Source of the DNA: a virus
Virus record (IMG/VR): IMGVR_UViG_3300037504_001229
Coordinates: 1 to 64,000 of that record
Length of the DNA: 64,000 nucleotides
Strand: one strand, 5' to 3'
The notes under the pieces: model-generated
Seen by the model: the letters and a program-made list of their open reading frames with translations, nothing else
The model's database searches: none
What the model was told of the DNA's origin: nothing
Shown here: piece by piece, positions 1 through 64,000 of the stretch
Layout: the number at the start of each line of letters is the position of its first letter
How positions within the stretch are numbered: position 1 is the stretch's first letter
Position numbers and translations under genes: made by a program

Positions 1-109
1 TACATTTAAGTTTTTTCCCATCCTTTTCTTCGATCTCTAATCCTTCAGTTAAAGGAAGTTTTTTAACTGTTTCTTTAGATATTGTAAATTTTTCTTGTAA
101 TCTTTGCAT
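1..109 (-). CDS. Partial unknown protein (N-terminal 36 codons)
   Basis: An open frame runs off the left window edge. It starts with ATG at 109 and is preceded by a clear AGGAG site 5 bases upstream, inside the end of the previous gene. The visible protein begins MQRLQEKFTISKETVKKL and is charged and hydrophilic. It is the third gene in the leftward portal transcription unit, so a head-assembly role (protease, scaffold or capsid neighbour) is possible by position only. No family is recognised from the fragment. Confidence 0.6.
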   Translation of the reverse strand, partial: MQRLQEKFTISKETVKKLPLTEGLEIEEKDGKKLKC

Positions 110-117
110 AATTTCTC

Positions 118-447
118 CTATCTACTTTCAAAAATTCTACCTATTCTAGAAGCTATAGTGCCATAAAAGGAATTATCCCAACCAAAATCTTGATTTAATT
201 CCTCCAATGCTTTCATTATAGAGCCTCCAATCATTCTCGATGTTTCCCATCCGTTTTTCCATGCGTCTGTAACAGTATTTGGATCTGGAATTACATTTTT
301 AATTAAGTCTACTATCTGAGGATTAGCAAATTTTTGATATTCAGGGTGATAATTATAATTACTCTCTACTATTTCGATTTTATCCCCCCTCTCTAATATA
401 ATATTATCAATTTTTACTTCTTCCTTAATTATAATAACCTTTTTCAT
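118..447 (-). CDS. Unknown protein downstream of the portal gene
   Basis: This is a 109-residue hydrophilic protein with no membrane segment or recognised motif. The ATG at 447 has a good AAGGAG site. It follows the portal gene in the same direction and has its own class 2 (TACTAATATATT) promoter-like box just upstream, which points to late expression with head genes. The N-terminal half is strand-rich (alternating V/I and charged residues) and the C-terminal half is probably helical. No function can be assigned; a small head-associated protein is an inference from position. Confidence 0.6.
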   Translation of the reverse strand: MKKVIIIKEEVKIDNIILERGDKIEIVESNYNYHPEYQKFANPQIVDLIKNVIPDPNTVTDAWKNGWETSRMIGGSIMKALEELNQDFGWDNSFYGTIASRIGRIFESR

Positions 448-468
448 AATTTCTCCTTCTTACATTAA

Positions 469-480
469 AATATATTAGTA
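469..480 (-). promoter_or_regulatory. Class 2 (putative late) promoter box
   Basis: On the minus strand the box reads TACTAATATATT, 22 bases upstream of the start codon at 447. It matches the TACTAATAT(A/T)(A/T)T box found at five other positions in the window. No -35 element is visible, as in T4-type late promoters. It lies between the portal stop and the next gene. Confidence 0.45.
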
Positions 481-497
481 TGTATATATTATTAAAG

Positions 498-2294
498 TTA
501 TTCCTTTAGCCTTTTTCCTTGTTTTTCATTCCTCATTAACTCTAACATTAGCTTTTCCTGGTCATCCATAATCGATGCATTATAGTAATGTTTACCCGCC
601 ATTGAGTGTTCAAGTAAATTATTACTTCTTTTAGCATTAAAATAGCATTCATATAAAGTACTAGGTTTTAGTCTTTCTTTTAACTTATTTCTTGTTCTTT
701 CATAGTTATCAAACATAAACCCTGATCCTTCTCCATCTTGTGGTTCCTCAGGTTCTTGTTCTCTTGTTTTCATAATATCATCGATCCATTCATCTACATC
801 GTCTCTATCCATAAAAGAAAATTTTCCAAGAATATCTTTAACGATATCAGGAGGTAATGCTTCTCCCCTTTCTAATCCAACTGCATCCCCGATATTATCA
901 AGAATATCTTTTGCAAGTCTTAATGTATCGTTTTTAATACGTAATCTATCACTACTTTCTTCTATTTCAGGAAAAGGCATAGTTAATTCAAAATCAGTAT
1001 CATAATCATATTCTTCACTAATAACAAACTGCATTCTTATAAGTTGAGTAAGTTGTTTTAAAATAGTACTTTGAACTTTATATACAGCTCTAGCAAAAGG
1101 TTTATGTTGACGTAATAAAGCTTGTCCACTTGTCCCGAAACTAGACCTATCTACTATTAAATATCCTTTTGGAATATCTGTTGCCATTATAAGTTCATCT
1201 CTAAGAAGTTCAATATCAGCTATATCATCTAAGTTTAGCCTTGGCTCTTTTATATCTAAGTTTATAAGTCCTTCTGGAGTCCATATTTCAGAATTTATAG
1301 CAAACTGTTCTTTTTCTGTTAAACTTGCTCCTAAATTTGCCCATTCTTCCCTTGCTTCATTAACAGCTTCCCATTGATCTGATTGATCCATATTTTCATC
1401 TACTGCAACTTCAAAATGTTTGATAGGAAAATTTTGAGCTCTTGCCATTGCCATAAGATTTTTTCCTGCTTGAAGCTGTCTAAAAGGAGCTAAAGCATTT
1501 ATCATTAAAGGTCTTCCAAAAGGAAAAAATTCAGATACTGTAGTAAACATTCTAAAATGACTTACATTCCAAGGAGCAAGATACATTTTTTGCCCTAACC
1601 AAAATCCAAATAAATAGTTTCTAAAATATTGAGAATAGTCTTGATCTTTTGCAGAATCATCTAATATTTTTGCTATAGCTCTTAATTTACTATCTTTTTG
1701 AATATAACTAGAAAAATTTTGATATTGTTGTTTTCTTTTATTAACTTGTGAGGCATTAAACTCTATTCGGTCTTTAACATCTTTTACTTCTATAGGAGTA
1801 ATATCTGCTATAGTTTTTTCTTTAGAATCTATAGAGTTTACCCAAAATGAATCACCAAAAAGTACTATATTAAAGGCAGTTTCATGAAGAATATCGGCAG
1901 TTACTCCTATTTTATTAAGAAAATCATATATATAGTTTTGAACTGGTTTCTTTGCTTCTACTCCAATAATCTGATTATTTACATCACTTTGAACTGTTTC
2001 GTCTGCATATAGATTAACTGCTTTTGAAAAAATAGCATTGTTATAATAAGCATAAAGTAAGGAGGAATATCTATCCATCCTATTTTTAAGAGTTTCTGAG
2101 TTTTCAAATGTATCTCTTAAAAAGAAGTTATAAAGCTCTTGTATTTCATCTGGAAATTTGACAGGTTTTAGTTTATTAGTTTTTGGATCTACATATCCTG
2201 GATGAACCGTTGGCTCATTACTTACTTGACTACTTTTTACATCAGATATTTTAAATATTCGTTTGAGATCGTTAATAAATTTATTTGAAGCCAC
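498..2294 (-). CDS. Portal vertex protein
   Basis: A 598-residue protein with the features of T4 gp20-type portals: an N-terminal segment describing positions for linked strands, a 'YADETVQSD'-like segment near residue 95, 'FGDSFWV' near 145, a central helical wing, and 'DIPKGYLIVDRSSFGTSG' near 375, typical of myovirus portals. The portal forms the dodecameric ring through which DNA is packaged and to which the neck attaches. Length is close to that of gp20 (about 520-560). The start is a GTG at 2294 with AGAGGA about 9 bases upstream. That ribosome site lies in a long hairpin whose other arm contains a class 2 promoter, so translation is probably possible only from late transcripts. It is the only confidently structural gene in the window and marks the edge of the head module. 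Confidence 0.85.
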   Translation of the reverse strand: MASNKFINDLKRIFKISDVKSSQVSNEPTVHPGYVDPKTNKLKPVKFPDEIQELYNFFLRDTFENSETLKNRMDRYSSLLYAYYNNAIFSKAVNLYADETVQSDVNNQIIGVEAKKPVQNYIYDFLNKIGVTADILHETAFNIVLFGDSFWVNSIDSKEKTIADITPIEVKDVKDRIEFNASQVNKRKQQYQNFSSYIQKDSKLRAIAKILDDSAKDQDYSQYFRNYLFGFWLGQKMYLAPWNVSHFRMFTTVSEFFPFGRPLMINALAPFRQLQAGKNLMAMARAQNFPIKHFEVAVDENMDQSDQWEAVNEAREEWANLGASLTEKEQFAINSEIWTPEGLINLDIKEPRLNLDDIADIELLRDELIMATDIPKGYLIVDRSSFGTSGQALLRQHKPFARAVYKVQSTILKQLTQLIRMQFVISEEYDYDTDFELTMPFPEIEESSDRLRIKNDTLRLAKDILDNIGDAVGLERGEALPPDIVKDILGKFSFMDRDDVDEWIDDIMKTREQEPEEPQDGEGSGFMFDNYERTRNKLKERLKPSTLYECYFNAKRSNNLLEHSMAGKHYYNASIMDDQEKLMLELMRNEKQGKRLKE

Positions 2295-2301
2295 TATATA
2301 T

Positions 2302-2344
2302 ATTCCTCTAATATAAGTATTAAACTACATTATATTAGTAGGAA
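2302..2344 (-). promoter_or_regulatory. Hairpin sequestering the portal ribosome-binding site
   Basis: Bases 2302-2316 and 2330-2344 are inverted repeats giving about 14 pairs with a one-base bulge and a 13-base loop. In minus-strand RNA the 3' arm contains the AGAGGA ribosome site of the portal gene. The 5' arm contains the class 2 -10 box. A transcript that starts from that box begins in the loop and lacks the 5' arm, so it cannot fold. Read-through RNA from upstream genes would fold and block translation. T4 uses this layout for several late genes. Confidence 0.6.
2329..2340 (-). promoter_or_regulatory. Class 2 (putative late) promoter for the portal gene
   Basis: The minus-strand sequence is exactly TACTAATATAAT. 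The expected start point, 6-8 bases downstream, falls in the loop of the adjacent hairpin. There is no recognisable -35. The same 12-mer occurs exactly at 23728 and 42734. Confidence 0.55.
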
Positions 2345-2366
2345 ATATAGATGAAAATATTATAGA

Positions 2367-2639
2367 TTACCAAAAATGTTTGCGTCTTGAAGGGCTTTTT
2401 GAAAAATCAAAATCATTATCTGTACTCCCCCAATCCATAGGAATATGAGTAGAAGTATTACCAAATACTCTTTTCATAGAGTTGGGTCTATTACAAAAAG
2501 GACAATCGTATCTATCTGGTCGATCATCCTTCATTGAAAAATAGATATCTTCTTCCCTTTCACAGTTTTCACATTCATAAGTATATGGAGTAGGTCTTTC
2601 TTCTGTTTGATTTCTATACTTTGAATCTAGTTTGGACAT
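2367..2639 (-). CDS. FmdB-like zinc-ribbon protein
   Basis: A 90-residue protein with two CxxC knuckles (C-E-N-C near residue 23 and C-P-F-C near 46), giving the treble-clef or zinc-ribbon pattern of FmdB/rubredoxin-like regulatory proteins. Such small proteins are frequent in phages, and their targets are usually unknown. The gene sits 2 bases from the Mre11-like gene, as part of the same leftward operon. The C-terminus is basic and ends in histidine and tryptophan. A nucleic-acid or protein-binding role is an inference from the fold only. Confidence 0.55.
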   Translation of the reverse strand: MSKLDSKYRNQTEERPTPYTYECENCEREEDIYFSMKDDRPDRYDCPFCNRPNSMKRVFGNTSTHIPMDWGSTDNDFDFSKSPSRRKHFW

Positions 2640-2641
2640 TT

Positions 2642-3589
2642 TTACATTACACTCCTTAGTTTTTCCTCTACGCCTTTTTTAACTTTCTTGTCTTCTATAA
2701 ATTTAGTAATAAAATCATTCCTATCAAATTTTCTTACTGTATTTTCACCAGAATCATCTTTCTGTTCACTTTCTAATGAAATGTACCTTATGTAGTAATC
2801 TCCATATTTTTGGTATACTTTTTCTTTATTAGGGGCATCTGTAATATCAAGTTTAAAATAAGGTATTTCTATATCTATTTCATCACCAAACTTAATAGTA
2901 TAAAAGTCAAAAAATTTAGGAATATCAATAAGCTCTTCTTCTTTAGTTTCTATGTCTATAACATTTAGTTGACAGTTAATACCTTTTTCGTCATATCGAG
3001 TTATAGTATCTACTCCTACATATTCTCCATCAGGAATATGAACATGACCCATTCTAATGTTTTTTGTATTTAGATAGGAAATATCTATTTTATGTCCAAA
3101 GAATTCTTTATGACAAAAATGACCTATAATATAATCAAACTCTTTATTTTTATATTCAGTTAGATCTTCGTACCATTCCTTCATAGTGAGATCATTGAAA
3201 AATTTACCTGGAACCCAAGGAAGGAATAGTATTTTCAGATTACCTATATTATACACTTCTGGTTGCTTTACTAAAGTTACATTCTTATGAGTATTAAGAG
3301 GATCAATAGCCCAGTTAACTTTAGATCTATTAAATTCATGTATGCCATTTCCTGATAGGATATAAATATCCTTCATATGTTTTAGTCTATCAAGAAACTT
3401 ATGTATCATTTCATATTCTTTCGGAGTTGGTTCATTACTATGAAAGAAGTCTCCTACAAATATGGCTATGTTAGACCCGTTGTTAAGATCATGCATAGTC
3501 ACCCATTGAAAATAATCTTTTTTAACTTGGAAAAAAGGTTCTTCGTGAGTTACATGTTGATCACCGAAAAGTATTAATTTATTTTGCAT
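2642..3589 (-). CDS. Mre11/SbcD-like recombination nuclease subunit (T4 gp47 type)
   Basis: A 315-residue calcineurin-like phosphoesterase carrying the metal motifs in order: GDQH (9-12), GDFFH (46-50), GNGIHE (80-85, a variant of GNHD/E), GHFCH (about 158) and GHVH (about 182). The last third has no motif and probably forms the capping and partner-binding region. With the Rad50-like gene at 5809-7917 it should form the two-subunit exo/endonuclease that resects DNA ends for recombination-dependent replication. Four small or RNA-repair genes lie between the two subunits, which is unusual because the pair is commonly adjacent. Confidence 0.85.
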   Translation of the reverse strand: MQNKLILFGDQHVTHEEPFFQVKKDYFQWVTMHDLNNGSNIAIFVGDFFHSNEPTPKEYEMIHKFLDRLKHMKDIYILSGNGIHEFNRSKVNWAIDPLNTHKNVTLVKQPEVYNIGNLKILFLPWVPGKFFNDLTMKEWYEDLTEYKNKEFDYIIGHFCHKEFFGHKIDISYLNTKNIRMGHVHIPDGEYVGVDTITRYDEKGINCQLNVIDIETKEEELIDIPKFFDFYTIKFGDEIDIEIPYFKLDITDAPNKEKVYQKYGDYYIRYISLESEQKDDSGENTVRKFDRNDFITKFIEDKKVKKGVEEKLRSVM

Positions 3590-3590
3590 T

Positions 3591-3803
3591 TTATTCTCCT
3601 ATTATCTTTTTTGTCATTTCTTTAGCTCCGCCGCTTGCAAGAATCCAATTTTTTAATGCTATTTTCGGATTAAAATTTTCTCCCACTATAGAATCCTCTA
3701 GTTTTTTATGATGATATTCACATAAGTTAGCCCATTCATTACCATTTTTATCTAATTGAGGGTTACTAGCTTTATCATTACAATCTTTCCATGTACAAAT
3801 CAT
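3591..3803 (-). CDS. Small putative zinc-binding protein
   Basis: A 70-residue protein with C-x4-C near the N-terminus and C-x2-H-H near residue 28, a possible single zinc site of treble-clef type. The pattern resembles a minimal HNH or zinc-finger core, but no catalytic arrangement can be defended. The stop lies next to the start of the nuclease gene (1-base gap), so the two are co-translated. Function unknown. Confidence 0.5.
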   Translation of the reverse strand: MICTWKDCNDKASNPQLDKNGNEWANLCEYHHKKLEDSIVGENFNPKIALKNWILASGGAKEMTKKIIGE

Positions 3804-3821
3804 TTTTTATAATATCCTTTT

Positions 3822-4121
3822 TTACTTAGGAGGATTTTGGGACGACGGTCTAGGTCCTCCATTATCTTTAGAATTATCTCCTTTAGATATATTTTTTACC
3901 CTATATTCCTCTATAACAATTTTCCCTTCTTTAACAAGTATAAGTTCATTTTCATCAAACCATAACCATTCTTGAGGAATTTCTTTTTCCTTATCAAGTT
4001 TTTGACTTTGTAGAGCATATCTATTACACCCAGTTAAATATTCTGCTCTACATCTTACAATACCCTTATACCCTGTAATAAAATCCTTTAGTTCGTCACC
4101 TAAGTTAAACTTAAATATCAT
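3822..4121 (-). CDS. Conserved small barrel-like protein of unknown function
   Basis: A 99-residue protein beginning with a segment typical of a conserved phage and bacterial family: a 'GDELKDFITGYKGIV' opening followed by 'EYLTGCNRYALQ' and 'WFDENEL'. This pattern suggests an SH3- or KOW-like beta barrel. The last 25 residues are polar and proline-rich, probably disordered. Members are common in phages and none has an assigned activity that I can state. It lies in the recombination and RNA-repair operon. Confidence 0.5.
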   Translation of the reverse strand: MIFKFNLGDELKDFITGYKGIVRCRAEYLTGCNRYALQSQKLDKEKEIPQEWLWFDENELILVKEGKIVIEEYRVKNISKGDNSKDNGGPRPSSQNPPK

Positions 4122-4216
4122 TTATTTTCCTCCCTATCCTTATAAATAAATATATACTAATTCCGAAAAAACTTAAATACCCTACGAAGTTTAAAATATA
4201 AAATAACCACAACATA

Positions 4217-5116
4217 CTAAAAATCTACTCCTGAATAGTCTTTATTTACATCAAGAACTGTCAATCCCATTTTTTTCCATTCGCGGATTACTTGAGGACG
4301 ATCATCTATTACATATAAAACATTGTACCTATCTTTTATAAATTCTTCGTACATTTCTTTTTTTACAATATAGTCTTTCCTATGATCACCATTTTTACGG
4401 AGATGTAGTTCAAACGGAATATTTTGAAACCCACTTTCATTTAACCAGTCATATGTAATATCAAGTACAGTTTTACTAGAATTTGATTCCTTTATGTTTT
4501 CCCTTCCTGAAAATATTATAAGTTTAGTATTATCGTCTATTAATTTTTTAACTAAGCTAAAAATTTCTTTTCTTGGAGCATCCAAATAAGCCTTTAATCC
4601 CTCATAAGGACTTCTACCAAGATGTTTAATGGCTAAAGTTCCATCAACATCACATATAATACAATCGAGTAAACTTTCATTATAAGGGATAGGTTCAGGC
4701 ATTTTGTGAACATATTTCCAATACATTCCTTCAATAACTTTCCTTCCTACACTTTTATCGCCTCTTTTAAGATCCCTTTCTATACATTCTTGAACAGGAA
4801 CTTCCAAGAAATCATCTATTACTTCGAAAGATATATTATAATGTTCAGCTATATTTCTAAAAGTTACATGATGTATAGGGTTAAAGTTTGTGTCATCAAT
4901 AACTACTGAGTATCCTTCGTCTAAATACATAGTAATAAGTTGATCTCTAACTCTTACTATTATTTTTTCATTTTGTTTAGACCACTTTGAAAAATCTATC
5001 ATAGCTCTAAGATCATCTTTATTTATTCTTTTAAACCCTTGATCTTCTATTAACTTTTTTGCAAAAGTTGTTTTACCCGACGCAGGAAGTCCTTTTAGCA
5101 TTATTAGTTTAGGCAT
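4217..5116 (-). CDS. pseT: Polynucleotide 5'-kinase / 3'-phosphatase (T4 PseT type)
   Basis: A 299-residue two-domain enzyme. Residues 1-145 form a P-loop kinase with GLPASGKT at 9-16 and the 'VVIDDTNFNP' strand at 71-80. Residues 150-299 form a HAD phosphatase with DVDGT at 156-160, 'FSGRE' further on, and a late 'VIDDRPQV'. It heals broken RNA ends by adding a 5' phosphate and removing 3' or cyclic phosphates, so that RNA ligase can reseal them. Length and domain order match T4 Pnkp (301 residues). The Rnl2-like ligase is 3.7 kb downstream in the same operon, and an Rnl1-like ligase is at 54206. The set implies repair of host tRNA or other RNA cut by anti-phage ribonucleases. Confidence 0.93.
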   Translation of the reverse strand: MPKLIMLKGLPASGKTTFAKKLIEDQGFKRINKDDLRAMIDFSKWSKQNEKIIVRVRDQLITMYLDEGYSVVIDDTNFNPIHHVTFRNIAEHYNISFEVIDDFLEVPVQECIERDLKRGDKSVGRKVIEGMYWKYVHKMPEPIPYNESLLDCIICDVDGTLAIKHLGRSPYEGLKAYLDAPRKEIFSLVKKLIDDNTKLIIFSGRENIKESNSSKTVLDITYDWLNESGFQNIPFELHLRKNGDHRKDYIVKKEMYEEFIKDRYNVLYVIDDRPQVIREWKKMGLTVLDVNKDYSGVDF

Positions 5117-5447
5117 CAGTTATCTCCTTAATATAAAGGACATCTTCGTACAATCCATTTAAGGCTTCTAAATATTTTTCTTTACTACTTTTAAATAATT
5201 CACTTAAATAACAAACATAACTGTCCGGTAGGTTTCCAGAAAAATAAAAAGTAGATATCGTCTTCTCCAAAGTATACTTTTTACTTGATATGGTTATCTC
5301 TGTAATTTTATCATTTCTTATTTCTCCATATACTATATGTTTATGTTTGGAGCCTCCTTCTTTCTCACTTAAATCATGTTCATAATAGTAAGGAGTCTCT
5401 AATTGTTCTACACTTTCTGTTATTTTCTTATTCACATAGTTAATCAT
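5109..5447 (-). CDS. Unknown protein
   Basis: A 112-residue soluble protein, rich in Y, E and K, with no recognised motif, signal or membrane segment. It overlaps the start of the polynucleotide kinase gene by 8 bases, so it is translationally coupled to it. It lies between the kinase and the Rad50-like gene. Function unknown. Confidence 0.5.
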   Translation of the reverse strand: MINYVNKKITESVEQLETPYYYEHDLSEKEGGSKHKHIVYGEIRNDKITEITISSKKYTLEKTISTFYFSGNLPDSYVCYLSELFKSSKEKYLEALNGLYEDVLYIKEITDA

Positions 5448-5457
5448 TTTTTAACTC

Positions 5458-5799
5458 CTATCTTATAATAAATAAACCTGCAAAAATATCAAATTTTCCA
5501 ATAGTTTTAATATTATTTTCATCTAAATGATTTAAAAAATGATTTATTTTATCTACTGTTTTTTCTATTTCCGTAAAAATATCAGGAATATAAGCGAAAT
5601 ATCTGACAGGGGTGGTTATACCTGAATCCTCCATAAAAAATGTATGCTTTTCATACGGGCTTAATCTATAATCTATCTCCTCCATGATAGATGGCCAATT
5701 TTCAGGAGATACATCTTTTTCTTTAAGAGGATAAAAAGGTAAAATTTCTATTCCTGCTCCATAACCAATTTCCATTTCAAAATCAATACTATTTAACAT
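5458..5799 (-). CDS. Unknown protein
   Basis: A 113-residue acidic protein without recognisable motifs. A short glycine-containing N-terminus (EIGYGAGIEIL) is followed by a predicted helix near residues 77-95. It is packed 10 bases from the Rad50-like gene in the leftward operon. Function unknown. Confidence 0.5.
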   Translation of the reverse strand: MLNSIDFEMEIGYGAGIEILPFYPLKEKDVSPENWPSIMEEIDYRLSPYEKHTFFMEDSGITTPVRYFAYIPDIFTEIEKTVDKINHFLNHLDENNIKTIGKFDIFAGLFIIR

Positions 5800-5808
5800 A
5801 ATCTACTC

Positions 5809-7917
5809 CTATATATCATCAGTATATACTTTTCCGTTATTAACTGTAAAGACCTTTGCTCCAAAGTCTGCTTCTAAAAGTTCTTTTATTAGCTTTTTAT
5901 GAGTAATAACAAATATTTGTTCAAGTTCGTCTTTTTCTAGTTTGTTATTAAGATGATTGAAAGTTTCTTTTGCAATATTATCGTCTGCAAAATTCATGCT
6001 TTCATCAAGGAACAATATTTGAAGTCCAGATAAATAAGAAAAAGCATTTTTAAATCCTAAGTTAAATAAGTTTTGTTCTGCTCCAGAAGAAAGAGCTATA
6101 TCTTTTTGTTTACTTCCATATAGTATTCTTAATCCTGTTTTTGTTTCTTGCATTTCTACACTATACCTTCCGCCATATGCCTCATTAAGAAGATCATTCA
6201 TTCCATATTTTAAATCCTCTAAAAGAAAGGAAATGATATATTTAGGAAGTTCTTTTTTATAAATACTTATAGCTTCGTCATATTCATTAACTTGTTTAAT
6301 CTCTTTATTAATAGTATCCTCTACTATTTTTAGGTTTTCTTGATCCTCTTCTTTTTGTCTTTCTAGTGCCTTATTATTTTCTTCGATAAGTTTATTTTCA
6401 GCAACTATTGTATCATATTCCTTTAGTTTTTTCTCTATTCCCTCTTTTTCTTTTTCTAAACTATCTATATCTACATCAGGCATGTTTTCTAGTTGTTTAT
6501 TTTTTTCTTGTAGATCTTTTTCGATTTCTTCTATTTTATTATCTAAGGTTTCTTTTTGCTCATTATAATCATAAAAGAAATTTTCAAGGCTCTTCTTTTC
6601 TTTATATAGGGAATCTTTTTTATTTTTAATAGACTCTATCTGTACTTTTAAACTTGTTATTTTTTGTTCATTGATATTTTTCTTAGACTCTATTTCCTTT
6701 AAAATAGCTTCTCTTCGATTTTTAATCTCCTCTTGTTTTTCCTTTTCCTTTTCGTATTTAGATTTCTCTTGTTCCAAAAAATCTATTTCTTCGTCTACTT
6801 TTTCTAGTAGTTCAGATTTTTCATTTATTTCGTTTTCAACTTCCTCTTTTTCATCACTTTCAAATTCATGTCCACAAGTAGGACATTTACCCTGATTAAT
6901 AAGATATAGTTTTTCTTCTAGTGTTTTTATATTAGATTGTAAATCCCATGATTCTTTCTTTTTAGTTTCTAAAGCAGACTCATCAAACTTAGGAACTCTT
7001 TTAGGTACTAGAAAATCATATTCTTCTTGTAAGTCTTCTACTGAAGCATCATTTTGGACAACTTCTAGTTCTTTCTTTTTTTGTTCTAGAAGTTCTTCTG
7101 TATTAAGTTTTTCTAGTTCTATTTTATTAGAATCTATAGACTCAGAAATATCCTCTATTTTATTCAATAAAGAGTCTTTATCTTTAACTAAACTTTCTTT
7201 TGTTCTATTTAGTTTTTCCAATTCAAGTTTTAAGTCTTTGTAATCGTCTATTGATTGTTTGCCTATTACTATTTTATTTTCAATTTCCTTAAGTTCAACC
7301 TGATAATCTTTATACTGGTATCCATCAAAAGGAAGTATTTTATGAGAAGTAAAGTTATATTCTCTGTTTTCTAAACTATACTTTTCTTTTTCTAGTTGAT
7401 CGATTTTATTTTGTATTTGAGACTTTTCGTCTTCTAAAGATTTTATTTCTGTTGTAAAAGAAAGGTCATATATCTTTTTAAGAATATCCCTTCGTTCAGC
7501 ATCTTTAGCAGTAACAATATCCATTTGTCCTTGAAAAGATAGAATAGAAGCTGAGCAAAGTGTAGGATCAAAATAGTTTGCAAGAGCTTTGGTAACCTCA
7601 GAATTCATATTATAAATATCACTACCTATTTTACATTCTTTACTCACTCCGTTCTTTCTTGAAAATGTTGCTTGAATATCGAATGTGATATTTTGATATA
7701 GGGCTTCTAAAGATACAAGAAAGTTATTACTATCCCAGTTACAATCATCCTCTACTTTACCGAATGTTTTATTTAAAAGGAGATACGCTATTGCTCTTAT
7801 AATATGAGACTTACCATTTCCATTGGCACCAGAAATTAAATTCCACCCTTTCTGAAATTCCATTTCTGCTTCTTTAATAGCTCCATAGTTTTTAAGATAA
7901 ACATTTTTAAGTATCAT
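5809..7917 (-). CDS. Rad50/SbcC-like ATPase (T4 gp46 type)
   Basis: A 702-residue SMC-like ATPase. Walker A is GANGNGKS at 30-37. Two long coiled coils (about 150-335 and 350-530) flank a zinc hook with CPTCG near residue 343. The C-terminal head has the signature SSGAEQ near 610, and Walker B with D-loop 'LFLDES' shortly after. It pairs with the Mre11-like nuclease at 2642-3589 to bind and resect DNA ends. The length suits phage gp46 with an extended coil. The gene overlaps the next upstream reading frame by 4 bases. Identification is firm; the choice of partner follows from family knowledge. Confidence 0.92.
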   Translation of the reverse strand: MILKNVYLKNYGAIKEAEMEFQKGWNLISGANGNGKSHIIRAIAYLLLNKTFGKVEDDCNWDSNNFLVSLEALYQNITFDIQATFSRKNGVSKECKIGSDIYNMNSEVTKALANYFDPTLCSASILSFQGQMDIVTAKDAERRDILKKIYDLSFTTEIKSLEDEKSQIQNKIDQLEKEKYSLENREYNFTSHKILPFDGYQYKDYQVELKEIENKIVIGKQSIDDYKDLKLELEKLNRTKESLVKDKDSLLNKIEDISESIDSNKIELEKLNTEELLEQKKKELEVVQNDASVEDLQEEYDFLVPKRVPKFDESALETKKKESWDLQSNIKTLEEKLYLINQGKCPTCGHEFESDEKEEVENEINEKSELLEKVDEEIDFLEQEKSKYEKEKEKQEEIKNRREAILKEIESKKNINEQKITSLKVQIESIKNKKDSLYKEKKSLENFFYDYNEQKETLDNKIEEIEKDLQEKNKQLENMPDVDIDSLEKEKEGIEKKLKEYDTIVAENKLIEENNKALERQKEEDQENLKIVEDTINKEIKQVNEYDEAISIYKKELPKYIISFLLEDLKYGMNDLLNEAYGGRYSVEMQETKTGLRILYGSKQKDIALSSGAEQNLFNLGFKNAFSYLSGLQILFLDESMNFADDNIAKETFNHLNNKLEKDELEQIFVITHKKLIKELLEADFGAKVFTVNNGKVYTDDI

Positions 7918-8324
7918 CTAACCTCCTTATTTTCACTAGTAATAGATATCATATAATCTTTTATTTTGTTACACAAACTGGGGTCATCTATATCAGCAAC
8001 TTCCTCATTTATATAATTTTTTCTCTTAATCCACAATTCCTTCCCTTCTGGAGCAGGCTTCCAAGGATATTTTTTAAATCTAGAATATTTAATTTTTACG
8101 CCGTTTATTTTTGTTTTAAATTCTTCCCAAATTCTAAATCCAAGTTCAACTGCGGGTATATGTTGTTTATACTTAACTCCTACGGTTGTTTCATCGAAGT
8201 ACACGTCAGATATTTCTAAAATTTCCTCTCTCCATGTAATGTCCTTTTTTGGTTTAGAAGTATCAAACTTTCCGTAGTTTTCAAACTCATTTTTACCATA
8301 ATAATCTAAATCACTCACTCCCAT
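7914..8324 (-). CDS. Unknown protein
   Basis: A 136-residue protein with mixed strand and helix character and a central aromatic stretch (KYPWKPAPEGKELW). No catalytic motif is visible. It overlaps the start of the Rad50-like gene by 4 bases and the preceding gene by 10 bases. The tight coupling suggests it is made together with the recombination complex. Function unknown. Confidence 0.5.
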   Translation of the reverse strand: MGVSDLDYYGKNEFENYGKFDTSKPKKDITWREEILEISDVYFDETTVGVKYKQHIPAVELGFRIWEEFKTKINGVKIKYSRFKKYPWKPAPEGKELWIKRKNYINEEVADIDDPSLCNKIKDYMISITSENKEVR

Positions 8325-8830
8325 CCCCCAATAAAGAAAGTAAGTTCCTTCATTTTCCTTAGTTGTACAAAAAGTATAGGATCTGGATCTCTCACAACAT
8401 CAGCAACATAATAGTCTAGTTCAAAATCATTTACTAGTCCTGAGTCTTTAACTACATCCGAAGATTCAAATTTATGAATTCTATCAAGAATTTTACTAGG
8501 GATTTCTCCTTCATAATCTTCCAATTTTACAGGAGTTTCTATTCTCGTAATTTCCTGATTAAACTTAACTTCGAACTCATCTACTCTTACTTTAGAAATA
8601 GATATCTTTTTAAGTTTAGGAACATTATTAGTTATAGTATTTGCTACCTTGTCAGCAAGATATCCATTAATTTGCTTTGGAGCTCTCATAAATACTGTTT
8701 TAAAAGTATCTATATTAAAATTTGATTTTTCAAGTAGTTTACCTATACTATCTTTTAACTTGATAGATTCCTTCTCACCTTTTATAATAAAAGGACTTTT
8801 TTCCATTACTTGTAATTCTGTACCATTCAT
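8315..8830 (-). CDS. Unknown protein
   Basis: A 171-residue soluble protein, mostly alternating strand and helix, ending in FFIGGWE. No motif of a known family was recognised. It overlaps the following gene (7914-8324) by 10 bases and is 12 bases from the RNA ligase gene. Function unknown. Confidence 0.5.
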   Translation of the reverse strand: MNGTELQVMEKSPFIIKGEKESIKLKDSIGKLLEKSNFNIDTFKTVFMRAPKQINGYLADKVANTITNNVPKLKKISISKVRVDEFEVKFNQEITRIETPVKLEDYEGEIPSKILDRIHKFESSDVVKDSGLVNDFELDYYVADVVRDPDPILFVQLRKMKELTFFIGGWE

Positions 8831-8841
8831 TTTATATCTCC

Positions 8842-9837
8842 TTATAAATAATTTCTAAGTTCCTTAACTATTTCATTTGTTAATTGCTTATTAATATATT
8901 TTTTATCTTCTTTACTAAATTCTTCTAATGAGTGCTCCTTATTATATTCATTATATACATCTTCTAGATAATATTTAATATATTCTCCAAGTTGATTTGG
9001 TTCATTTATTTCACCATGTTTAGAAAATAAATCTTTAGTTCTATTTTCGTTAACATATCCTACTATAGTATTAACTACATTTCTAACTTCTTCAGAAACT
9101 TTCTTTTTAGGTTTCTTATTTTTCTTTTGTACATCTTTAAATTTTTCGTTTTTATATTTAATAATAAATCTATCATGTCCAATATAATAATCTCTTGATG
9201 GGCGAATAACTACTCCCTCCATAAGATTATCTTCTTTATAATCAGGGGGAGTTAGAAGAGAATTTCTATTAATATTTATATTGTTTAATCTTTCTTCGAA
9301 AGTTTCTTCCTTATTAAGTTGAAAAGTTCCAACTAAAGGGACTCTAAAATCTAAAACATCACTCCATGAAAATCCAATATCGTCTATTAAACTTATTTCG
9401 TCGTCAAGAGAAAGAAGTACTTGATCTTTATATGTTGCAAACCATCTCCAATATTTTCCTTCCCCGTAATAAACTCTTTTTTGTATTCCTTTTCCGAAAA
9501 GTTCCCCTACAAGTTGAATAATACAGTTATTTTTAGAAACATAGTTATAAAGCAGACTTTTTATAAAAATAGAAAGGCTTTTATTATAGTTAGATGTTTC
9601 TTCATTAGGATAAAAAATAGTTTCATAATCGTAAAACTTACTGTCCTTGTTTAATATCCCGGATCTCTTAGCAAACTTAATTTCTTGATCTGAAGAAATA
9701 ATAATAGAAAAATTTGCACCGTCTATCTTCTCCGTTATATAGAATAGTTCATTATATAAATCTGGATAAGTAGAGAAAAATTTATTTATATATTTAGATC
9801 TATAATGGTTTTCTATATCTACCCATTTTTTAAACAT
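8842..9837 (-). CDS. rnl2: RNA ligase, Rnl2 family (T4 gp24.1-like)
   Basis: A 331-residue nucleotidyltransferase. The adenylation motif KIDG at 37-40, in the context EKIDGANF, makes Lys37 the expected AMP-accepting residue, as in Rnl2, where the context is EKxxGANF. Further motifs are 'ELFGKGIQ' near 109-118, 'MEGVVIRP' near 207 (motif IV) and 'IKYKN' near 226 (motif V). The C-terminal 90 residues would be the Rnl2 helical domain. It seals 3'-OH and 5'-phosphate ends in duplex or nicked RNA, acting after the polynucleotide kinase. Length matches T4 Rnl2 (334). Confidence 0.88.
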   Translation of the reverse strand: MFKKWVDIENHYRSKYINKFFSTYPDLYNELFYITEKIDGANFSIIISSDQEIKFAKRSGILNKDSKFYDYETIFYPNEETSNYNKSLSIFIKSLLYNYVSKNNCIIQLVGELFGKGIQKRVYYGEGKYWRWFATYKDQVLLSLDDEISLIDDIGFSWSDVLDFRVPLVGTFQLNKEETFEERLNNININRNSLLTPPDYKEDNLMEGVVIRPSRDYYIGHDRFIIKYKNEKFKDVQKKNKKPKKKVSEEVRNVVNTIVGYVNENRTKDLFSKHGEINEPNQLGEYIKYYLEDVYNEYNKEHSLEEFSKEDKKYINKQLTNEIVKELRNYL

Positions 9838-9849
9838 TTTTCCTCCTAG

Positions 9850-10074
9850 TTACTTTTCTATTACTTTTAAAATATTTTTCACTATCACTTCATATAACAA
9901 CTTTTCAACATTTTTTAATAAACTTTTATCTAAAATCATCTTATCGTCTACTATTGACCATGTAAAATCAGTTTTTTTGTTATCAATAAAAAAAACACCA
10001 TCTTTTAATCTAAAAAAATGATTTTCTAATCTTTTATCATTATTAAGTTTTTTTAAAACATCAACGTCTTTCAT
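9850..10074 (-). CDS. Unknown small protein
   Basis: A 74-residue lysine-rich protein (MKDVDVLKKLNNDKRLEN...), amphipathic, with no motif. It is the first gene after the class 1 promoter at 10094-10123 and heads the operon that continues through RNA ligase, Rad50 and Mre11. Its start codon is preceded by AAGAGGTAAG. Function unknown. Confidence 0.5.
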   Translation of the reverse strand: MKDVDVLKKLNNDKRLENHFFRLKDGVFFIDNKKTDFTWSIVDDKMILDKSLLKNVEKLLYEVIVKNILKVIEK

Positions 10075-10093
10075 TTCTTACCTCTTCTTATTT

Positions 10094-10123
10094 ATTATAT
10101 ACTTTTTTCTAAGAAATATAAAG
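10094..10123 (-). promoter_or_regulatory. Class 1 promoter (CTTTATA / GTATATAAT)
   Basis: Read on the minus strand: CTTTATA, then 14 bases, then GTATATAAT, ending at 10094. The 30-base span and both boxes match nine other sites in the window. It lies in the gap after the ribonucleotide reductase gene and drives the 10074-to-118 leftward block or its first part. Confidence 0.65.
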
Positions 10124-10128
10124 AAGAA

Positions 10129-12381
10129 TTATCCACATTTTCCCCACCCGCATGAAGGACAAACAATGCATCCCTCTTGAAATATTAACTCTCCTCCACA
10201 ATCTGCACATTTATCAGTAAGGACCCTTTCTCCTTCTTTAATATATTTTTTAAGAACTCGACCTACTGATTTTTCGAATCCTATAAAATTTTTATCTTTA
10301 TTCAACTGATCAACAATAAACTGAAGAGGTACTCCATGTCTAAGCCCCATAGAAATGAACCTCGATAAGGATGCGTATACTTGATTAAACTCATCTGCTA
10401 TATTTTCTATAACTGCTCGATCTTCTCCATTTTCAATAATAAGAGAATATTGACCTTTCTTTATTTTTTTAATGTACCCTTGTTTTTTTCCTATCCTATC
10501 TATTTCATTTTTGGGATCGTTAGTAACAAATATTTCATATAGAGTTCCCTGCATAAGACCTACAAGAACAATATGTCTTTCTTTATTTACACTTATCTCA
10601 TGTATATCACAAGGGAGAACTTCTGGTCTTTTAGGAGCATGAATTCTTTCTATAGCTTGAGGTCTTTCTTCTTTTTGACTTCCAATTGTTTCTAGTACTC
10701 CCTGCATAGAACCTAAGCGAAAGGATGTGAAACCTTTAAGTTCCTTTTCGTAAGCATACATAAAAAGATTTTCATAATCTTTTTTAGAATAAGACTCTGG
10801 TATATTTGCAGTTTTGGAAATACTATTATCAATATATTGTTGAGCTATAGCTTGAATATCTACTTGTTTATAGGGATCTATTTCAAGAGCAGTTTTAAAA
10901 TAATTTGGAAGTAATTCACCGCCCTTATCAAATTCTCTTTTATTTACATGTTCAACATATTTTAAATAAGCATAATCATAAACTCTTTCTTTACTTTTTT
11001 TGTTATCCTTACTTCTTATATTTCTATCATATTCTAAAGCAAATATAGGCTCAATACCACTACTACAATTTTCTCCTAAAGTGAAGGATGTCGTCCCCGT
11101 AGGTGCAATTGTATTCAAAGCTATATTTCTTAAGCCATAAGTTTCAATATTTTCCTTTATCTCAGAGGGTAACCTCTTTATGAAATTAGAATCTAATATT
11201 TTTTTATCAAACTTTGGGAATACTCCTTTTTCATCTGCAAGCATAGATGAGCTAGTATACGAAACATCCCTTAAATTTTTAAATATTTCTTTTGTAAACT
11301 TTTGACTATTTTCGTCTCCATATTCAAATTTCATCATAGCAAAAGTATCGCCTAATCCAGTAATACCTAAACCTATTCTTCTTTCATCTAGAGCTCTTTC
11401 TTTTATTTGTTCTAAAGGATATTGTGTAACATCTAATACGTTATCTAAAAACCTAACTCCTATCCGAATAGTTTCTTCGAAAGCATCCCAATCAAAACTA
11501 GGATAATCAGTAAAGGGATCCTTAACAAATTTTGTCAGATTAATAGCTCCTAAGCAACATACGCCATAAGAAGGAAGCGTAATTTCACCACATGGGTTCA
11601 CGGATTTAATATCATATAAATAATAAGAGTTTGCATTTTTATTAACAGTATCAAGGTTAAGAATCCCCGGTTCATTATACAAATAAGCATTCTTAACTAT
11701 CGAATCATAAAGCTTCTTAGCTTTAATAGTCTTATAAACTTTTCCTTCCCAACTAAGTTCCCAGTCTTTATCTTTCTTAACAGCTTTAATAAATTTATCT
11801 GTTATTCCTACGCTTATATTAAACTGAGTAAGTTTCTTATTTTTATCTCCTTGTTTAAATGTTATAAATTCTTCAATATCCGGGTGATCTATATCCAAAA
11901 TACAAATAGATGCTCCTCTTCTTTGTCCTCCTACTTCTATTGTTTGTGATGCTTGATCAAATATTTCTAAAAAAGATAAAGGACCACTACTTACTCCTCC
12001 TGTAGATAGAGGAGAATTCTTTGGACGAAGTTTTGAAATATTAAACCCTACTCCTCCGCCCTGTTTAAGAATAGTCATATAATTTTTAATAGATTCTGTT
12101 ATTGATTCCATTGAATCTTCTACATCGATAACAAAACAATTGTTATAGTTTTTAAGTTTAGAATAAGGACGAGCATTTGCAAGAATTCTTCCAGCTGGAA
12201 TAAACTTCCTGTTATACATAACCTGAAAAAGTTCTCCTTTGACTTTATCCTTCGTATTCTCTTTTTCTACACTACTAACTTCTTCTGCAATTTCTTTAAA
12301 TAGTTGCAACTCATCATTTTCTCCGTGAAGCATATATTTTTGTTTGAAAATTTCTTGGGAGATTTTTTGTTGCCACTCCAT
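10129..12381 (-). CDS. nrdJ: Adenosylcobalamin-dependent (class II) ribonucleotide reductase
   Basis: A 750-residue reductase. It contains 'LKQGGGVGFNISKLRP' (about 110-125), 'GGQRRGA', 'FNISVGI', the catalytic 'NPCGEI' with the C-x-E pair near residue 263, 'GLGITGLGD' and the finger-loop region 'APTGTTSFTLG'. The C-terminus ends in a zinc-ribbon-like tail CADCGG...CPSCGWGKCG, as in NrdJ, where the cysteines re-reduce the active site. It makes dNTP precursors and needs coenzyme B12 but neither oxygen nor a second subunit, which suits an anaerobic or microaerobic host. No NrdB-like subunit is nearby. It lies alone between the exported protein gene and the class 1 promoter at 10094. Confidence 0.92.
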   Translation of the reverse strand: MEWQQKISQEIFKQKYMLHGENDELQLFKEIAEEVSSVEKENTKDKVKGELFQVMYNRKFIPAGRILANARPYSKLKNYNNCFVIDVEDSMESITESIKNYMTILKQGGGVGFNISKLRPKNSPLSTGGVSSGPLSFLEIFDQASQTIEVGGQRRGASICILDIDHPDIEEFITFKQGDKNKKLTQFNISVGITDKFIKAVKKDKDWELSWEGKVYKTIKAKKLYDSIVKNAYLYNEPGILNLDTVNKNANSYYLYDIKSVNPCGEITLPSYGVCCLGAINLTKFVKDPFTDYPSFDWDAFEETIRIGVRFLDNVLDVTQYPLEQIKERALDERRIGLGITGLGDTFAMMKFEYGDENSQKFTKEIFKNLRDVSYTSSSMLADEKGVFPKFDKKILDSNFIKRLPSEIKENIETYGLRNIALNTIAPTGTTSFTLGENCSSGIEPIFALEYDRNIRSKDNKKSKERVYDYAYLKYVEHVNKREFDKGGELLPNYFKTALEIDPYKQVDIQAIAQQYIDNSISKTANIPESYSKKDYENLFMYAYEKELKGFTSFRLGSMQGVLETIGSQKEERPQAIERIHAPKRPEVLPCDIHEISVNKERHIVLVGLMQGTLYEIFVTNDPKNEIDRIGKKQGYIKKIKKGQYSLIIENGEDRAVIENIADEFNQVYASLSRFISMGLRHGVPLQFIVDQLNKDKNFIGFEKSVGRVLKKYIKEGERVLTDKCADCGGELIFQEGCIVCPSCGWGKCG

Positions 12382-12396
12382 GATAAATAAGCCTTT

Positions 12397-12789
12397 TTAA
12401 AACTGATCCATATAATAACTAAAAGCCTCAGTGAATACTACATATACAGCTCTTTGAAATTCTTTTTCACTAGATGCATTATTATAATAATTATCAACTA
12501 AATAAATAATTTCAAAAACATCGTTCATTCTTAGATATGAAATTCCGTCTGCATCGTATCCTTGATAGTAAATATTCGCTAAACGAAAAGCTTGTAAAAA
12601 TCCTATAGCGAAAGATAGTTTTTCTCCATCAGTCCATTGTTCCCAAACTTCTCCAGTAATAAATTCATCCATTATTTTTACAAAACTAAGTGTAGATGGA
12701 TCGACTTCTTCCCCTTCTACTTCCTGAGAAAATAGCGAAGTGGAAAAACACATTATAAATAACAAAACTAATACAAATACTTTCTTCAA
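12397..12789 (-). CDS. Small exported protein of unknown function
   Basis: A 130-residue protein with a clear signal peptide: MKKVF, then a hydrophobic core to residue 20 and a probable cleavage after SLFS or SLFSQ. The mature part is acidic and helical, with conserved-looking aromatic residues (W, Y) and no cysteine in the mature chain. No lipobox is apparent. A phage gene for a periplasmic or outer-membrane-facing protein suggests alteration of the infected cell surface, such as superinfection exclusion, but that is speculation. It is encoded 15 bases upstream of the reductase gene. Confidence 0.6.
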   Translation of the reverse strand: MKKVFVLVLLFIMCFSTSLFSQEVEGEEVDPSTLSFVKIMDEFITGEVWEQWTDGEKLSFAIGFLQAFRLANIYYQGYDADGISYLRMNDVFEIIYLVDNYYNNASSEKEFQRAVYVVFTEAFSYYMDQF

Positions 12790-12794
12790 AACAA

Positions 12795-13025
12795 TTACCC
12801 CTTTTCTCTTATAATTTTTTCTTTCTTAAACTGTTTAAAATGTTTCATAAAAGGCTCTAATCTATCTTCATATTCTTCTTGTATTTCCAGAAGATTAATA
12901 TATTCTTCCTCTGTTAAATCATTTAAACTAATTCCCTTCAAATAATTAGAGTCCTCATTTAAAACAAGTAGACTATAATCTTTGTTATAATCTTTTTTCT
13001 CATAAGTAAATTCTTTAATTTTCAT
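12795..13025 (-). CDS. Unknown small protein
   Basis: A 76-residue acidic and lysine-rich protein with no motif; the second half (residues 40-76) is a probable helix. Its stop is 5 bases from the next gene's start, consistent with operon membership. Function unknown. Confidence 0.45.
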   Translation of the reverse strand: MKIKEFTYEKKDYNKDYSLLVLNEDSNYLKGISLNDLTEEEYINLLEIQEEYEDRLEPFMKHFKQFKKEKIIREKG

Positions 13026-13409
13026 TTAAGCCTCCTCGTATCTTTCATATCCATCTGGGTGGTTAGAAGTATCTTGGTTTTCAAGCCGTTCTGCTTCTCT
13101 ATCATAATAATCTTTTAGTTCTTTTCTTGATTCTTTTAAATATGCAATAATAGCATCTATTTTTTTAGGATCCTCTATTATAATATTATCAGTATAAGGA
13201 TGGCCGTATTTAAGCATATGAAAAAAAGTTCTTATCTTAAACCAGATAGAACATCCTGACCAATCATATCCTCTTGTCCAAAATGATATTTGAAGAGTAG
13301 GAGGAAAGTTTCCATCCTCTTCAGATATACTTAAAGCTAAGGCTTCTCCCTCACAATCACATGTAACAAATAATTTACTATCTCTTCTTTTTATTTTTAA
13401 AGACTTCAT
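13026..13409 (-). CDS. Conserved small phage protein
   Basis: A 127-residue protein with 'CDCEGEALAL', an 'ISFWTRGYDW' strand and a following helix with 'IRTFFHMLKYGHPY'. This order (small Cys-containing strand, aromatic strand, then a hydrophobic helix that describes a short loop) resembles a widespread, uncharacterised phage family. It is strand-rich in the first 60 residues and charged and helical at the end. No function is known to me. It abuts the neighbouring gene end to end. Confidence 0.5.
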   Translation of the reverse strand: MKSLKIKRRDSKLFVTCDCEGEALALSISEEDGNFPPTLQISFWTRGYDWSGCSIWFKIRTFFHMLKYGHPYTDNIIIEDPKKIDAIIAYLKESRKELKDYYDREAERLENQDTSNHPDGYERYEEA

Positions 13410-13417
13410 TTTAATCC

Positions 13418-13603
13418 TTAATACATAAATGTAGAATGTATAGTTTTACATCTTTTATTGTTATCTCTTTGTTTTTTTAAAAGTCTACAAACTTTTCTCC
13501 GAAGTTTAGCATTTTCCTCTTTAAGAGACTCTATTTTAAATTCATCATTTGTTAATCTTACTTCTAGCTCTTCAAGAGATTTTTGTAACTGGTTATTTGT
13601 CAT
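13418..13603 (-). CDS. Small coiled-coil protein
   Basis: A 61-residue protein. Residues 5-45 form a leucine-heptad coiled coil (LQKSLEELEVRL, then LKEENAKLRRKV) followed by a basic tail. It overlaps the end of recA by 11 bases and is probably translationally coupled. It could be a small dimeric adaptor; no function can be assigned. Confidence 0.5.
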   Translation of the reverse strand: MTNNQLQKSLEELEVRLTNDEFKIESLKEENAKLRRKVCRLLKKQRDNNKRCKTIHSTFMY

Positions 13604-14693
13604 CTTTTTTCTCCTTCTCGTTAGAGTTAAGTTCTACGGTGGGTTCTTCTTTTTTAGGCTTTGGGCCTCGCTTTTTAGGAACAGGCTTTTCGTCTTCTTT
13701 TTTAGGATAAAGATAGTTATTAACTTTATCTTTTATTTCATCAAAAAGTTTTTCGTTCTCAAGAAGTTCATTAACAACATTATCCTTTCCTTGTCCTAGC
13801 CGATCTCCGTTGTAACTATACCAAGAACCTGATTTTTCAATAATATTATATTGTACAGCAAAATCTACATATTCAGTAGTAGGATCTATCCCTTTCGAAA
13901 AATCGATAACAAACTCACCCTTTCTAAAAGGAGGAGCAGTTTTATTTTTCGAAGACTTGAGTCTTGACTTAATACCAGTTGGATCATCTTTACCTTTTGT
14001 AATATATTCTACTTTTCTAACTTCGAGTCTAATAGAAGTGAAAAACTTAAGAGCCTTTCCGCCAGGAGTTGTTTCGGGGTTACCATACATAACTCCTATT
14101 TTCATCCGGATTTGGTTTATAAACACTATAGTGCAGTCTTTTGTATTTAAAATATTTCTCATTTTTCTACAAGCTTTACTCATCAACCTTGCTTGTAACC
14201 CCATTTGTTGATCTCCCATCTCTGCTTCAAGTTCAGCTAAAGGAGTTAAAGCTGCTACTGAGTCAATAATAATATAGTCCACTTCTCCAGTAGCTGCCAG
14301 TGTTTCAGCTATTTCTAAAGCTTGTTCTCCTGAATCTGGTTGGGAAAATATGATATCATCTGTATTGAGTCCTACTACATTTCTTGCATATTCAAGATCG
14401 TAGGAATTCTCAGCATCTATGACTGCTACTCTTCCCCCTTGACCTTGAACCTGTTTCCCCAAATATGTAGCAAGAGTTGTTTTCCCACTTGATTCAGGAC
14501 CATACAATTCGATAATTCTTCCTTTAGGAATACCTCCCCCAAGAATATAGGAAATCAACGGGGAGTCTACTTTCCATCTTTGAATAGATCTAAACTTTTC
14601 TTCAGCGTTAGATCCAATAAATACAGATCCTTTGCCAAACTTTTTATCTAGTTCTTTAAGTGTTTTTTCTAAGTTATTCTGCTCTTCGCTCAT
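13593..14693 (-). CDS. recA: RecA-family recombinase
   Basis: A 366-residue protein with the bacterial RecA layout: 'KKFGKGSV' near 18, Walker A GPESSGKTT at 65-73, Walker B region 'VDYIIIDSVAAL' near 140, loop 1 'EAEMGDQQMGLQAR', 'FINQIRMKIGVMYGNPETTPGGKALKF' (split here by families as the L2 region) and 'KGEFVIDF'. It forms the filament that drives strand exchange, fed by the Mre11/Rad50 resection pair. The resemblance is to bacterial RecA rather than T4 UvsX. The acidic bacterial C-terminus is replaced by a basic stretch KKRGPKPKK (340-348), which resembles an AT-hook, followed by a mixed charged tail. Confidence 0.93.
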   Translation of the reverse strand: MSEEQNNLEKTLKELDKKFGKGSVFIGSNAEEKFRSIQRWKVDSPLISYILGGGIPKGRIIELYGPESSGKTTLATYLGKQVQGQGGRVAVIDAENSYDLEYARNVVGLNTDDIIFSQPDSGEQALEIAETLAATGEVDYIIIDSVAALTPLAELEAEMGDQQMGLQARLMSKACRKMRNILNTKDCTIVFINQIRMKIGVMYGNPETTPGGKALKFFTSIRLEVRKVEYITKGKDDPTGIKSRLKSSKNKTAPPFRKGEFVIDFSKGIDPTTEYVDFAVQYNIIEKSGSWYSYNGDRLGQGKDNVVNELLENEKLFDEIKDKVNNYLYPKKEDEKPVPKKRGPKPKKEEPTVELNSNEKEKKDDK

Positions 14694-15266
14694 TCATTTA
14701 TCTCCTTTATAAGCTTTTTCTTTAAGTTTAAAATATCTAACTTCTCCTACTATCTTAACCCACCATTCCTCTCTTTCCTCTTTAGTAATACTAGTGCCAT
14801 TTACAGGACTTCTATGTTGATCAATATTACTATGGCTATATCTATTCATAATAACAATATTATCTTCGTCATATTTTAAATGAGGAAAAGATCCTTTTCC
14901 GAAAATATGACAAGGATCTAACAACATTTGTAAATCACTTGGGGCTGATAGTTTAAAATCAGTTAGTTCTTTTATTGTTAAAATTTTTTGAAGCTGGCAT
15001 TTATAGCCATCTCTTTTAAAAACTTTTCTTTTTGTTTCTTCCCACTTTTCGTCTTTAAGGTCTTCCAGGTCAACTTCTTTATTTTTTTCCTCCTCCCACT
15101 TTTTCTTTATTTTTTCCTCTCGCTTTTTTATTTGTTTTAGATATTTTTTATATAACGACTTTACTTGTCTTTCATTTAAAGAATTTTTAGGAGCACTCAT
15201 TTGATTAGGAGTTTTACCATATTTTTGATAATGTTCCAGAAATTCTTCGTATGAATATACCCTCAT
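14694..15266 (-). CDS. HNH-like putative endonuclease
   Basis: A 190-residue protein. Residues 1-85 are a basic helical region, mostly a K/E-rich coil. The C-terminal part has 'RDGYKCQLQ', then 'DPCHIFGKGSFPHLKYDEDNIVIM' (in two overlapping parts a C-H and N pattern) and 'HSNIDQHRSP'. This is the order expected of an HNH or treble-clef nuclease, with the histidine of D-x-C-H as the likely general base. It is directly upstream of recA (stop and start adjacent), which suggests a role in recombination, although a free-standing homing nuclease is an alternative. The start at 15266 lies only 7 bases from the class 1 -10 box and has no Shine-Dalgarno, so the mRNA may be leaderless. Confidence 0.55.
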   Translation of the reverse strand: MRVYSYEEFLEHYQKYGKTPNQMSAPKNSLNERQVKSLYKKYLKQIKKREEKIKKKWEEEKNKEVDLEDLKDEKWEETKRKVFKRDGYKCQLQKILTIKELTDFKLSAPSDLQMLLDPCHIFGKGSFPHLKYDEDNIVIMNRYSHSNIDQHRSPVNGTSITKEEREEWWVKIVGEVRYFKLKEKAYKGDK

Positions 15267-15272
15267 ATATTT

Positions 15273-15302
15273 ATTATATAATCAAAAGCAAAAAATATAA
15301 AG
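15273..15302 (-). promoter_or_regulatory. Class 1 promoter for the HNH-recA operon
   Basis: Minus strand: CTTTATA, 14 bases, then TTATATAAT. The -35 element overlaps the end of the upstream gap, and the -10 ends 7 bases before the start codon at 15266. The 30-base spacing is identical to the other class 1 sites. Confidence 0.6.
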
Positions 15303-15304
15303 AG

Positions 15305-15784
15305 TTAACTTTTATCAGACTTATCTTTTTCTAAAGATGCTGCATTTTTAACCATAGCAACTAACATATTTAATGCTTCTGAATCCTCAGGAGTAATTTC
15401 ACTTGGTACTTTATTAGCAATACCTCCTGAACTTACTTCACTAGCTAAAGGTGAAACTGCTCCTTCTTTAGTTGGTTTAAATACATCTAAAAGAGTACTT
15501 ATAGAGTTATTTTCCATATATGTAATATCTTTATAAAGTTGAATAAGTTGAGCAATAGTTATTTCATCATTCTCTATTTTTTCCTCTATTTTATTTTTAA
15601 CAATTTCTTTAACTGAAGTTTCTTTAGAAATAAGGTTTAACCTATCTTTAAAAAAACTATATATAGTATCTTTAAGAGAAAATAGAGGGTCTTCAGTATT
15701 TATTTCCTCTACTTTTCTTTGAACTTCTTTATCTTTCATAAGTTTAACAACTCCTTCAATATTTTCTTTAGTCTTTCTTTCCAT
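15305..15784 (-). CDS. Unknown protein
   Basis: A 159-residue acidic, helical protein without recognisable motifs. The middle region has a low-complexity serine and glycine stretch (SPLASEVSSGGIA) separating two helical parts. It overlaps the upstream gene by 17 bases. Its position ahead of the recA promoter gives no functional clue. Function unknown. Confidence 0.5.
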   Translation of the reverse strand: MERKTKENIEGVVKLMKDKEVQRKVEEINTEDPLFSLKDTIYSFFKDRLNLISKETSVKEIVKNKIEEKIENDEITIAQLIQLYKDITYMENNSISTLLDVFKPTKEGAVSPLASEVSSGGIANKVPSEITPEDSEALNMLVAMVKNAASLEKDKSDKS

Positions 15785-16199
15785 AATAGCCTTCTCTTCT
15801 AAGAAGTTCTTGTATTTTCTGAGACAACCAGTTATTCATATTTTTAATTCGAATTCCATACTTGATAGAACTTATTTTAAAATCAAATTCTGACTTTATT
15901 TCCTCCCAAGTTTTTCCATTAACTTCCTTTTCGTAATATAATATAGCAGTTATTAAAGCTTCCTCTATTTCTTTTTTTGTAGGAGAATCAAATTTTCTTC
16001 CGTCTAATAAAGAAATAAGTTTAACAAAATCAGTTTTATCCTCAAAAAGTTTATAAACTTTAACTAGGAGACCATCCTTATCATTTTGATATAAAATAAG
16101 ACTTACAATTTCCCATATTATATCTTCTTCAGTTGCTTTAAGTTTGTTATTAAAAGCCTCCTTAACTCTGTATTCCCAAACATCTCTATAATCTGACAA
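15768..16199 (-). CDS. Unknown helical protein
   Basis: A 143-residue mostly helical protein. The segment near 95-120, 'NGKTWEEIKSEFDFKISSI', could be a helix-turn-helix, followed by a basic helix. That resemblance is weak. It overlaps the following gene by 17 bases and is one base from the preceding one. Function unknown; a DNA-binding role is possible. Confidence 0.45.
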   Translation of the reverse strand: MSDYRDVWEYRVKEAFNNKLKATEEDIIWEIVSLILYQNDKDGLLVKVYKLFEDKTDFVKLISLLDGRKFDSPTKKEIEEALITAILYYEKEVNGKTWEEIKSEFDFKISSIKYGIRIKNMNNWLSQKIQELLRREGYYGKKD

Positions 16200-16200
16200 A

Positions 16201-17025
16201 CTAATATTCCTTCAAAAACTGATATATTAATACCATTGTTTTATCTACAAGAGGTTTTACTTTACTACCAAACGCTTCATAAAACTCTTCTATACGTCCA
16301 CTTTTTTTAATAAACCTACAAATACCTATCATTGATAAAATATAATAATAAACATCTTGATTATCTTTTATTCGATCAAAAATAGTACTTAGAAGTTTTG
16401 ATATCCCATCATATAAATCTTTTGTTTTTTGTTTTTCCTTAAAATATTCGTTATATTCTTTAAAAATAGGATCATATCCGAAGTAATCAGTCATATGAAT
16501 AACTTCGTGCTCTCCTTCACAAACATGAGCATAGATAGATGTATGACTTTGTTCATTCTTTTCCCTTTTGTTCCATAATACTTGAGGAACTTTACTATTT
16601 AAATAGGCTCCAAAAGACTTTATAATTTCAAAGTTAGGTTTATTTTTATATTGTTCAAACATTATAAGAGCAAGTTCGCTTGCTTTTTCTTCTACATCTT
16701 GATAATGATATGTAAAAGTTGAGGGTAGACTTTTCTTAATTAACGAAGCTGAGTACTCGCGGAATAGCACATACATACTCCAAAGAACTTCGTCTTCTCT
16801 GGTTTTTAAATATTTCTTTTGTAATAGAAAAAGCCTAGTTTCAGTTAAAGGCTTTATATAGTCCTCTTCTCCACAATAAGGACATATTGCAGGTTTATCT
16901 CCATGTTTGTATTCTATATGTTTCCCACAAGATCTACAAGTATTTTTATAGTATTGTCTCCCTTCTTTTCGATATTTTTTCTTTACAACATTCGTTTCAT
17001 GCGGTAATTTATTTGTTTCCATCAT
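16201..17025 (-). CDS. Zinc-ribbon protein with a possible sigma-factor-like region
   Basis: A 274-residue protein. Residues 25-55 form a zinc ribbon with CRSCG and CPYCG knuckles. The middle (about 85-165) has a helical stretch containing 'DVEEKASELALIMFEQY', then 'SFGAYLNSKVPQVLWNKR'. This is reminiscent of sigma region 2, where a conserved acidic helix is followed by an F-x-x-Y/W-containing helix. The rest is helical and has no visible region 4. If it is a sigma-like or late transcription factor, it would be a candidate reader of the class 2 boxes. A class 2 box overlaps its own start codon. Neither assignment can be proved by eye. Confidence 0.4.
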   Translation of the reverse strand: MMETNKLPHETNVVKKKYRKEGRQYYKNTCRSCGKHIEYKHGDKPAICPYCGEEDYIKPLTETRLFLLQKKYLKTREDEVLWSMYVLFREYSASLIKKSLPSTFTYHYQDVEEKASELALIMFEQYKNKPNFEIIKSFGAYLNSKVPQVLWNKREKNEQSHTSIYAHVCEGEHEVIHMTDYFGYDPIFKEYNEYFKEKQKTKDLYDGISKLLSTIFDRIKDNQDVYYYILSMIGICRFIKKSGRIEEFYEAFGSKVKPLVDKTMVLIYQFLKEY

Positions 17026-17035
17026 AATATTAGTA
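17024..17035 (-). promoter_or_regulatory. Class 2-like box overlapping a start codon
   Basis: Minus strand TACTAATATTAT; its last base pairs overlap the first of two ATG codons of the gene ending at 16201. No Shine-Dalgarno precedes the start. Transcription from this box would begin inside the gene, so it may serve a shorter product or be coincidental. Confidence 0.3.
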
Positions 17036-17545
17036 TGGATAAATATCCGAAAAAATTTTTCTTAAATGATACTGCATAATAATCTTTTCTTGAATATTAC
17101 TACAATCAAAAGTATAATCTTTTAACTCCTTATCTTTATACATAGGAATATACATTTCTTTTTCCTTTAGAAGTAAAAGTTCTTTTTTTAGAAAAGACTT
17201 TTTATCAACAGACTTTGCAAGATTAATAGTATCAATATCAAAAAGAAAAAGATCAAAATATTTTCTAGGCTTATATACTCCTACAAGTATTAAACAATAC
17301 GCCATAATCTCACTATATATTTTCCATAGTGAATCAAACTGATGATCCTCTATTTTTCTAAAATTCAAAGCTTGATATTCTTTTATTAACTTTGACTCCC
17401 AATACCAAGGCATCTTTTTAAACACAGAAAATCCGTCGAAGGGGTTTTTGACACCCGACCCTCCTAACGGATCACTTATTTTATGAGAAAAACATTCCCT
17501 TAAAAATGTTTTATTTATGATTCTGTTTAAATCGCTTTCCTTCAT
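17030..17545 (-). CDS. Unknown protein
   Basis: A protein of 171 residues when started at the ATG at 17545 (a TTG four codons upstream is also open). It is aromatic-rich and helical, with 'FKKMPWYWESKLIKEY' near the N-terminus and a cluster of W, Y and F. No family was recognised. It begins just after a leftward terminator hairpin, so it needs read-through or a promoter not identified here. Its end lies within 6 bases of the following gene's start, so the two appear coupled. Confidence 0.5.
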   Translation of the reverse strand: MKESDLNRIINKTFLRECFSHKISDPLGGSGVKNPFDGFSVFKKMPWYWESKLIKEYQALNFRKIEDHQFDSLWKIYSEIMAYCLILVGVYKPRKYFDLFLFDIDTINLAKSVDKKSFLKKELLLLKEKEMYIPMYKDKELKDYTFDCSNIQEKIIMQYHLRKIFSDIYPY

Positions 17546-17554
17546 TGCTTTTAT

Positions 17555-17596
17555 CAAAAAAATAGGTAGAGCTAAAAAATATTTACTCTACCTATT
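17555..17596 (-). terminator. Rho-independent terminator (leftward)
   Basis: An 11-bp perfect stem (17561-17571 with 17586-17596; AATAGGTAGAG on the plus strand) with a 14-base loop. On the minus strand the stem is followed by a run of T residues. It should end transcripts from the gene at 17637-18980. On the plus strand no comparable T-run follows. Confidence 0.7.
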
Positions 17597-17636
17597 TACT
17601 TAAACTATTTTAGTAATATTTTTTTTTGAAATCTCT

Positions 17637-18980
17637 TTAAAAAGTTTCACCACACTTAGGACAAAGATGAAAACTTTCAGGAGTTACATTTGTACATTCT
17701 GGTTCATTAATACAAGCAAATAACTGTTCTGATGTACTATAAGTTAGCGTACCTTTCTCTTCATCGTATCCAGATATAACTGCTTTTTCTTCTTCTGTTA
17801 GTTTGTCAATGGCGGTAAATCCTTTTTCTGCAAGAGAAGATAAATCAAACCCAGTAGATCTTCTTCGTGGTTTAGGTTCCTCTTCACTAGTAGGAAGGTC
17901 AACTTCTTTCTCTTCAGGTTCCTCTTTCTTAGGTTCAACTTTTTCTACTGTTACTGAGGAAGAACTTTCTTCACTTTCCTTTTCTTCTTTGTATTTTTTC
18001 TTTTCCTCCTCAACTAACTCTTTAAGCTCCTCAGTAAGATCCATATTAAATGTTTTATCAAATAACTGAAAGAAACCTTTAAGTGAATTATAAATTTTTT
18101 GATATGAGGAAACTTTAAATAACTTTTCAATATCATATCGTTCCCAAGACATCTCTTCTTCTGTTAAAGGACGAGTATGTACAGATGGATCATAAAAAGG
18201 ATAGTCTTTCTTAAATTCTTCTTCACTACTATACTTATTTGCATACTTTTCAAATTCTTTAGCATGGTAAACTTTATACCAAGGTTGATCCGAAAGTTTC
18301 TTAACTACAATATCATAGTTAATAGGATATCCATAAGCTCCTGCAACATCATCATCCATCGTAGCTGTATACATTGCCATAGTAGTTCCAGGTTCATAAT
18401 AAACAATACTTTCATCATCTTTATTAGATGTTGCTTTTTTAGATACAAGTACTGAATGTTTATTCTCTTGATGCCACTTATACATTTCTCTATCAATAAC
18501 ATTCATAATAACATATTGAGAAGGCCTCCACCCTCTTTCATAGTTATTATCTCTATTATTCTTAAATACAGCTTCAAAGATCTTTTCCTTTGTATGGAAA
18601 TAACGCTTTGACTCTGTTTCTTTATCAAATTCACCTTCAAGAACTTTATCCATTAGTTTGTAAAGAATATAGTTATTATCTTCTTCTCGAGTAGGGAGAA
18701 TAAATCTTCTTAACCTTCCTCGATCATCCCTAATACGAGAGATCATTACTACTTTAGGTGAATACTTCGGATCTTCATGCCGAAGATGAATAGGCCATCC
18801 TAACATTCGATAAAACTTTAATCTCTTCTTTTTATCGAACTCTAAAGGAGAGTAAACAATTTCTTCATAATCAACATTAGGACCAAAATTATTTTGATCC
18901 TGCTGATCTTGATGATCTTTTGCCATCTCTTTTAACTTGTCCTTCTGCATTTGTTTTAGTTTAGCTAATGCTTCGTTCAT
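17637..18980 (-). CDS. Putative single-stranded DNA-binding protein
   Basis: A 447-residue protein. The first 40 residues are a polar helix. Residues 55-290 form a compact domain with 'FYRMLGWPIHLR', 'RIRDDRGRLRRFILP', 'MNVIDREMYKWHQENKHS' and 'VSKKATS', of the kind seen in gp32-like ssDNA-binding proteins of large phages. Next is a very acidic, low-complexity stretch (about 305-385) and a last part with CxxxxxC and CPKC knuckles that could bind zinc. An acidic tail that recruits partners is typical of ssDNA-binding proteins. It has its own promoter and terminator, as expected for an abundant replication protein. The identity is an inference from architecture, not a clear motif. Confidence 0.5.
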   Translation of the reverse strand: MNEALAKLKQMQKDKLKEMAKDHQDQQDQNNFGPNVDYEEIVYSPLEFDKKKRLKFYRMLGWPIHLRHEDPKYSPKVVMISRIRDDRGRLRRFILPTREEDNNYILYKLMDKVLEGEFDKETESKRYFHTKEKIFEAVFKNNRDNNYERGWRPSQYVIMNVIDREMYKWHQENKHSVLVSKKATSNKDDESIVYYEPGTTMAMYTATMDDDVAGAYGYPINYDIVVKKLSDQPWYKVYHAKEFEKYANKYSSEEEFKKDYPFYDPSVHTRPLTEEEMSWERYDIEKLFKVSSYQKIYNSLKGFFQLFDKTFNMDLTEELKELVEEEKKKYKEEKESEESSSSVTVEKVEPKKEEPEEKEVDLPTSEEEPKPRRRSTGFDLSSLAEKGFTAIDKLTEEEKAVISGYDEEKGTLTYSTSEQLFACINEPECTNVTPESFHLCPKCGETF

Positions 18981-19037
18981 TTTAAAAACTCCTTTGAAAT
19001 TTCGTCTTTTAATCTAATATTTCTCATAATCAACTAT

Positions 19038-19067
19038 ATTATATACTACTTCCTAAATTTTATAAAG
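19038..19067 (-). promoter_or_regulatory. Class 1 promoter for the putative ssDNA-binding protein
   Basis: Minus strand: CTTTATA, 14 bases, GTATATAAT; the -10 ends about 57 bases before the start at 18980. It sits directly beside a GC-rich hairpin at 19070-19083. Together with the terminator at 17555 it defines a single-gene transcription unit. Confidence 0.65.
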
Positions 19068-19069
19068 AG

Positions 19070-19083
19070 CCGCGCCGCCGCGG
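19070..19083. terminator. GC-only hairpin next to a promoter
   Basis: CCGCG-CCGC-CGCGG forms a 5-bp all-GC stem with a 4-base loop, the most GC-rich block noticed in the window. On the plus strand it is followed by ATATTTTTTTA, a good terminator tail. On the minus strand the following TTTAT is weak. It could stop antisense or leftward transcription before the promoter at 19038, or bind a protein. The surrounding 19084-19225 is non-coding. Confidence 0.4.
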
Positions 19084-19116
19084 ATATTTTTTTATTTTTC
19101 TTTCCTATATATCCAG

Positions 19117-19158
19117 GAAAAAATAGAGTTTTTTAAAAAGTCTTATTTTAAACTCTAT
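19117..19158 (-). terminator. Rho-independent terminator (leftward) after the winged-helix gene
   Basis: The inverted repeat ATAGAGTTT (19123-19131) with AAACTCTAT (19150-19158) gives a 9-bp stem, followed on the minus strand by six T residues. It lies 68 bases beyond the stop of the gene at 19226-20101. A weaker stem (TTTCCT with AGGAAA, 19101-19120) overlaps its tail. Confidence 0.55.
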
Positions 19159-19225
19159 ATTAATCTCTTTTATATTAATACAATATGTAATATATATATT
19201 AATATAAAGTTATATAATAGATAAT

Positions 19226-20101
19226 TTAAATATCCCTAGTTTTATAACATTTTAAAGGTTTAGTTTTTCCTTTTTCTAGGAATTCTTCTATTAACTCTTC
19301 CTGTACTAACTTTTTAGTACTATTATAGACTGTTAAATAACATAAAGATAAATCCTTTTCTATTTCTTTTAAGGTCTTTTTTTCTGGACTAACTTCATTT
19401 AGATAGTCATATATTAACTTACAGCTTTTAGATAGTTTCCTATCTATTGTTTCTTTAGATGTCTTGTTATTTATTTTCGAAGAATGGTTAGGTAAGTTTC
19501 CTTGGGATTCGTTATAAATGATATTATCAAATATTTTTTTTCCATGTATTGTATAAATACTACATCTTACTTTAGGTATCCACTTTTTTACTAAAGTTAT
19601 AAACCCTTCTTCTCTTAGTTTTTTCATGTGACTTACAATAGTCATACAACTTTGATTAGTTGCTTCGGATAAAAACTTATTAGATATATAGTTTTTATCG
19701 AATTTACCTGCCCTTTTACAAATACGTATTATTTCTTCGAATGTTGTTCTTGCCCCTGGGCTAAGTTTAAGATATTTACATTTTTCTAAAAGTTTGTCAG
19801 AAACATAGTCAAAGTCAAACCCTCTATTTAACTCATAATATTTAAGAGCATTGTCATAAGCATTCGAGAACCATTTAGGACTTTTTCTATAATACGATCC
19901 GTTATAACTTTTTTCAAATATTTTTTTTACTTCTTCTTTACAAAATCCATTACTTACAAGTTGATAAATAATGACATATTCTACTCTACGTTTACTTACT
20001 TTATCATTAAAAGTATACTTATCTGAGTTCCACTCTCCTGTTTGTAAGTATTGGTAGTAATCCTTCGGTAATACTTGTTCGATTTTATTATTTTCACTCA
20101 T
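19226..20101 (-). CDS. Winged-helix DNA-binding protein, possible replication or regulatory protein
   Basis: A 291-residue protein with two helical parts. Residues 30-95 ('RRVEYVIIYQLVSNGF', then 'EVKKIFEKS') recall the helical C-terminal domain found in phage replication proteins. Residues 115-185 contain a winged-helix: 'YISNKFLSEATNQSCMTIVS' as the helix-turn-helix and 'GFITLVKKWIPKVR' as the wing. A second such unit lies at 225-285 ('LKEIEKDLSLCYLTVYNSTK'). Two winged helices suggest sequence-specific DNA binding, for example at an origin or an operator. It overlaps the upstream frame (see 20094-20665) by a few bases. Confidence 0.5.
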   Translation of the reverse strand: MSENNKIEQVLPKDYYQYLQTGEWNSDKYTFNDKVSKRRVEYVIIYQLVSNGFCKEEVKKIFEKSYNGSYYRKSPKWFSNAYDNALKYYELNRGFDFDYVSDKLLEKCKYLKLSPGARTTFEEIIRICKRAGKFDKNYISNKFLSEATNQSCMTIVSHMKKLREEGFITLVKKWIPKVRCSIYTIHGKKIFDNIIYNESQGNLPNHSSKINNKTSKETIDRKLSKSCKLIYDYLNEVSPEKKTLKEIEKDLSLCYLTVYNSTKKLVQEELIEEFLEKGKTKPLKCYKTRDI

Positions 20102-20665
20102 TTTTGTACCCCCATGTTATAATACGATTGTTTATTTCTTTTATAAATGGTCTTTTGCGAATCTCACAATTAAAGTTTTCTCCGTTAGACTCATAGTTTG
20201 TTTTTATTATTTTTTCAGATAATGTATAATATTCGTTTTTAAATAAAAGAAATCCCCTCGAAGGTCTTGAACTAACTTTTATACCCCCATTAATAATTTT
20301 ATTATTTTTTAATTTTATATTATATATTTTTTTAAGACTCTTTTATCAAATAAAAATAAATATTTATAATTACCAATAAGATATTTAATGGAGTTATCTT
20401 CTCTTAAAACTCCAGACTCTATATATTTTCCATATTTAGTTTTTTCGTGTGTTTCTATATATAAGTTGTTTGTCTTAGAAAGATTTCTATCGAATTTTAT
20501 CTCTATCCCTTCCTCACATTCTCCAATAGAATATTGTTCATCTTTTGTATAATAAATATGTAAATTTAAGTTATACAAATGTTTATAAACAAATCTTACA
20601 AACTCCTGATATTGTTCTCCAATTTCTCTTAAAGTAATTTCATTTTTCTTTAGGTTTATCTCCAT
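20094..20665 (-). CDS. Nuclease-like protein interrupted by a -1 frameshift
   Basis: The zero frame starts at ATG 20665, overlaps the methyltransferase end, and stops at 20315 after 116 codons. A perfect slippery heptamer A-AAA-AAA (plus strand T7 at about 20327-20333) lies five codons before that stop. A shift of -1 there continues without a stop to TGA at 20094, which overlaps the next start. The extension has no start codon or ribosome site of its own. The joined 190-residue product has 'GIEIKFDRNL', 'YIETHEK', 'SGVLREDNS', then in the second frame 'RPSRGFLLFKNEYY'. This order is seen in an uncharacterised phage family that looks like a PD-(D/E)xK nuclease (D...ExK-type core). Either programmed frameshifting, a recent mutation or an assembly error in the homopolymer explains it. 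Confidence 0.55.
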
Positions 20666-22022
20666 TAATTTTTTCCTTTTTCTCTATGTTATCTGTTTCA
20701 TTTCCCCAAGTATCCCATCCTTTAGGCAAGCTTCCTCTAGAGAATAATTCAATTTTATTACCATAAGTATAAATGGTATCAATAATTTTTCTAAACTCTT
20801 CTGGTTTCTGAGAATGTTTTTTTGTTTTTTGGATAGACTGTACACTATCAAATAATTTTCTATTGTCAGGAGTACAACTACCTTTTGTACAAATCAAGAG
20901 AAGCTCATGTCTAACAGAAACATAATTTCCAACATTATGATTTATTTTATCCCATATCATAGAAGTTTTATATTGAAACCCCCAGGCATTTATAACTTCG
21001 AAAGCTTCTTCTAAGAGAGGTGAAGTTACCCATAGCCATAAAACTGAATTTTTTTCAGATAATTTACTAATAGGGAGTTCACAGAGTTCTTGAATAGTCA
21101 TTGAAGGATAATGTGTATTAAGGACTTTTTCTTGAGTACCTATAGATCCATGTTGCTCTTCAGCATATTTCCAAGGTGGATCCGCATAAATAACTCTATA
21201 CTTTTTTTCTTTACTTTTATTTTCAATTTCTTTAGATGTGTCTTTTAATTTTTCTTTTATTTTTTCTTTTTGTTTTTCTTTGCTTATTTGTTTATATACT
21301 TGATGAGTACTTACTTCCCCTTTTTCTAATCTTTGTTTTGTTTTTTCATCAGCATATTTATCAATAAATCTTAGTTGATCTACTTTTGATGCTGATACTT
21401 TTAATTCTTCTGCTATTTTTTCTCTAACATGGAATCTATCTTCTCTTTTACCCTCGGTACTTTCAGTTTTATCATTCTTTTCAGTTTCCTTTTCCGTCTG
21501 CTTCTCCTGAGGCTCCGATGCGGGCTTAGAGGATGAGGGGGGTGGAGTAGTATTCGATAAGGGTTTCTTATTTTCTAAGAAACCCTTTTTATTACTATTA
21601 GTTAAATTTAATAAATTAGAGTTATATTCAAACTTTGTTTTGTTCCCACCTTTTTTACCTTCGGTAGACATTCTCTCCTTCGCTATCTTCGCATACATTT
21701 CCTCCTTCCGCTTGATGAGGATGTACTTTTTCCAGTCATCGAGGTTACGGCGGGAAAGTTGATTATCTATGATCCAAATTTTAGCTTCTTCCTCATTTTC
21801 GAAACTAACTTCCTTTATTTGAAATTCAATATTATGTTTTTTACATATTTCATATCTATTATGTCCGTCGATAATTATATTATTCCATATTACAATCGGA
21901 CTATAGATACTTGTATCAAATCCGTTCTCTAATAAACTTCTTTCCAAATTTTTATATTCTTCGTCACTAAGAGGCCAAAGAAATTCTCTAAATTTTTGAC
22001 TAAAAGTAATATTCTGTTTCAC
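20640..22022 (-). CDS. ParB-like domain fused to an MT-A70 adenine methyltransferase
   Basis: A 460-residue fusion. Residues 10-110 match a ParB/sulfiredoxin-like domain, with 'IDGHNRYEICK' as the GxxR-type motif and 'DNQLSRRNLDDW' after it. Residues 135-215 are a low-complexity linker rich in P, S, K and E, followed by a helical region with 'KVSASKVDQL'. Residues 272-445 form the methyltransferase with ADPPWKY near 280 and the SAM and target regions 'LWLWVTSP' and 'HELLLICTKG'. It should make N6-methyladenine in DNA, protecting phage DNA or marking it. The linker and part of the N-domain use GC-rich codons (CGC, CTC, GAC, ATC, GCG) quite unlike the neighbours, and contain a perfect 12-bp inverted repeat, so a part may be recently acquired. 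Confidence 0.85.
   Translation of the reverse strand: MKQNITFSQKFREFLWPLSDEEYKNLERSLLENGFDTSIYSPIVIWNNIIIDGHNRYEICKKHNIEFQIKEVSFENEEEAKIWIIDNQLSRRNLDDWKKYILIKRKEEMYAKIAKERMSTEGKKGGNKTKFEYNSNLLNLTNSNKKGFLENKKPLSNTTPPPSSSKPASEPQEKQTEKETEKNDKTESTEGKREDRFHVREKIAEELKVSASKVDQLRFIDKYADEKTKQRLEKGEVSTHQVYKQISKEKQKEKIKEKLKDTSKEIENKSKEKKYRVIYADPPWKYAEEQHGSIGTQEKVLNTHYPSMTIQELCELPISKLSEKNSVLWLWVTSPLLEEAFEVINAWGFQYKTSMIWDKINHNVGNYVSVRHELLLICTKGSCTPDNRKLFDSVQSIQKTKKHSQKPEEFRKIIDTIYTYGNKIELFSRGSLPKGWDTWGNETDNIEKKEKINGDKPKEK
21559..21587. repeat. Perfect 12-bp inverted repeat inside a coding region
   Basis: AAGGGTTTCTTA (21559-21570) and TAAGAAACCCTT (21576-21587) are separated by TTTTC and followed on the plus strand by a T-run. 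On the plus strand this is a textbook terminator, although coding is on the minus strand. It encodes part of the linker of the ParB/MT-A70 fusion and lies between two GC-rich patches. Confidence 0.7.
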
Positions 22023-22053
22023 TAATATCTCCTTTAAGTGTATTTTTTAGTAT

Positions 22054-22083
22054 ATTATATACAAGAAAGAAAATTTTATAAAG
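22054..22083 (-). promoter_or_regulatory. Class 1 promoter for the ParB/MT-A70 operon
   Basis: Minus strand: CTTTATA, 14 bases, GTATATAAT, 32 bases upstream of the start at 22022. The -35 overlaps the last codons of the gene at 22076-22504. It matches the 30-base spacing of the class. Confidence 0.65.
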
Positions 22084-22504
22084 AATTATTTTTAGAAAGT
22101 ATTTGATCTATGATTTTTTCATTTTTATCAGCATAGGGAACTTCATAAAAGTTTTTAGTTTTATCTTTTTCCATTTGTTTTTTCTTTTTCATGACTCTTG
22201 ATACATTTTGTTCTTTTTTCCAAAATTCTTTAGCATATTTTTCTTTTGCTTTTTCTAAGTTTATTGTTACCTCATGAAGTTTGTTATTTTCGACATCTAT
22301 AAAGAATGGTTGAAACTTAGCAAAACATATATCAAGATTATGACTGATTTTTTCTTGTACTAGTGTAAGTATAAATTTTTTTAAAGGTTCTGTTTTTAAG
22401 TAATATGAGTTTTCAAAATTATTGTTTAAGTAGTATCTCCACTTATCTTTATGTTTTGGAAAAGCTAGTATATATTTGATTGATTGTATGTTGTTTTCGT
22501 TCAT
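22076..22504 (-). CDS. Unknown protein at the divergent junction
   Basis: A 142-residue lysine-rich protein with no motif; residues 80-115 are a strongly charged helix. It is the first leftward gene at the divergent region. TACTAAAATAATATG surrounds its start, close to the class 2 box, and an AGGAG lies 18 bases upstream, rather far for a ribosome site. Function unknown. Confidence 0.5.
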   Translation of the reverse strand: MNENNIQSIKYILAFPKHKDKWRYYLNNNFENSYYLKTEPLKKFILTLVQEKISHNLDICFAKFQPFFIDVENNKLHEVTINLEKAKEKYAKEFWKKEQNVSRVMKKKKQMEKDKTKNFYEVPYADKNEKIIDQILSKNNSL

Positions 22505-22528
22505 ATTATTTTAGTAGAAGTATCTCCT

Positions 22529-22558
22529 CTTTATAAAAATAACAAAGCAGTATATAAT
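22529..22558 (+). promoter_or_regulatory. Class 1 promoter for the putative clamp gene
   Basis: CTTTATA, 14 bases, GTATATAAT, with a predicted start about 22565 and an AAGGAG ribosome site before the ATG at 22598. It lies in the short divergent gap 22505-22597 and is the entry to the rightward replication operon. Confidence 0.7.
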
Positions 22559-22597
22559 AGTAATGAGTAGAAAAAATAAAACAAAAGGAGAAATGAA

Positions 22598-23725
22598 ATG
22601 AAGATTTCTACAGAAAAGTTTAACTTATACAGCTCAGTAATTAATAGAGCAAAGGATAATGAAAGTTCAAATAGAGCAAATATGTTTTTTGATCCAGATA
22701 ACGGAATTTGTTCATGTATAGGATCAGACTTTAACTTTAAGTTTTCTTTTGATATTGTTGAAGAAAATAAGGAAGACCTTAAACCTTTTAGAGTAGACAT
22801 AGAAAGATTGTTAGCTATAACAGCTATATACGAAGAATTAGTAATAGATAAAGATTATATTTTTTATGGAAATTCAGATAGATTTAAACTATATATCGAA
22901 AAAGACGCAAAAGATTTGGGATTTACTTTTGATTATAATAATAACGATAACGTTATTTTAGAGTTAAAAGAACAAGATCTTGTATCTATTGGAAGAGCAT
23001 TACAGTTTGTAGGAGAGCCTAACCATTTTAATGATAAAAACATGAATGTTGTTAGGATTTCTGAAGGTACTATTGTTTCCTCAAACGGAAGTTGTATTTA
23101 TCAAAACACTTTAAGTAACAATATTGATTTTACTATTGATCTTAGTGATAATGTTGGATATCTGCTTTTTGATCTTTTTGGAAAAGGAAATAATGAACTA
23201 AAGCTGTACTACAACGAAGAAAACAACGGATTTGCTTTTTGTGGTCAAGACGATACATTTGAAGTAATCTCTGAACCTATAGCTGATGTTTATTTGCCAG
23301 ATGATGATAAACTATCTGAACTTGAAAATTCGATTACTAAGGCAGGCGATCTTTCTTTAGAAGTTGTAAGATCTTCATTTAGAGATATGATTGACTTTTT
23401 TGGAATTTTTGTATCTGGTTCAATTAATGAACCTATAGTAGCTTCTTGTTATAGTGATAAGATAGAAGTAGAGGGAACTGACGATAGTGATAATTCTTCT
23501 GGGAAAAGATCTTTCACAGATATAGGTTATATATCTAAAAATATGCAAGACTTTACATTCACATTCCCTAGAAAAAATATGAGTCAAGCTTTAAATACAT
23601 TTGTTTCTGATAATGTAAAACTTCAGTTAGGAATTGACGAAAATGGAAACTATCATTTTGTTAGAGTTCAGGAAGTCGGAGGAAATAGTGATGAGAAGAT
23701 TTCAACTGTTCTACTTACTTCTTAG
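22598..23725 (+). CDS. Putative sliding clamp (DnaN-like)
   Basis: A 375-residue protein of the right length for a bacterial beta clamp (366-380) and with a suitable pattern: three strand-rich parts, 'FRVDIERLLAI' near 77-88, 'NVVRISEGTIVSSNGSCIY' in the middle, where the family has a similar ATDG-type turn, and a strand-rich end 'LQLGIDENGNYHFVRVQE'. It would tether the polymerase, and in T4 the clamp also activates late transcription. It heads the rightward replication block with nucleases, a helicase and the polymerase. The identification rests on fold-level resemblance; a different three-domain protein is possible. Confidence 0.5.
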   Translation: MKISTEKFNLYSSVINRAKDNESSNRANMFFDPDNGICSCIGSDFNFKFSFDIVEENKEDLKPFRVDIERLLAITAIYEELVIDKDYIFYGNSDRFKLYIEKDAKDLGFTFDYNNNDNVILELKEQDLVSIGRALQFVGEPNHFNDKNMNVVRISEGTIVSSNGSCIYQNTLSNNIDFTIDLSDNVGYLLFDLFGKGNNELKLYYNEENNGFAFCGQDDTFEVISEPIADVYLPDDDKLSELENSITKAGDLSLEVVRSSFRDMIDFFGIFVSGSINEPIVASCYSDKIEVEGTDDSDNSSGKRSFTDIGYISKNMQDFTFTFPRKNMSQALNTFVSDNVKLQLGIDENGNYHFVRVQEVGGNSDEKISTVLLTS

Positions 23726-23727
23726 AT

Positions 23728-23739
23728 TACTAATATAAT
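23728..23739 (+). promoter_or_regulatory. Class 2 (putative late) promoter box
   Basis: Exact TACTAATATAAT just 3 bases after the clamp stop codon, 38 bases upstream of the ATG at 23777. No -35 is visible. It could add late expression to the following genes. A short ACATAT/ATATGT stem encloses the ribosome site in its loop, but does not hide it. Confidence 0.5.
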
Positions 23740-23776
23740 AGACATATGTAAAAATAACTTAAGGAGAATATGTATT

Positions 23777-24406
23777 ATGGTAATTGATCAAAATGAAATT
23801 AACACTGAAGAATTTTTTGAAGAGTTTAAGAAAAGGTTTAAGAATTTTTGTAATAGAGTTCCCCTTTTTATTCATCCGTATTATACGCCGAACAAAGTGA
23901 TTATCTATTCTTATAAAAATTTAAGAGATTCCGAAAAAACAAAACTATTCGAATATGAATTTGATTATTCTATAGATGTTAAGGAAAATATTTTCGAGAT
24001 TAAAAAAATATTACAAGAAAACTATTATCCAATAATGAAACAAGTTTACGAAGAAGAAAAAATTTATAGTGCTGAAAAGTTAAACCATTTAGTTGCTGAA
24101 AATAAAATTTCAGTAGATGATATTACTCCTAAAGGGGGAGTATTAGAAACTATAGAAATAACTTGGAGAATAGAAAAAGTTCTCCTTGACGAAGATGGAA
24201 TACTTTTAAGGGATGTAGATGAAGATAAACTTTATAGATCCCATATTAGAATGCCTGTAACATCTTTTCTTAAAACTATTCTTACTGAAATATATGATCC
24301 TTTTGAAAGATGGTTACTTTTCGAAAGGAAAATGAGGGATTTAAAACTTTTTTATGAAGTAGATAAAAATAATAAAAAGCTGGGAAGATATAAAAGAGGT
24401 AACTAG
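23777..24406 (+). CDS. Unknown protein
   Basis: A 209-residue protein, acidic at the start and basic at the end. A C-terminal helical stretch is aromatic-rich ('YDPFERWLLFERKMRDLKLF'). No family motif was recognised. It is preceded by a class 2 box and by AAGGAG, and followed 2 bases later by another small gene. Function unknown. Confidence 0.5.
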   Translation: MVIDQNEINTEEFFEEFKKRFKNFCNRVPLFIHPYYTPNKVIIYSYKNLRDSEKTKLFEYEFDYSIDVKENIFEIKKILQENYYPIMKQVYEEEKIYSAEKLNHLVAENKISVDDITPKGGVLETIEITWRIEKVLLDEDGILLRDVDEDKLYRSHIRMPVTSFLKTILTEIYDPFERWLLFERKMRDLKLFYEVDKNNKKLGRYKRGN

Positions 24407-24407
24407 T

Positions 24408-24737
24408 ATGAGAATAATCAATAATATTTTATTTTATTCTGAAAATGAACTTCGAGGTAAAACTTTTGATCATGAGGATATTCAAAAAAATATCCCAAAA
24501 GGAAAATATTATGATGTAAGAAAAATAGAAGATTCAGCTTATAGTATTACTTACAGAACTATTAGAAACGGTCAAGAACAACCTATAACAAGAAAGTTTA
24601 TAACTATGCCTAACTTAAAAAATAGAGCAACAAGAAGAGCAAATGAGAGAGCTTCTAATAAAAAAGGGTATACTTTAGAAACTCTACATAAAAGGTTTAA
24701 AAAAAGAAGAGCGAAAAAGAAATTTAATAAAAGGTAA
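24408..24737 (+). CDS. Small strongly basic protein
   Basis: A 109-residue protein whose last 45 residues are packed with K and R ('NRATRRANERASNKKG', then a run of KKRRAKKK type). This suggests binding to nucleic acid or to acidic partners. The first 60 residues are strand-rich and mildly acidic. No known family was recognised. It lies between an unknown gene and the phosphoesterase. Confidence 0.5.
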   Translation: MRIINNILFYSENELRGKTFDHEDIQKNIPKGKYYDVRKIEDSAYSITYRTIRNGQEQPITRKFITMPNLKNRATRRANERASNKKGYTLETLHKRFKKRRAKKKFNKR

Positions 24738-24744
24738 GGTTTGT

Positions 24745-26076
24745 ATGAGTAAAGATTTTAGATCATCTAGAGAATGGGTTTTTCATTTTGTTGAAAGTGA
24801 GGGACCTGAATGGGTTAGATCAAACTATAAAAGACATACTACAGAAGTAAGAAAGGACCCTGTAAATAGACAAAGATTTAATATCTATGTTTCAGAAGCT
24901 TTAAGAAAGTTAAACATAGAAGCAGACAAAGAAGTAGAAAGTACTCCTGGAAAGACAGTTGTTCAAAAGAAAGTAGAAGGAAATAACTTAACAGTTACTA
25001 CAAAGTCTCTTCATATTAAAACTATCGAAGATCTTATTCAATATTCCGAAGTTGATATGACTGAGTGGAAAGTAGCTTCTTATGAAAGTAACTCTTGGGA
25101 AGTTTCCATGGGTAATAAAGCTACAGGAGGAAAAGGACCTCAAACATATACTAACTATCAAGTTAAAGCAAAGTTTGTCCCTAGAGTTGATCCTATTAAA
25201 AAAGTTATTCTCGATGAGTTTAGAAAAGAAGCTCTGAATTATTCGCCTAAATTTCCTAAGATTAAAAGAGATTCTTCGACTAAAGAAGGGGTACTAGCAG
25301 AAGTATCTGTTCCTGACTTACACTTTGGTCAGCTTTCTTGGGCTAAGGAAACATTAGATCGAGATTATGATATTAAAATAGCGGAAAGGATGTTTGTTGA
25401 TGCGGTAGAACATTTAGTATCTAATGTAACTAGAATGTATAAAGTTGATCACTTTTTATTTCCTATAGGAAATGATTTCTTTAATGTTAACTCTGCTTTA
25501 AATACAACTTTTAGAGGTACTCCCCAAAGTGAAGATGATAGAGGTAAAAAGTCTTTTACTAATGCATGGAAAATGCTAGTAAAAGTTATAGAAAAAATGT
25601 TATCTATTGCTGATGTTACACTTCTAGTAATACCCGGAAACCATGATTACGAAAAAGCATATTATCTGGGTGAAGTATTATATGCATGGTTTAAAGATTG
25701 TGAAAATGTAACAGTAGATAACTCACCTTCGACAAAAAAATATTTTTTATACGGAAATAGTTTAATAGGATTTCTACATCAAATTAAGAAAAGAAAGTTA
25801 AATGAATACCCACTTATTATGGCAAATGATGTTCCAAACTTGTGGAACAAGGCTAAGTTTACTGAAATACATACAGGACATCTTCATAAAGAGAGAATGG
25901 ATGAAATTCAAAAAACAAAAATTGTGTCTCTACCATCACTTGTTTCCTTAAGTGAATGGGCAAGTAACGAAGGTTTTAATCATCTTAAAGAAGCTCAACT
26001 TCAAGTTTGGACAAAAGATAATGGAAAGAGATCAGTATTGCATTATTATCCAAGTGAGGAACTGTATGGAAAGTAG
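24745..26076 (+). CDS. Calcineurin-like metallophosphoesterase
   Basis: A 443-residue protein. An N-terminal region (1-150) begins with 'SSREWVFHFVESEG', a helix reminiscent of a DNA-binding part. A phosphoesterase domain follows, with DLH at 191-193, GNDFF near 247, GNHD at 298-301 and GHLH at 378-381. The full set of metal ligands is present, so it should be active as a nuclease or phosphatase. It is distinct from the Mre11-like subunit at 2642 and has no Rad50 partner adjacent. Proteins of this architecture are common in phages, mostly uncharacterised. It belongs to the replication operon. Confidence 0.75.
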   Translation: MSKDFRSSREWVFHFVESEGPEWVRSNYKRHTTEVRKDPVNRQRFNIYVSEALRKLNIEADKEVESTPGKTVVQKKVEGNNLTVTTKSLHIKTIEDLIQYSEVDMTEWKVASYESNSWEVSMGNKATGGKGPQTYTNYQVKAKFVPRVDPIKKVILDEFRKEALNYSPKFPKIKRDSSTKEGVLAEVSVPDLHFGQLSWAKETLDRDYDIKIAERMFVDAVEHLVSNVTRMYKVDHFLFPIGNDFFNVNSALNTTFRGTPQSEDDRGKKSFTNAWKMLVKVIEKMLSIADVTLLVIPGNHDYEKAYYLGEVLYAWFKDCENVTVDNSPSTKKYFLYGNSLIGFLHQIKKRKLNEYPLIMANDVPNLWNKAKFTEIHTGHLHKERMDEIQKTKIVSLPSLVSLSEWASNEGFNHLKEAQLQVWTKDNGKRSVLHYYPSEELYGK

Positions 26077-26539
26077 TTTTATAAAAGTGGAAAATAAATT
26101 GTCTCATATCGATGGAGATTCTTCTGGAGTAGCTTATAGATTTAGTTTGGACAAGCCTTTTTGTCCACAAGAAGTTATTGTATTTTTAAGAAGTTTTTTA
26201 GAGGAAACTTTTAATCCAAAATTTATAGAGGAAGTTAATGCTTCCTGGCATAAAGATTTTGAAGAACTTGAAATAGAAATAAACGATTTTTATTTTGATT
26301 TAGAGATGAAAATAAAAAATAATCCTGAGGAATACGGACTAACTCAACAAGAACTAGATGATGTATTAAAGTATGTCGAAGATAATGATAATATGATCGA
26401 AGAGGGAGAGGAAGTAAAAGAACAAAATGATATTGAAGAAGTTCATGATGTAGAAAAATTTAAAGATCAGTTAAATAAAAATCCAGAGTTTCTAAAAACA
26501 GTATTTCAGGGTTACTTACGGGATATGTTAGGGGAATAA
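26066..26539 (+). CDS. Unknown acidic protein
   Basis: A 157-residue protein when started at ATG 26066, which has GAGGA 6-9 bases upstream; a longer open frame from 25952 has no ribosome site and overlaps the previous gene. It overlaps the phosphoesterase stop by 11 bases. It is very acidic from residue 95 on (EEGEEVKEQND). No motif is known. Function unknown; the acidic nature suggests protein-protein contact. Confidence 0.5.
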   Translation: MESSFIKVENKLSHIDGDSSGVAYRFSLDKPFCPQEVIVFLRSFLEETFNPKFIEEVNASWHKDFEELEIEINDFYFDLEMKIKNNPEEYGLTQQELDDVLKYVEDNDNMIEEGEEVKEQNDIEEVHDVEKFKDQLNKNPEFLKTVFQGYLRDMLGE

Positions 26540-27507
26540 TGAAATACGATTTCGTCATAGTAGACTCAAATAATTGGTACTATCGAAACTATGAAATACA
26601 TAAAGAGAAAACTCATCAAGTAGGTCTTAAAACTATTGTTACTGGAGGAATACAAGGATTTCTGAAGTCTTTTGAAAAATGGAAAAGAGATTTTACTCAT
26701 GAGGATACTATTTTTTATTTTCTTTTTGATAACGCTACTACAAAGTCGAACCTTCGACAACAGATGATCGATCCTGCTTACAAGGAAAATAGAAAACAAA
26801 GACCTAAGTCTTTTTATAGAAGTATAGACTACTTAAGATTGATTTTAGAAAACTATGATAATAACTTATATTGTATATATGGAACAGGGTACGAAGCTGA
26901 CGATATAGTCCCTTATGTCTTAAAAAATATCCCAAAAGATAGCAATAAACTTCTTATAAGTGAAGATTTAGATTGGAGTAGACTTATATCAAAAAATATT
27001 CATCAGTACATGAAAAAAGAAATATTTGACGATAAAAGATTTCTTCAAAAATACGGATTTAAACCTACACTAGATAAAATAGTACTTTATAAAACAATAA
27101 AAGGAGATTCTTCCGATGGAATTCCTATAGGAGTAGAACGGTTTCCTACAAAGAAACTCATTAGGCTTGTAGATGATTATAAAGATATTTATGATGTATT
27201 TGATAACTTAAATATAATAGATTATTTAAATGAAACTTGGAAAAATAAGTTTAAAGAGAAAAAAAATAGATTAATATTAAATTATCAACTTGTGTCTTTT
27301 TTTAAGTTAGATGAAAAATTTGTAAAAGAATGTACTAGTAAAGGACAATATAGACCAGAACAACTTAAAATAATCTATAAATCTTTAGGATTTAAACTTG
27401 ATGAAATAGATAAAAGAGTATATACTTATTTAAAAGAAAAGGAGGCTAAGAAAAAAGGCTATAACGGATTTCTAAAGCCACCAGAAGTATACTTAAAAAG
27501 GAAATAG
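26539..27507 (+). CDS. 5'-3' exonuclease / flap endonuclease
   Basis: A 322-residue PIN/FEN-family nuclease. The acidic metal-binding residues are in place: 'VDSNNW' at 8-13, 'YKENRK' near 91, 'EADDIVP' near 120, 'SEDLDW' near 142 and 'KGDSSDGIPIG' near 192. After these comes a helix-hairpin-helix-type part. It removes RNA primers and flaps during lagging-strand synthesis, complementing the polymerase at 36873, which lacks this domain. T4 RNase H plays the same role. Its start overlaps the previous stop by one base. Confidence 0.88.
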   Translation: MKYDFVIVDSNNWYYRNYEIHKEKTHQVGLKTIVTGGIQGFLKSFEKWKRDFTHEDTIFYFLFDNATTKSNLRQQMIDPAYKENRKQRPKSFYRSIDYLRLILENYDNNLYCIYGTGYEADDIVPYVLKNIPKDSNKLLISEDLDWSRLISKNIHQYMKKEIFDDKRFLQKYGFKPTLDKIVLYKTIKGDSSDGIPIGVERFPTKKLIRLVDDYKDIYDVFDNLNIIDYLNETWKNKFKEKKNRLILNYQLVSFFKLDEKFVKECTSKGQYRPEQLKIIYKSLGFKLDEIDKRVYTYLKEKEAKKKGYNGFLKPPEVYLKRK

Positions 27508-27509
27508 AA

Positions 27510-29375
27510 ATGTGGGAAGTAAATATTATTGAAAATGAAATAGAAGTATCTTTTTCAGGAGAAAATTTCGATGACTATAAATCCATTATGAAAAGTAATG
27601 GATTAATATTCAATAGTAGGAAAAAAGTATGGACTACATCTTCTCCTAAACTATTTAAAGATAAAGTTTTACCTATACTCCAAAGTATTGAACCAGGAAA
27701 AGTAAATGTTAATAAATTAAGCAAACTTGCAGAAAAAGAAGAATTAGAGTTAGATCAAACTTATTTTTTTAGAAATAAACTTGATTTAGATAGTGTCAAA
27801 CTTCCTTCTATAAAAGGGAAACCTCCTTACGAAGATTTTCAAATAGACTGTATCAAAAAAGGTATATGTCAAAATAGATACGGATTATTTTTGCAGATGG
27901 GTACAGGTAAGACGTTCATCGTAGTTTCCATATTAAATCAACTTTTTAAACAAAATAAAATAAATAAAGTTTTAGTTGTTTGTCCTGGTGAAGCTCTTTA
28001 CAACTGGAGAAGAGAACTAAAAAGGTTTTCTACTTTTGCTGAAGATAACGAAAGTATCCTAATATCAACTGCAAATAAAAACAGAGATCCCTTACAAGAT
28101 TTAGAAAAACCTGTATATGTTATGACATATCGTCATTTTCTAACTTTGTCGGATGATTATTATCAAAAAAAGAATAATAGAAAATCAACAAAATATATTA
28201 AACCAACTATTCCTTGGAATGAGTGGGGAACTAGTAGAGCTATAATACTTGACGAAAGTCACAATGCAAAGAACCCGCAGGCAAGACAAACAAAAGTTCT
28301 TTCTCTTCATAAAAAATATTTTGAATATAGATATCTTTTAACTGGTACACCTACTCCTAATGAATTTGGAGAAATATATTCCCAGATTAGATTTTTAGAT
28401 GAAAAAGTTATTCCTGAAAAAAGTTATTATCATTGGATAGGAAAAGTAGCACATATTGGAAATAGATTTAGCGCTTATGCTGTTAATAAAGAAAAGGGAG
28501 ATAATGGATACAAAAGTGAAGAAGTAGAGGAAGAGCAAAAAAAGATAAGCCCTTTAGTTACTAGATACAAGTCTAACGAAGTTTTAGAACTTCCTGATCT
28601 AATGATTAAACCATATTATACAGAACTTACTGATATTCAAAAAGAAATATATCAACATATTGTTAATTATGTTATTTATAAAGTAAAAGAGGAGAATGAA
28701 GGCAGACTTGTTCCTAAAAAAGTTTTTAACCAGTTTGCTTTTATAGTTCAAGCATATGAAAACGCTTGTTTGCTAAAAGGGAAAGTAGATCCTGTATATT
28801 CTTCTAAACTAAACAAGCTTATTGAAAAATTTAAATTTGACAATAAGCATCATGCTAAACTTAGTATAGTAGATAGTCTTTTAGAGGAATATCTAAATGA
28901 ACAAAAAAAGAAAGTGGCTATAATGGATTACCATCCGTTAACTATCGAACAGATAGTAGAACGATATAAAAAATATAATCCAGTTTTTATTCATGGGGGA
29001 AGTACTCCAAAAGAAAAAAGTAAAGACGAACATAGAGATCAAACTATAGAAAAGTTTAAACATGATAAAAATTGTAACTTGCTTGTAGGATCTTCTATGG
29101 TCCTTTCTACTGCTATTAACTTAACAGAATGTACAAGAGTTATTTATTTTTCTAGAAACTTTTCTTACTTAGATTGGAGTCAGTCTATAAAAAGATTTCA
29201 CAGAATAGGAAGTTCAGAACCAGTTATAATAAATCCAATAATAAGTGAAAATACACTAGAGGAAAGGGTTGAAACTGCTTTACGGAATAAAAAAGACCTA
29301 GACGATACTATCTTTAGCAAAGATTATCTAACACAAGAGGAGTGGAAGAAAATATTCACTGGCAACTCTTTATGA
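27510..29375 (+). CDS. SNF2-family DNA helicase/translocase
   Basis: A 621-residue superfamily 2 ATPase. Residues 10-60 look like a HARP-type or small substrate-binding domain ('FDDYKSIMKSNGLIFNSRKK'). The motor has Walker A 'MGTGKT' at 130-135, DESH at 248-251, 'LTGTP' near 275 and the C-lobe with 'RFHRIG' near 570, typical of SNF2 proteins. Proteins of this type can anneal or remodel forks (UvsW- or SMARCAL1-like). The gene is in the replication operon between the flap nuclease and the class 1 promoter at 29368. The exact substrate is unknown. Confidence 0.87.
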   Translation: MWEVNIIENEIEVSFSGENFDDYKSIMKSNGLIFNSRKKVWTTSSPKLFKDKVLPILQSIEPGKVNVNKLSKLAEKEELELDQTYFFRNKLDLDSVKLPSIKGKPPYEDFQIDCIKKGICQNRYGLFLQMGTGKTFIVVSILNQLFKQNKINKVLVVCPGEALYNWRRELKRFSTFAEDNESILISTANKNRDPLQDLEKPVYVMTYRHFLTLSDDYYQKKNNRKSTKYIKPTIPWNEWGTSRAIILDESHNAKNPQARQTKVLSLHKKYFEYRYLLTGTPTPNEFGEIYSQIRFLDEKVIPEKSYYHWIGKVAHIGNRFSAYAVNKEKGDNGYKSEEVEEEQKKISPLVTRYKSNEVLELPDLMIKPYYTELTDIQKEIYQHIVNYVIYKVKEENEGRLVPKKVFNQFAFIVQAYENACLLKGKVDPVYSSKLNKLIEKFKFDNKHHAKLSIVDSLLEEYLNEQKKKVAIMDYHPLTIEQIVERYKKYNPVFIHGGSTPKEKSKDEHRDQTIEKFKHDKNCNLLVGSSMVLSTAINLTECTRVIYFSRNFSYLDWSQSIKRFHRIGSSEPVIINPIISENTLEERVETALRNKKDLDDTIFSKDYLTQEEWKKIFTGNSL

Positions 29376-29397
29376 AATTCTGTAAGTAGTATATAAT
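29368..29397 (+). promoter_or_regulatory. Class 1 promoter for the deazaguanine operon
   Basis: CTTTATG, 14 bases, GTATATAAT. The -35 overlaps the helicase stop codon. The next gene starts at 29427 with AAGGAG. No further promoter is evident for about 10 kb, so this may drive the modification cluster up to the polymerase. Confidence 0.65.
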
Positions 29398-29426
29398 ATT
29401 AAAAATATATTTCGAAGGAGAAAAAA

Positions 29427-29687
29427 ATGAAAACAATTAAGGTTTTGTCAAAAAAGTATGGTGATTTTGAAGTTAGACTTAGTAGAGAAGATTATTCTAA
29501 AGTAAAAGGTCTTCCTATTGGAGTAAAGACAGAGGGCGGAACAAAAAGAACTTTAGTTCCGTATCTTTACGAAAAGGGTAAACAGAAGCAACTTTCTTCC
29601 TACCTTTTTGGAAACAAAGGTAGAGTTATTAGTTACAAGGACGGAGATCATTTTAATCTTACAAGATCTAACGTAAAGGTTGTATAA
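29427..29687 (+). CDS. Small HNH-like or AP2-like DNA-binding protein
   Basis: An 86-residue protein ending in 'ISYKDGDHFNLTRSNVKVV', which has the pattern of the end of an HNH domain (xDGDxxNxxxxNL) or an AP2-type DNA-binding partner. The catalytic histidine is missing, so it may be a DNA-binding remnant or regulator. It is the first gene of the class 1 transcript leading to the deazaguanine cluster. Identification is tentative. Confidence 0.4.
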   Translation: MKTIKVLSKKYGDFEVRLSREDYSKVKGLPIGVKTEGGTKRTLVPYLYEKGKQKQLSSYLFGNKGRVISYKDGDHFNLTRSNVKVV

Positions 29688-29693
29688 GTAAAT

Positions 29694-30125
29694 ATGAAAA
29701 AGACAAGTGCTGGAGTAGTTCTAAGTGATGGAAGTTATGTCCTTATAGGACATGCTTCCGGAAAGCCAGAAAGAAACGGCTACGATATTTTTAAAGGCTG
29801 GGTTATGTTTGGAGTGGAAAATCCAGTTAAGGCCGCTCTTCGTGAATTAGAGGAGGAGAGTGGCATAGTTTTACTTCCTGATGAGATTGAAGAGTTAGGA
29901 AAGTTTAAATATCAGCCTAAAAAGGATCTAAAACTTTATCTTTATAGAAGTGAAAACTTGAAAAGAGAGTTTAAAATTGAGGATTTAAGATGTACATCTT
30001 TTATCCCTTTTAAAGGTATACCTGAAATAAATGGATATAAATTTTGTCCTATTAACAAACTTTCATATTTTCTATATAATTCTCTTCATCCTATAGTTAA
30101 TAAAATTATAAAGGAGAAATTTTAA
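29694..30125 (+). CDS. NUDIX hydrolase
   Basis: A 143-residue protein with a NUDIX box containing RELEEESGI (50-58), preceded by 'GWVMFGVENPVKAAL'. The REUxEExGU core is complete, but the upstream GG pair is altered (GW). NUDIX enzymes cleave nucleoside diphosphate compounds. In a phage with an unusual deoxynucleotide, it could clear damaged or unwanted nucleotides or, less likely, take part in cap removal. It lies just before the UDG gene and the QueD/QueE/FolE genes. Confidence 0.82.
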   Translation: MKKTSAGVVLSDGSYVLIGHASGKPERNGYDIFKGWVMFGVENPVKAALRELEEESGIVLLPDEIEELGKFKYQPKKDLKLYLYRSENLKREFKIEDLRCTSFIPFKGIPEINGYKFCPINKLSYFLYNSLHPIVNKIIKEKF

Positions 30126-30721
30126 TGATAGAATTTAATAGAACAAAATATACAAATTGTAAAGATTGTCCTTTAAATTCTATGAATAAAGTATTTGGAA
30201 GGGGTGACGAAGATAGAAATTTTAATAGTGGTATTATCTTTTTAGGAGAAGCACCTGGAGTAGAGGAAGACAGGCAGAAAAAACCTTTTGTAGGACAATC
30301 GGGAAAGCTTTTAGATTTAGTATTACATGAGGTTGGAATACATAGAGATTACTGTTGGATTACAAATAGAATTATTTGTAGACCACCTCAAAATAACTTT
30401 AATGCAGATGGTTTACCTGAAGCAATAAGTTTATGTTCTCATGGGTTATTTCAAGAGTTTAAATATTTAAGAGAAGAAGCTGGATATAAAATTATTGTTC
30501 CTCTTGGAGCTAATGCTTTAGGAGCTTTTAAACTTAAAGGAATAAAAAGATATAAAGGGCAAGTTATAAATGATATAGATTTAGATATGAAAGTTATTCC
30601 AACATATCATCCTTCGTATCTAGTAAGAAACGGAGGTAAAATTTTAAAAGAAGAAAATAATGAACTTTGGGAAAGTTGGAAAAAGGATTTTGAACTAGTA
30701 AAGGAGATTAGTAATGCCTGA
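30125..30721 (+). CDS. Family 4-type uracil-DNA glycosylase
   Basis: A 198-residue protein. It has CKDC at 12-15 (two of four FeS-cluster cysteines), 'GEAPGVEED' at 41-49, 'NRIICRPPQNN' near 82, a later cysteine, and 'YHPSYLV' near 160. This is the motif order of thermostable, 4Fe-4S-containing UDGs. It removes uracil from DNA. Its start overlaps the NUDIX stop. Its location next to the deazaguanine genes suggests genome-quality control, but it could also simply be part of the replication block. Confidence 0.85.
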   Translation: MIEFNRTKYTNCKDCPLNSMNKVFGRGDEDRNFNSGIIFLGEAPGVEEDRQKKPFVGQSGKLLDLVLHEVGIHRDYCWITNRIICRPPQNNFNADGLPEAISLCSHGLFQEFKYLREEAGYKIIVPLGANALGAFKLKGIKRYKGQVINDIDLDMKVIPTYHPSYLVRNGGKILKEENNELWESWKKDFELVKEISNA

Positions 30722-31094
30722 AAATAAAATTATACTTCATACAGAAACTGTTATAGATTCAGCACATAAGTTAGAACTCTATAATGGGGCATGCTCACGT
30801 ATCCATGGCCACTCGTGGCTTGTAAAAGTTTGGATTAAAGGAACACCAGAAGATCAAGACAAAGTAGGTATTATTTTTGATTTTGGAAAAGTAAAGGATA
30901 TTAAAGAAAAACTTGATCATAGATATATTAATGACGTTGTTAACTTTAATCCTACAGCTGAAAACTTAGTTATGTTTATTTATGATTTGCTAAAAAGAGA
31001 TTACCCAAGTTTAGAGTTTTGTGTTAGAATATACGAAACAGCAGTAGGGAAAGAAACTTGGGCACAATATGGAGATTTTGAATGGGTAAGTTAG
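30714..31094 (+). CDS. queD: 6-carboxy-tetrahydropterin synthase
   Basis: A 126-residue T-fold enzyme. It has 'SAHKL' near 16, then 'CSRIHGHSW' (25-33) with the zinc ligands and catalytic cysteine, 'DFGKV', 'LDHRYIND', 'PTAENL' and the final 'YETA' with glutamate. It converts dihydroneopterin triphosphate to 6-carboxy-tetrahydropterin, the second step of 7-deazaguanine synthesis. It overlaps the UDG stop and the queE start, so the three are translationally coupled. Confidence 0.92.
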   Translation: MPENKIILHTETVIDSAHKLELYNGACSRIHGHSWLVKVWIKGTPEDQDKVGIIFDFGKVKDIKEKLDHRYINDVVNFNPTAENLVMFIYDLLKRDYPSLEFCVRIYETAVGKETWAQYGDFEWVS

Positions 31095-31753
31095 TTAGAT
31101 TAGCAGAAGAACCTTTTTATGGATTTCAAGGGGAGGGTTCAACTCAAGGGAAGCTTTCTCTTTTCATTCGTTTTTCGGGGTGCAATTTGTCATGTACTCT
31201 ATGTGATTCTACTTTTGCAAGTAGGCAACATGAGGAACATATTTTTGAGCTAGGTTATTTAAAAAGAGTAGTAGAAGAAAGGAATAGTAATATTGTATTT
31301 ACTGGTGGAGAGCCTTTTCTTTATATAGATAAACTATATGATTTTATTTGCTCAATAGAAAATACTGTTGAGATAGAAACAAACGGAACTATTGTTCCAG
31401 ATGAATTGTACGGATTTATGCATGGAGGGGTACAGTTTAATATTTCCCCCAAAGAAAATATAAAACAAGATTCTATTATAGATACAAAACCTCATCTTTT
31501 AAGAGAGCTAAAAAGGTATGATAGATATTGTGTCAAGTTTCTTTTACAAGATGATAGTGATATTGATTATGTTAAAGATGTTCAAAGTAGATATAATATT
31601 CCAGATGAGAAAGTTTATATACAACCTGTAGGAACTCATCGAGAAGCTCTTTATAAAATTGTAGAAAAGTATTATAATACTATTATAGGTAACAAATGGA
31701 ACTTGAGTGCAAGGCTTCATGTTCTATTTTTTAATGATAAGAGAGGAGTTTAA
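31082..31753 (+). CDS. queE: 7-carboxy-7-deazaguanine synthase (radical SAM)
   Basis: A 223-residue radical SAM enzyme with 'FYGFQGEG' near 12-19, the cluster motif C34-x3-C38-x2-C41 and 'FTGGEPFL' near 80. These are typical QueE marks; the short length matches the family. It makes 7-carboxy-7-deazaguanine (CDG) from the QueD product. It starts within queD and is followed directly by folE. No queC gene, which would convert CDG into preQ0, is present in the window. Confidence 0.92.
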   Translation: MGKLVRLAEEPFYGFQGEGSTQGKLSLFIRFSGCNLSCTLCDSTFASRQHEEHIFELGYLKRVVEERNSNIVFTGGEPFLYIDKLYDFICSIENTVEIETNGTIVPDELYGFMHGGVQFNISPKENIKQDSIIDTKPHLLRELKRYDRYCVKFLLQDDSDIDYVKDVQSRYNIPDEKVYIQPVGTHREALYKIVEKYYNTIIGNKWNLSARLHVLFFNDKRGV

Positions 31754-32362
31754 ATGATACCTAGTAATGGTAATAAAGTTATTAATAATGTAAGTAGAAG
31801 TAATATGATTCGTATGGTTTCAGAAAAATTTAAAGAAATTCTTGATATAATGAGCTTTGATTTAGAAGATCAACAAATTAAAGATACTCCTAACCGTTGG
31901 GCAAAAATGATGATTAATGAACTATTGTCTGGATGTTATACAGAAGAACCTAAAATGACTGTTTTTAAAAATACAAAGAAGTACGACGAAATAATATTTT
32001 TAGGACCAATACAAATTAAAAGTCTTTGTTCGCATCATGTTGTTCCGTTTCGAGGAAAGGCGTATTTAGCTTACATTCCTGGAGATTATGTTTGTGGGAT
32101 TTCTAAGCTTTCTCGGATTGTTAATTGGTTTATGCGAAGACCTCAAATACAAGAGGAACTAACAAAACAAATTGCTGACTATATGGAAGATAAACTGAAA
32201 CCAAAAGGATGTGCAGTTTATATTGAAGCTCAACATGAGTGTATGATTATTAGAGGAGTAGAAGAAAGTGATAGTTGGATGAAGACAAGTGATATGAGAG
32301 GTGGGTTTAAGAAAAAGTCTTCTACAAGAAAAGAATTTTTTGATATGGTAAATAAAAGCTAA
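31754..32362 (+). CDS. folE: GTP cyclohydrolase I
   Basis: A 202-residue enzyme with 'LCSHHVVPF' holding the zinc ligands near residue 95, 'GKAYLAYIP', 'GISKLSRIV' and 'QHECMIIRG'. It performs the first step from GTP, feeding QueD and QueE. The gene is directly after queE and overlaps the following gene by one base. Phage genomes with modified deoxyguanosine commonly carry this triad, which avoids limitation by host precursor supply. Confidence 0.93.
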   Translation: MIPSNGNKVINNVSRSNMIRMVSEKFKEILDIMSFDLEDQQIKDTPNRWAKMMINELLSGCYTEEPKMTVFKNTKKYDEIIFLGPIQIKSLCSHHVVPFRGKAYLAYIPGDYVCGISKLSRIVNWFMRRPQIQEELTKQIADYMEDKLKPKGCAVYIEAQHECMIIRGVEESDSWMKTSDMRGGFKKKSSTRKEFFDMVNKS

Positions 32363-32697
32363 TGAAAAAATTTATTTGGATAACTACTCAGTTCGAAGGG
32401 ACTCATTATTACCCTTATGCTCCAGAAGAAGTTGCATTTCTAAGAAATGAACATAGACATATATTTCATTTAAAAGTACGGATAGAAGTTTTTTCGAATG
32501 ATAGAGAAATAGAATTTATACTTTTTAAAAGGTTTATAAATTCTTTAATATCATCAAGAAATTTTAACCATAGATCTTGTGAAATGATTAGTGATGATCT
32601 ATATAATCTTATAAGAAAAGAGTATCCTAATAGAGAAATTAGAATTGAAGTATCAGAAGATAATGAGAACGGGAGTTATATAGAATATGGAAAATAA
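32362..32697 (+). CDS. Conserved protein associated with deazaguanine genes
   Basis: A 111-residue protein with 'TQFEGTHYYPYAPEEVAFL', 'HRHIFHLKVRIEVF', 'REIEFILFKRF' and 'CEMISDDLYN', ending in 'IRIEVSEDNENGS'. I recall this very conserved family from many phages and bacteria, where it is mostly annotated as hypothetical. The HxH and D/E-rich pattern recalls a T-fold related to QueD, but the zinc triad is not obvious. It is translationally coupled to folE and to the radical SAM gene. Its contribution to the pathway is unknown. Confidence 0.6.
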   Translation: MKKFIWITTQFEGTHYYPYAPEEVAFLRNEHRHIFHLKVRIEVFSNDREIEFILFKRFINSLISSRNFNHRSCEMISDDLYNLIRKEYPNREIRIEVSEDNENGSYIEYGK

Positions 32698-33628
32698 GTA
32701 TTTTGAAGACTTAGATAACTTTATGTCTAATGTTGAATATCCTTATATATATCAAATTGAAGTTACAGAAAGATGTAACTTACAATGTCCTATGTGCCTT
32801 AATAAAGAAATGACTAATAAACAAGATCTTAAAATGGATCTTTTAGATATAATAATAGAGAATGATTATTTAAGGGATACTCCTTATACTGAGTTACAAA
32901 TGTCAGGAGAGCCTATTCTACATCCTAATCTACTTGAAATAATCTATAAAATTCGAAGTACAGGAACTATGGTAGGTATGTCTTCTAACTTAGCTAAAAA
33001 AATAGATAGTAAGTTATTAAAAACATATAACAGTTTAGATAGCCTTACTATATCCTTTGATGTGTTTGATAAGGAGTTATACGAAGTTTCTAGATATCCT
33101 AATAAGTGGGAAAGTTTTTTATCTAACTTTGAATTTTTGATGGAACATGTTTCTCCTAATGTTTTAGTATTTGTACAATTATTATACTCAGATTGGACTA
33201 AAGAAAAATTTAAAGAAAGTAAAGATAAGCTATATGATTTTTTAATAAAAAATGATTTTCTTAAAGATAATATTATTATAAGGTATGTGGATGACTGTTT
33301 TATAGAACAAAGAGAGGATAGTAGTTCTTTTTACGTAGGGAAGAAGGGATTTTGTATTAATCCATTTTTATCGGTCTCGATTAAAGCTGATGGAATAGTT
33401 GTACCTTGTTGTTTTGATTTTAAAAAGGAACTACCTTTAGGTAACTTATATAATACTAAATTAGAAGATATTTGGAACGGAGATAAAATGCAACTATTAA
33501 GAGATCAACATTTAGGGAAAGAATTTTTACCTGAAAAATGTAGAAAATGTTATTATAGATCACCGATAAGATTGATTTATTCTTTCTTATCTGATTTAAT
33601 TAAGTTTAAAAATACAGGGAGTTTATAA
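32687..33628 (+). CDS. Radical SAM / SPASM-domain enzyme in the deazaguanine cluster
   Basis: A 313-residue protein. The cluster motif is C30-x3-C34-x2-C37 in the context TERCNLQCPMC. It is followed by 'MSGEPILHP' (GEP motif) and a C-terminal SPASM-like region with cysteines in 'FCINPF', 'VPCCFD' and 'CRKCYY', which should bind one or two auxiliary FeS clusters. It is not QueE, which is separate. Such enzymes modify peptides, sugars or other substrates. Its overlap with the preceding gene and location before the glycosyltransferase and DpdA make it a candidate for tailoring the CDG-derived base, or a sugar attached to it. Substrate unknown. Confidence 0.8.
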   Translation: MENKYFEDLDNFMSNVEYPYIYQIEVTERCNLQCPMCLNKEMTNKQDLKMDLLDIIIENDYLRDTPYTELQMSGEPILHPNLLEIIYKIRSTGTMVGMSSNLAKKIDSKLLKTYNSLDSLTISFDVFDKELYEVSRYPNKWESFLSNFEFLMEHVSPNVLVFVQLLYSDWTKEKFKESKDKLYDFLIKNDFLKDNIIIRYVDDCFIEQREDSSSFYVGKKGFCINPFLSVSIKADGIVVPCCFDFKKELPLGNLYNTKLEDIWNGDKMQLLRDQHLGKEFLPEKCRKCYYRSPIRLIYSFLSDLIKFKNTGSL

Positions 33629-33629
33629 T

Positions 33630-34673
33630 ATGAAAGTTTATTTAATAACTTTAGAATCCATTGAAACAAGATATACTGGACAATGGAAAAGGTGGATTAA
33701 AGATTATTTTGATAAGAAAGGAGTAGCTACAGTACAAATAGATGGAGATACTCTATCTGCTGGTAACTTGAATAATAAAAATTTTTTAGATGTATGTAAA
33801 ACAAATATTTGGAAGTCTGAACAAATTATTAAAGTAAGTAAACTTTTTCATAATAATAAAGTTAAAGACGGAGATATTTTTTTATTTTATGATGCATGGC
33901 ATTATGGATCAGTAGCTATTAAATATATGTTAGACCTTAATAATATACAGGGTAAAATTTATGGAATTTGGCACGCAGGAAGTTATGATCCTAACGATCT
34001 TTTAGGTGATTATTATGATCATTTTAGAACATTTGAAAAGAGTTTATTTGAAGATATTTATGATAAATCTTTCGTAGCTACTAACTATCATAAAGAGCTA
34101 ATCGAAGAAAACCTTTTTATTGAGTATCCTAAAAGGATTAAAGTAACTGGATTCCCTTATGAGTTTAATCATTTACAAAAGTTTGAAAAAGAAAAGAAAG
34201 AAGATTTAGTAGTTTTTCCTCATAGATTGTCTCGAGAAAAACAACCGGAAATTTTAAAAGATTTAGCTTCTAACTTAAGTGAAGAGGGAATAAAAGTAAT
34301 ATTCTGTCAAGAGAGAAAACTATCTAAGGAGGAATATCATAAGATATTAGCAAAGTCTAAAATAGTTTTTTCTGCTAACTTACAAGAAACTTGGGGGATC
34401 GGAACTTTCGAAGGACTTTATTTAAATTGTATTCCTGTTATTCCCGATAGGTTAAGCTACAAAGAAATGTATTATAATACATTTAAATATCCTTCGGACT
34501 GGACAAAATCTTTCGAATCGTATAAACTACATAAAAGTGAGTTATTAAACTTTTTGATCGAAAAAGTTAAAAACTATAATGCTTATAAGGAAAGCATGTA
34601 TGAAAATATAAACTTTCTTCAAGAAGTTTATTGTACATTCGATAATATTTATAAGGGAGTGACAAATGATTAA
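33630..34673 (+). CDS. GT-B fold glycosyltransferase in the deazaguanine cluster
   Basis: A 347-residue protein with the pattern of GT4-like enzymes: an N-terminal Rossmann part with 'GDIFLFYDAWHYGS', a middle segment 'FPHRLSREKQPEIL', and near 255-270 the donor-binding motif 'ETWGIGTFEGLYLNCIPVI'. It would transfer a sugar from a nucleotide sugar. It lies between the radical SAM gene and dpdA, with a stop-start spacing of one base and an overlap with dpdA. The context suggests glycosylation of a modified base in DNA, although a surface-glycan role cannot be excluded. No close family was recognised; tRNA-queuosine mannosyltransferases are also GT4-like. Confidence 0.75.
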   Translation: MKVYLITLESIETRYTGQWKRWIKDYFDKKGVATVQIDGDTLSAGNLNNKNFLDVCKTNIWKSEQIIKVSKLFHNNKVKDGDIFLFYDAWHYGSVAIKYMLDLNNIQGKIYGIWHAGSYDPNDLLGDYYDHFRTFEKSLFEDIYDKSFVATNYHKELIEENLFIEYPKRIKVTGFPYEFNHLQKFEKEKKEDLVVFPHRLSREKQPEILKDLASNLSEEGIKVIFCQERKLSKEEYHKILAKSKIVFSANLQETWGIGTFEGLYLNCIPVIPDRLSYKEMYYNTFKYPSDWTKSFESYKLHKSELLNFLIEKVKNYNAYKESMYENINFLQEVYCTFDNIYKGVTND

Positions 34674-35919
34674 GGATGAGTTTTTTAAAAACAGAAAATC
34701 AATATATCTACCTGCTCTTTCAGCCTCAGCAGCAGAAGGGTTGATGAAAGATAGGAAAAGTTTTAATGGTCAATCTTATAGATTTTATAACTCTAGTCCG
34801 GATAGTGAGGATTTTTATAATGCTCTTTTAGTATCTTCGGGTCATTATTATAAAAAATTAGATACTACAAAAAAGATGGGAATAGATCTAGATAAAACTT
34901 TTGTAATGGGAGATAGCGGAGGATATCAACTAGCAACAGGGTATTTAACTTTTTCTAACGATATAGTTGAGAAAATTTTTAACTGGCTCGAGCATAATTC
35001 AAACTATGCTATGAACCTAGATCTTCCTCCCTATGTTTCTAGAGAAAATAAGAAAAGAATATCCGAGGATTTTTTTAATAAAAGATTAGAGCAGAGTGTA
35101 AAGAACTTTGAATATTTTATGAAAAATAGAACTGGTAAAGTAAGATATTTAAATGTACTTCATGGAAGGAAAAAGGAGCACTTAACAACATGGTATAATG
35201 CGGTTAAGGATTTTGATTTTGACGGGGGGTGGTCTTTAGGGTCAGTTAGTTCTAACTTGTTTTATATTTTACAAAGTTTTTTCCTTTTAAAAGAAAAGGG
35301 TGAGTTTGAAAGACTAAACAAAAAGAAAACTCCTACTATTATTCATATTTTAGGATTCTCAAAAGTATATAATCTTTACTATGTAAGTTACTTACAAAAG
35401 AAGTTAAAAGATTATGGTTACGATAATATTACAATAACTTACGATTCTTCTTCTCCTGCATTAACAGCTGCTTATGGAAGATATATATTTTCTTCAGTAT
35501 TAAGAACATTTAAGTATTTAGTTTTTTCGAATAAGTACGATTACAAGGATGTTCCAAAAGGTGTACCTTTACCTTGTGAATGTCCTTTTTGTAGGAATGT
35601 AACTTTTGATACACTTTTTACTGAAGGTCTAAATAGTAAAGGGGGATTTTCTACTCAACTATATAATCTAATATGTTTTCATAATCTGTATAAAGTATTA
35701 GAACTTAAAAAGAAGATTGATAGAATAGTAGATTTTGATAACTACGATCTTCAAAAACAGTTCTTCGGAGAAACTGATGCTTTAATCTTTGAAGCTATAA
35801 GTGAAGCATTTAAAAAAGATAAACCTTTTGAATTTATTAGAAACATGTATAGCAATATTACAAACGGATATGGCAATATTAAGATAGGTGATGCAGAAAT
35901 GCCTACATTTTTCGGTTAA
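34666..35919 (+). CDS. dpdA: DpdA-like DNA-guanine transglycosylase (TGT family)
   Basis: A 417-residue protein with a TGT-like barrel: 'MGDSGGYQLA' with D83-S-G-G-Y-Q (the family's DSGGFQ), 'MNLDLPPY' near 115, 'GGWSLGSVSS' near 195, and a zinc site 'PCECPFC' near 308-313 followed by a histidine in 'ICFHNLY'. Phage DpdA proteins exchange guanine in DNA for a 7-deazaguanine base. It is the last step of the cluster and defines it as DNA modification rather than tRNA queuosine. It overlaps the end of the glycosyltransferase gene. Confidence 0.85.
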   Translation: MIKDEFFKNRKSIYLPALSASAAEGLMKDRKSFNGQSYRFYNSSPDSEDFYNALLVSSGHYYKKLDTTKKMGIDLDKTFVMGDSGGYQLATGYLTFSNDIVEKIFNWLEHNSNYAMNLDLPPYVSRENKKRISEDFFNKRLEQSVKNFEYFMKNRTGKVRYLNVLHGRKKEHLTTWYNAVKDFDFDGGWSLGSVSSNLFYILQSFFLLKEKGEFERLNKKKTPTIIHILGFSKVYNLYYVSYLQKKLKDYGYDNITITYDSSSPALTAAYGRYIFSSVLRTFKYLVFSNKYDYKDVPKGVPLPCECPFCRNVTFDTLFTEGLNSKGGFSTQLYNLICFHNLYKVLELKKKIDRIVDFDNYDLQKQFFGETDALIFEAISEAFKKDKPFEFIRNMYSNITNGYGNIKIGDAEMPTFFG

Positions 35920-35921
35920 TT

Positions 35922-36872
35922 ATGATTTTACTAACACATAATGTAGATTTAGATGGTCTCGGAAGTGTAATTCTATCAAAGTTTGCTCATATTGAATATG
36001 ATAAAATACTAATGAGTTCTTACGAGGAGAATGATTATGAACTTCTTGCTCCTCACGGAGATAAAGAACAAACTTTGATTGCTACTGACTATCGAGTTTC
36101 TCAAGAGTTATTTAGTTTTTTCAGTAAAGATTTTAAGGATTTTCTTGCATTTGATCATCACGAAGAAACATTACAGTTTAAAGATGATGAAAGAGTATTT
36201 GTTGATATAACTAAATGTGGAACAAGACTATTTTACGAGAACTTCGTAGTAGATGAAATTAAAAATAAAACAAGTGATTATTTAGTTACTCTAATAGATA
36301 CATACGATATGTGGAGAAAAGAGTCTGAACATTGGGAGGAGGCAAACAACTTAAATAGAGTTCTTTGGTCTACTATGAACTATACAGTTCCAGATAGAGA
36401 TATAAATAAATACAACTTTTTTCTTAATCTTCAACTAGAAAAGTTAAGGAGAGATGAATTTCGATGGACTAACTACGAGTTAGATAAAATAAGTTATGCA
36501 AAAATGAAGGAAGATCAAGCTTTTGAAAAAGCTTTAAGTATGTTAAAAATAAGGGAAGATAGAAAAGGGCGAAAGTTTGGTATCTGGTGGGGTAGAAATA
36601 AGATTAGTCAAGTTTGTAGTAGGTTGATGGAAGAGATAGAAGATTTAGATTATGTTATTAGTATAAATACTTTTCAACCTAGAGGGAAAAAAGATGCTGT
36701 AAATGGAAAAGTCTCTGTTAGGGCAAACGAAAAAAGTGATTTTAGTGTTAGAGATTTAGTAGGGATAGAAGGACATAAAGGCGCAGGAGGTGGAGAGTTC
36801 TCAGTACCCTTCTTGATAAATTTATGGAACGGATATATAATGCAGATACCTTATCAAAGGAGTTCCTCTTAA
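35922..36872 (+). CDS. DHH-family phosphoesterase (NrnA/RecJ-like)
   Basis: A 316-residue protein with 'HNVDLDGLGS' (D-x-D-G motif) near 6-15, 'FDHHEE' near 88, 'DTYDMW' near 130 and the C-terminal DHHA1-like 'GHKGAGGGEF' near 290. These give a complete metal-binding site. Members cleave short oligonucleotides or act as exonucleases. It lies between dpdA and the polymerase, 2 bases after the former and abutting the latter. It may degrade nanoRNA or pAp during nucleotide salvage. Confidence 0.82.
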   Translation: MILLTHNVDLDGLGSVILSKFAHIEYDKILMSSYEENDYELLAPHGDKEQTLIATDYRVSQELFSFFSKDFKDFLAFDHHEETLQFKDDERVFVDITKCGTRLFYENFVVDEIKNKTSDYLVTLIDTYDMWRKESEHWEEANNLNRVLWSTMNYTVPDRDINKYNFFLNLQLEKLRRDEFRWTNYELDKISYAKMKEDQAFEKALSMLKIREDRKGRKFGIWWGRNKISQVCSRLMEEIEDLDYVISINTFQPRGKKDAVNGKVSVRANEKSDFSVRDLVGIEGHKGAGGGEFSVPFLINLWNGYIMQIPYQRSSS

Positions 36873-39677
36873 ATGGATTTTTTCAGTGGACCAGTACCTA
36901 AAGATGTAGATATAAAAAGAAGTGAAGATGTAATAAAAGATAATATTTTATACGAAGACAAAGATTATAATGTAACTATTCTTTTAGATTTATATTACAA
37001 CAAGTCTATAATAAATCAAATAGTAAAAGATATTAAAGTATGGAATAATCAAGTAAAGCCAAGAGTCGTATATCCTTTCAACTTTAAGATAAAAGATAGT
37101 GATATAAAAAGTAATGTAGCTAAATTTTATTTTGATAAAATATTAGATTTAAAAAAGTTTTGTTCTCCAAAAGAAAAAGTTATAGCTGTTGGAAGAACAT
37201 TATATGGAATAATAGGTTCTGATGATTTAGATTTATTTGGATTTTATGACTACATTTTAAATAAAACTTATTTTTATGATCCGTATAACCAAATATATGT
37301 TTACCCTACTGATTCTTTAAAGACATTATTTAACAAAGAATTTTTAAAGGATACATGGGAGAGATACTTTTTCCATCAACAAGTAAAGAGTTGTTTAGTA
37401 GATAAAGATACTTTTTATAAAAATCAAAGGATTAAAAAAATCATTTTAGAGTCAAAAGAGAAAGTTGATTCTTTTTTGGATTGCTGGAAAGATAATAATG
37501 TTTTAATGGCATGTGATATTGAAACAAAGTTTTTAGATCCTTGGAATCTTGAAAGTGAAATATTAGAAGTTACTATTTCTTTCGATGGGAAAACAGGATA
37601 TTTACTTCCAAGTGAGTTTGTAGATAAAAAATTCTTTGCAGAATTTATTAAAGGTAAAAAACTTATTATGCATAATGGAAAGTATGATACTAAGTTTTTT
37701 ATTTTAAGATGGGGAGTACCGAGAGATAATATTTATATATTCCATGATACTTGGGCGGGAAGTCATCAAATAAACGAAATGCAAAAAAATAGTTTAAAAT
37801 CAGATGCTTGGCTTTATACAGTATATGGAGGATATGATAGAGAACTAGATGAATACTTAGAAAAATATCCCGAATGTAAAAAAGACTTTAGTAAAATACC
37901 AAAAAATATTCGTTATTCATATGCAATAATGGATGCTATAGTTACATATCAAATATATGAAAGGCAGTTAGAAGTTTTCGATAAAATAGATAGTAAACTA
38001 AAGTTAGATAATAACTGGAATACTTTTAGATATTTTTATGAAGTAAGAATGTTATCAGTTAATACATTTCTAGATGTAGAACTTAATGGAATGTATATTG
38101 ATTGGGACTTGCTGAAAAAGTATTCAAGCGATTTACAAAAACAAATAGATAACTTAGAAAAAGAAGTTTTAGATTACTTTGGATTAAAGAAAGGCGAACT
38201 ATCATTAACAAGTGGTAATGAGTTAGGGGCTTTATTAGAAGTAAAAGATTGGAAAGACCACGGAAGGTCTAAAAATAAACCTACAAAGAATATTGTTTCT
38301 TTTTTAAAGAAAAAGTTTGGGGTTAACTTAACTAGGAAGAACGGAGTTTATCTTACAGGTGATGATCAACTAGAAAAATGGAAAAAAGATGGATATAAAG
38401 ATATTGTAAACAAAATTCTTAAGCATAGGGAACTATGTACTTTAATGAAAACTTTTATAGGAGGAAAAGTTGATAATAAAAATATAGATAGAGGCAACTT
38501 AGTCTCTACTTTTGATTGGGGGTTATCTCAAGAAAATGATAACGAAGATATAGAAAAAGGTTTTTTTCAATACAAGAAAAGTGATGGGAAAATACATAGT
38601 ACCTTCGGACCTATGATGACTAAGTCTCAAAGAAACTGGAGTAAGGCACCTAATGGTCAAAATATACCGAAACATGGAGATCTTGCAAAGTGGTATAGAA
38701 AGATATTTATTCCACCTTCTGAAGATTATTATATAGTTGAACAAGATGCTGCTGGGTTTCAGTTAAGAATAGGAGCTATATATAGTGGCGATAAAGAAAT
38801 GAAAAAAGTATTCACTGAGTTAGGTGGAGATATGCATTCTATGACAGCACAAGCTGTATTAAAAAGAGATATTTCTCTTAACGAATTTTTTAAGTTAAAG
38901 GCTGAAGGAAACGAAGAAATAAAAGAGATAAGATTTAAAGCTAAGGCTGTAAATTTTGGTTTCTTATTCGGGACAGTTGCTTATTCTTTTGCACTAGGTC
39001 TTGAAAAGGAATGGCCTTACAAAGATATAGTTGAGTATGTTAGAAGATATAATCTTCAAGAAAGGGTAAAGTTCTTTCTTAGAATTTTAAAAGGGGATAG
39101 AATAGGTGAAGATAAAGATAAAGCCTTTGATGGAGATAAGGGAGAATTTTTTGCAAATATAGACGATAAGAGAAAGTTTGCTAATGTTTGGGCGGTAGCA
39201 GCTGATATAAGAAAGAAGTTTTTTGAAAGATATCCTGGTTTAGAGGAATGGATTAAAAGACAATCTAGTGAGGCTGAAGAAAAAGGATATGTTGTTTCAC
39301 CTTTTGGGGCGGTAAGAAGACTTCCTCAACTAACTTATCAAGGGAAACATGATCTAAAAGGCAAGGTTAAAAACTGGAAAAATATTGCTCTTAACTCTCC
39401 TGTACAAAATTTTGAGTCAGTATATATGAATATATTAATGGGTGAACAAAATAAATATATCAAAAAGAATAACTTAGAAACTCACCTTTGTGGAAATGTT
39501 CATGATGCAAATATATCCTATGTTCATAAAGACGAGTTAAAAGAGTTTTTAGAGATATCTAAAGAAATATTTGAAAGAGATAGACCCGAAAATAAGGGAA
39601 TTCCTCAAGAGCTTGAGTCTAATGTAGCAGATTATTACGGAAAAGGGGAAGTTTGGGGGTTTGGTACTGAAATTTAG
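36873..39677 (+). CDS. polA: Family A DNA polymerase with altered motifs A and C
   Basis: A 934-residue polymerase. It has an N-terminal part of about 200 residues of unknown type, a 3'-5' exonuclease with D215-I-E217 in 'CDIETKFLDP', 'HNGKYDTKF' and 'YAIMDAIVTY', then the polymerase. Motif A is D625-A-A-G-F-Q630-L-R, motif B contains 'KAKAVNFGFLFGT' and motif C is H877-D878-A879. Both catalytic aspartates are kept. The usual glutamate of motif A (E. coli E710, the steric gate) is Q, and the glutamate of HDE is A. No 5' nuclease domain is present; that is supplied at 26539. This may adapt the enzyme to unusual nucleotides. Confidence 0.93.
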   Translation: MDFFSGPVPKDVDIKRSEDVIKDNILYEDKDYNVTILLDLYYNKSIINQIVKDIKVWNNQVKPRVVYPFNFKIKDSDIKSNVAKFYFDKILDLKKFCSPKEKVIAVGRTLYGIIGSDDLDLFGFYDYILNKTYFYDPYNQIYVYPTDSLKTLFNKEFLKDTWERYFFHQQVKSCLVDKDTFYKNQRIKKIILESKEKVDSFLDCWKDNNVLMACDIETKFLDPWNLESEILEVTISFDGKTGYLLPSEFVDKKFFAEFIKGKKLIMHNGKYDTKFFILRWGVPRDNIYIFHDTWAGSHQINEMQKNSLKSDAWLYTVYGGYDRELDEYLEKYPECKKDFSKIPKNIRYSYAIMDAIVTYQIYERQLEVFDKIDSKLKLDNNWNTFRYFYEVRMLSVNTFLDVELNGMYIDWDLLKKYSSDLQKQIDNLEKEVLDYFGLKKGELSLTSGNELGALLEVKDWKDHGRSKNKPTKNIVSFLKKKFGVNLTRKNGVYLTGDDQLEKWKKDGYKDIVNKILKHRELCTLMKTFIGGKVDNKNIDRGNLVSTFDWGLSQENDNEDIEKGFFQYKKSDGKIHSTFGPMMTKSQRNWSKAPNGQNIPKHGDLAKWYRKIFIPPSEDYYIVEQDAAGFQLRIGAIYSGDKEMKKVFTELGGDMHSMTAQAVLKRDISLNEFFKLKAEGNEEIKEIRFKAKAVNFGFLFGTVAYSFALGLEKEWPYKDIVEYVRRYNLQERVKFFLRILKGDRIGEDKDKAFDGDKGEFFANIDDKRKFANVWAVAADIRKKFFERYPGLEEWIKRQSSEAEEKGYVVSPFGAVRRLPQLTYQGKHDLKGKVKNWKNIALNSPVQNFESVYMNILMGEQNKYIKKNNLETHLCGNVHDANISYVHKDELKEFLEISKEIFERDRPENKGIPQELESNVADYYGKGEVWGFGTEI

Positions 39678-39705
39678 CAAAAAAGTAAATTTTTTTAAAA
39701 AAGCC

Positions 39706-39735
39706 CTTGATTTTTCTATAAAGATAATATATAAT
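39706..39735 (+). promoter_or_regulatory. Class 1 promoter with a TTGATT -35
   Basis: CTTGATT, 14 bases, AATATATAAT; same 30-base spacing, but the -35 is closer to consensus TTGACA than the other members. It precedes a single 78-codon gene, which ends with a strong terminator at 40009. Confidence 0.6.
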
Positions 39736-39765
39736 ATTAATATCTTAAGTAAATAGGAGTAGAAA

Positions 39766-40002
39766 ATGGTAGGAACAAAACCACAAGAAGACAAAAGATC
39801 AGAAATCAAAAAGGCAGCTGATGATGTGAAAGAGGAATTCAGAAAAATAACTTCTAACTTGTCTTTCGATTCGGTTCGGAGTATGATTAACCCAAGGGGA
39901 ACCGCATATTTCGATTACTTGCACATCATTAGTGGTAGTAAAACCGCAAAGGAGGTAGCAGAAGAAGTAAAACTTGAAGCTAAAAAATTAGGAATTTTGT
40001 AA
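39766..40002 (+). CDS. Small abundant-looking protein with its own promoter and terminator
   Basis: A 78-residue protein, charged and helical at both ends ('EIKKAADDVKEEFRK' and 'TAKEVAEEVKLEAKKLG'), with a central 'NPRGTAYFDYLHIISG'. It has AGGAG before the ATG and uses several codons (CGG, GGG, ACC, GCG-like) that are rarer in its neighbours. A dedicated promoter and perfect terminator indicate high independent expression. The helix at the end resembles a small DNA-binding or histone-like motif, but there is no firm family. Function unknown. Confidence 0.55.
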   Translation: MVGTKPQEDKRSEIKKAADDVKEEFRKITSNLSFDSVRSMINPRGTAYFDYLHIISGSKTAKEVAEEVKLEAKKLGIL

Positions 40003-40008
40003 AATAGT

Positions 40009-40043
40009 AAGGCTCAGTATAAAAAATATACTGAGCCTTTTTT
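40009..40043 (+). terminator. Strong rho-independent terminator
   Basis: A perfect 13-bp stem (AAGGCTCAGTATA at 40009-40021 with 40027-40039), a 5-A loop and then a T-run. It ends the single-gene transcript from the promoter at 39706. The next genes follow immediately, so some read-through or another promoter is needed. Confidence 0.9.
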
Positions 40044-40071
40044 GTTATTTTTAAGTAAGTAGGAGAAGAAA

Positions 40072-40209
40072 ATGTTCGAAGGAAACAAAAACAAAGAAAA
40101 AGAATATGAAGAACTGGAAAGGAACGGTTCTCTTGTCTATGTAGAAGATAGGGATACAGGAGAAAGGGATTGGGTCGATAGTCGTGATGTAGACGGCTGG
40201 AATTGTTGA
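40072..40209 (+). CDS. Small acidic protein
   Basis: A 45-residue open frame starting with ATG, preceded by AGGAG 7 bases upstream, and ending TGA at 40209, 10 bases before the next gene. It encodes a very charged peptide with 'YEELERNGS', 'RDTGERDWV' and a final 'VDGWNC'. The good ribosome site and tight spacing support translation. Function unknown. Confidence 0.5.
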   Translation: MFEGNKNKEKEYEELERNGSLVYVEDRDTGERDWVDSRDVDGWNC

Positions 40210-40219
40210 GGAGGTAAAT

Positions 40220-40423
40220 ATGAAAGTTTATGTTGGATATACTGAAATGTACCCTGTTCTATTATGCATAAGGGAAACCCAAATGTACGAAGGAGAAAGT
40301 TCACTTCTTGACATTCCTGATGACTTAGTACATAATTATCAGGAAGCTGAAAAGAACCTTAAATTAGCAAAGAAAAATATTGAAATTTATGCTAAAAATA
40401 AAGGATATAAAATAGAGGGATAA
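40220..40423 (+). CDS. Unknown small protein
   Basis: A 67-residue protein with GAGGAGG before its ATG. It has a short strand part (MKVYVGYTEMYPVLLCIR), and the second half is an amphipathic lysine-rich helix. No motif. It is one of three small genes between the terminator and the sigma-like gene. Confidence 0.5.
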   Translation: MKVYVGYTEMYPVLLCIRETQMYEGESSLLDIPDDLVHNYQEAEKNLKLAKKNIEIYAKNKGYKIEG

Positions 40424-40427
40424 GAAA

Positions 40428-40622
40428 ATGAAAAAAGGGACTTTTGAAGATTTTATGTTAGAAATAGATAATCTTTGTATGACTCATATCGGACTATCTA
40501 GTGAAAATTTACAGGATTTTTGTTATAAAGACTTCTACAACGAAGGACTTGATCCTATGGATGTATTCAAAGAAATCATGCTTCCAGAAATGGGTCTAGA
40601 AGACTTGATGTATAGTATATAG
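40428..40622 (+). CDS. Unknown small acidic protein
   Basis: A 64-residue acidic helical protein with two cysteines (NLCMTHIG and FCYKDF) and an acidic, methionine-rich end. It is 4 bases after the previous gene, and the sigma-like gene starts 10 bases later. Because it is coupled to that gene, an anti-sigma or adaptor role is conceivable but unsupported. Confidence 0.45.
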   Translation: MKKGTFEDFMLEIDNLCMTHIGLSSENLQDFCYKDFYNEGLDPMDVFKEIMLPEMGLEDLMYSI

Positions 40623-40632
40623 GAAGAGATAA

Positions 40633-41439
40633 ATGCAGAAAAAGGAAATGCAGAAGAAATGTGACTACGATTTAATAGCTATTTATCAAAATGGAGACGA
40701 TCAAGAAAAAAAAGATGCTCTCGAAGTTATGTATATGAGATATCAACCTCTTATACGTAAGATAGCTGGAAAATATTGTCAATACACAGGAGTCTCTAAC
40801 TTCGAGGATTTTCAACAGGAAGCTTTCTTTGAGCTTGTACGAGTTTTTGATCAAGCTGATCTTGACAGAATAACTCCTTCTTGGAAAATCGTTTGGGTTT
40901 ATAAACATAGACTTAAAAATCTTATGGGCCTTATGAAAAGACACGAAGACTTACAAACAAGTCATTTGAACTATTATTGTAAAGGAAATAAAAATCAAAG
41001 AGAAGTAAAAAAAGTAAAAGTTAAAAGTAGTCCATATGTACCTTCTTCGGACGAAGATAATAAATACGAATATCAAATTGATTACATTCAACAATGTTAC
41101 GAAGATGATAGAATTTCTAAAGAAGAAAAAGAATACAACCATAACTTAGTTATGAAGTTCATTAGTAAATTAGATAAACCGTGGTTAAGAGAAGCCCTTG
41201 TATTATTAATGAGCGGTAATGTAAAAAAAGGTGAAGCTTGTGAAGCAGTTGAAGTTGCAAACCCAAGATTTCATCAAGTAGTCCACGGAACAAGACAAGT
41301 GCATTTGTTAGATGAAAATGGCAATAAAATTAAAAACGAAAAAGGAAGGCCTCAATCTAAAGTTATTTATGATTATAAACGAAGCCTTAAATATGAATAT
41401 CATAAATTTCTTGAAAGAGATAAGGATGTTATATACTAA
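40633..41439 (+). CDS. Sigma-70-like transcription factor
   Basis: A 268-residue protein. Residues 36-105 have the region 2 pattern: 'YQPLIRKIAGKYC', then 'FEDFQQEAFFELVRVF', then an aromatic-rich helix 'PSWKIVWVYKHRLKNL'. Residues 170-225 are helical with 'KKGEACEAVEVANPRFHQVV', which could be a region 4-like helix-turn-helix. Between them is a lysine- and serine-rich linker. Such factors redirect the host RNA polymerase; T4 gp55 is a region 2-only example. It could recognise the class 2 boxes (with the clamp as partner) or the unusual class 1 -35. The assignment to one class is not possible here. Confidence 0.65.
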   Translation: MQKKEMQKKCDYDLIAIYQNGDDQEKKDALEVMYMRYQPLIRKIAGKYCQYTGVSNFEDFQQEAFFELVRVFDQADLDRITPSWKIVWVYKHRLKNLMGLMKRHEDLQTSHLNYYCKGNKNQREVKKVKVKSSPYVPSSDEDNKYEYQIDYIQQCYEDDRISKEEKEYNHNLVMKFISKLDKPWLREALVLLMSGNVKKGEACEAVEVANPRFHQVVHGTRQVHLLDENGNKIKNEKGRPQSKVIYDYKRSLKYEYHKFLERDKDVIY

Positions 41440-41460
41440 TAAACTATATAGGAGGAAACT

Positions 41461-42264
41461 ATGAAAATGAAAAAATTTAGTAAAGTATGGTTTATTGTTT
41501 ACTTCCTTCTTTGGCTTTTTATAGATACTGGAGTTTATTATACAAATAAACTAGATGAACAAGAACAAAAATATAGAGAAGCTTTAGAAAATAGAAATAC
41601 TCGAATTGTAAAACTTACTGAAAGAACTAACTCTAGTGAAAAAGAATATAGGGAAACATTAAATCATATTGTTCTTTCCCTTTGTGAGAAAGAAAGGTAT
41701 CAAACAGGCGGAGTAAATATCAACCAAGTTAGGGCAGAGGAAATTGATCATCTTATTGAAGCTATACAAAATCAAACAGAAGACTTTAATCAATACTTGC
41801 AGTATGTAGAAAACTTTTTTAGTACAAGAGCTATTATTAAGGAAAGTATACCATGTATCTTCCCAGTTGAGTATCATGAAAATGTAAGAATAACTTCTCC
41901 TTATGGAGTTAGATATTATCCTTTGACAAACAAGTTACTATTTCATGATGGGATAGATATATCTGGAGATGCAGATACTGAAATTTTATCTACTGCTAAA
42001 GGAAAAGTTTGTGAAGTATGGGCAAGACATCCTATCTACGGAAAAATGGTTAAGATAGATCATGGAAACGGATATATAACAATGTATGCTCATTTAAAAG
42101 GTATTTACTGTTGGTGTAAAAAAGACATTAAGCAAGGAGAAGTGATAGGTGTCATGGGGAGTACAGGCCGATCTTCTGGACGACATCTTCATTATGAAAT
42201 ACAATATAATGGAAAACCTGTTAATCCTATTGATTATCTAAATTCTAACTTTATAAAATTTTAA
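41461..42264 (+). CDS. Membrane-anchored M23 peptidase
   Basis: A 267-residue protein. A basic N-terminus and one membrane segment (about 8-26) are followed by a coiled-coil stalk (30-120) and an M23 metallopeptidase domain. The zinc ligands are H162 and D166 (in HDGID) and the H-x-H at 242-244 (HLHYE). It should cut peptide cross-bridges in peptidoglycan from the periplasmic side. The inner-membrane anchor suggests a signal-anchor-release type of endolysin or a murein modifier. It is directly followed by a transglycosylase gene; together they form a lysis or cell-wall module. Confidence 0.85.
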   Translation: MKMKKFSKVWFIVYFLLWLFIDTGVYYTNKLDEQEQKYREALENRNTRIVKLTERTNSSEKEYRETLNHIVLSLCEKERYQTGGVNINQVRAEEIDHLIEAIQNQTEDFNQYLQYVENFFSTRAIIKESIPCIFPVEYHENVRITSPYGVRYYPLTNKLLFHDGIDISGDADTEILSTAKGKVCEVWARHPIYGKMVKIDHGNGYITMYAHLKGIYCWCKKDIKQGEVIGVMGSTGRSSGRHLHYEIQYNGKPVNPIDYLNSNFIKF

Positions 42265-42274
42265 GGAGCTTTTA

Positions 42275-42712
42275 ATGAAGAAAATGATTTTTGTAACTAT
42301 ATTACTATTTATTTCTTCTTTGCTTTTTGCTACTTCTTACTATGACTTTGTAGATCAAAAATGTAAAGAACTGGGGATTCCTACTGATATAGTAATAAGT
42401 ATTATAGAAGTAGAATCTAACTGGAGAAATATAAAAGGAATAACAGGTGATATAGGATTTATGCAACTCAATCCTTTGTATATAAGTTACTATGAACAAA
42501 AGTTTTGGAAATATCAACAATCCTTTGACCCTTGGAATCCTTACCATAATCTAGAAGTAGGGATCAATTATATCTATTGGTTATATTGTTATTTTAAGGA
42601 TTGGGAACTTACAATCAAAGCCTATAATATAGGTATTAACAGAGTAAAAGAAAATAGATTTGTAGGGGAAAGATATTATTTCAAAGTAGTTAGAACTCTA
42701 TCAAGTTTATAA
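42275..42712 (+). CDS. Exported lytic transglycosylase (SLT-like)
   Basis: A 145-residue protein with a signal peptide (about 1-19, ending SLLFA). The SLT-like catalytic Glu is E47 in 'EVESNW', with 'GDIGFMQLNP' at 58-67 and 'IKAYNIGINR' near 122. It cleaves the glycan strands of peptidoglycan. Being exported through the host secretion machinery, it resembles secreted phage endolysins of Gram-negative-type hosts. It is the last gene before the glycan cassette's promoter hairpin. Confidence 0.85.
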   Translation: MKKMIFVTILLFISSLLFATSYYDFVDQKCKELGIPTDIVISIIEVESNWRNIKGITGDIGFMQLNPLYISYYEQKFWKYQQSFDPWNPYHNLEVGINYIYWLYCYFKDWELTIKAYNIGINRVKENRFVGERYYFKVVRTLSSL

Positions 42713-42729
42713 ATTTTTAAAGTTATTCA

Positions 42730-42767
42730 ACCCTACTAATATAATAATAAAAAAGTATTGGTAGGGT
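42730..42767 (+). promoter_or_regulatory. Hairpin sequestering the ribosome site of the NeuB-like gene
   Basis: ACCCTACTAATA (42730-42741) pairs with TATTGGTAGGGT (42756-42767), 12 pairs with one G-U. The 3' arm contains the TAGGG ribosome site 7 bases before the ATG at 42774. The 5' arm overlaps the class 2 promoter box. RNA started at the class 2 promoter would lack most of the 5' arm and be translated, while upstream read-through RNA would be silent. This is the same logic as at the portal gene (2302-2344). Confidence 0.6.
42734..42745 (+). promoter_or_regulatory. Class 2 (putative late) promoter of the glycan cassette
   Basis: Exact TACTAATATAAT with the expected start near 42752, within the loop of the adjacent hairpin. 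It is the only promoter-like site seen between the lysis genes and 53774, so it may drive the whole 11 kb cassette late in infection. Confidence 0.55.
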
Positions 42768-42773
42768 ATTTTT

Positions 42774-43619
42774 ATGATTAATGTCATTGGAGAAGTGGGA
42801 ATCAATTATGCTTTTGGAAATAATAAAGATAAATTCATTTCAAATGCTCAAAAACTTATTTCCTTAGCAAGTGTTGCAGGATGTAACTATGTTAAGTTTC
42901 AAAAAAGAAATCCAGATATAGCTGTACCAGATGCTCAAAAAACAAAACCTAAAAAAGTCCCTTGGAGAAAAGAAGAAACCACATACTTACAATATAAAGA
43001 GGATATCGAATTTAGTTTTGAACAATATCAATATATTGTACATTTTTGTCAAGAAAATGAAATAGATAGTTTTGTTTCTGTATGGGATATTGATTCTGCC
43101 CAAGAAATGAGTAAACTTTATACCTTAACTAAAATACCCTCTGCTAAACTAACAGACTGGGAACTGTTAGAAACTGTAAGGGATCTTTATGATGTTAAGA
43201 TACTATCAACTGGAATGTCATTTGAAGAGGAAATAGATAAGGCTGTAGATATTCTTCAACCTCAAATAATAATGCATACAAATTCAGTTTATCCTACTCC
43301 AATAGAAGACTTATATTTAAAGTACATTAAGTGGTTAAAAGAAAAATATCCTAAAAAAGAAATAGGGTATAGTTCACATTACTATGGAATAAAAGATGTA
43401 TTTCCTGCAGTAGCATTAGATATTCAATGGATAGAAAAACATATTACTCTTAACCATGAGAACTGGGGTAGTGATCAAAAAGCTTCGGTAGAACCTCATG
43501 GATTATTCGAACTTGTAAAAGGAATAAGAGATATTGAACTAGGGCTTGCTAAAGGATATGAAAAAAGAACTTTATATCCTGGAGAAGAAATAAAAAGAGA
43601 AAGTTTAAGAGGAAAATAG
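42774..43619 (+). CDS. NeuB-like sialic/nonulosonic acid synthase (barrel only)
   Basis: A 281-residue protein matching the barrel domain of NeuB-type synthases: 'GEVGINYAFGNN', 'VAGCNYVKFQKRNPD', 'FVSVWDIDSA', 'IPSAKLTDWELL', 'ILSTGMS', and near 195-215 'EIGYSSHYYG'. Late 'IEKHITLNHENWGSDQKAS' fits the metal- and phosphoenolpyruvate-binding end. These enzymes condense phosphoenolpyruvate with an N-acyl mannosamine-type sugar to give a 9-carbon sugar acid. The usual C-terminal antifreeze-like SAF domain (about 60 residues) is missing. It begins the glycan cassette and, with the NeuA-HAD fusion at 51449, provides synthesis and activation of the sugar. Confidence 0.8.
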   Translation: MINVIGEVGINYAFGNNKDKFISNAQKLISLASVAGCNYVKFQKRNPDIAVPDAQKTKPKKVPWRKEETTYLQYKEDIEFSFEQYQYIVHFCQENEIDSFVSVWDIDSAQEMSKLYTLTKIPSAKLTDWELLETVRDLYDVKILSTGMSFEEEIDKAVDILQPQIIMHTNSVYPTPIEDLYLKYIKWLKEKYPKKEIGYSSHYYGIKDVFPAVALDIQWIEKHITLNHENWGSDQKASVEPHGLFELVKGIRDIELGLAKGYEKRTLYPGEEIKRESLRGK

Positions 43620-43620
43620 G

Positions 43621-43872
43621 ATGTGGAAAGAATATCGTAAGAAACCAGTAGTTATTAAAGCAATACAATGGACAGGAGAAAACTTAGAGGAAGTGAAAGA
43701 ACTATGTGAATTTCATAGTCATCTATCTTATGAGTCTAGTGATACTTTAGTCATAAAAACTCTAGAAGGTGATATGAAATGTCAAAAAAGGGACTATATA
43801 ATAATAGGAGTGAACGGAGAATATTATCCTTGTAAACCAGATATATTTGAAAAAACATATGAGGAAGTATAA
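43621..43872 (+). CDS. Conserved small phage protein
   Basis: An 83-residue protein of a common phage family: 'YRKKPVVIKAIQWTGEN' at the start and 'DYIIIGVNGEYYPCKPDIF' near the end, the latter an almost invariant signature. The fold is probably a small beta barrel; the function is unknown. The start follows the NeuB-like stop by one base. Its insertion here suggests modular exchange within the cassette. Confidence 0.6.
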   Translation: MWKEYRKKPVVIKAIQWTGENLEEVKELCEFHSHLSYESSDTLVIKTLEGDMKCQKRDYIIIGVNGEYYPCKPDIFEKTYEEV

Positions 43873-44649
43873 GTGAAGATTATTTTATGCTCAATGATCG
43901 ATGATTTTTTTATGGTTGGATTTGAAGTTTTTATGAAGTCACTTCTTAAAACTAATCCTTGGTTTGATCTACCTTTTCGTTTAATAGATGTAGGACTTAA
44001 TAAAAAGAATAAAGAAAAATGTTTAGAAATATATTCTAACATTGAGTTTGTTAAACCTAAAAAGGAAAACTATAAAAAAATAAGTTTTGAAAAAACTCAT
44101 GAAATACTTTGGAATACTTATTATAAGTTAGATATTTTTTCATATGATGATGTAGATAGACTTGTATTTCTTGATTTAGATATGATAGTATTAGAGGATA
44201 TTAAAAAACTGTTTGAGTTTACTGTTACTATAGGAGGGTGTAAAGGATATTCTCAAGGTAATGATAGTTTAAGAAAAGATATGAATACTGGATGTATTGT
44301 TCTTAATAAACCAGTTTTGAATAATAGTATCTATAAAAACATACTAGATTATACAGCTAAAGCAGGTGGATTTAGTATGCCAGATCAAAAAGCAATAGGT
44401 CAGTTTTTTAAAAATAAAATAGCATTTATTCCAAAGGAGTTTGATTGTGAAAAAAGACTTTGGAAGGGAGATAAGTTTAAACTTTTTTTTAATGATAAAA
44501 ATGAACTAATGTATAAAGAAGGGAAGAAGATTTCTAAGTGTAAGATTCTTCACTATGTGAGCGAGAAGCCATGGCAAGAGAAAAAGGATAAAATAAACTT
44601 TGGGTATGAAGAACTTGAAAAACTCTGGTGGAATGTAAAGAATGAGTAG
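43873..44649 (+). CDS. Glycosyltransferase family 8-like
   Basis: A 258-residue protein starting with GTG, directly after the previous stop. It has the GT-A features of GT8: metal-binding D101-L-D103 in 'FLDLDMIV', 'DMNTGCIVLNK' near 135-145, 'MPDQKAIGQFF' near 168, and 'ILHYVSEKPW' near 227 with the second metal-binding histidine. It transfers a hexose from a nucleotide sugar, keeping the anomeric configuration. It overlaps the GGQ-domain gene by 8 bases. Confidence 0.8.
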   Translation: MKIILCSMIDDFFMVGFEVFMKSLLKTNPWFDLPFRLIDVGLNKKNKEKCLEIYSNIEFVKPKKENYKKISFEKTHEILWNTYYKLDIFSYDDVDRLVFLDLDMIVLEDIKKLFEFTVTIGGCKGYSQGNDSLRKDMNTGCIVLNKPVLNNSIYKNILDYTAKAGGFSMPDQKAIGQFFKNKIAFIPKEFDCEKRLWKGDKFKLFFNDKNELMYKEGKKISKCKILHYVSEKPWQEKKDKINFGYEELEKLWWNVKNE

Positions 44650-44986
44650 AGAATTATTATTTTCTGTTACAAAAAAAGATTTAGAAATTACTTGGTTTTC
44701 AGGAAAAGGAGCAGGTGGTCAACATAGAAATAAACATCAAAACTGTTGCAGAATTAAACATCCGGAAAGTGGAGTTATTGTAACTGGACAGGAAGAAAAA
44801 AGTAGAGATAAAAACTTAAGAAATGCTTTTAAAAGACTAACTGAAAATAAAAAATTTAAAACTTGGTTAAAAATAAAAACTTCTGAGCTAATGAATGATT
44901 CATATAGTATTGAGGAACAAGTTAATAACGCTATGAGAGAAGAAAATTTAAAGGTGGAATATGGAAAAGATATCGATTCGCAATAG
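44642..44986 (+). CDS. GGQ-domain release factor-like protein
   Basis: A 114-residue protein with 'SGKGAGGQHRNK', the peptidyl-tRNA hydrolysing loop with GGQ at 25-27. It has the short length of ArfB/PrfH-type rescue factors and a C-terminal basic helix, but no codon-recognition domain. It would release peptide chains from stalled ribosomes. It may complement RNA repair by rescuing ribosomes on mRNAs or rRNA cut by host defence nucleases. It sits between a glycosyltransferase and a methyltransferase, which is an odd location. Overlaps both neighbours. Confidence 0.85.
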   Translation: MSRELLFSVTKKDLEITWFSGKGAGGQHRNKHQNCCRIKHPESGVIVTGQEEKSRDKNLRNAFKRLTENKKFKTWLKIKTSELMNDSYSIEEQVNNAMREENLKVEYGKDIDSQ

Positions 44987-45506
44987 TAAAAATGCAAAAA
45001 TCGGCCTCAAACAGATGATTGAATATGTAAAAAAGAACTCAGATTTTCCTATAGAAAAAGTAGTCGAAATAGGATCTTATGTAGGAGATTCTTCAGAAAT
45101 ATTTGCTCAACATTTTAATCAAGTTATTTGTATCGATCCATTCATTAATGGATATGATAAAAATGATGCTGCTTCTTATCAATATCGTATGAGAATAATA
45201 GAAAATCAGTTTGACGAATTGTGTAGTAGATATAGTAATATAAGAAAACTTAAAATGAAATCGAATGAGGCAGTTAATCTTTTTGAAGATAAGTCTATAG
45301 CTATAGCTTATATAGATGCAATTCATACACGTGAGGGGGTCAAAAATGATATTAAACTTTGGCTACCAAAAATTAAAAAAGGTGGGTTTATAACTGGACA
45401 CGACTATCAAGGAAAATTTCCTGGAGTTATTAAAGCAGTAAACGAATTACTAGGCGAACCTGATAAAATATTTCCTGATACAAGTTGGGTAAAAAAGGTT
45501 AAGTAA
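44961..45506 (+). CDS. Class I SAM-dependent methyltransferase
   Basis: A 181-residue protein with 'KVVEIGSYVGDSSEIFA' (SAM-binding loop near 35-48), 'VICIDPF' (acidic end of strand 2) and 'IAYIDAIHT' (motif 4-like). The type is Methyltransf_24, which often acts on sugars or lipids in glycan clusters. It overlaps the GGQ gene end by 26 bases. It may O- or N-methylate the glycan built by the cassette. Confidence 0.75.
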   Translation: MEKISIRNSKNAKIGLKQMIEYVKKNSDFPIEKVVEIGSYVGDSSEIFAQHFNQVICIDPFINGYDKNDAASYQYRMRIIENQFDELCSRYSNIRKLKMKSNEAVNLFEDKSIAIAYIDAIHTREGVKNDIKLWLPKIKKGGFITGHDYQGKFPGVIKAVNELLGEPDKIFPDTSWVKKVK

Positions 45507-46276
45507 TGGATATTGAAGAAAAATATAAGAATCTTATCGAAGGTAAAAAAGTTATATTTGTTGGACCAGCCCCTACTCTAAAAGATCAAAATAAAGGTAG
45601 ATGGATAGATGAAGAATTTGATTTAGTTGTAAGAACTAATGGAGCTTCTCTTTTACTTAAAAATAAAGAGTTTAAAAAAGATTATGGCTCTAAAATGGAT
45701 ATTCTATATTGTAATGTTCAGTTCCATAGAGAGATGAGACCTTTACCCTTAGAAAGATGGAAAATAGATCATGGATTACAATTTGTTAACTTTAAAGTAT
45801 TGAAAGAATCCTATGAGAAAATTTATTCTAAGGCTGTACCTGTAAGGGGAATAAGTACTCTTATAAAGAAACTACAACATACTGTTCCTAGTGTTTTAAT
45901 GGGCCCTATTATATTAAAAGATATTTTACAATTTAATCCTGAAAGACTATATTTTACGGGAATGGATTTTTATATAGATAAACCCGATATGTTTATTCCA
46001 GGAGATTATAGAGAATATTATCCAGGATATCTTCCTAAAAAAATAGTTAAAAAAGCAGATGTCGATAACATAGGAAAAATAGATAATCATGAACAATATG
46101 AAAACTGTAGAATAGTTTATAACCTTTACAAAAATGGAGAAGTAGAAACTGATAAACAAATAGTAAAAATAATGGAAACTATTATATCTGATCCTCTCTA
46201 TTATTCAGTAAAAGGGAGAAGAAAAAGAATTAAAGATGCTAACTTGAAAAAACAACTTAAGAGGACAGTGATTTGA
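45506..46276 (+). CDS. Sialyltransferase-like (GT29-type) protein
   Basis: A 256-residue protein with 'VIFVGPAPTLKDQNKGRWID' and 'FDLVVRTNGA' near 15-50, which resembles sialylmotif L of GT29 (VGNGxxL...G..ID..D.VxRxN). 'ISTLIKKLQH' and 'LYFTGMDFY' follow near 118 and 150. It would transfer the CMP-activated sugar acid made by the NeuB-like and NeuA-like enzymes. The lysine-rich C-terminus extends beyond the domain. It starts one base within the previous stop. The assignment is by motif resemblance only. Confidence 0.6.
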   Translation: MDIEEKYKNLIEGKKVIFVGPAPTLKDQNKGRWIDEEFDLVVRTNGASLLLKNKEFKKDYGSKMDILYCNVQFHREMRPLPLERWKIDHGLQFVNFKVLKESYEKIYSKAVPVRGISTLIKKLQHTVPSVLMGPIILKDILQFNPERLYFTGMDFYIDKPDMFIPGDYREYYPGYLPKKIVKKADVDNIGKIDNHEQYENCRIVYNLYKNGEVETDKQIVKIMETIISDPLYYSVKGRRKRIKDANLKKQLKRTVI

Positions 46277-46971
46277 AAGTAAAAAATAAAAATAAGCCAA
46301 AGGAAGAACTTAAAAGTATTTTACAAATTCCTAAAGATCCAACTCCTGTTATTTTAATAGGGTGCGGAGAAAGTATTGATAATTTAAATTTAGGAGCTTT
46401 GAATAGACAAGAAAAATACAATACTTGTACTATTTCTGATGCTATTAAAGTTTTAAAACAACCAACATATGCTTTTCAATATCATTGGAGAGGTGCTTGG
46501 CGGTGTCATCAAGAATTAGATAAAGCAAAATATCTTATAACTACATATAAGGTTTTAAATGATTTTAAAAGAGTAGGGAAAGAGGAATGGTATAATATAA
46601 TTAAGGAGCAAGAAAATGCTTATTTTTTTCAATCTAACCATGTAAAATGGGATGTAATAAGAGAAGGTAAATTTGATTTACAAATATCAGAACCGAAGCT
46701 TCAAAATCACGAAGGATCAGTAGTAGGAGTTATACATTTTCTATGTGGGTATTTAGGAGTTAGAAATATTAAATACATAGGATTTGACGGAGGAGTTAAT
46801 CCAGGAAAAACTAGTTATGGATCTAAAGTACATCATGGAAGAAAGCCTTCTAAAATACAAGGAGCAGCTAAAGATTATGAAAAAAGTTGGCAAGCTGTTC
46901 TTAAAATGCTCGAATATTATCCTCATGTTATGTTTAAGCCTTTAGACGAATTTTTAAGAAAGGGAAAATAA
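46273..46971 (+). CDS. Maf/DUF115-like glycosyltransferase-like protein
   Basis: A 232-residue protein with 'PVILIGCGESIDNL' near 24-37 (Rossmann-like phosphate loop) and 'GSVVGVIHFLCGYLGV' with 'IKYIGFDGG' near 155-180. This is the order of MptE/DUF115 proteins, the core of the motility accessory factor (Maf) transferases that attach nonulosonic acids to flagellin in several bacteria. The start is a TTG at 46273 overlapping the previous stop. It fits a transferase or sugar-acid handling role in the cassette. Confidence 0.55.
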   Translation: MKVKNKNKPKEELKSILQIPKDPTPVILIGCGESIDNLNLGALNRQEKYNTCTISDAIKVLKQPTYAFQYHWRGAWRCHQELDKAKYLITTYKVLNDFKRVGKEEWYNIIKEQENAYFFQSNHVKWDVIREGKFDLQISEPKLQNHEGSVVGVIHFLCGYLGVRNIKYIGFDGGVNPGKTSYGSKVHHGRKPSKIQGAAKDYEKSWQAVLKMLEYYPHVMFKPLDEFLRKGK

Positions 46972-46975
46972 ATTT

Positions 46976-48013
46976 ATGAAAGCTCTTCACTTAGCTATCT
47001 TCGATAGAAATATTGGAGACAATGCTCTTAACTATGTAATAGACAACATGTTCAAAGATAAGTTTGATACTTATAAGACATATAATATATATAAGAAAAC
47101 TTTAATAGATAAAAATACTATTGATTACTTAAATAGTTTTGATGTCTTAATTATAGGAGGAGGTGGTTTATTATCTTCTCATGTACCGGGGAAGAAAATA
47201 ACAAAGTGGGGTACTGCAATAAGAATACCTTTAGATAAAGTTAAAAGTAAAAAAGTCTTTTATTCCTTGGGTTATAATAACTTTTATCCTGACATAGCCC
47301 CTGCTGGGAAGTTAGTAAATCAGCTAGATTATATTATTAATGATAAGAACTCTTATATAAGTCTAAGAAATGACGGGTCAAAAGAAAGGCTACAAGATTA
47401 TATAGATAGTAACAAAATAAGAACAATACCTGATGCCGGGACTTTTTTCAATATTAAAAAAGAATTTCCTGAGTATATACTTATAAATATTGCTATGGAT
47501 TCAATACCTGTTCGATATGGGAGTATAGAAAAACCTTTAAAAATTCTAGAGAAGGTTTTGAAACCATACGAAAAAGAAAAAATTATGTTTGCTTTCCATA
47601 CTCCCGACGATGTTAGAATAACAAAAGTAGATTATTTTAAAATATTACAAAATAAATTTAATATAAGTATTTATCCTTTTGATAATAATTATAAGAATAC
47701 AATTACTTCTTGGGCAGTATATTCTAAAGCTAAATTTGTTATAGGCACAAGAGGACATTCACAGATTTTATGTGCTGGGAATTCTATCCCTTGTTTTTCT
47801 ATCGATTCTCATCCTAAAATTAGAGATTATGCAAGATTAAATAACTTGGGATCCTTTTGCTCTAATATAGACGATAAAGATATTTTTAAGAAATTTGCCT
47901 ATTTTACTGAGAATATAGAAGAGTATTTAAAGAAGTGTTTGAAGTTAAAAACTATCTGGGATGAACAAATATGTAATTATAATAAGGAACTATTGAATGA
48001 ACTTTATAATTAA
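46976..48013 (+). CDS. Polysaccharide pyruvyltransferase-like protein
   Basis: A 345-residue protein with 'DRNIGDNALNY' (GDNAL at 14-18), 'VLIIGGGGLLSS' near 58-69 and 'FVIGTRGHSQILCAGNSIP' near 250-270. These are the hallmarks of the polysaccharide pyruvyltransferase (CsaB-like) family. Such enzymes add ketal-linked pyruvate to sugars, making surface polymers acidic. Within the family some act as sugar transferases. Its end overlaps the beta-propeller gene by 17 bases. Confidence 0.8.
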   Translation: MKALHLAIFDRNIGDNALNYVIDNMFKDKFDTYKTYNIYKKTLIDKNTIDYLNSFDVLIIGGGGLLSSHVPGKKITKWGTAIRIPLDKVKSKKVFYSLGYNNFYPDIAPAGKLVNQLDYIINDKNSYISLRNDGSKERLQDYIDSNKIRTIPDAGTFFNIKKEFPEYILINIAMDSIPVRYGSIEKPLKILEKVLKPYEKEKIMFAFHTPDDVRITKVDYFKILQNKFNISIYPFDNNYKNTITSWAVYSKAKFVIGTRGHSQILCAGNSIPCFSIDSHPKIRDYARLNNLGSFCSNIDDKDIFKKFAYFTENIEEYLKKCLKLKTIWDEQICNYNKELLNELYN

Positions 48014-48938
48014 AAATGAGTATGTAATGAATAAATATGATGTCTATTTTTCTTTACTTAAAAATGATAAAGAAATATTTGTATTTCATAGAAGTGATGT
48101 TGTAGGCAAAAAAGCAAAAACAAATAAACTGACTATAAAAGATAATAAAATAGTTAGTAAGGAAATTGTATTAAAAGAACCTTGTTTATCTCATAACTTT
48201 AGCATTCCTCCAGATTTCAACTTTGCCATAGCAGGTTTAGAATTTCCCAAATTTAAAAAATCTAAATACAATAATAGATTATATACTATAGACTTTAAAA
48301 CTTTTGATATTAAAGAAGAACTTCCTATACATGTAGATATGGAGAACTTTGTTAAACCTAAACTTGAAAATAAAAATGAAAAAATTATTATGAGTAACTT
48401 CGATAGTATGATTTCTTTACTTAAATATCAAGATACTTATTATCTTTATACAAGAGCTAATGTCAAACAGGGCGTTAGAAATCTTCAATACTTTACTTCT
48501 AGTGATTTTAAAACTTGGGAAGCGAAGGGATTAGTTAAATTTAATCATCACATTACTTCAAATGATAGTTATTATAGCCCTTACTTTTTTAAACATCCTA
48601 CTAGAGATTTATATATAGGGTGGTTAACATTTTTAGAAAAGAAAAGTAGATATAGTAGTATTAGAGTATATATATCTAGAGATTGTGAAACTTGGGAATA
48701 TAAAAATGAGATTTTTAATGATAGAAGAGCTAACTTTTTAGTTAAAAGTAAAGATGTAGGTAAGATACCAGCAAACTTAAAGTCTTATTACTTTCCTGTT
48801 TACGGTTATTGGGTAGAAGATAACAAATTTAACTTTATGATTCATCATAATTATTTTGGTTTAATAAAATCAGAAGATGTTAAAATAGTTCATTATCAAA
48901 TTAAATTAGAGGAACTCGATGAAATGCTTAATTTGTAA
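47997..48938 (+). CDS. Beta-propeller glycosidase-like protein (GH32/43-like)
   Basis: A 313-residue protein, rich in strands, with repeated W/Y-containing blades: 'SMISLLKYQDTYYLYTRAN', 'YFTSSDFKTWEAKG', 'DLYIGWLTFL' and 'YISRDCETWEYKNEI'. The repeated 'S.D..TWE' pattern and the acidic residues are typical of five-bladed GH43/GH32-like folds. It could trim or rearrange a glycan, or be a binding protein. No signal peptide is seen, so it acts in the cytoplasm. ATG at 47997 with AAGGA upstream is preferred to ATG 48027. Confidence 0.55.
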   Translation: MNFIIKNEYVMNKYDVYFSLLKNDKEIFVFHRSDVVGKKAKTNKLTIKDNKIVSKEIVLKEPCLSHNFSIPPDFNFAIAGLEFPKFKKSKYNNRLYTIDFKTFDIKEELPIHVDMENFVKPKLENKNEKIIMSNFDSMISLLKYQDTYYLYTRANVKQGVRNLQYFTSSDFKTWEAKGLVKFNHHITSNDSYYSPYFFKHPTRDLYIGWLTFLEKKSRYSSIRVYISRDCETWEYKNEIFNDRRANFLVKSKDVGKIPANLKSYYFPVYGYWVEDNKFNFMIHHNYFGLIKSEDVKIVHYQIKLEELDEMLNL

Positions 48939-49611
48939 TAGCAAAAACATACAGAAAAGTAAAAATATAGTTAGATGTTTATCTTGCGGACATCAATACA
49001 AAGAAATTCAGGAAGCTAAAAATATAGAATTTCAAAGTAAGTATCATCTTAGGTCTAGATGCCGAACTTTAACTTTAGTAAATAACCAAGTACCTAAAAC
49101 TTTTCATAATGAAAGATATGGAATATGTAAAAGTAGAGTAAATAAAATAAAAGGAATATTAAAAGAGGAATATACTTTACTTGATGTAGGAGGCAGTTGT
49201 GGAACTTTTGGAGTTCATATAAAACCTTATGTCAAAGAGATAGAAATAACAGATTTAGCTAACTATCAAAAAAAGGAAAGTGAAAGACTTGGGTTTAAGT
49301 TTTATCAAGGAAATTTTTTAACTCTTAATATTGATAAAAAATATGATATTGTTACAGCCTGGCATGTACTAGAACATATAAATGATGTAAATAAATTTAT
49401 TGAAAAATGCAAAAGTTTAAGTAAAAAATACATTGTTATAGAAGTTCCTACCGAGCGAAAAATTCAACAAAATATAGAAAGTGACGGACATATTCATTAT
49501 TTTACTTCTTCCTCTTTTAAAGTTTTACTTGATAAATTTTTTAAAACATATACTTTGCAAAAAGGAGTTCAAAAACCAGCTTTACTAGCTATTATAAAGA
49601 AGGGTATTTAA
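48919..49611 (+). CDS. Zinc-ribbon SAM-dependent methyltransferase
   Basis: A 230-residue protein. It starts with a zinc ribbon, MKCLIC and CLSCGHQY (residues 3-24), followed by a class I methyltransferase: 'TLLDVGGSCGTFG' near 90 (SAM loop), 'TAWHVLEHI' near 142 and 'HIHYFTSSSF' near 190. This is the C-methyltransferase-like architecture often found in O-antigen and nonulosonic-acid loci. It overlaps the previous gene by 20 bases. Confidence 0.75.
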   Translation: MKCLICNSKNIQKSKNIVRCLSCGHQYKEIQEAKNIEFQSKYHLRSRCRTLTLVNNQVPKTFHNERYGICKSRVNKIKGILKEEYTLLDVGGSCGTFGVHIKPYVKEIEITDLANYQKKESERLGFKFYQGNFLTLNIDKKYDIVTAWHVLEHINDVNKFIEKCKSLSKKYIVIEVPTERKIQQNIESDGHIHYFTSSSFKVLLDKFFKTYTLQKGVQKPALLAIIKKGI

Positions 49612-49612
49612 A

Positions 49613-50233
49613 ATGGCTATAATGAGAGAATATAAAGTATTTTTTATCCATATTCCGAGAACAGGAGGACATACTATAGATGCTCTTTTTGGACATAGAA
49701 GAAACAAACAAAAAGATAGAGTAAAAAGACATGCATATCCAAAAGATTATAAAAATATATTTCCAAAGGAGTGGAAAGAATATTTTAAATTTACTTTTGT
49801 AAGAAATCCTTGGGATAGAGTAGTATCAGCTTGGACAAGATCTAGAGGTTCTAGGAATTATTTAGTCGAGGATAAAAAAAATATACATGATGATAAGTGG
49901 TTTTCTCAAAATATTCGAAATTCTTTTAATGCATTTATAGAAAATGAACTTAATAATGTTTTAGTTTCTGGGCACTTTATTCCCCAAAGTAAATGGCTTT
50001 TAAAAAGTAATAAAAAACCTTATAAATATAACTTTATAGGTAGATTCGAATACTTTGAAAGAGATCTTGGTATTCTCTTAGATAATTTAGATATAGACTA
50101 TTCTCAAATACCTGTTATGAATGTTTCGAATAAAAGACCGTATATAGAATACTACAATAATAAAACACTAAAAATAGTGAAAGAACTTTATAAAGAAGAG
50201 ATAGAATATTTAGGATATGAGTATGGAGAATAA
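49613..50233 (+). CDS. Sulfotransferase
   Basis: A 206-residue protein with the PAPS-binding loop HIPRTGG (13-19), 'FTFVRNPWDRVVSAW' near 62-76 (3'-phosphate binding Arg and Ser) and 'FIGRFEYFERD' near 144. This matches carbohydrate sulfotransferases of the Sulfotransfer_2 type. It would sulfate a sugar in the cassette's product using PAPS from the host. It is one of two in the window; phage sulfotransferases are uncommon. Confidence 0.85.
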   Translation: MAIMREYKVFFIHIPRTGGHTIDALFGHRRNKQKDRVKRHAYPKDYKNIFPKEWKEYFKFTFVRNPWDRVVSAWTRSRGSRNYLVEDKKNIHDDKWFSQNIRNSFNAFIENELNNVLVSGHFIPQSKWLLKSNKKPYKYNFIGRFEYFERDLGILLDNLDIDYSQIPVMNVSNKRPYIEYYNNKTLKIVKELYKEEIEYLGYEYGE

Positions 50234-50819
50234 TTTTAATTATAAAAAGTTATATGAAAATTTATACAAAATAGGGTATCAGAAAAATGTAAATATTGGA
50301 GTATCTTATGTTGAAAGTATTTGTAATAATTATGAGTTTAATACTTTGTTAGAAATAGGATGTTCCCAAGGATACGCCTTACTAGAATTTGAAAAATACG
50401 GAAAAAAAGTTAAAGGAATCGATATTTCTAAAACTGCTGTTTCTTATTGTAAAAGTAAAGGATTGAAATGTAAAGTAAATTCTGCCACTGATATTAAATA
50501 TAGAGATAATAGTTTTGATGCTATTTTTTCTTCGGATGTTTTAGAGCATTTAATAGAGGAGGATACTTTCAAAGCTTTAAAGGAAATAGACAGGGTAACA
50601 AGAAAGTGGGTATTTCTAAAAGTTTCAAAATATAAAGAGGGTAATAGGGAGTGGATAAACAAGCTTCATAATAACAGTGAGTATTTAGAAATAGAAAATT
50701 TACACCAAACTCTATGGGATTATAAAACCTGGATAAAAAATATTAGAGAAACAACTTCCTTAAAGTTTGTCGAGAGAAAGAATAGAATATTAGTTTTTGA
50801 AAAAAGGAGTGACTCTTGA
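50217..50819 (+). CDS. Class I SAM-dependent methyltransferase
   Basis: A 200-residue protein with 'TLLEIGCSQGYALLEF' near 40 (SAM loop), 'GIDISKTAV' near 70, and 'DAIFSSDVLEHL' near 100. This is the Methyltransf_11 or _25 pattern. It lies between two sulfotransferases, so O-methylation of a sugar or of its acid is plausible. The ATG at 50217 lies inside the end of the previous gene; a second ATG six bases later is also possible. Confidence 0.75.
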   Translation: MSMENNFNYKKLYENLYKIGYQKNVNIGVSYVESICNNYEFNTLLEIGCSQGYALLEFEKYGKKVKGIDISKTAVSYCKSKGLKCKVNSATDIKYRDNSFDAIFSSDVLEHLIEEDTFKALKEIDRVTRKWVFLKVSKYKEGNREWINKLHNNSEYLEIENLHQTLWDYKTWIKNIRETTSLKFVERKNRILVFEKRSDS

Positions 50820-51424
50820 TAAAGTATTTTTTTCTCCATGTACCTAAGTGCGCAGGTGTTAGTATTATGCATTCTTTATGGGAACTACTAGGTAGTAAAA
50901 AAGAAATTAGAGAAATACATCATCACCCTCAAAAAACTATTGCAAGATTTGAGGAAGTTCTAGATAAATCTTTTATATTTATTTTTTCTAGGAATCCTTG
51001 GGATCGATTTATTTCTTCTTTTTTTTATAGTGTTAAAAGATATAATCCTAATAAGCCGCATTCTATCAGAAAAGTTTGTTTTAATTTTAAAGAGGATGTC
51101 AATCTTTTTATTAATAAAATGAAAGATAGTAAAAAGTTCGAAAAGAAAGTTATAAAATCTTTCCATTTTAGACCCCAAGTAAATTGGTTATATAAAAAGA
51201 TCGATTTCTATGGAAAATACGAAACTTTAGAAAGAGATTTTAAAAAAGTATCAAGAATTATAAAACCGGGATCAAAAAATATTGAACTTAAATCTTTAAA
51301 TATTTCTGAAAATAGAAATAGAGAATTGCCTTATCAAAGTTATTTTTCAGAAGAAAATATTAAATATATTGGAGAATTATATAAAGAAGATATTGATTAT
51401 TTTAACTATACTTTTAACAACTAA
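50816..51424 (+). CDS. Sulfotransferase (second copy)
   Basis: A 202-residue protein with HVPKCAG at 8-14 (PAPS loop) and 'FIFSRNPWDRFISSFFYS' near 56-73, followed by 'YGKYETLERDF' near 136. It is a homologue of the enzyme at 49613, with the same order of motifs, but the sequences are clearly diverged. It starts with TTG at 50816, overlapping the methyltransferase stop, with AAGGAG upstream. Different sulfation positions on the same glycan would explain the pair. Confidence 0.85.
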   Translation: MIKYFFLHVPKCAGVSIMHSLWELLGSKKEIREIHHHPQKTIARFEEVLDKSFIFIFSRNPWDRFISSFFYSVKRYNPNKPHSIRKVCFNFKEDVNLFINKMKDSKKFEKKVIKSFHFRPQVNWLYKKIDFYGKYETLERDFKKVSRIIKPGSKNIELKSLNISENRNRELPYQSYFSEENIKYIGELYKEDIDYFNYTFNN

Positions 51425-51448
51425 TATATAAAAGGAGAAGTAAACTTA

Positions 51449-52705
51449 ATGCCTTTCGAACTTAAAACAGTAGCATTTTTACCAATGAGAAGCGGAAGTA
51501 AATCTATTCCTGATAAAAATATAAAACAAATAGCAGGGAAACCTCTTTTTTATTGGACGTTAAACCCTTTAGTAAATGCTAAACTTTTAGATAAAATAGT
51601 TGTAGCAGTAGATAGTGAAAAATATGCCCTCTTAATAAAAGAATATTTTAATAATCCAAAAATTGAGATATATTTTAGGGATCAAGTAAATTCCCAAGAT
51701 GGAAGTTCAACTGAAGCTGTTATTTTAGAATATATAGAAAAGTTTAGATCCCAGTTAAATACAAGAGATAATCTTCTTCTAACTCAAGCTACTAATTCCT
51801 TTATAGGAAGAAATGATGTAGATAATATTATTAACGATTTTAATAATAAAAAAGGAATTTATGATTCAATCTTAAGTGTAGCTAGTTTAGATGACAAGTT
51901 TCTTTGGACTACTGTTAACGGGGACGGCCCTAAAGTAGGAATGTCTATTAACTATGAATATTTAAAAAGACCTAGAAGACAAGAATTTGAAAGTAATTTT
52001 TATGTAGAAAATGGAGCTATGTATATCTCTACTATAGAAAATATTCTAAAATATCAAAATAGATTAGCAGATAAAGTAGGATTATATGTTATGCCCAGTT
52101 ATACAATGCATGAGTTAGACGAACCTGAGGATTATGATGTTATAGAAATGCTTCTTTTAAAGTATAAGTCTTCCGATTTTTTTAATAACGGAGAAAATTT
52201 AAAATATGTGAAGCTATTTGTATGTGATATTGATGGGACTCTTACAGATGGTAAGTTATATATTGATGAAAAAGGACAAGAACAAATAGTAGCGTTTAAC
52301 AAAAGGGACGGGAAGGGATTTGAAATTCTTAGAAGTTTAAATCTTAAAACTATTTGGATTACTTCAGAGAAAAATACTTCTAAAAGTTTGGAGCAAAGAG
52401 CTAATAAGTTAAAAATAGATCGATTGTTTACTGGTGTAGATGATAAAGTAAAAGTTATAGATGATTTTTGTAAAGAAAATAATATAAATATAAAAACTGA
52501 AGTAGCTTATATAGGAGATGATATTAACTGTAAAGATATTTTGAGTACTGTAAAATATTCTTTTTGCCCAGGTGATGCAGAAGATGAGATTAAAAAAATT
52601 CCTAATATCTATATATGCAACAAGGAAGGTGGAAAAGGATGTGTTCGAGAAGTAATAAACTTGATAAGGAATGCACATGAGCAGAAAAGTTTTAATAGTA
52701 GGTAA
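51449..52705 (+). CDS. CMP-nonulosonate cytidylyltransferase fused to a KdsC-like HAD phosphatase
   Basis: A 418-residue fusion. Residues 1-235 match NeuA-type enzymes: 'LPMRSGSKSIPDKNI' (12-26, nucleotide-binding), 'VVAVDSEKYA' and later 'YVENGAMYIS'. Residues 250-410 form a HAD phosphatase like KdsC: D260-x-D262-GTLTDG, 'AFNKRDGKGF', 'WITSEK' and 'YIGDDINC'. The first part activates the sugar acid with CMP, and the second removes the phosphate of a 9-phosphate intermediate, if present. The same fusion order occurs in animal CMP-sialic acid synthetases and in some bacteria. It supplies the donor for the sialyltransferase-like protein. Confidence 0.87.
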   Translation: MPFELKTVAFLPMRSGSKSIPDKNIKQIAGKPLFYWTLNPLVNAKLLDKIVVAVDSEKYALLIKEYFNNPKIEIYFRDQVNSQDGSSTEAVILEYIEKFRSQLNTRDNLLLTQATNSFIGRNDVDNIINDFNNKKGIYDSILSVASLDDKFLWTTVNGDGPKVGMSINYEYLKRPRRQEFESNFYVENGAMYISTIENILKYQNRLADKVGLYVMPSYTMHELDEPEDYDVIEMLLLKYKSSDFFNNGENLKYVKLFVCDIDGTLTDGKLYIDEKGQEQIVAFNKRDGKGFEILRSLNLKTIWITSEKNTSKSLEQRANKLKIDRLFTGVDDKVKVIDDFCKENNINIKTEVAYIGDDINCKDILSTVKYSFCPGDAEDEIKKIPNIYICNKEGGKGCVREVINLIRNAHEQKSFNSR

Positions 52706-53771
52706 TGGAATTTCTAGACTAAATCATAGAGAGTTTATTCAAAAATGGAAAGATGAAATATGGGCTTGCAACTCAGCTTATTTAGAATACTATTCTGGTG
52801 ATATACCAAGACTCGATGTATTACTCGCTGATTATAATTGTTTAAAAGAAATAGTTCCGTATAAACAGAAACATGGAGGAAAATATAAACTCTTCGGTAA
52901 AAATCATAAAGCAAAAGAACTTCCTGGAGTACAACTTATTGATATGGACAGGAAATTTGTTAATGATTCTGGAAGTACTTTAGTAGCAAGAGCATTAGAT
53001 AAAGGGTACGATGAAATATATGTAGTTGGATTTGATTTAGGCGGAAGGGATCTTTATGTAAAAGGGCATGAAAATAGAAATAAAGAAAAGTGGATAAGAA
53101 ACTGGAGAAAAATAGCTGGGACTTGGGGGTTACATAAAGTACATTTTATTGGATATGATCATAAAAATTTCATTCTTAGTAACAATGATAGTAAAACATA
53201 TGCTGAACTTTACATGAATGGATATAATCATGTAGAATATCTTCAAGGACAAGGATTAACTTCCATTGTTAAAAATTCTAAAGTGCTTATTCTTGGGAAT
53301 GGAAAATCAAGAAAGAATGAACCTATTGTTAAAAGAATAAAAGATTGGGATGGAGAAATATGGGTATGTAATGAAGCATATAGAGAGTATAAAAAACTTC
53401 CTAGAATAGATAGAGTTGGAACTGTTCATAACGATATAGCAAAAAGGATTGTGGATTTTAAAGAAGAAAAAGAACTAGATTTTGATATCTACATAAGAGA
53501 TATTATGACAGATAAGGATTATAAGAATAAAGTAAAATATTTCAAAGATAAGAGAGGATGGAGCACTGGAAACTTAATGATTATTCAAGCTATATTAGAT
53601 GAATATAAAGAGATAAATTTAGCTGGATATGATTTTGGAGGACCAGATTTGTATCAAGAAACCGAAAGACCTGGAAAAAACTTTAGTAAACAATTTAAAG
53701 CGATACAAAAAGAATTTGGATATTTTAAAGGTTTTAGATTTTGGGGAAATCAACCAGATTTTTTGATTTAG
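52671..53771 (+). CDS. Tandem-duplicated Maf/DUF115-like protein
   Basis: A 366-residue protein consisting of two homologous halves. Half one (5-185) has 'VLIVGNGISR', 'DEIWACNSAYLEY' and 'IYVVGFDLGGRDLYVK'. Half two (188-366) has 'VLILGNGKSRKN', 'GEIWVCNEAYREY' and 'INLAGYDFGGPDLYQ'. Each has the phosphate loop GNG and a second Gly-Asp motif typical of DUF115-type Rossmann proteins. It may be a two-site transferase or a pseudo-dimer. It overlaps the NeuA-HAD fusion by 35 bases, which couples the two. A transferase for the CMP-activated sugar is a reasonable guess. Confidence 0.6.
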   Translation: MHMSRKVLIVGNGISRLNHREFIQKWKDEIWACNSAYLEYYSGDIPRLDVLLADYNCLKEIVPYKQKHGGKYKLFGKNHKAKELPGVQLIDMDRKFVNDSGSTLVARALDKGYDEIYVVGFDLGGRDLYVKGHENRNKEKWIRNWRKIAGTWGLHKVHFIGYDHKNFILSNNDSKTYAELYMNGYNHVEYLQGQGLTSIVKNSKVLILGNGKSRKNEPIVKRIKDWDGEIWVCNEAYREYKKLPRIDRVGTVHNDIAKRIVDFKEEKELDFDIYIRDIMTDKDYKNKVKYFKDKRGWSTGNLMIIQAILDEYKEINLAGYDFGGPDLYQETERPGKNFSKQFKAIQKEFGYFKGFRFWGNQPDFLI

Positions 53772-53773
53772 TT

Positions 53774-53803
53774 CTTTATATTTTGATGTAACTAGTATAT
53801 AAT
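53774..53803 (+). promoter_or_regulatory. Class 1 promoter after the glycan cassette
   Basis: CTTTATA, 14 bases, GTATATAAT starting directly after the cassette's last stop codon. The -10 ends 7 bases before the next start codon, which has no ribosome site; the RNA may be leaderless. Confidence 0.65.
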
Positions 53804-53809
53804 AAAAAT

Positions 53810-53992
53810 ATGAAAACTATAGTAGAGATAGAAAAGGTTGCTCGGGATAGGTATAGTGTTTATGTAAACGAGAATGGAAAAATGTCTTATTATCCTTGTC
53901 AACACTATTCACTTAATAATAACGGGAATCTTATACTTGATAAGGAGAAAGTTATAAGATTCGACGAAATAAATATTAAGAATGTTAAGTAA
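53810..53992 (+). CDS. Small protein, probably from a leaderless mRNA
   Basis: A 60-residue protein starting MKTIVEIEKVARDRYSVY. It is strand-rich, with no motif; residues 25-45 are asparagine- and lysine-rich. Its ATG sits where transcription from the class 1 promoter at 53774 should begin, and there is no Shine-Dalgarno. It ends shortly before the duplicated promoter block at 54011. Function unknown. Confidence 0.5.
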   Translation: MKTIVEIEKVARDRYSVYVNENGKMSYYPCQHYSLNNNGNLILDKEKVIRFDEINIKNVK

Positions 53993-54010
53993 ATTTTTCC
54001 AGAAAAAATA

Positions 54011-54040
54011 CTTTAAATTTTGGACAAAAAAGTATATATT
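54011..54040 (+). promoter_or_regulatory. Class 1 promoter of the structured RNA / RNA ligase 1 unit
   Basis: CTTTAAA, 14 bases (ending GGACAAAAAA), GTATATATT. About 45 bases around it are nearly identical to the promoter region at 62206-62250, including an upstream A-tract that may act as an UP element. Confidence 0.65.
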
Positions 54041-54046
54041 AATACT

Positions 54047-54190
54047 ATAAAAAGGTTATGAGTTAACCTACAAAACTCTTTGGCGGAAGGGATATGATAT
54101 ATTGTCACTCCTCCAGTTCACGATAATCTATAAATCGTGTATTATTCAAACAAGTTCTCCTGGCCGGGGGAGAGTTCCCGGCTATTATTT
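54047..54190 (+). ncRNA. Structured non-coding RNA or 5' leader
   Basis: Downstream of the class 1 promoter no reading frame of useful size exists for about 160 bases. Instead four hairpins follow each other: AGGTTA/TAACCT (54053-54069), TGGCGGA/TCCTCCA with one mismatch and an inner GATA/TGTC stem (54081-54115), CACGAT/ATCGTG (54119-54139), and a GC-rich TGGCCGGG/CCCGGCTA stem (54161-54184). The last one is followed by TTATTTTAA, a weak terminator tail. It may be an independent small RNA or a regulatory leader of the RNA ligase gene starting at 54206. It does not fold as a tRNA. Confidence 0.5.
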
Positions 54191-54205
54191 TAATAGAGGT
54201 AGAAG

Positions 54206-55342
54206 ATGAGTAATGAACTCCAAAAACTTCTTAGAGAAAATGATAGATACTGGTTGAAAGAACTAACAAAACCTCCATATAACTTATCTATTAAAAATGA
54301 TGGAAATCTTTATATATTTAAGTATAATCAAATCAATAGCGATTTTTCTAATAAAATAGTTCAAGAGGCAAGAGGAATCATTTTCGATAGAGATGATAAC
54401 TGGAGATGTGTATGTCGAGCATTTGATAAATTTTTTAATCTGGGAGAATCAAATGCTCATCCTATTAACTGGATGAAAGCAACTGCTCAGGAAAAAATAG
54501 ATGGCAGTATAGTTAAAATCTGGAACTATAAAGGAAAAGAAGTTATTTCCACTAACGGAACTATTGATGCTAACGATGCTCAGTTACAAGTTTCTTTTGT
54601 TGATGAAGAAACCGGATTAGAAATAGATAACTATTTTCAACTAGTTCTTTTTACTCTTAAGAAAATGTATTGGTCAGAAAGAATGGGAGAGCTTTTTTCT
54701 AAACTTGATTCTAAGGCTACTCAAATGTTTGAACTTTGTACTCCATATAATAAAGTAGTTGTTCCACATAAAGATTTTAAACTATATTATTTAGGAAGTA
54801 GAGAAAATGAAAGTGGAATAGAATATTATAATATTGATATAGCTCAAATGATGCCTACCCCTAAACAGTATGCTTTTTTTACGAAAGACGAAGTTATCGA
54901 AAGGGCAAGCAACCTTCCATATGATCAAGAGGGATATGTAGTAGTAGATGATAAATACAATAGAATAAAAGTAAAGAGTCCAGCATATGTAGCAATACAT
55001 CATCTTCGTGGAGAGGGAGTACCAAGTGAAAAAAGAATACTTGATTTAGTAAGAAGTGGGGAAGATGAAGAATTTCTACAATATTTTCCTGAATATGAAG
55101 ATTTATATAGGAGAGTTAAAAAGAAATGGTCGAATCTTCAAAGTAGAATCTTTGCAGATGTTAGGACTTATAAAGGGCTGTACGAAAAAGCTGATAGAAA
55201 AGATTTAGCTCTTTGGGCTACACATAACTGTTTAATACCTGCCATTATTTTTTCTCTTAAAGATGGAAAAATAAAAAATAGTTATGAGTTCTTAGAACAA
55301 CAATCAAGTGAAAAACTATTAAAATGGATGAAGGGGTTATAA
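54206..55342 (+). CDS. rnl1: RNA ligase, Rnl1 family (T4 gp63-like)
   Basis: A 378-residue nucleotidyltransferase with 'ARGIIFDRDDNW' near 55, motif I K97-I-D-G in 'AQEKIDGSIVK', 'ELCTPYNKVV' near 175 (motif III), 'QEGYVVVDD' near 240 (motif IV) and 'RIKVKSPAY' near 252 (motif V). The C-terminal 120 residues are helical, as in Rnl1, where they bind tRNA. Length is close to T4 Rnl1 (374). It reseals cleaved anticodon loops after PNK healing. It is the first coding sequence behind the structured leader at 54047. Confidence 0.9.
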   Translation: MSNELQKLLRENDRYWLKELTKPPYNLSIKNDGNLYIFKYNQINSDFSNKIVQEARGIIFDRDDNWRCVCRAFDKFFNLGESNAHPINWMKATAQEKIDGSIVKIWNYKGKEVISTNGTIDANDAQLQVSFVDEETGLEIDNYFQLVLFTLKKMYWSERMGELFSKLDSKATQMFELCTPYNKVVVPHKDFKLYYLGSRENESGIEYYNIDIAQMMPTPKQYAFFTKDEVIERASNLPYDQEGYVVVDDKYNRIKVKSPAYVAIHHLRGEGVPSEKRILDLVRSGEDEEFLQYFPEYEDLYRRVKKKWSNLQSRIFADVRTYKGLYEKADRKDLALWATHNCLIPAIIFSLKDGKIKNSYEFLEQQSSEKLLKWMKGL

Positions 55343-55345
55343 AGA

Positions 55346-55618
55346 ATGGGATCAAGAGAATTTGATAAACCGTTTGTTTCAAAAATAAAATTCGAATTTA
55401 CTCAAGAAGGAAATACTTTAGGAACTACTCATGATTTTGAGAATTTAGTTGTTTATGTAGAAAGTCAGTGTGGTAATATAGAAGAAAAAGAAGACGACCC
55501 CTTCTATGTAATAAAAACTAGTACTGGATGGTCTATTGATTCTATTCCAGAGTTAGATGAAGTATTAAGAACAGTAAAAGAAACAGTTGAGGATCTAAGA
55601 AGGAAAAAAGATGTATGA
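55346..55618 (+). CDS. Unknown small protein
   Basis: A 90-residue acidic protein, mostly strands with a final helix ('LDEVLRTVKETVEDLRRK'). No motif. It follows the ligase gene by 3 bases and overlaps the next gene by 8. Function unknown. Confidence 0.5.
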   Translation: MGSREFDKPFVSKIKFEFTQEGNTLGTTHDFENLVVYVESQCGNIEEKEDDPFYVIKTSTGWSIDSIPELDEVLRTVKETVEDLRRKKDV

Positions 55619-56384
55619 GATTATCTATAATGAGGAAGAGTTAAAAAAGTTCTTTGATATTCTCCCTCCTCTGAAATCTACAGAAGTATTTTTTGTTTCT
55701 CTATCTGCTCGTAACAAATATTTAATAAAAGAACTTCAGACATATTATGGACTTGGAAGAACAGAAATGTTTGAAAAAAGAATAGTTAGATATAGAGATT
55801 GGGAAAGGCTTCTTCGTACTTTAAGAAAGTTTGAAACAGCAGCTGGAAGTTATCTAACTAAGAAAGGATTAAATATTCCTAATGAATGCATTACTTGTTA
55901 TATAAATATAAATCCTAGTGATACTTTAAAAGCATATAAAGAATTTAATCAAACTATGACAGAATATATGTATGAACTTGCTCATTGTGTTACTGATAAT
56001 AGAGAACTTGATAATATTTCTAAGAGAATAAATAAAATGGATAATCTTCTAATGACTTGCTATCAAAAAAATAGAGGTACAAAACATTTTATTGATATAG
56101 ATTTCGATATTCCGAAAAGCGATAAAGTATTTTGGGAGTTCATTTCTAATTTTACATATCACTTAGATGATAATAATGTAAAATATTATGTTATAGATAC
56201 ACATTCTGGATATCATGTTCTTTTAGAAAGAAATACGGTAAAGTTTAACTTTACAGAACTATTAAAACCTCTTAATAAAAAAGCAAAAAATCTATATGAT
56301 AGTGAAGTAATATTGAACAAAAATGAAATGATCCCTATTCCGGGAACACTTCAAGGAAATTACGAAGTGAGGTTTATTGAATGA
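55611..56384 (+). CDS. Putative archaeo-eukaryotic-type primase-like protein
   Basis: A 257-residue protein. The second half has 'HFIDIDFDIP' near 165-174 (an acidic metal-binding D-x-D pair) and 'VIDTHSGYHVLLERN' near 200-214 (the S-G-x-H strand), the two core motifs of AEP/PrimPol catalytic domains. It is short for a primase, and the first half is helical. If right, it would provide primers for the polymerase; no DnaG-type primase was seen in the window. It overlaps the next gene by 4 bases. The assignment rests on two motifs. Confidence 0.4.
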   Translation: MYEIIYNEEELKKFFDILPPLKSTEVFFVSLSARNKYLIKELQTYYGLGRTEMFEKRIVRYRDWERLLRTLRKFETAAGSYLTKKGLNIPNECITCYININPSDTLKAYKEFNQTMTEYMYELAHCVTDNRELDNISKRINKMDNLLMTCYQKNRGTKHFIDIDFDIPKSDKVFWEFISNFTYHLDDNNVKYYVIDTHSGYHVLLERNTVKFNFTELLKPLNKKAKNLYDSEVILNKNEMIPIPGTLQGNYEVRFIE

Positions 56385-57121
56385 TCGAAATTAAAAATAC
56401 AAAAGTATTCGGACTAGAAGATTCAATGGTAAGAAGTGGATATCCTCATTCTGTAGGGCAACCTTTAGATCTAGACGGAGTTCTTCAACTTGAAGGTTCA
56501 ACAGACAGGAAAAGGTCTATGTATTTAGGTCATGCAGAAACTGGATCAGGACATGACTGTTTTCTTAAAGGAATTTTAGTTACCTTTGATATTAAATATT
56601 CTTTATATTTTACTAAACAACTTCAGCGATATCATTTTATAGATTTTATATCAAGTCAGTCAACAATGCATTCTATTACAAAAATGGATATAGAAGTCTC
56701 CTACAATAAATATGTAGAATCTAAAGTTATAGAAGTAGTTAAATATTGGGTAGATTTATATAACAGATTTGATGAAATAGCTGTAGAACAAAAAGATTGT
56801 CCTATCGATTCTTTTATGAAAGAAGCTTTTAATATGGAAAAACCTAAAGTGATAAAATATGTTAAGTATAATGAGGGAGAAGAACTACTTACTAAATATG
56901 ATATCTATATGAAAATAATATCTAATCTTCCTGCAGGATTTGAGTATTGGGCAGGGATGACTACCAACTACTTACAACTAAAAACTATCTACAAACAAAG
57001 AAAAAATCATAAACTAAAAGAAGATTGGGGATATTTCTGTCATTGGATAGAAGGTCTTCCGATGTTTAAAGAACTTGTATTAGGAGAGAAAAATGAACAA
57101 GGAAATAAAAAACAAAAATGA
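56381..57121 (+). CDS. ThyX-fold-like conserved phage protein
   Basis: A 246-residue protein with 'GLEDSMVRSGYPH' at the start, 'GSGHDCFLKGILVTFD' near 56, then 'LQRYHFIDFISSQSTMHS' near 81, and late 'NYLQLKTIYKQRKNHK' with 'HWIEGLPMF'. The order resembles flavin-dependent thymidylate synthases, but the canonical RHRxxSxNxxSxRY is replaced by RYHFxDxxSSQS. I recall homologues in many phages labelled hypothetical. It may bind flavin or a nucleotide without being a thymidylate synthase. It overlaps its neighbours by 4 and 29 bases. Confidence 0.45.
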   Translation: MIEIKNTKVFGLEDSMVRSGYPHSVGQPLDLDGVLQLEGSTDRKRSMYLGHAETGSGHDCFLKGILVTFDIKYSLYFTKQLQRYHFIDFISSQSTMHSITKMDIEVSYNKYVESKVIEVVKYWVDLYNRFDEIAVEQKDCPIDSFMKEAFNMEKPKVIKYVKYNEGEELLTKYDIYMKIISNLPAGFEYWAGMTTNYLQLKTIYKQRKNHKLKEDWGYFCHWIEGLPMFKELVLGEKNEQGNKKQK

Positions 57122-58241
57122 AAAAAATAGAATTTTAGAAAGACAAAATGGCGTATGTATTATATGTTTTGCTCCTTTATTTCTAAAACTTTCGAATTTT
57201 CAAATTCATCATTTCTTTACATTATTACATTTAGAGGAATTTAAAGTAGCTGTTTGTACTTGTTGTCATTCTATTGCAGAGAAACTATCTATTAGTGATA
57301 CTATTAAAGCAATTAAAAAAGCAAGAGAAGTAGGAAGGGGAGAAAATACAAATCCAGTCCAAAAGAAATATAACTCTTTTATGCCTAACACTTCTCAATT
57401 TTTTGATATTTCCATTCCAGCTCTAGAATATCTTATAGATAAAAATGAAATAGATATTTTATATGAATATATATTTGCTTATAATCAAGTATTTAACTCA
57501 AAGGATACATTTATTCAAATTCCGTTTTTTGTTTACTCCTGCCCAAACTTTAGATTAAAAAGATTTGCAGATAAAAATGTTTTTGTTTTCGGGAGTAATG
57601 ATATTATTAAGCAAAAAGATTCTTCTTTTGTTTTAATTAATCGTAATATTTTAACTAAACTAGATTACAAAATTTTAAAAAGTTATTTTACTATGACTAT
57701 TATAAGTTTAACTTCTAGATACTTTTCCTATCAAAATAAAAAAATCGAAGTAGAAAGATTTATTAAAGATGCTACAGCTCTTCTCCCTAGTAATTCTACT
57801 ATTAGTAACTTTAAAATTGAGAATATTTATAATTATTTTAAGCAAGAAAATGCAAGGCTTAAGAAAACTCTTGCTAATCTAATACCTGTACCTGCAAAAC
57901 CAACTTTACTTTATTCTCCTGAGGGAGGATTTTTTATTAATTCTAAATGTGAGTCTATTTTAGTAGGTAGTTTTTCCTCTAGTATAGATGTTGTTTATCC
58001 AGGATATAATATAAATAGTTCTAATTATGGAACTAAATATAAACAAACAAAAGATTTATGTAGTGAGGCATTATATGCAGATAAGTTTGGTCAAAACCAA
58101 GCTAAAAACTATTTTAAAGAAATAGTTAAAAATACATCCTATAGGAAAATTTATCAAAACGGAATTTGGAGAAGAGACTACTTTGATCATACTAAAAATA
58201 ATATTAAGTATCCTGAATCAAATAAATTTTTTATATTTTAA
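57093..58241 (+). CDS. HNH-domain protein with a large unknown C-terminal domain
   Basis: A 382-residue protein. Residues 10-62 have the zinc-HNH pattern: C22-x2-C25, H39-H40 and C55-x-C57-C58-H59. The HH pair can supply the catalytic histidine. Residues 85-382 form a strand- and aromatic-rich domain with no recognised family. The fusion might be an effector nuclease, a homing nuclease with a new targeting domain, or a packaging or anti-defence protein. It overlaps the previous gene by 29 bases and is followed by 19 non-coding bases. Confidence 0.6.
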   Translation: MNKEIKNKNEKNRILERQNGVCIICFAPLFLKLSNFQIHHFFTLLHLEEFKVAVCTCCHSIAEKLSISDTIKAIKKAREVGRGENTNPVQKKYNSFMPNTSQFFDISIPALEYLIDKNEIDILYEYIFAYNQVFNSKDTFIQIPFFVYSCPNFRLKRFADKNVFVFGSNDIIKQKDSSFVLINRNILTKLDYKILKSYFTMTIISLTSRYFSYQNKKIEVERFIKDATALLPSNSTISNFKIENIYNYFKQENARLKKTLANLIPVPAKPTLLYSPEGGFFINSKCESILVGSFSSSIDVVYPGYNINSSNYGTKYKQTKDLCSEALYADKFGQNQAKNYFKEIVKNTSYRKIYQNGIWRRDYFDHTKNNIKYPESNKFFIF

Positions 58242-58260
58242 CATAAAGGAGTGAAATGTA

Positions 58261-58458
58261 ATGAGAAAAACAGTAATTTATTTTGTAATGCTTTTACTTA
58301 TGGCAATATTTAGTTTTATTTTTATTGCTTTAAAAGCTTTTATGGATGTTGACTTTACTTGGGGTCAATGTATGATGCCTGTATGGATAGGAATGCCTGT
58401 TATTACCGGGGTTAAGTTTCTCTTTTATATTATGTACGAGATTATGTACGAGAGGTAA
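58261..58458 (+). CDS. Small membrane protein with two transmembrane segments
   Basis: A 65-residue protein with membrane segments at about 5-27 and 38-58 and a short loop containing D, D, W and C. It has two positive residues at the N-terminus. The layout is that of a small holin or other inner-membrane protein, but the gene is far from the murein enzymes (41461-42712) and no other evidence exists. AAGGAG precedes the start. Confidence 0.5.
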   Translation: MRKTVIYFVMLLLMAIFSFIFIALKAFMDVDFTWGQCMMPVWIGMPVITGVKFLFYIMYEIMYER

Positions 58459-58459
58459 G

Positions 58460-58756
58460 ATGTTACGGATTATTTGTGCAGTTAATAACTCTACTATAGA
58501 TGAAGTAAGAGTAGTTAATACAGGACATCAAGAAAATGGAAAACATCTTTATAGAATACAAGAACCTGCAAAGTATAACTACTTAGAAGTTTATCATGAC
58601 CGTAAAGATCCTTGGCATGTATTGGCAGAAAGAGTTCTTGCTACTTTAAATAGAGCAGGATATAATCAAAGAAAAGAGTATCAAGATAAAATAGCTCTAG
58701 AATATTATCACATGATGGAAAGAGAGAGATTAGAAAGTGAAGGGAATAGTAGGTAA
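58460..58756 (+). CDS. Unknown small protein
   Basis: A 98-residue protein, strand-rich at the start and with a charged C-terminal helix ('ALEYYHMMERERLESEG'). No motif. It starts 2 bases after the membrane-protein stop and overlaps the C39-like protease gene by 20 bases. Function unknown. Confidence 0.5.
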   Translation: MLRIICAVNNSTIDEVRVVNTGHQENGKHLYRIQEPAKYNYLEVYHDRKDPWHVLAERVLATLNRAGYNQRKEYQDKIALEYYHMMERERLESEGNSR

Positions 58757-59267
58757 GATTTTCGTTTTATTGATCCTTTTTACTCCTCCCCTTTTTTCAG
58801 AATCAAACTATTGGCACTATTATCAACTTAACTTTAATGGATTAGGAAATTGCGGACCCGCTTGTGTTGCAATGGTATATACTTATCACACAGGTAATCC
58901 TATTCATTTAGACAAAGTAAATAGATATATTACATATAGAGAAGAAGATGGATCTACTACATTATATATGCTACACAAAGCATTACAGAAGTTAGATATT
59001 CCTAATGAAATAGTTGAAAAAAAGGTCTTTATATTTTCCGAATACTTGTATATAATAAATATAGATACTGAATATATTCTTAATAGAGAATATGATTATT
59101 CAGGAGGACATTATATTGTTTTATTTGATTATTTCGATGGATGGTATAAAGTAAATGATCCTCTTCATCATAAAAAAGAATTTGTTTGGTATTATGAAAA
59201 GGATATAGAAATGGCAGTGCAACATAATAGAGTTATTCGAGTAGAAAAATGGAAGAGTAATAAATGA
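58737..59267 (+). CDS. Exported C39-like cysteine protease
   Basis: A 176-residue protein that begins with GTG and has a signal peptide (about 1-21, ending in LFS). The mature part has the papain-like C39 arrangement: NCGPAC with C39, 'SGGHYIVLFDY' near 120 with the catalytic His, and 'NDPL' near 136 with the Asp. The triad seems complete. Being exported, it would act outside the cytoplasm on a host envelope protein or on a secreted peptide. Exported proteases of this kind are rare in phages; superinfection exclusion or inactivation of an envelope-targeting system is conceivable. Confidence 0.7.
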   Translation: MKGIVGKIFVLLILFTPPLFSESNYWHYYQLNFNGLGNCGPACVAMVYTYHTGNPIHLDKVNRYITYREEDGSTTLYMLHKALQKLDIPNEIVEKKVFIFSEYLYIINIDTEYILNREYDYSGGHYIVLFDYFDGWYKVNDPLHHKKEFVWYYEKDIEMAVQHNRVIRVEKWKSNK

Positions 59268-59812
59268 GAAAGATTAGAAACTTTATGGAGAGTTATCAAA
59301 AAGATCTCGAAAAAACTCTTGAAAAAATAAAGAAACTATTCGATCAATATGATATTGATTTTTGTTTTATAGGAGGTATTGCTGTTAACTACTATGGTCA
59401 TCAAAGAACTACAGACGATGTAGATCTTCTTGTAGATAGACATGATAAAGAAAAAATACAAAAAATACCTATAGGATTTATGAGAGATATAACAGGTAAT
59501 GGTAAGATATTTAACTTTCATAATCCTTCTACAAGACTTGAAATTTTATATAGCGGGGAACATGCAGGAAATAAAGATGGGCCGGAGTATGTAGATCCAG
59601 CTTTAGTAAAAAAAGATGATAGGTTTATTAACTTAAAATTTTTAGTTTTTTATAAAGTAGCCTCAGGTTTTTATGGTAAAAGATACCAAGATTGGGGAGA
59701 TGTACAAAATCTTATTAAAAAGAATGCCTTACAAAAAGATTTTTTAGATAAGTTTGATATACAATATCCTATGGTTGTAAAAAAATATAAGGAGATATGG
59801 AGTGAAAGTTAA
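59264..59812 (+). CDS. Nucleotidyltransferase (AbiEii/MNT-like fold)
   Basis: A 182-residue protein. The nucleotidyltransferase core motif is 'FIGGIAVNYYGHQRTTDDVDLLV' (split: GG at 37-38, R48-T-T, D51-D-x-D54). The pattern G-G-x-A...G-x-R-x-T-x-D-x-D is that of AbiEii-type and related small transferases. It could modify tRNA or a small molecule, perhaps as an anti-defence function. It overlaps the exported-protease gene by 4 bases and the next by 11. No antitoxin-like partner is adjacent. Confidence 0.65.
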   Translation: MRKIRNFMESYQKDLEKTLEKIKKLFDQYDIDFCFIGGIAVNYYGHQRTTDDVDLLVDRHDKEKIQKIPIGFMRDITGNGKIFNFHNPSTRLEILYSGEHAGNKDGPEYVDPALVKKDDRFINLKFLVFYKVASGFYGKRYQDWGDVQNLIKKNALQKDFLDKFDIQYPMVVKKYKEIWSES

Positions 59813-60380
59813 CATCTTAAAGATTATTAGATATAGAATTTTAGGAAAAATAAGTACCTTTCCTAGAAATATTAAATGGGGACTTCAAAGATTATTTAGA
59901 GGATATAGTGATAGGTATCTTTGGGGATTTTATTATATGGTTTCTAAAGATATATATCCTAAATTTAAAGCATTCAGAGATATGGAAAAACACGGATTAG
60001 CATCTTGTTATTTTGATGATCCTAATAAAATAGATCATACAGATGAAGACTTTGAAAAAGCCTTTGAAAACTTTAATACTATTTTAGATAAAATTCTTTT
60101 CGCCTTTGAATATACAATATATGAGGATGGATGCGGAAATAAAAAGTTTAGAAAATACTTCGAAGAAAAATATGGAAATCCTTACGAAGAAATAGAAGAG
60201 AATAGAAAAGAACCTCTTATATATTTTGTAGAAGATGAAAAAACAGGAGAGAGAAGAGAAGAAACTCTTTTTGATGGAAAACCTATTTATTATAATAATA
60301 AGATGCTTGAAGAGTTTAGTAAAAGACAACAAGAAGGATTTGAACTCTTTGGAAAATATTTATTAAGTTTTTGGGATTAA
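59802..60380 (+). CDS. Conserved phage protein
   Basis: A 192-residue protein with 'KWGLQRLFRGYSDRYLWGF' near 25, a motif I recall from a widespread family of phage proteins with no function known, and a central 'ILDKILFAFEYTIY'. It is charged and helical. It overlaps the nucleotidyltransferase end. Function unknown. Confidence 0.55.
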   Translation: MKVNILKIIRYRILGKISTFPRNIKWGLQRLFRGYSDRYLWGFYYMVSKDIYPKFKAFRDMEKHGLASCYFDDPNKIDHTDEDFEKAFENFNTILDKILFAFEYTIYEDGCGNKKFRKYFEEKYGNPYEEIEENRKEPLIYFVEDEKTGERREETLFDGKPIYYNNKMLEEFSKRQQEGFELFGKYLLSFWD

Positions 60381-60384
60381 GATT

Positions 60385-60801
60385 ATGAATTTATACAAAT
60401 TAACAAATAACTTAGGTGAATGGTATGTGATAGCTGAAGATCCTACTAAAGCACAAAGAGCTTTAGAGTATAGACTTAGACAAGAAGGTTATGGGTTTGA
60501 TAACTACAGAAAAGTTTTTAAAATAGAAAAGATTACTGAGATGGTAAAACCAGCTCTTAATAGTAAATGGTTTTTTAGTAGTGGTAATAAACTTGTTGTA
60601 CCAGAACTAGAAAAAGTTGAGTTATTAAACAAGTTACTAAATTTAAAAAATGAATATATAAAACTATTAGGAAATGAGGTAGATAAGTTTGCAGAAGTAT
60701 CATATATGCATGGAGTATATTCTTCTCAAGAAGATATAGATAAAGGAAAAGAACTAAGAGAGGAGATGAAAAAGATCAAGGAAGAACTAAAGGAGATATA
60801 A
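60385..60801 (+). CDS. Unknown protein
   Basis: A 138-residue protein. The first half is a small mixed domain ('LGEWYVIAEDPTKAQRAL'), and the second half is a long lysine- and glutamate-rich helix. No family motif. It is packed between two conserved phage genes. Function unknown. Confidence 0.5.
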   Translation: MNLYKLTNNLGEWYVIAEDPTKAQRALEYRLRQEGYGFDNYRKVFKIEKITEMVKPALNSKWFFSSGNKLVVPELEKVELLNKLLNLKNEYIKLLGNEVDKFAEVSYMHGVYSSQEDIDKGKELREEMKKIKEELKEI

Positions 60802-60802
60802 A

Positions 60803-61240
60803 ATGACAGAAGAAAAAACAAGAAAGCTATTTGAAAGATTTAAATTTTTTCACCCTGAAAGATCTCTAAATGAAAGTCTTATGGGATTCGGGTTTGAATG
60901 TAGTGATGGCTGGTTTAACATTATATGGGATCTATGTGAAAAGATAGAAAAGGAACTTAATGAACATGGAAATGATCCAGATTTTCCGTTCGAAGTCCTT
61001 CAAGTAAAAGAAAAGTTTGGGGGACTACGATTTTATACTAACTGGGAAACTAAAGAAATAGGCGATTTAATAAATGAAGCAGAGGAAAAAAGTTATAAAA
61101 CTTGTGAAGTATGCGGGAAGGAGGGAGAACTAATGACTAAAGGTTATTGGTTACAAACTCTATGTCCTAAACATGCAAAAGAAGAAAATTTTATGACTAT
61201 GAAAGAATACGAAGAAAAAGCAAAGGAGATAGAAGGATGA
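60803..61240 (+). CDS. Conserved zinc-containing phage protein
   Basis: A 145-residue protein with 'FGFECSDGWFNIIWDLCEKI' near 30-48 and 'VLQVKEKFGGLRFY' near 66, signature parts of a common phage family, and a C-terminal zinc ribbon 'CEVCGKEGEL ... TLCPKH' near 98-125. The family is known mainly from virulent phages, and its function is unknown. The end overlaps the following gene by 4 bases. Confidence 0.6.
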   Translation: MTEEKTRKLFERFKFFHPERSLNESLMGFGFECSDGWFNIIWDLCEKIEKELNEHGNDPDFPFEVLQVKEKFGGLRFYTNWETKEIGDLINEAEEKSYKTCEVCGKEGELMTKGYWLQTLCPKHAKEENFMTMKEYEEKAKEIEG

Positions 61241-61686
61241 AATTAGCTGAAACCCTAATGGAAAGAAAAGATGTTATTAAAGCTATTAAAAAATTAGAGG
61301 AGGAAATTCTCAATAACCTTATCCATCTTGACGAAGATAAAGCAGATGCAGAGGGGAAGGTTATACAATATCAATTAGATACAGAATATTCTAACCTTAT
61401 TGAGGAGTTAGCAGGGTTAAACCTAAAGATAGAACACGCTAACAAACCTATAATACATAAGATCAAACTTATGCAAGTTATTGATAGGGAAATTTCCTTT
61501 TACAACCAAATTAGGAAAAAAATTCTTAATAAGTTTAGTGAATCATTTCTCTATAGAGAGGTAAAAGAACTCTATGGGGCAATGACCATTGAAACTATTA
61601 ATGAGTTTATTAAAGAAAAAGAACAAGAAAGAAGAGCTCTTGATAAGCAAATTCAAGAGTTTAACTGGATTACTGAAGTTGATTAA
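61237..61686 (+). CDS. Coiled-coil protein of unknown function
   Basis: A 149-residue charged protein made almost wholly of helices. Long heptad-like stretches (residues 15-75 and 110-145) suggest a coiled coil. No motif. Its stop lies 1-4 bases before the long RNA stem described at 61688. Function unknown. Confidence 0.5.
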   Translation: MKLAETLMERKDVIKAIKKLEEEILNNLIHLDEDKADAEGKVIQYQLDTEYSNLIEELAGLNLKIEHANKPIIHKIKLMQVIDREISFYNQIRKKILNKFSESFLYREVKELYGAMTIETINEFIKEKEQERRALDKQIQEFNWITEVD

Positions 61687-61687
61687 T

Positions 61688-61896
61688 AGCGTATAGGGCT
61701 AAGATAGATTTTACAAGTTACCTTTGAGGGGATAATATCTCCCTATCATAGAAGAGGTAGTATAAATGGGAAAGAAAAGAATTATAAAAAAGAATTTTAC
61801 TCCTAATAAAGAATACTTGCTTCTTCCTAAAAGATTCAAGATTAAAGATTCATTCTGTTTACTTGGAAGTTTATTCTATAGCCTCTATACGCTTTT
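61688..61896 (+). ncRNA. Non-coding region closed by a 13-bp long-range stem
   Basis: AGCGTATAG-GGCT (61688-61700) pairs with AGCC-T-CTATACGCT (61880-61893), 13 pairs with one bulge, enclosing 179 bases and followed by six T residues. Inside is a hairpin GGGGAT-AAT-ATC(T)CCC (61729-61744 approximately). The whole could be an RNA with a defined 5' and 3' end. It also contains a 46-codon reading frame (61766-61906) with a possible ribosome site. No known RNA class was recognised. Confidence 0.45.
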
Positions 61897-61906
61897 TTAT
61901 TTTTAA
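61766..61906 (+). CDS. Small basic peptide inside the structured region
   Basis: A 46-residue frame starting with ATG preceded by AGAGGTAG. It encodes a basic start (MGKKRIIKKN) and a hydrophobic end ('FCLLGSLFYSLYTLFYF'), possibly a membrane-tethered peptide. Its last third overlaps the 3' arm of the long stem, so RNA folding and translation would compete. Translation is uncertain. Confidence 0.35.
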   Translation: MGKKRIIKKNFTPNKEYLLLPKRFKIKDSFCLLGSLFYSLYTLFYF

Positions 61907-61918
61907 AGGAGAGAAAAA

Positions 61919-62185
61919 ATGATTATTCAGTATGTAAGAGACAAAGAAAGAAATCCTATTGGAACAGTAGTAGCTCTAAGTCCTAAAAGTATCGGGGCTT
62001 CCCTATGTAGTCCTAAGGATAAATGGAATAGAAAGATCGGCATTGAGATTGCTAAAGGAAGGGCTAAACAATACCATTTAGAAGAACTAGAGGATTTTTT
62101 AGCAAAAGTCCCAGAAAGTAAAAAACTAAGTTTAAAAGCAACTTTAGATGTAGTAATCGAAAGAGCTAGAAAGTATTATAAATGA
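61919..62185 (+). CDS. Conserved small phage protein
   Basis: An 88-residue protein with 'VQY'-like 'IIQYVRDKERNPIGTVVAL' and 'IGASLCSPKDKWNRKIGIEI', a signature I recall from small phage and plasmid proteins of unknown function. It probably forms a small alpha/beta domain with basic surface (K/R rich). AAGGAG precedes the ATG. It is followed by the class 1 promoter region at 62221. Confidence 0.55.
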   Translation: MIIQYVRDKERNPIGTVVALSPKSIGASLCSPKDKWNRKIGIEIAKGRAKQYHLEELEDFLAKVPESKKLSLKATLDVVIERARKYYK

Positions 62186-62220
62186 GTCTAAAAATTTCCT
62201 TAAACTTTTTTCAAAAAATA

Positions 62221-62250
62221 CTTTAAATTTTAGACAAAAAAGTATATAAT
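62221..62250 (+). promoter_or_regulatory. Class 1 promoter of the ParB-like gene
   Basis: CTTTAAA, 14 bases, GTATATAAT. It is a near copy of the promoter block at 54011. The next gene starts at 62294 behind AAGGAG. Leader about 37 bases. Confidence 0.7.
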
Positions 62251-62293
62251 ATAAATAGAAAGTAAATAAATTATTTAACTAAGGAGTTAGAAA

Positions 62294-63319
62294 ATGCAAA
62301 GTCAAATAAAAGTTAAATTAGATCAACTTGAACCTAACCCATTTAAACCAAGTTCCTCTATTATAGAGGAACATAGAGTTGAGTTTGTAATTAAAACTAT
62401 TCAAGAAACAGGGGGATATTGGGATAATATTCTAGTACGACCTCATCCTAAAAAGAAAAATAAGTTTCAAATTATTTGTGGTCATCATCGAGCAGAAGCT
62501 TTAAAAAGACTTAACATAACAGAATTTAATGTTATAAAAAGTGAAAAATCAGATATCGAAACTATTTTAGCTATGGCTGGTGAGAATGCGAATATGGAGC
62601 TTACTCCATTAGTTATTAATGAAACAGTATTAACAGTAAAAACTTTTTTAGAGTCTAAGTTTAAAACTTACGAAGTATTCGAAGAATATGAAAAGTCAGA
62701 ACTTTACAAGTTTTTAAAAGGAGACTCTAAAGAGTTTGAAATTATTAAAAAGGATGGAATATCTTTAAGACATATTTTTAAAATGATTGGAAATACTTTA
62801 GACTCCAGTATTAAAAATTATAATAATGTTGGATGGTCTAAAAGTAAAATTAGTGAGGCTCTAAAAGAATTAGATCCTAATGACGAAGTTGATACTAGGG
62901 TCAAGAAGTTACTTCCTAATCAAAGAAGTATTAAAGAATTTCGTAGAATAGTTAAAGACAGAGGAATAAGCAAAAAGGATCAGGTAAAAATTATTAATAA
63001 TATTTTTAAAAATGGGAAGCCTGGCTCAAGACAACTAGCAGATCTAGTTGCAGAGCAAATAAATAAAAGATCATCTTCTAAACCGTTTAACTATGAAGAT
63101 CACAATATTCACTATTTAGAATTACTAGAAATTAGTATTAGAGATGTAACTACACTCAATTGCTCTTTAAATAAAATAATAGATAATATAGATGTAGTAA
63201 ATCATGAAAGATTTCGTGATTTAATGTTTTATTTGAAAAGAACATTTACTAAGTTAATAGAAGCTTATAATAGAGAAAACAATAGGCAAGAAGTAGATAT
63301 TAAACTAATTGATTATTAA
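62294..63319 (+). CDS. ParB-like DNA-binding protein
   Basis: A 341-residue protein with a ParB/Spo0J N-terminal part: 'LEPNPFKPSS' near 12, 'NILVRPHPK' near 49, 'IICGHHRAEALKRL' near 60-73 (the GxHR motif) and 'AGENANMELTPL' near 97. A helical middle part with 'GWSKSKISEALKEL' (helix-turn-helix-like) follows. It could bind specific sites for partition, transcription or replication. No ParA is adjacent. The N-terminal module is also seen in the methyltransferase fusion at 20640. Confidence 0.75.
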   Translation: MQSQIKVKLDQLEPNPFKPSSSIIEEHRVEFVIKTIQETGGYWDNILVRPHPKKKNKFQIICGHHRAEALKRLNITEFNVIKSEKSDIETILAMAGENANMELTPLVINETVLTVKTFLESKFKTYEVFEEYEKSELYKFLKGDSKEFEIIKKDGISLRHIFKMIGNTLDSSIKNYNNVGWSKSKISEALKELDPNDEVDTRVKKLLPNQRSIKEFRRIVKDRGISKKDQVKIINNIFKNGKPGSRQLADLVAEQINKRSSSKPFNYEDHNIHYLELLEISIRDVTTLNCSLNKIIDNIDVVNHERFRDLMFYLKRTFTKLIEAYNRENNRQEVDIKLIDY

Positions 63320-63358
63320 AAAATCAGTTAGTTAAAAAAATATTAAGGAGTAAATATT

Positions 63359-63871
63359 ATGTCTAAGAAATTTTTCGAGAGAAAAGGTTGGGATCAGTTA
63401 TCAGGTGACTATCTTTTAACTGAGAAAGGATCAAGTGAAGTTGCTTACCGTCTTTCTACAAGACATGGAAAAGGGTCACTGTATCTTCTCTTCTGCGATA
63501 AACTAGGTAGGCCAGACTTGGATAAAGAGTTTACAGTAGATCAAGTGATAGATGAACTCGGATTTATGAAAGGATGGCAGGAATTACCAAAGGGCCCTAT
63601 TAAAAATGGTTATAGAGACAAAGTTTCACAGTCACTTCACAATTTAAAAGATTCTCAACAAAAAGTTAATATAGCTTTCGGGTCTAAAGATCATGCTAAG
63701 TTTACGAATCTAGCAGTTTGGAAGTTTGCTAAAAATATAGAAGATTTGATTGCAATGAAAGATAGGGAACAATCAAGAAAAGAGATGAATAATCGTATTA
63801 GTGATAGTAGAATATTATTTTTAGAAAACAAAACTTCGGAGTTTAGATTGCGATTTCCTAAATCTAAGTAA
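63359..63871 (+). CDS. Unknown protein
   Basis: A 170-residue basic protein with 'VAYRLSTRHGKGSLYLLFC' near 27 and a winged-helix-like stretch 'FTVDQVIDELGFMKGW'. It may bind DNA. The stop codon lies inside a tandem 10-bp repeat (AATCTAAGTA), and every repeat contains a further TAA in one or another frame. It is followed by a strong terminator. Function unknown. Confidence 0.5.
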   Translation: MSKKFFERKGWDQLSGDYLLTEKGSSEVAYRLSTRHGKGSLYLLFCDKLGRPDLDKEFTVDQVIDELGFMKGWQELPKGPIKNGYRDKVSQSLHNLKDSQQKVNIAFGSKDHAKFTNLAVWKFAKNIEDLIAMKDREQSRKEMNNRISDSRILFLENKTSEFRLRFPKSK

Positions 63872-63890
63872 ATCTAAGTAAATTTAAGTA
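63861..63890. repeat. Tandem 10-bp repeat over a stop codon
   Basis: Three copies of AATCTAAGTA (the third has one change, AATTTAAGTA) and a partial fourth. It overlaps the last codons and the stop of the gene at 63359 and lies 13 bases before a terminator. Confidence 0.8.
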
Positions 63891-63902
63891 AATTTTTATT
63901 TT

Positions 63903-63930
63903 AAAAGCCCCTATTCGTAGGGGCTTTTTT
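63903..63930 (+). terminator. Strong rho-independent terminator
   Basis: AAAAGCCCCTA (63903-63913), TTCG tetraloop, TAGGGGCTTTT (63918-63928) and a T-run. The UUCG loop and the 11-bp stem make it very stable. It ends the transcript of the ParB-like operon. Confidence 0.92.
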
Positions 63931-63933
63931 AAT

Positions 63934-63945
63934 TACTAATATTAT
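63934..63945 (+). promoter_or_regulatory. Class 2-type promoter box after the terminator
   Basis: TACTAATATTAT, 4 bases after the terminator's T-run and 3 bases before an ATG that opens a frame to the window end. No -35 or ribosome site is visible. Confidence 0.4.
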
Positions 63946-63948
63946 GAC

Positions 63949-64000
63949 ATGACCGATATCTTAGAGACTTTTAAACAATTTGATAATAATGTTATTCAGC
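63949..64000 (+). CDS. Partial protein at the right edge
   Basis: A frame starting ATG at 63949 (MTDILETFKQFDNN) runs to the window end. It has no Shine-Dalgarno; it lies directly behind a class 2 box. Too short to identify; could be the start of a late gene. Confidence 0.35.
   Translation, partial: MTDILETFKQFDNNVIQ

Follow-up and report, generated by a model that had tools for sequence, protein, structure and literature searches.

The window analyzed here, meaning the whole stretch of DNA examined, spans bases 1 to 64,000 of a virus record 90,579 bases long, in which a custom script predicted 131 genes; its G+C content is 29%. The portal protein gene (498..2294, minus strand) matches PF07230 (Portal_T4; Pfam 9.4e-10) and begins with GTG at 2294, which we accept as the right start because its product can be aligned with the ATG-started protein of a relative from the first residue onward. 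Along with this T4-type portal, the phage encodes a terminase large subunit, whose gene extends beyond the window end, a PolA-type DNA polymerase, RecA, and an Rnl2-like RNA ligase. A B12-dependent ribonucleotide reductase (10129-12381, minus strand; TIGR02504 above cut-off) lies within an early-type cluster, and its presence together with the PolA-type polymerase, RecA, and the Rnl2-like ligase means that this is not, strictly speaking, a T-even phage. On the plus strand, a long gene run (42774-58241) with NeuB and polysaccharide pyruvyl transferase families suggests surface-sugar synthesis. Beyond the window, tRNA-like arms (GGTTCGAATCC) at about 69943, 73781, and 74053 rank with the strongest folds that the record contains, and short G+C-rich repeats (AAACGCTGGCGGGC) occur at 90053-90146, near the end of an otherwise AT-rich genome.

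Viral contigs scanned with the portal and the terminase yielded a single species as the nearest relative, represented by four near-identical records of 106-140 kb, with a portal 61% and a terminase 65% identical to those of this phage. Since the leaders of its portal gene and of its sites 14274 and 24913 are identical across all four records, the relative was counted once. Beyond this species, the viral-contig scans added just two distant terminases (32-33%), and the stretches retrieved with them carried no TACTAATATWAT box; no match was found in the species genomes searched for relatives, or in the viral contigs searched with box-plus-hairpin DNA patterns.

Hairpins ahead of the portal and NeuB genes

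The minus-strand leader of the portal gene contains a class-2 promoter box (2329..2340), an exact copy of the 12-mer TACTAATATAAT that also stands before late genes in the relative, and a Shine-Dalgarno (SD) sequence, AGAGGAA (2303..2309). Both are taken up in a hairpin whose 5' arm (2330..2344; TTCCTACTAATATAA, that is, TTCCT(A)CTAATATAA with A2339 bulged) pairs with the 3' arm (2303..2316; TTATATTAGAGGAA), so that positions 2344-2330 and 2316-2303 form 14 Watson-Crick pairs and one bulged A. An earlier note, made from the sequence alone, had claimed a 14-bp hairpin with the class-2 box in its 5' arm and the SD in its 3' arm, and both the sequence and the coordinates are as it described them. 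The minimum free energy is -15.2 kcal/mol for a 51-nt piece and -19.8 kcal/mol when flanks are included, in which case the stem extends across the GTG. The sequence 3' of the hairpin, ATATATATAG, has no T run, and the structure is therefore no ordinary terminator. The preceding gene ends at 2367, which leaves 22 nt to the 5' arm, so that ribosomes translating it can finish without melting the stem. A search for Rfam families gave no matches across the window.

On the plus strand, the NeuB-family gene (42774..43619; PF03102, Pfam 1.6e-52) is preceded by the same 12-mer box (TACTAATATAAT, 42734..42745). Here the 5' arm (42730..42742; ACCCTACTAATAT) and the 3' arm (42755..42767) form 13 pairs, including 2 G-U, around a 12-nt loop. 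The 3' arm holds an SD-like GTAGGG and is followed by ATTTTT, and within the resulting tail, TATTTTT, the T run is offset from the stem. The claim that the portal logic recurs at 42730 is thus borne out, with the box again in the 5' arm and the SD-like element in the 3' arm, and the predicted class-2 transcription start also falls in the loop.

Promoter classes and predicted transcript starts

The class-2 consensus, built from 25 aligned sites in both phages, reads TACTAATA-TWAT with a weak RTR after it and has no -35 element. All seven copies of TACTAATAT in the record lie just upstream of genes and on the correct strand. In the relative, class-2 boxes precede matches to terminase, portal, major head protein, tail sheath, tail tube, baseplate wedge, and tail fibre, and because late promoters serve this set of genes (capsid, tail, terminase), we assign class 2 as the late promoter class. 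The first eight letters of the class-2 box TACTAATATWAT share six positions with the T4 late octamer TATAAATA. Copies of TATAAATA itself are mostly intragenic, and those between genes, at 62250 and 74152, form part of class-1 promoters. One locus of the relative, L019 2484-2632, lies before the major head protein gene and has a class-2 box with a strong hairpin immediately after it (GTGGAGGATT...AATTCTTCAC), at the 5' end of a long leader, possibly an mRNA-stabilising or regulatory structure.

As for the protein that would read the box, a phage sigma factor gene (40633..41439, plus strand) is a plausible candidate on sequence grounds; its PF04542 (Sigma70_r2) match falls just below the cut-off in one scan and above it in another, with phrog_351 at 4.7e-7. 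This gene stands directly before lysis-type genes and NeuB, and in the relative its weakly similar counterpart has a GACTAATATAAT box ahead of it. Two other candidates were rejected. The gene at 16201-17025, considered as a late sigma from a look at its sequence, gave a low-confidence model (pLDDT 56.6), no Foldseek match at E <= 0.001, and no Pfam sigma match. The gene at 15305-15784, considered as a late-promoter regulator, has a weak phrog_25387 match that is not significant (E 0.033), and its orthologue has none. No gp55 match was found among the proteins scanned.

A class-1, early-type promoter is directed toward the portal gene from upstream (10087..10135, minus strand; TCTTTATA...AAAAAAGTATATAATA, matrix score 36.3, at 10103). 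The class-1 pattern consists of ACTTTAAA or TCTTTATA, followed by AAGTATATAATA, and also occurs ahead of other genes. It is strongly conserved, with about 15 strong copies in the record, including those at 22549, 29388, 53794, and 62241 (all plus strand). When the class-1 core was searched for in the relative, just one seed was recovered, so the two phages apparently use different early promoters. From the genes that each class precedes, we infer that class 1 acts early and class 2 late. Downstream of 10103 on the minus strand, RNA ligase, an SbcC-like gene, PNK, and portal follow one another on one strand, and a terminator scan from this promoter to the portal gene returned two weak 5-pair terminator-like matches but no convincing terminator. 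Transcription from 10103 may therefore read through into the portal leader.

The position of the class-2 transcription start can be predicted from the spacing of start codons at other class-2 boxes. At about 10 class-2 sites in both phages, the start codon of a long frame lies 10-16 nt downstream, counted from the first base of the box and in most cases at exactly 12 or 15, compared with about one such site expected from the frame frequency at random positions; these start codons mostly lack an SD. Such sites include terminase in both phages (in the window, box 63934..63945, plus strand, with ATG at 63949) and the gene at 16201-17025 (box 17024..17035, minus strand, with start codons at index 10 and 13) together with its orthologue. 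Further cases in the relative lie at 54009, 57005, 64185, and 78519. Listed by locus, the start codons of this kind in the relative, 10-15 nt into or past the box, are those at L018 8247, L020 14009 and 17005, L021 4185 and 18519, and L024 7088. The simplest reading of these sequences is that such codons open leaderless late mRNAs, with class-2 transcription then predicted to begin at box index 12-14. At the portal gene, with the 12-15 nt spacing of start codons at other class-2 boxes as the guide, this would correspond to 2328-2326 (minus strand), the first loop bases, in line with the earlier placement of the start within the loop.

Accessibility of the Shine-Dalgarno sequences and rival explanations

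To quantify occlusion, SD opening costs were computed for the 131 genes of the record on RNA starting 80 nt upstream of each start codon. NeuB ranks first (13.7 kcal/mol) and portal second (12.1), followed by a third gene at 7.0, the median being 1.9 kcal/mol. Class-2 boxes occur at 7 of the 131 ranked genes, and the probability that the top two are both class-2 is p = 0.0025, where both the ranks and the p-value are to be read with the portal and NeuB sites having been singled out beforehand. In the relative, the class-2 genes 24913, 37771, and 14274 rank 1, 5, and 10 of 167 in SD occlusion, giving p ~0.06 for the relative alone and 0.004 when pooled with this record. Dinucleotide shuffles also support 24913 and 37771, while site 14274 (G001) was rejected as an occluded case, its occlusion being no higher than that of its shuffles.

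The effect of the transcript 5' end on the portal SD was examined by a sweep, in which opening costs 9-11 kcal/mol for RNAs starting at least 10 nt upstream of the box and 2-3 kcal/mol for those starting at least 4 nt into it; at NeuB, the cost drops sharply from ~12 to 2.3 kcal/mol. Folding of both transcript forms, which the earlier note had called for, thus gives a computed read-through RNA that hides the SD and a class-2 RNA that leaves it open. Because the drop is sharp, this conclusion is independent of the exact transcription start.

Comparison with the relative indicates how the arrangement varies. Its portal and NeuB genes keep the class-2 box and lack the hairpin, with a portal SD opening cost of 0.1, and at its occluded class-2 genes the 5' arm lies just upstream of the box, which itself falls in the loop. 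Since hairpins are missing at portal and NeuB while other class-2 genes are occluded, individual genes do not conserve the device, which seems, from these sequences, to have been gained and lost one gene at a time. The gene e structure has likewise been reported as gained and lost among T4-type phages (PMC3014915).

That the pairing reflects nothing beyond an AT-rich box meeting an AT-rich leader is disfavoured by the shuffles and ranks, and we regard pure chance as quite unlikely. Shuffling the leader reached the observed value in 1/601 cases for portal and 6/601 for NeuB, and shuffling the upstream sequence together with the box did so in 3/601 and 1/601; moreover, two class-2 genes occupy the top two ranks of 131, and the relative shows the pattern again at other class-2 genes. 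Under the weakest null, in which the box is fixed and the upstream flank alone is shuffled, 21/601 (portal) and 18/601 (NeuB) of the shuffles, about 3%, equal the observation, and this, along with the hairpin-free portal leader of the relative, speaks for chance. The earlier judgement that coincidence is improbable therefore stands for these two SDs, the most occluded among 131 genes, with the sites pre-selected and chance at a single site retaining some weight. An unlikely alternative is that both hairpins are intrinsic terminators of upstream transcription with a new promoter embedded within them. The ATTTTT after the 42730 stem and the use of hairpin terminators elsewhere in the record (for example, 40009-40039 and 63889) fit this account, and the NeuB hairpin, judged by its sequence, is possibly a terminator instead of a switch. 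At portal, however, ATATATATAG offers no T run; at 42730 the T run is offset and the 12-nt loop exceeds those of the evident terminators of the record; and at both sites an SD lies within the 3' arm.

We consider it highly improbable that the inverted repeat acts as a DNA operator, with a protein binding the palindrome across the class-2 box and controlling transcription. The box does belong to the repeat at both sites, and T4 I-TevI binds an operator overlapping its own late promoter (PMC2988022), but the arms outside the box and their spacing differ between the two sites, the arms in the relative lie outside the box altogether, and what the sites have in common is pairing with the SD.

A candidate translational switch and its T4 parallel

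Taken together, these observations favor, at a probability of roughly 0.72, a promoter-coupled translational switch at the portal gene that resembles those of T4 e, soc, and I-TevI and uses another promoter box in a non-T-even phage. Under this proposal, RNA reading through from the early/middle operon would fold the portal hairpin, hiding the SD (together with the GTG where the stem extends that far), and would be translated poorly. Later in infection, the class-2 promoter would be used, its box being itself the DNA of the 5' arm, and the resulting RNA, beginning at about 2328, at the foot of the loop, would lack that arm, leave the SD open, and allow the portal protein to be made.

The precedent invoked in the earlier note, that T4 uses such a device for several late genes, is documented: a leader switch of this kind is described for e, soc, 49, and I-TevI (PMC3014915, PMC2988022). 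At gene e, the structure cuts synthesis about 100-fold, and late promoters lie within the DNA for the 5' strand (PMC3014915); all genes with such switches are late genes on long early/middle transcripts (PMC2988022). The likeness is that the T4 genes have their SD or start codon in a helix of the longer early/middle RNA alone, carry a late promoter in the DNA for the 5' strand so that late RNA lacks that strand, and stand as late genes downstream of early genes, as the portal gene does here. In contrast, the box in this phage is TACTAATATWAT rather than the T4 octamer TATAAATA, no gp55/gp33 homologue is established, the polymerase is of PolA type, and the genes that would be regulated are portal and NeuB. 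Because the octamer differs and the gp55/gp33/gp45 system is not established, we do not file the class-2 box as a member of the T4 late promoters. SD hairpins are also shown for Aeh1 mobE and implicated for T4 segB (PMC2988022, PMC3014915); those are homing endonuclease genes, whereas the gene concerned here is structural.

Within the same two phages, the putative leaderless class-2 starts offer an internal comparison. Like the hairpin genes, their translation should depend on class-2 initiation; unlike portal and NeuB, they have neither hairpin nor SD, and their RNA is predicted to begin at the start codon. Only tentatively, and with more doubt than confidence, can this be extended to a lineage-wide rule by which late genes exposed to early read-through use either a class-2-released SD hairpin or a leaderless class-2 start. 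If true, such a rule would be a genome-wide counterpart of the T4 switch, reached by convergence with another sigma and box system.

In the papers cited here, the T4 leader switch is described for T4-type phages, in a few of their late genes and homing endonucleases. Should the switch operate in a phage with an unrelated polymerase, another promoter box, and an essential capsid gene under its control, read-through from early operons would be a general problem that has been solved repeatedly at the level of translation. In unannotated phages, the corresponding prediction would be start sites that are open solely on RNA made from the late promoter.
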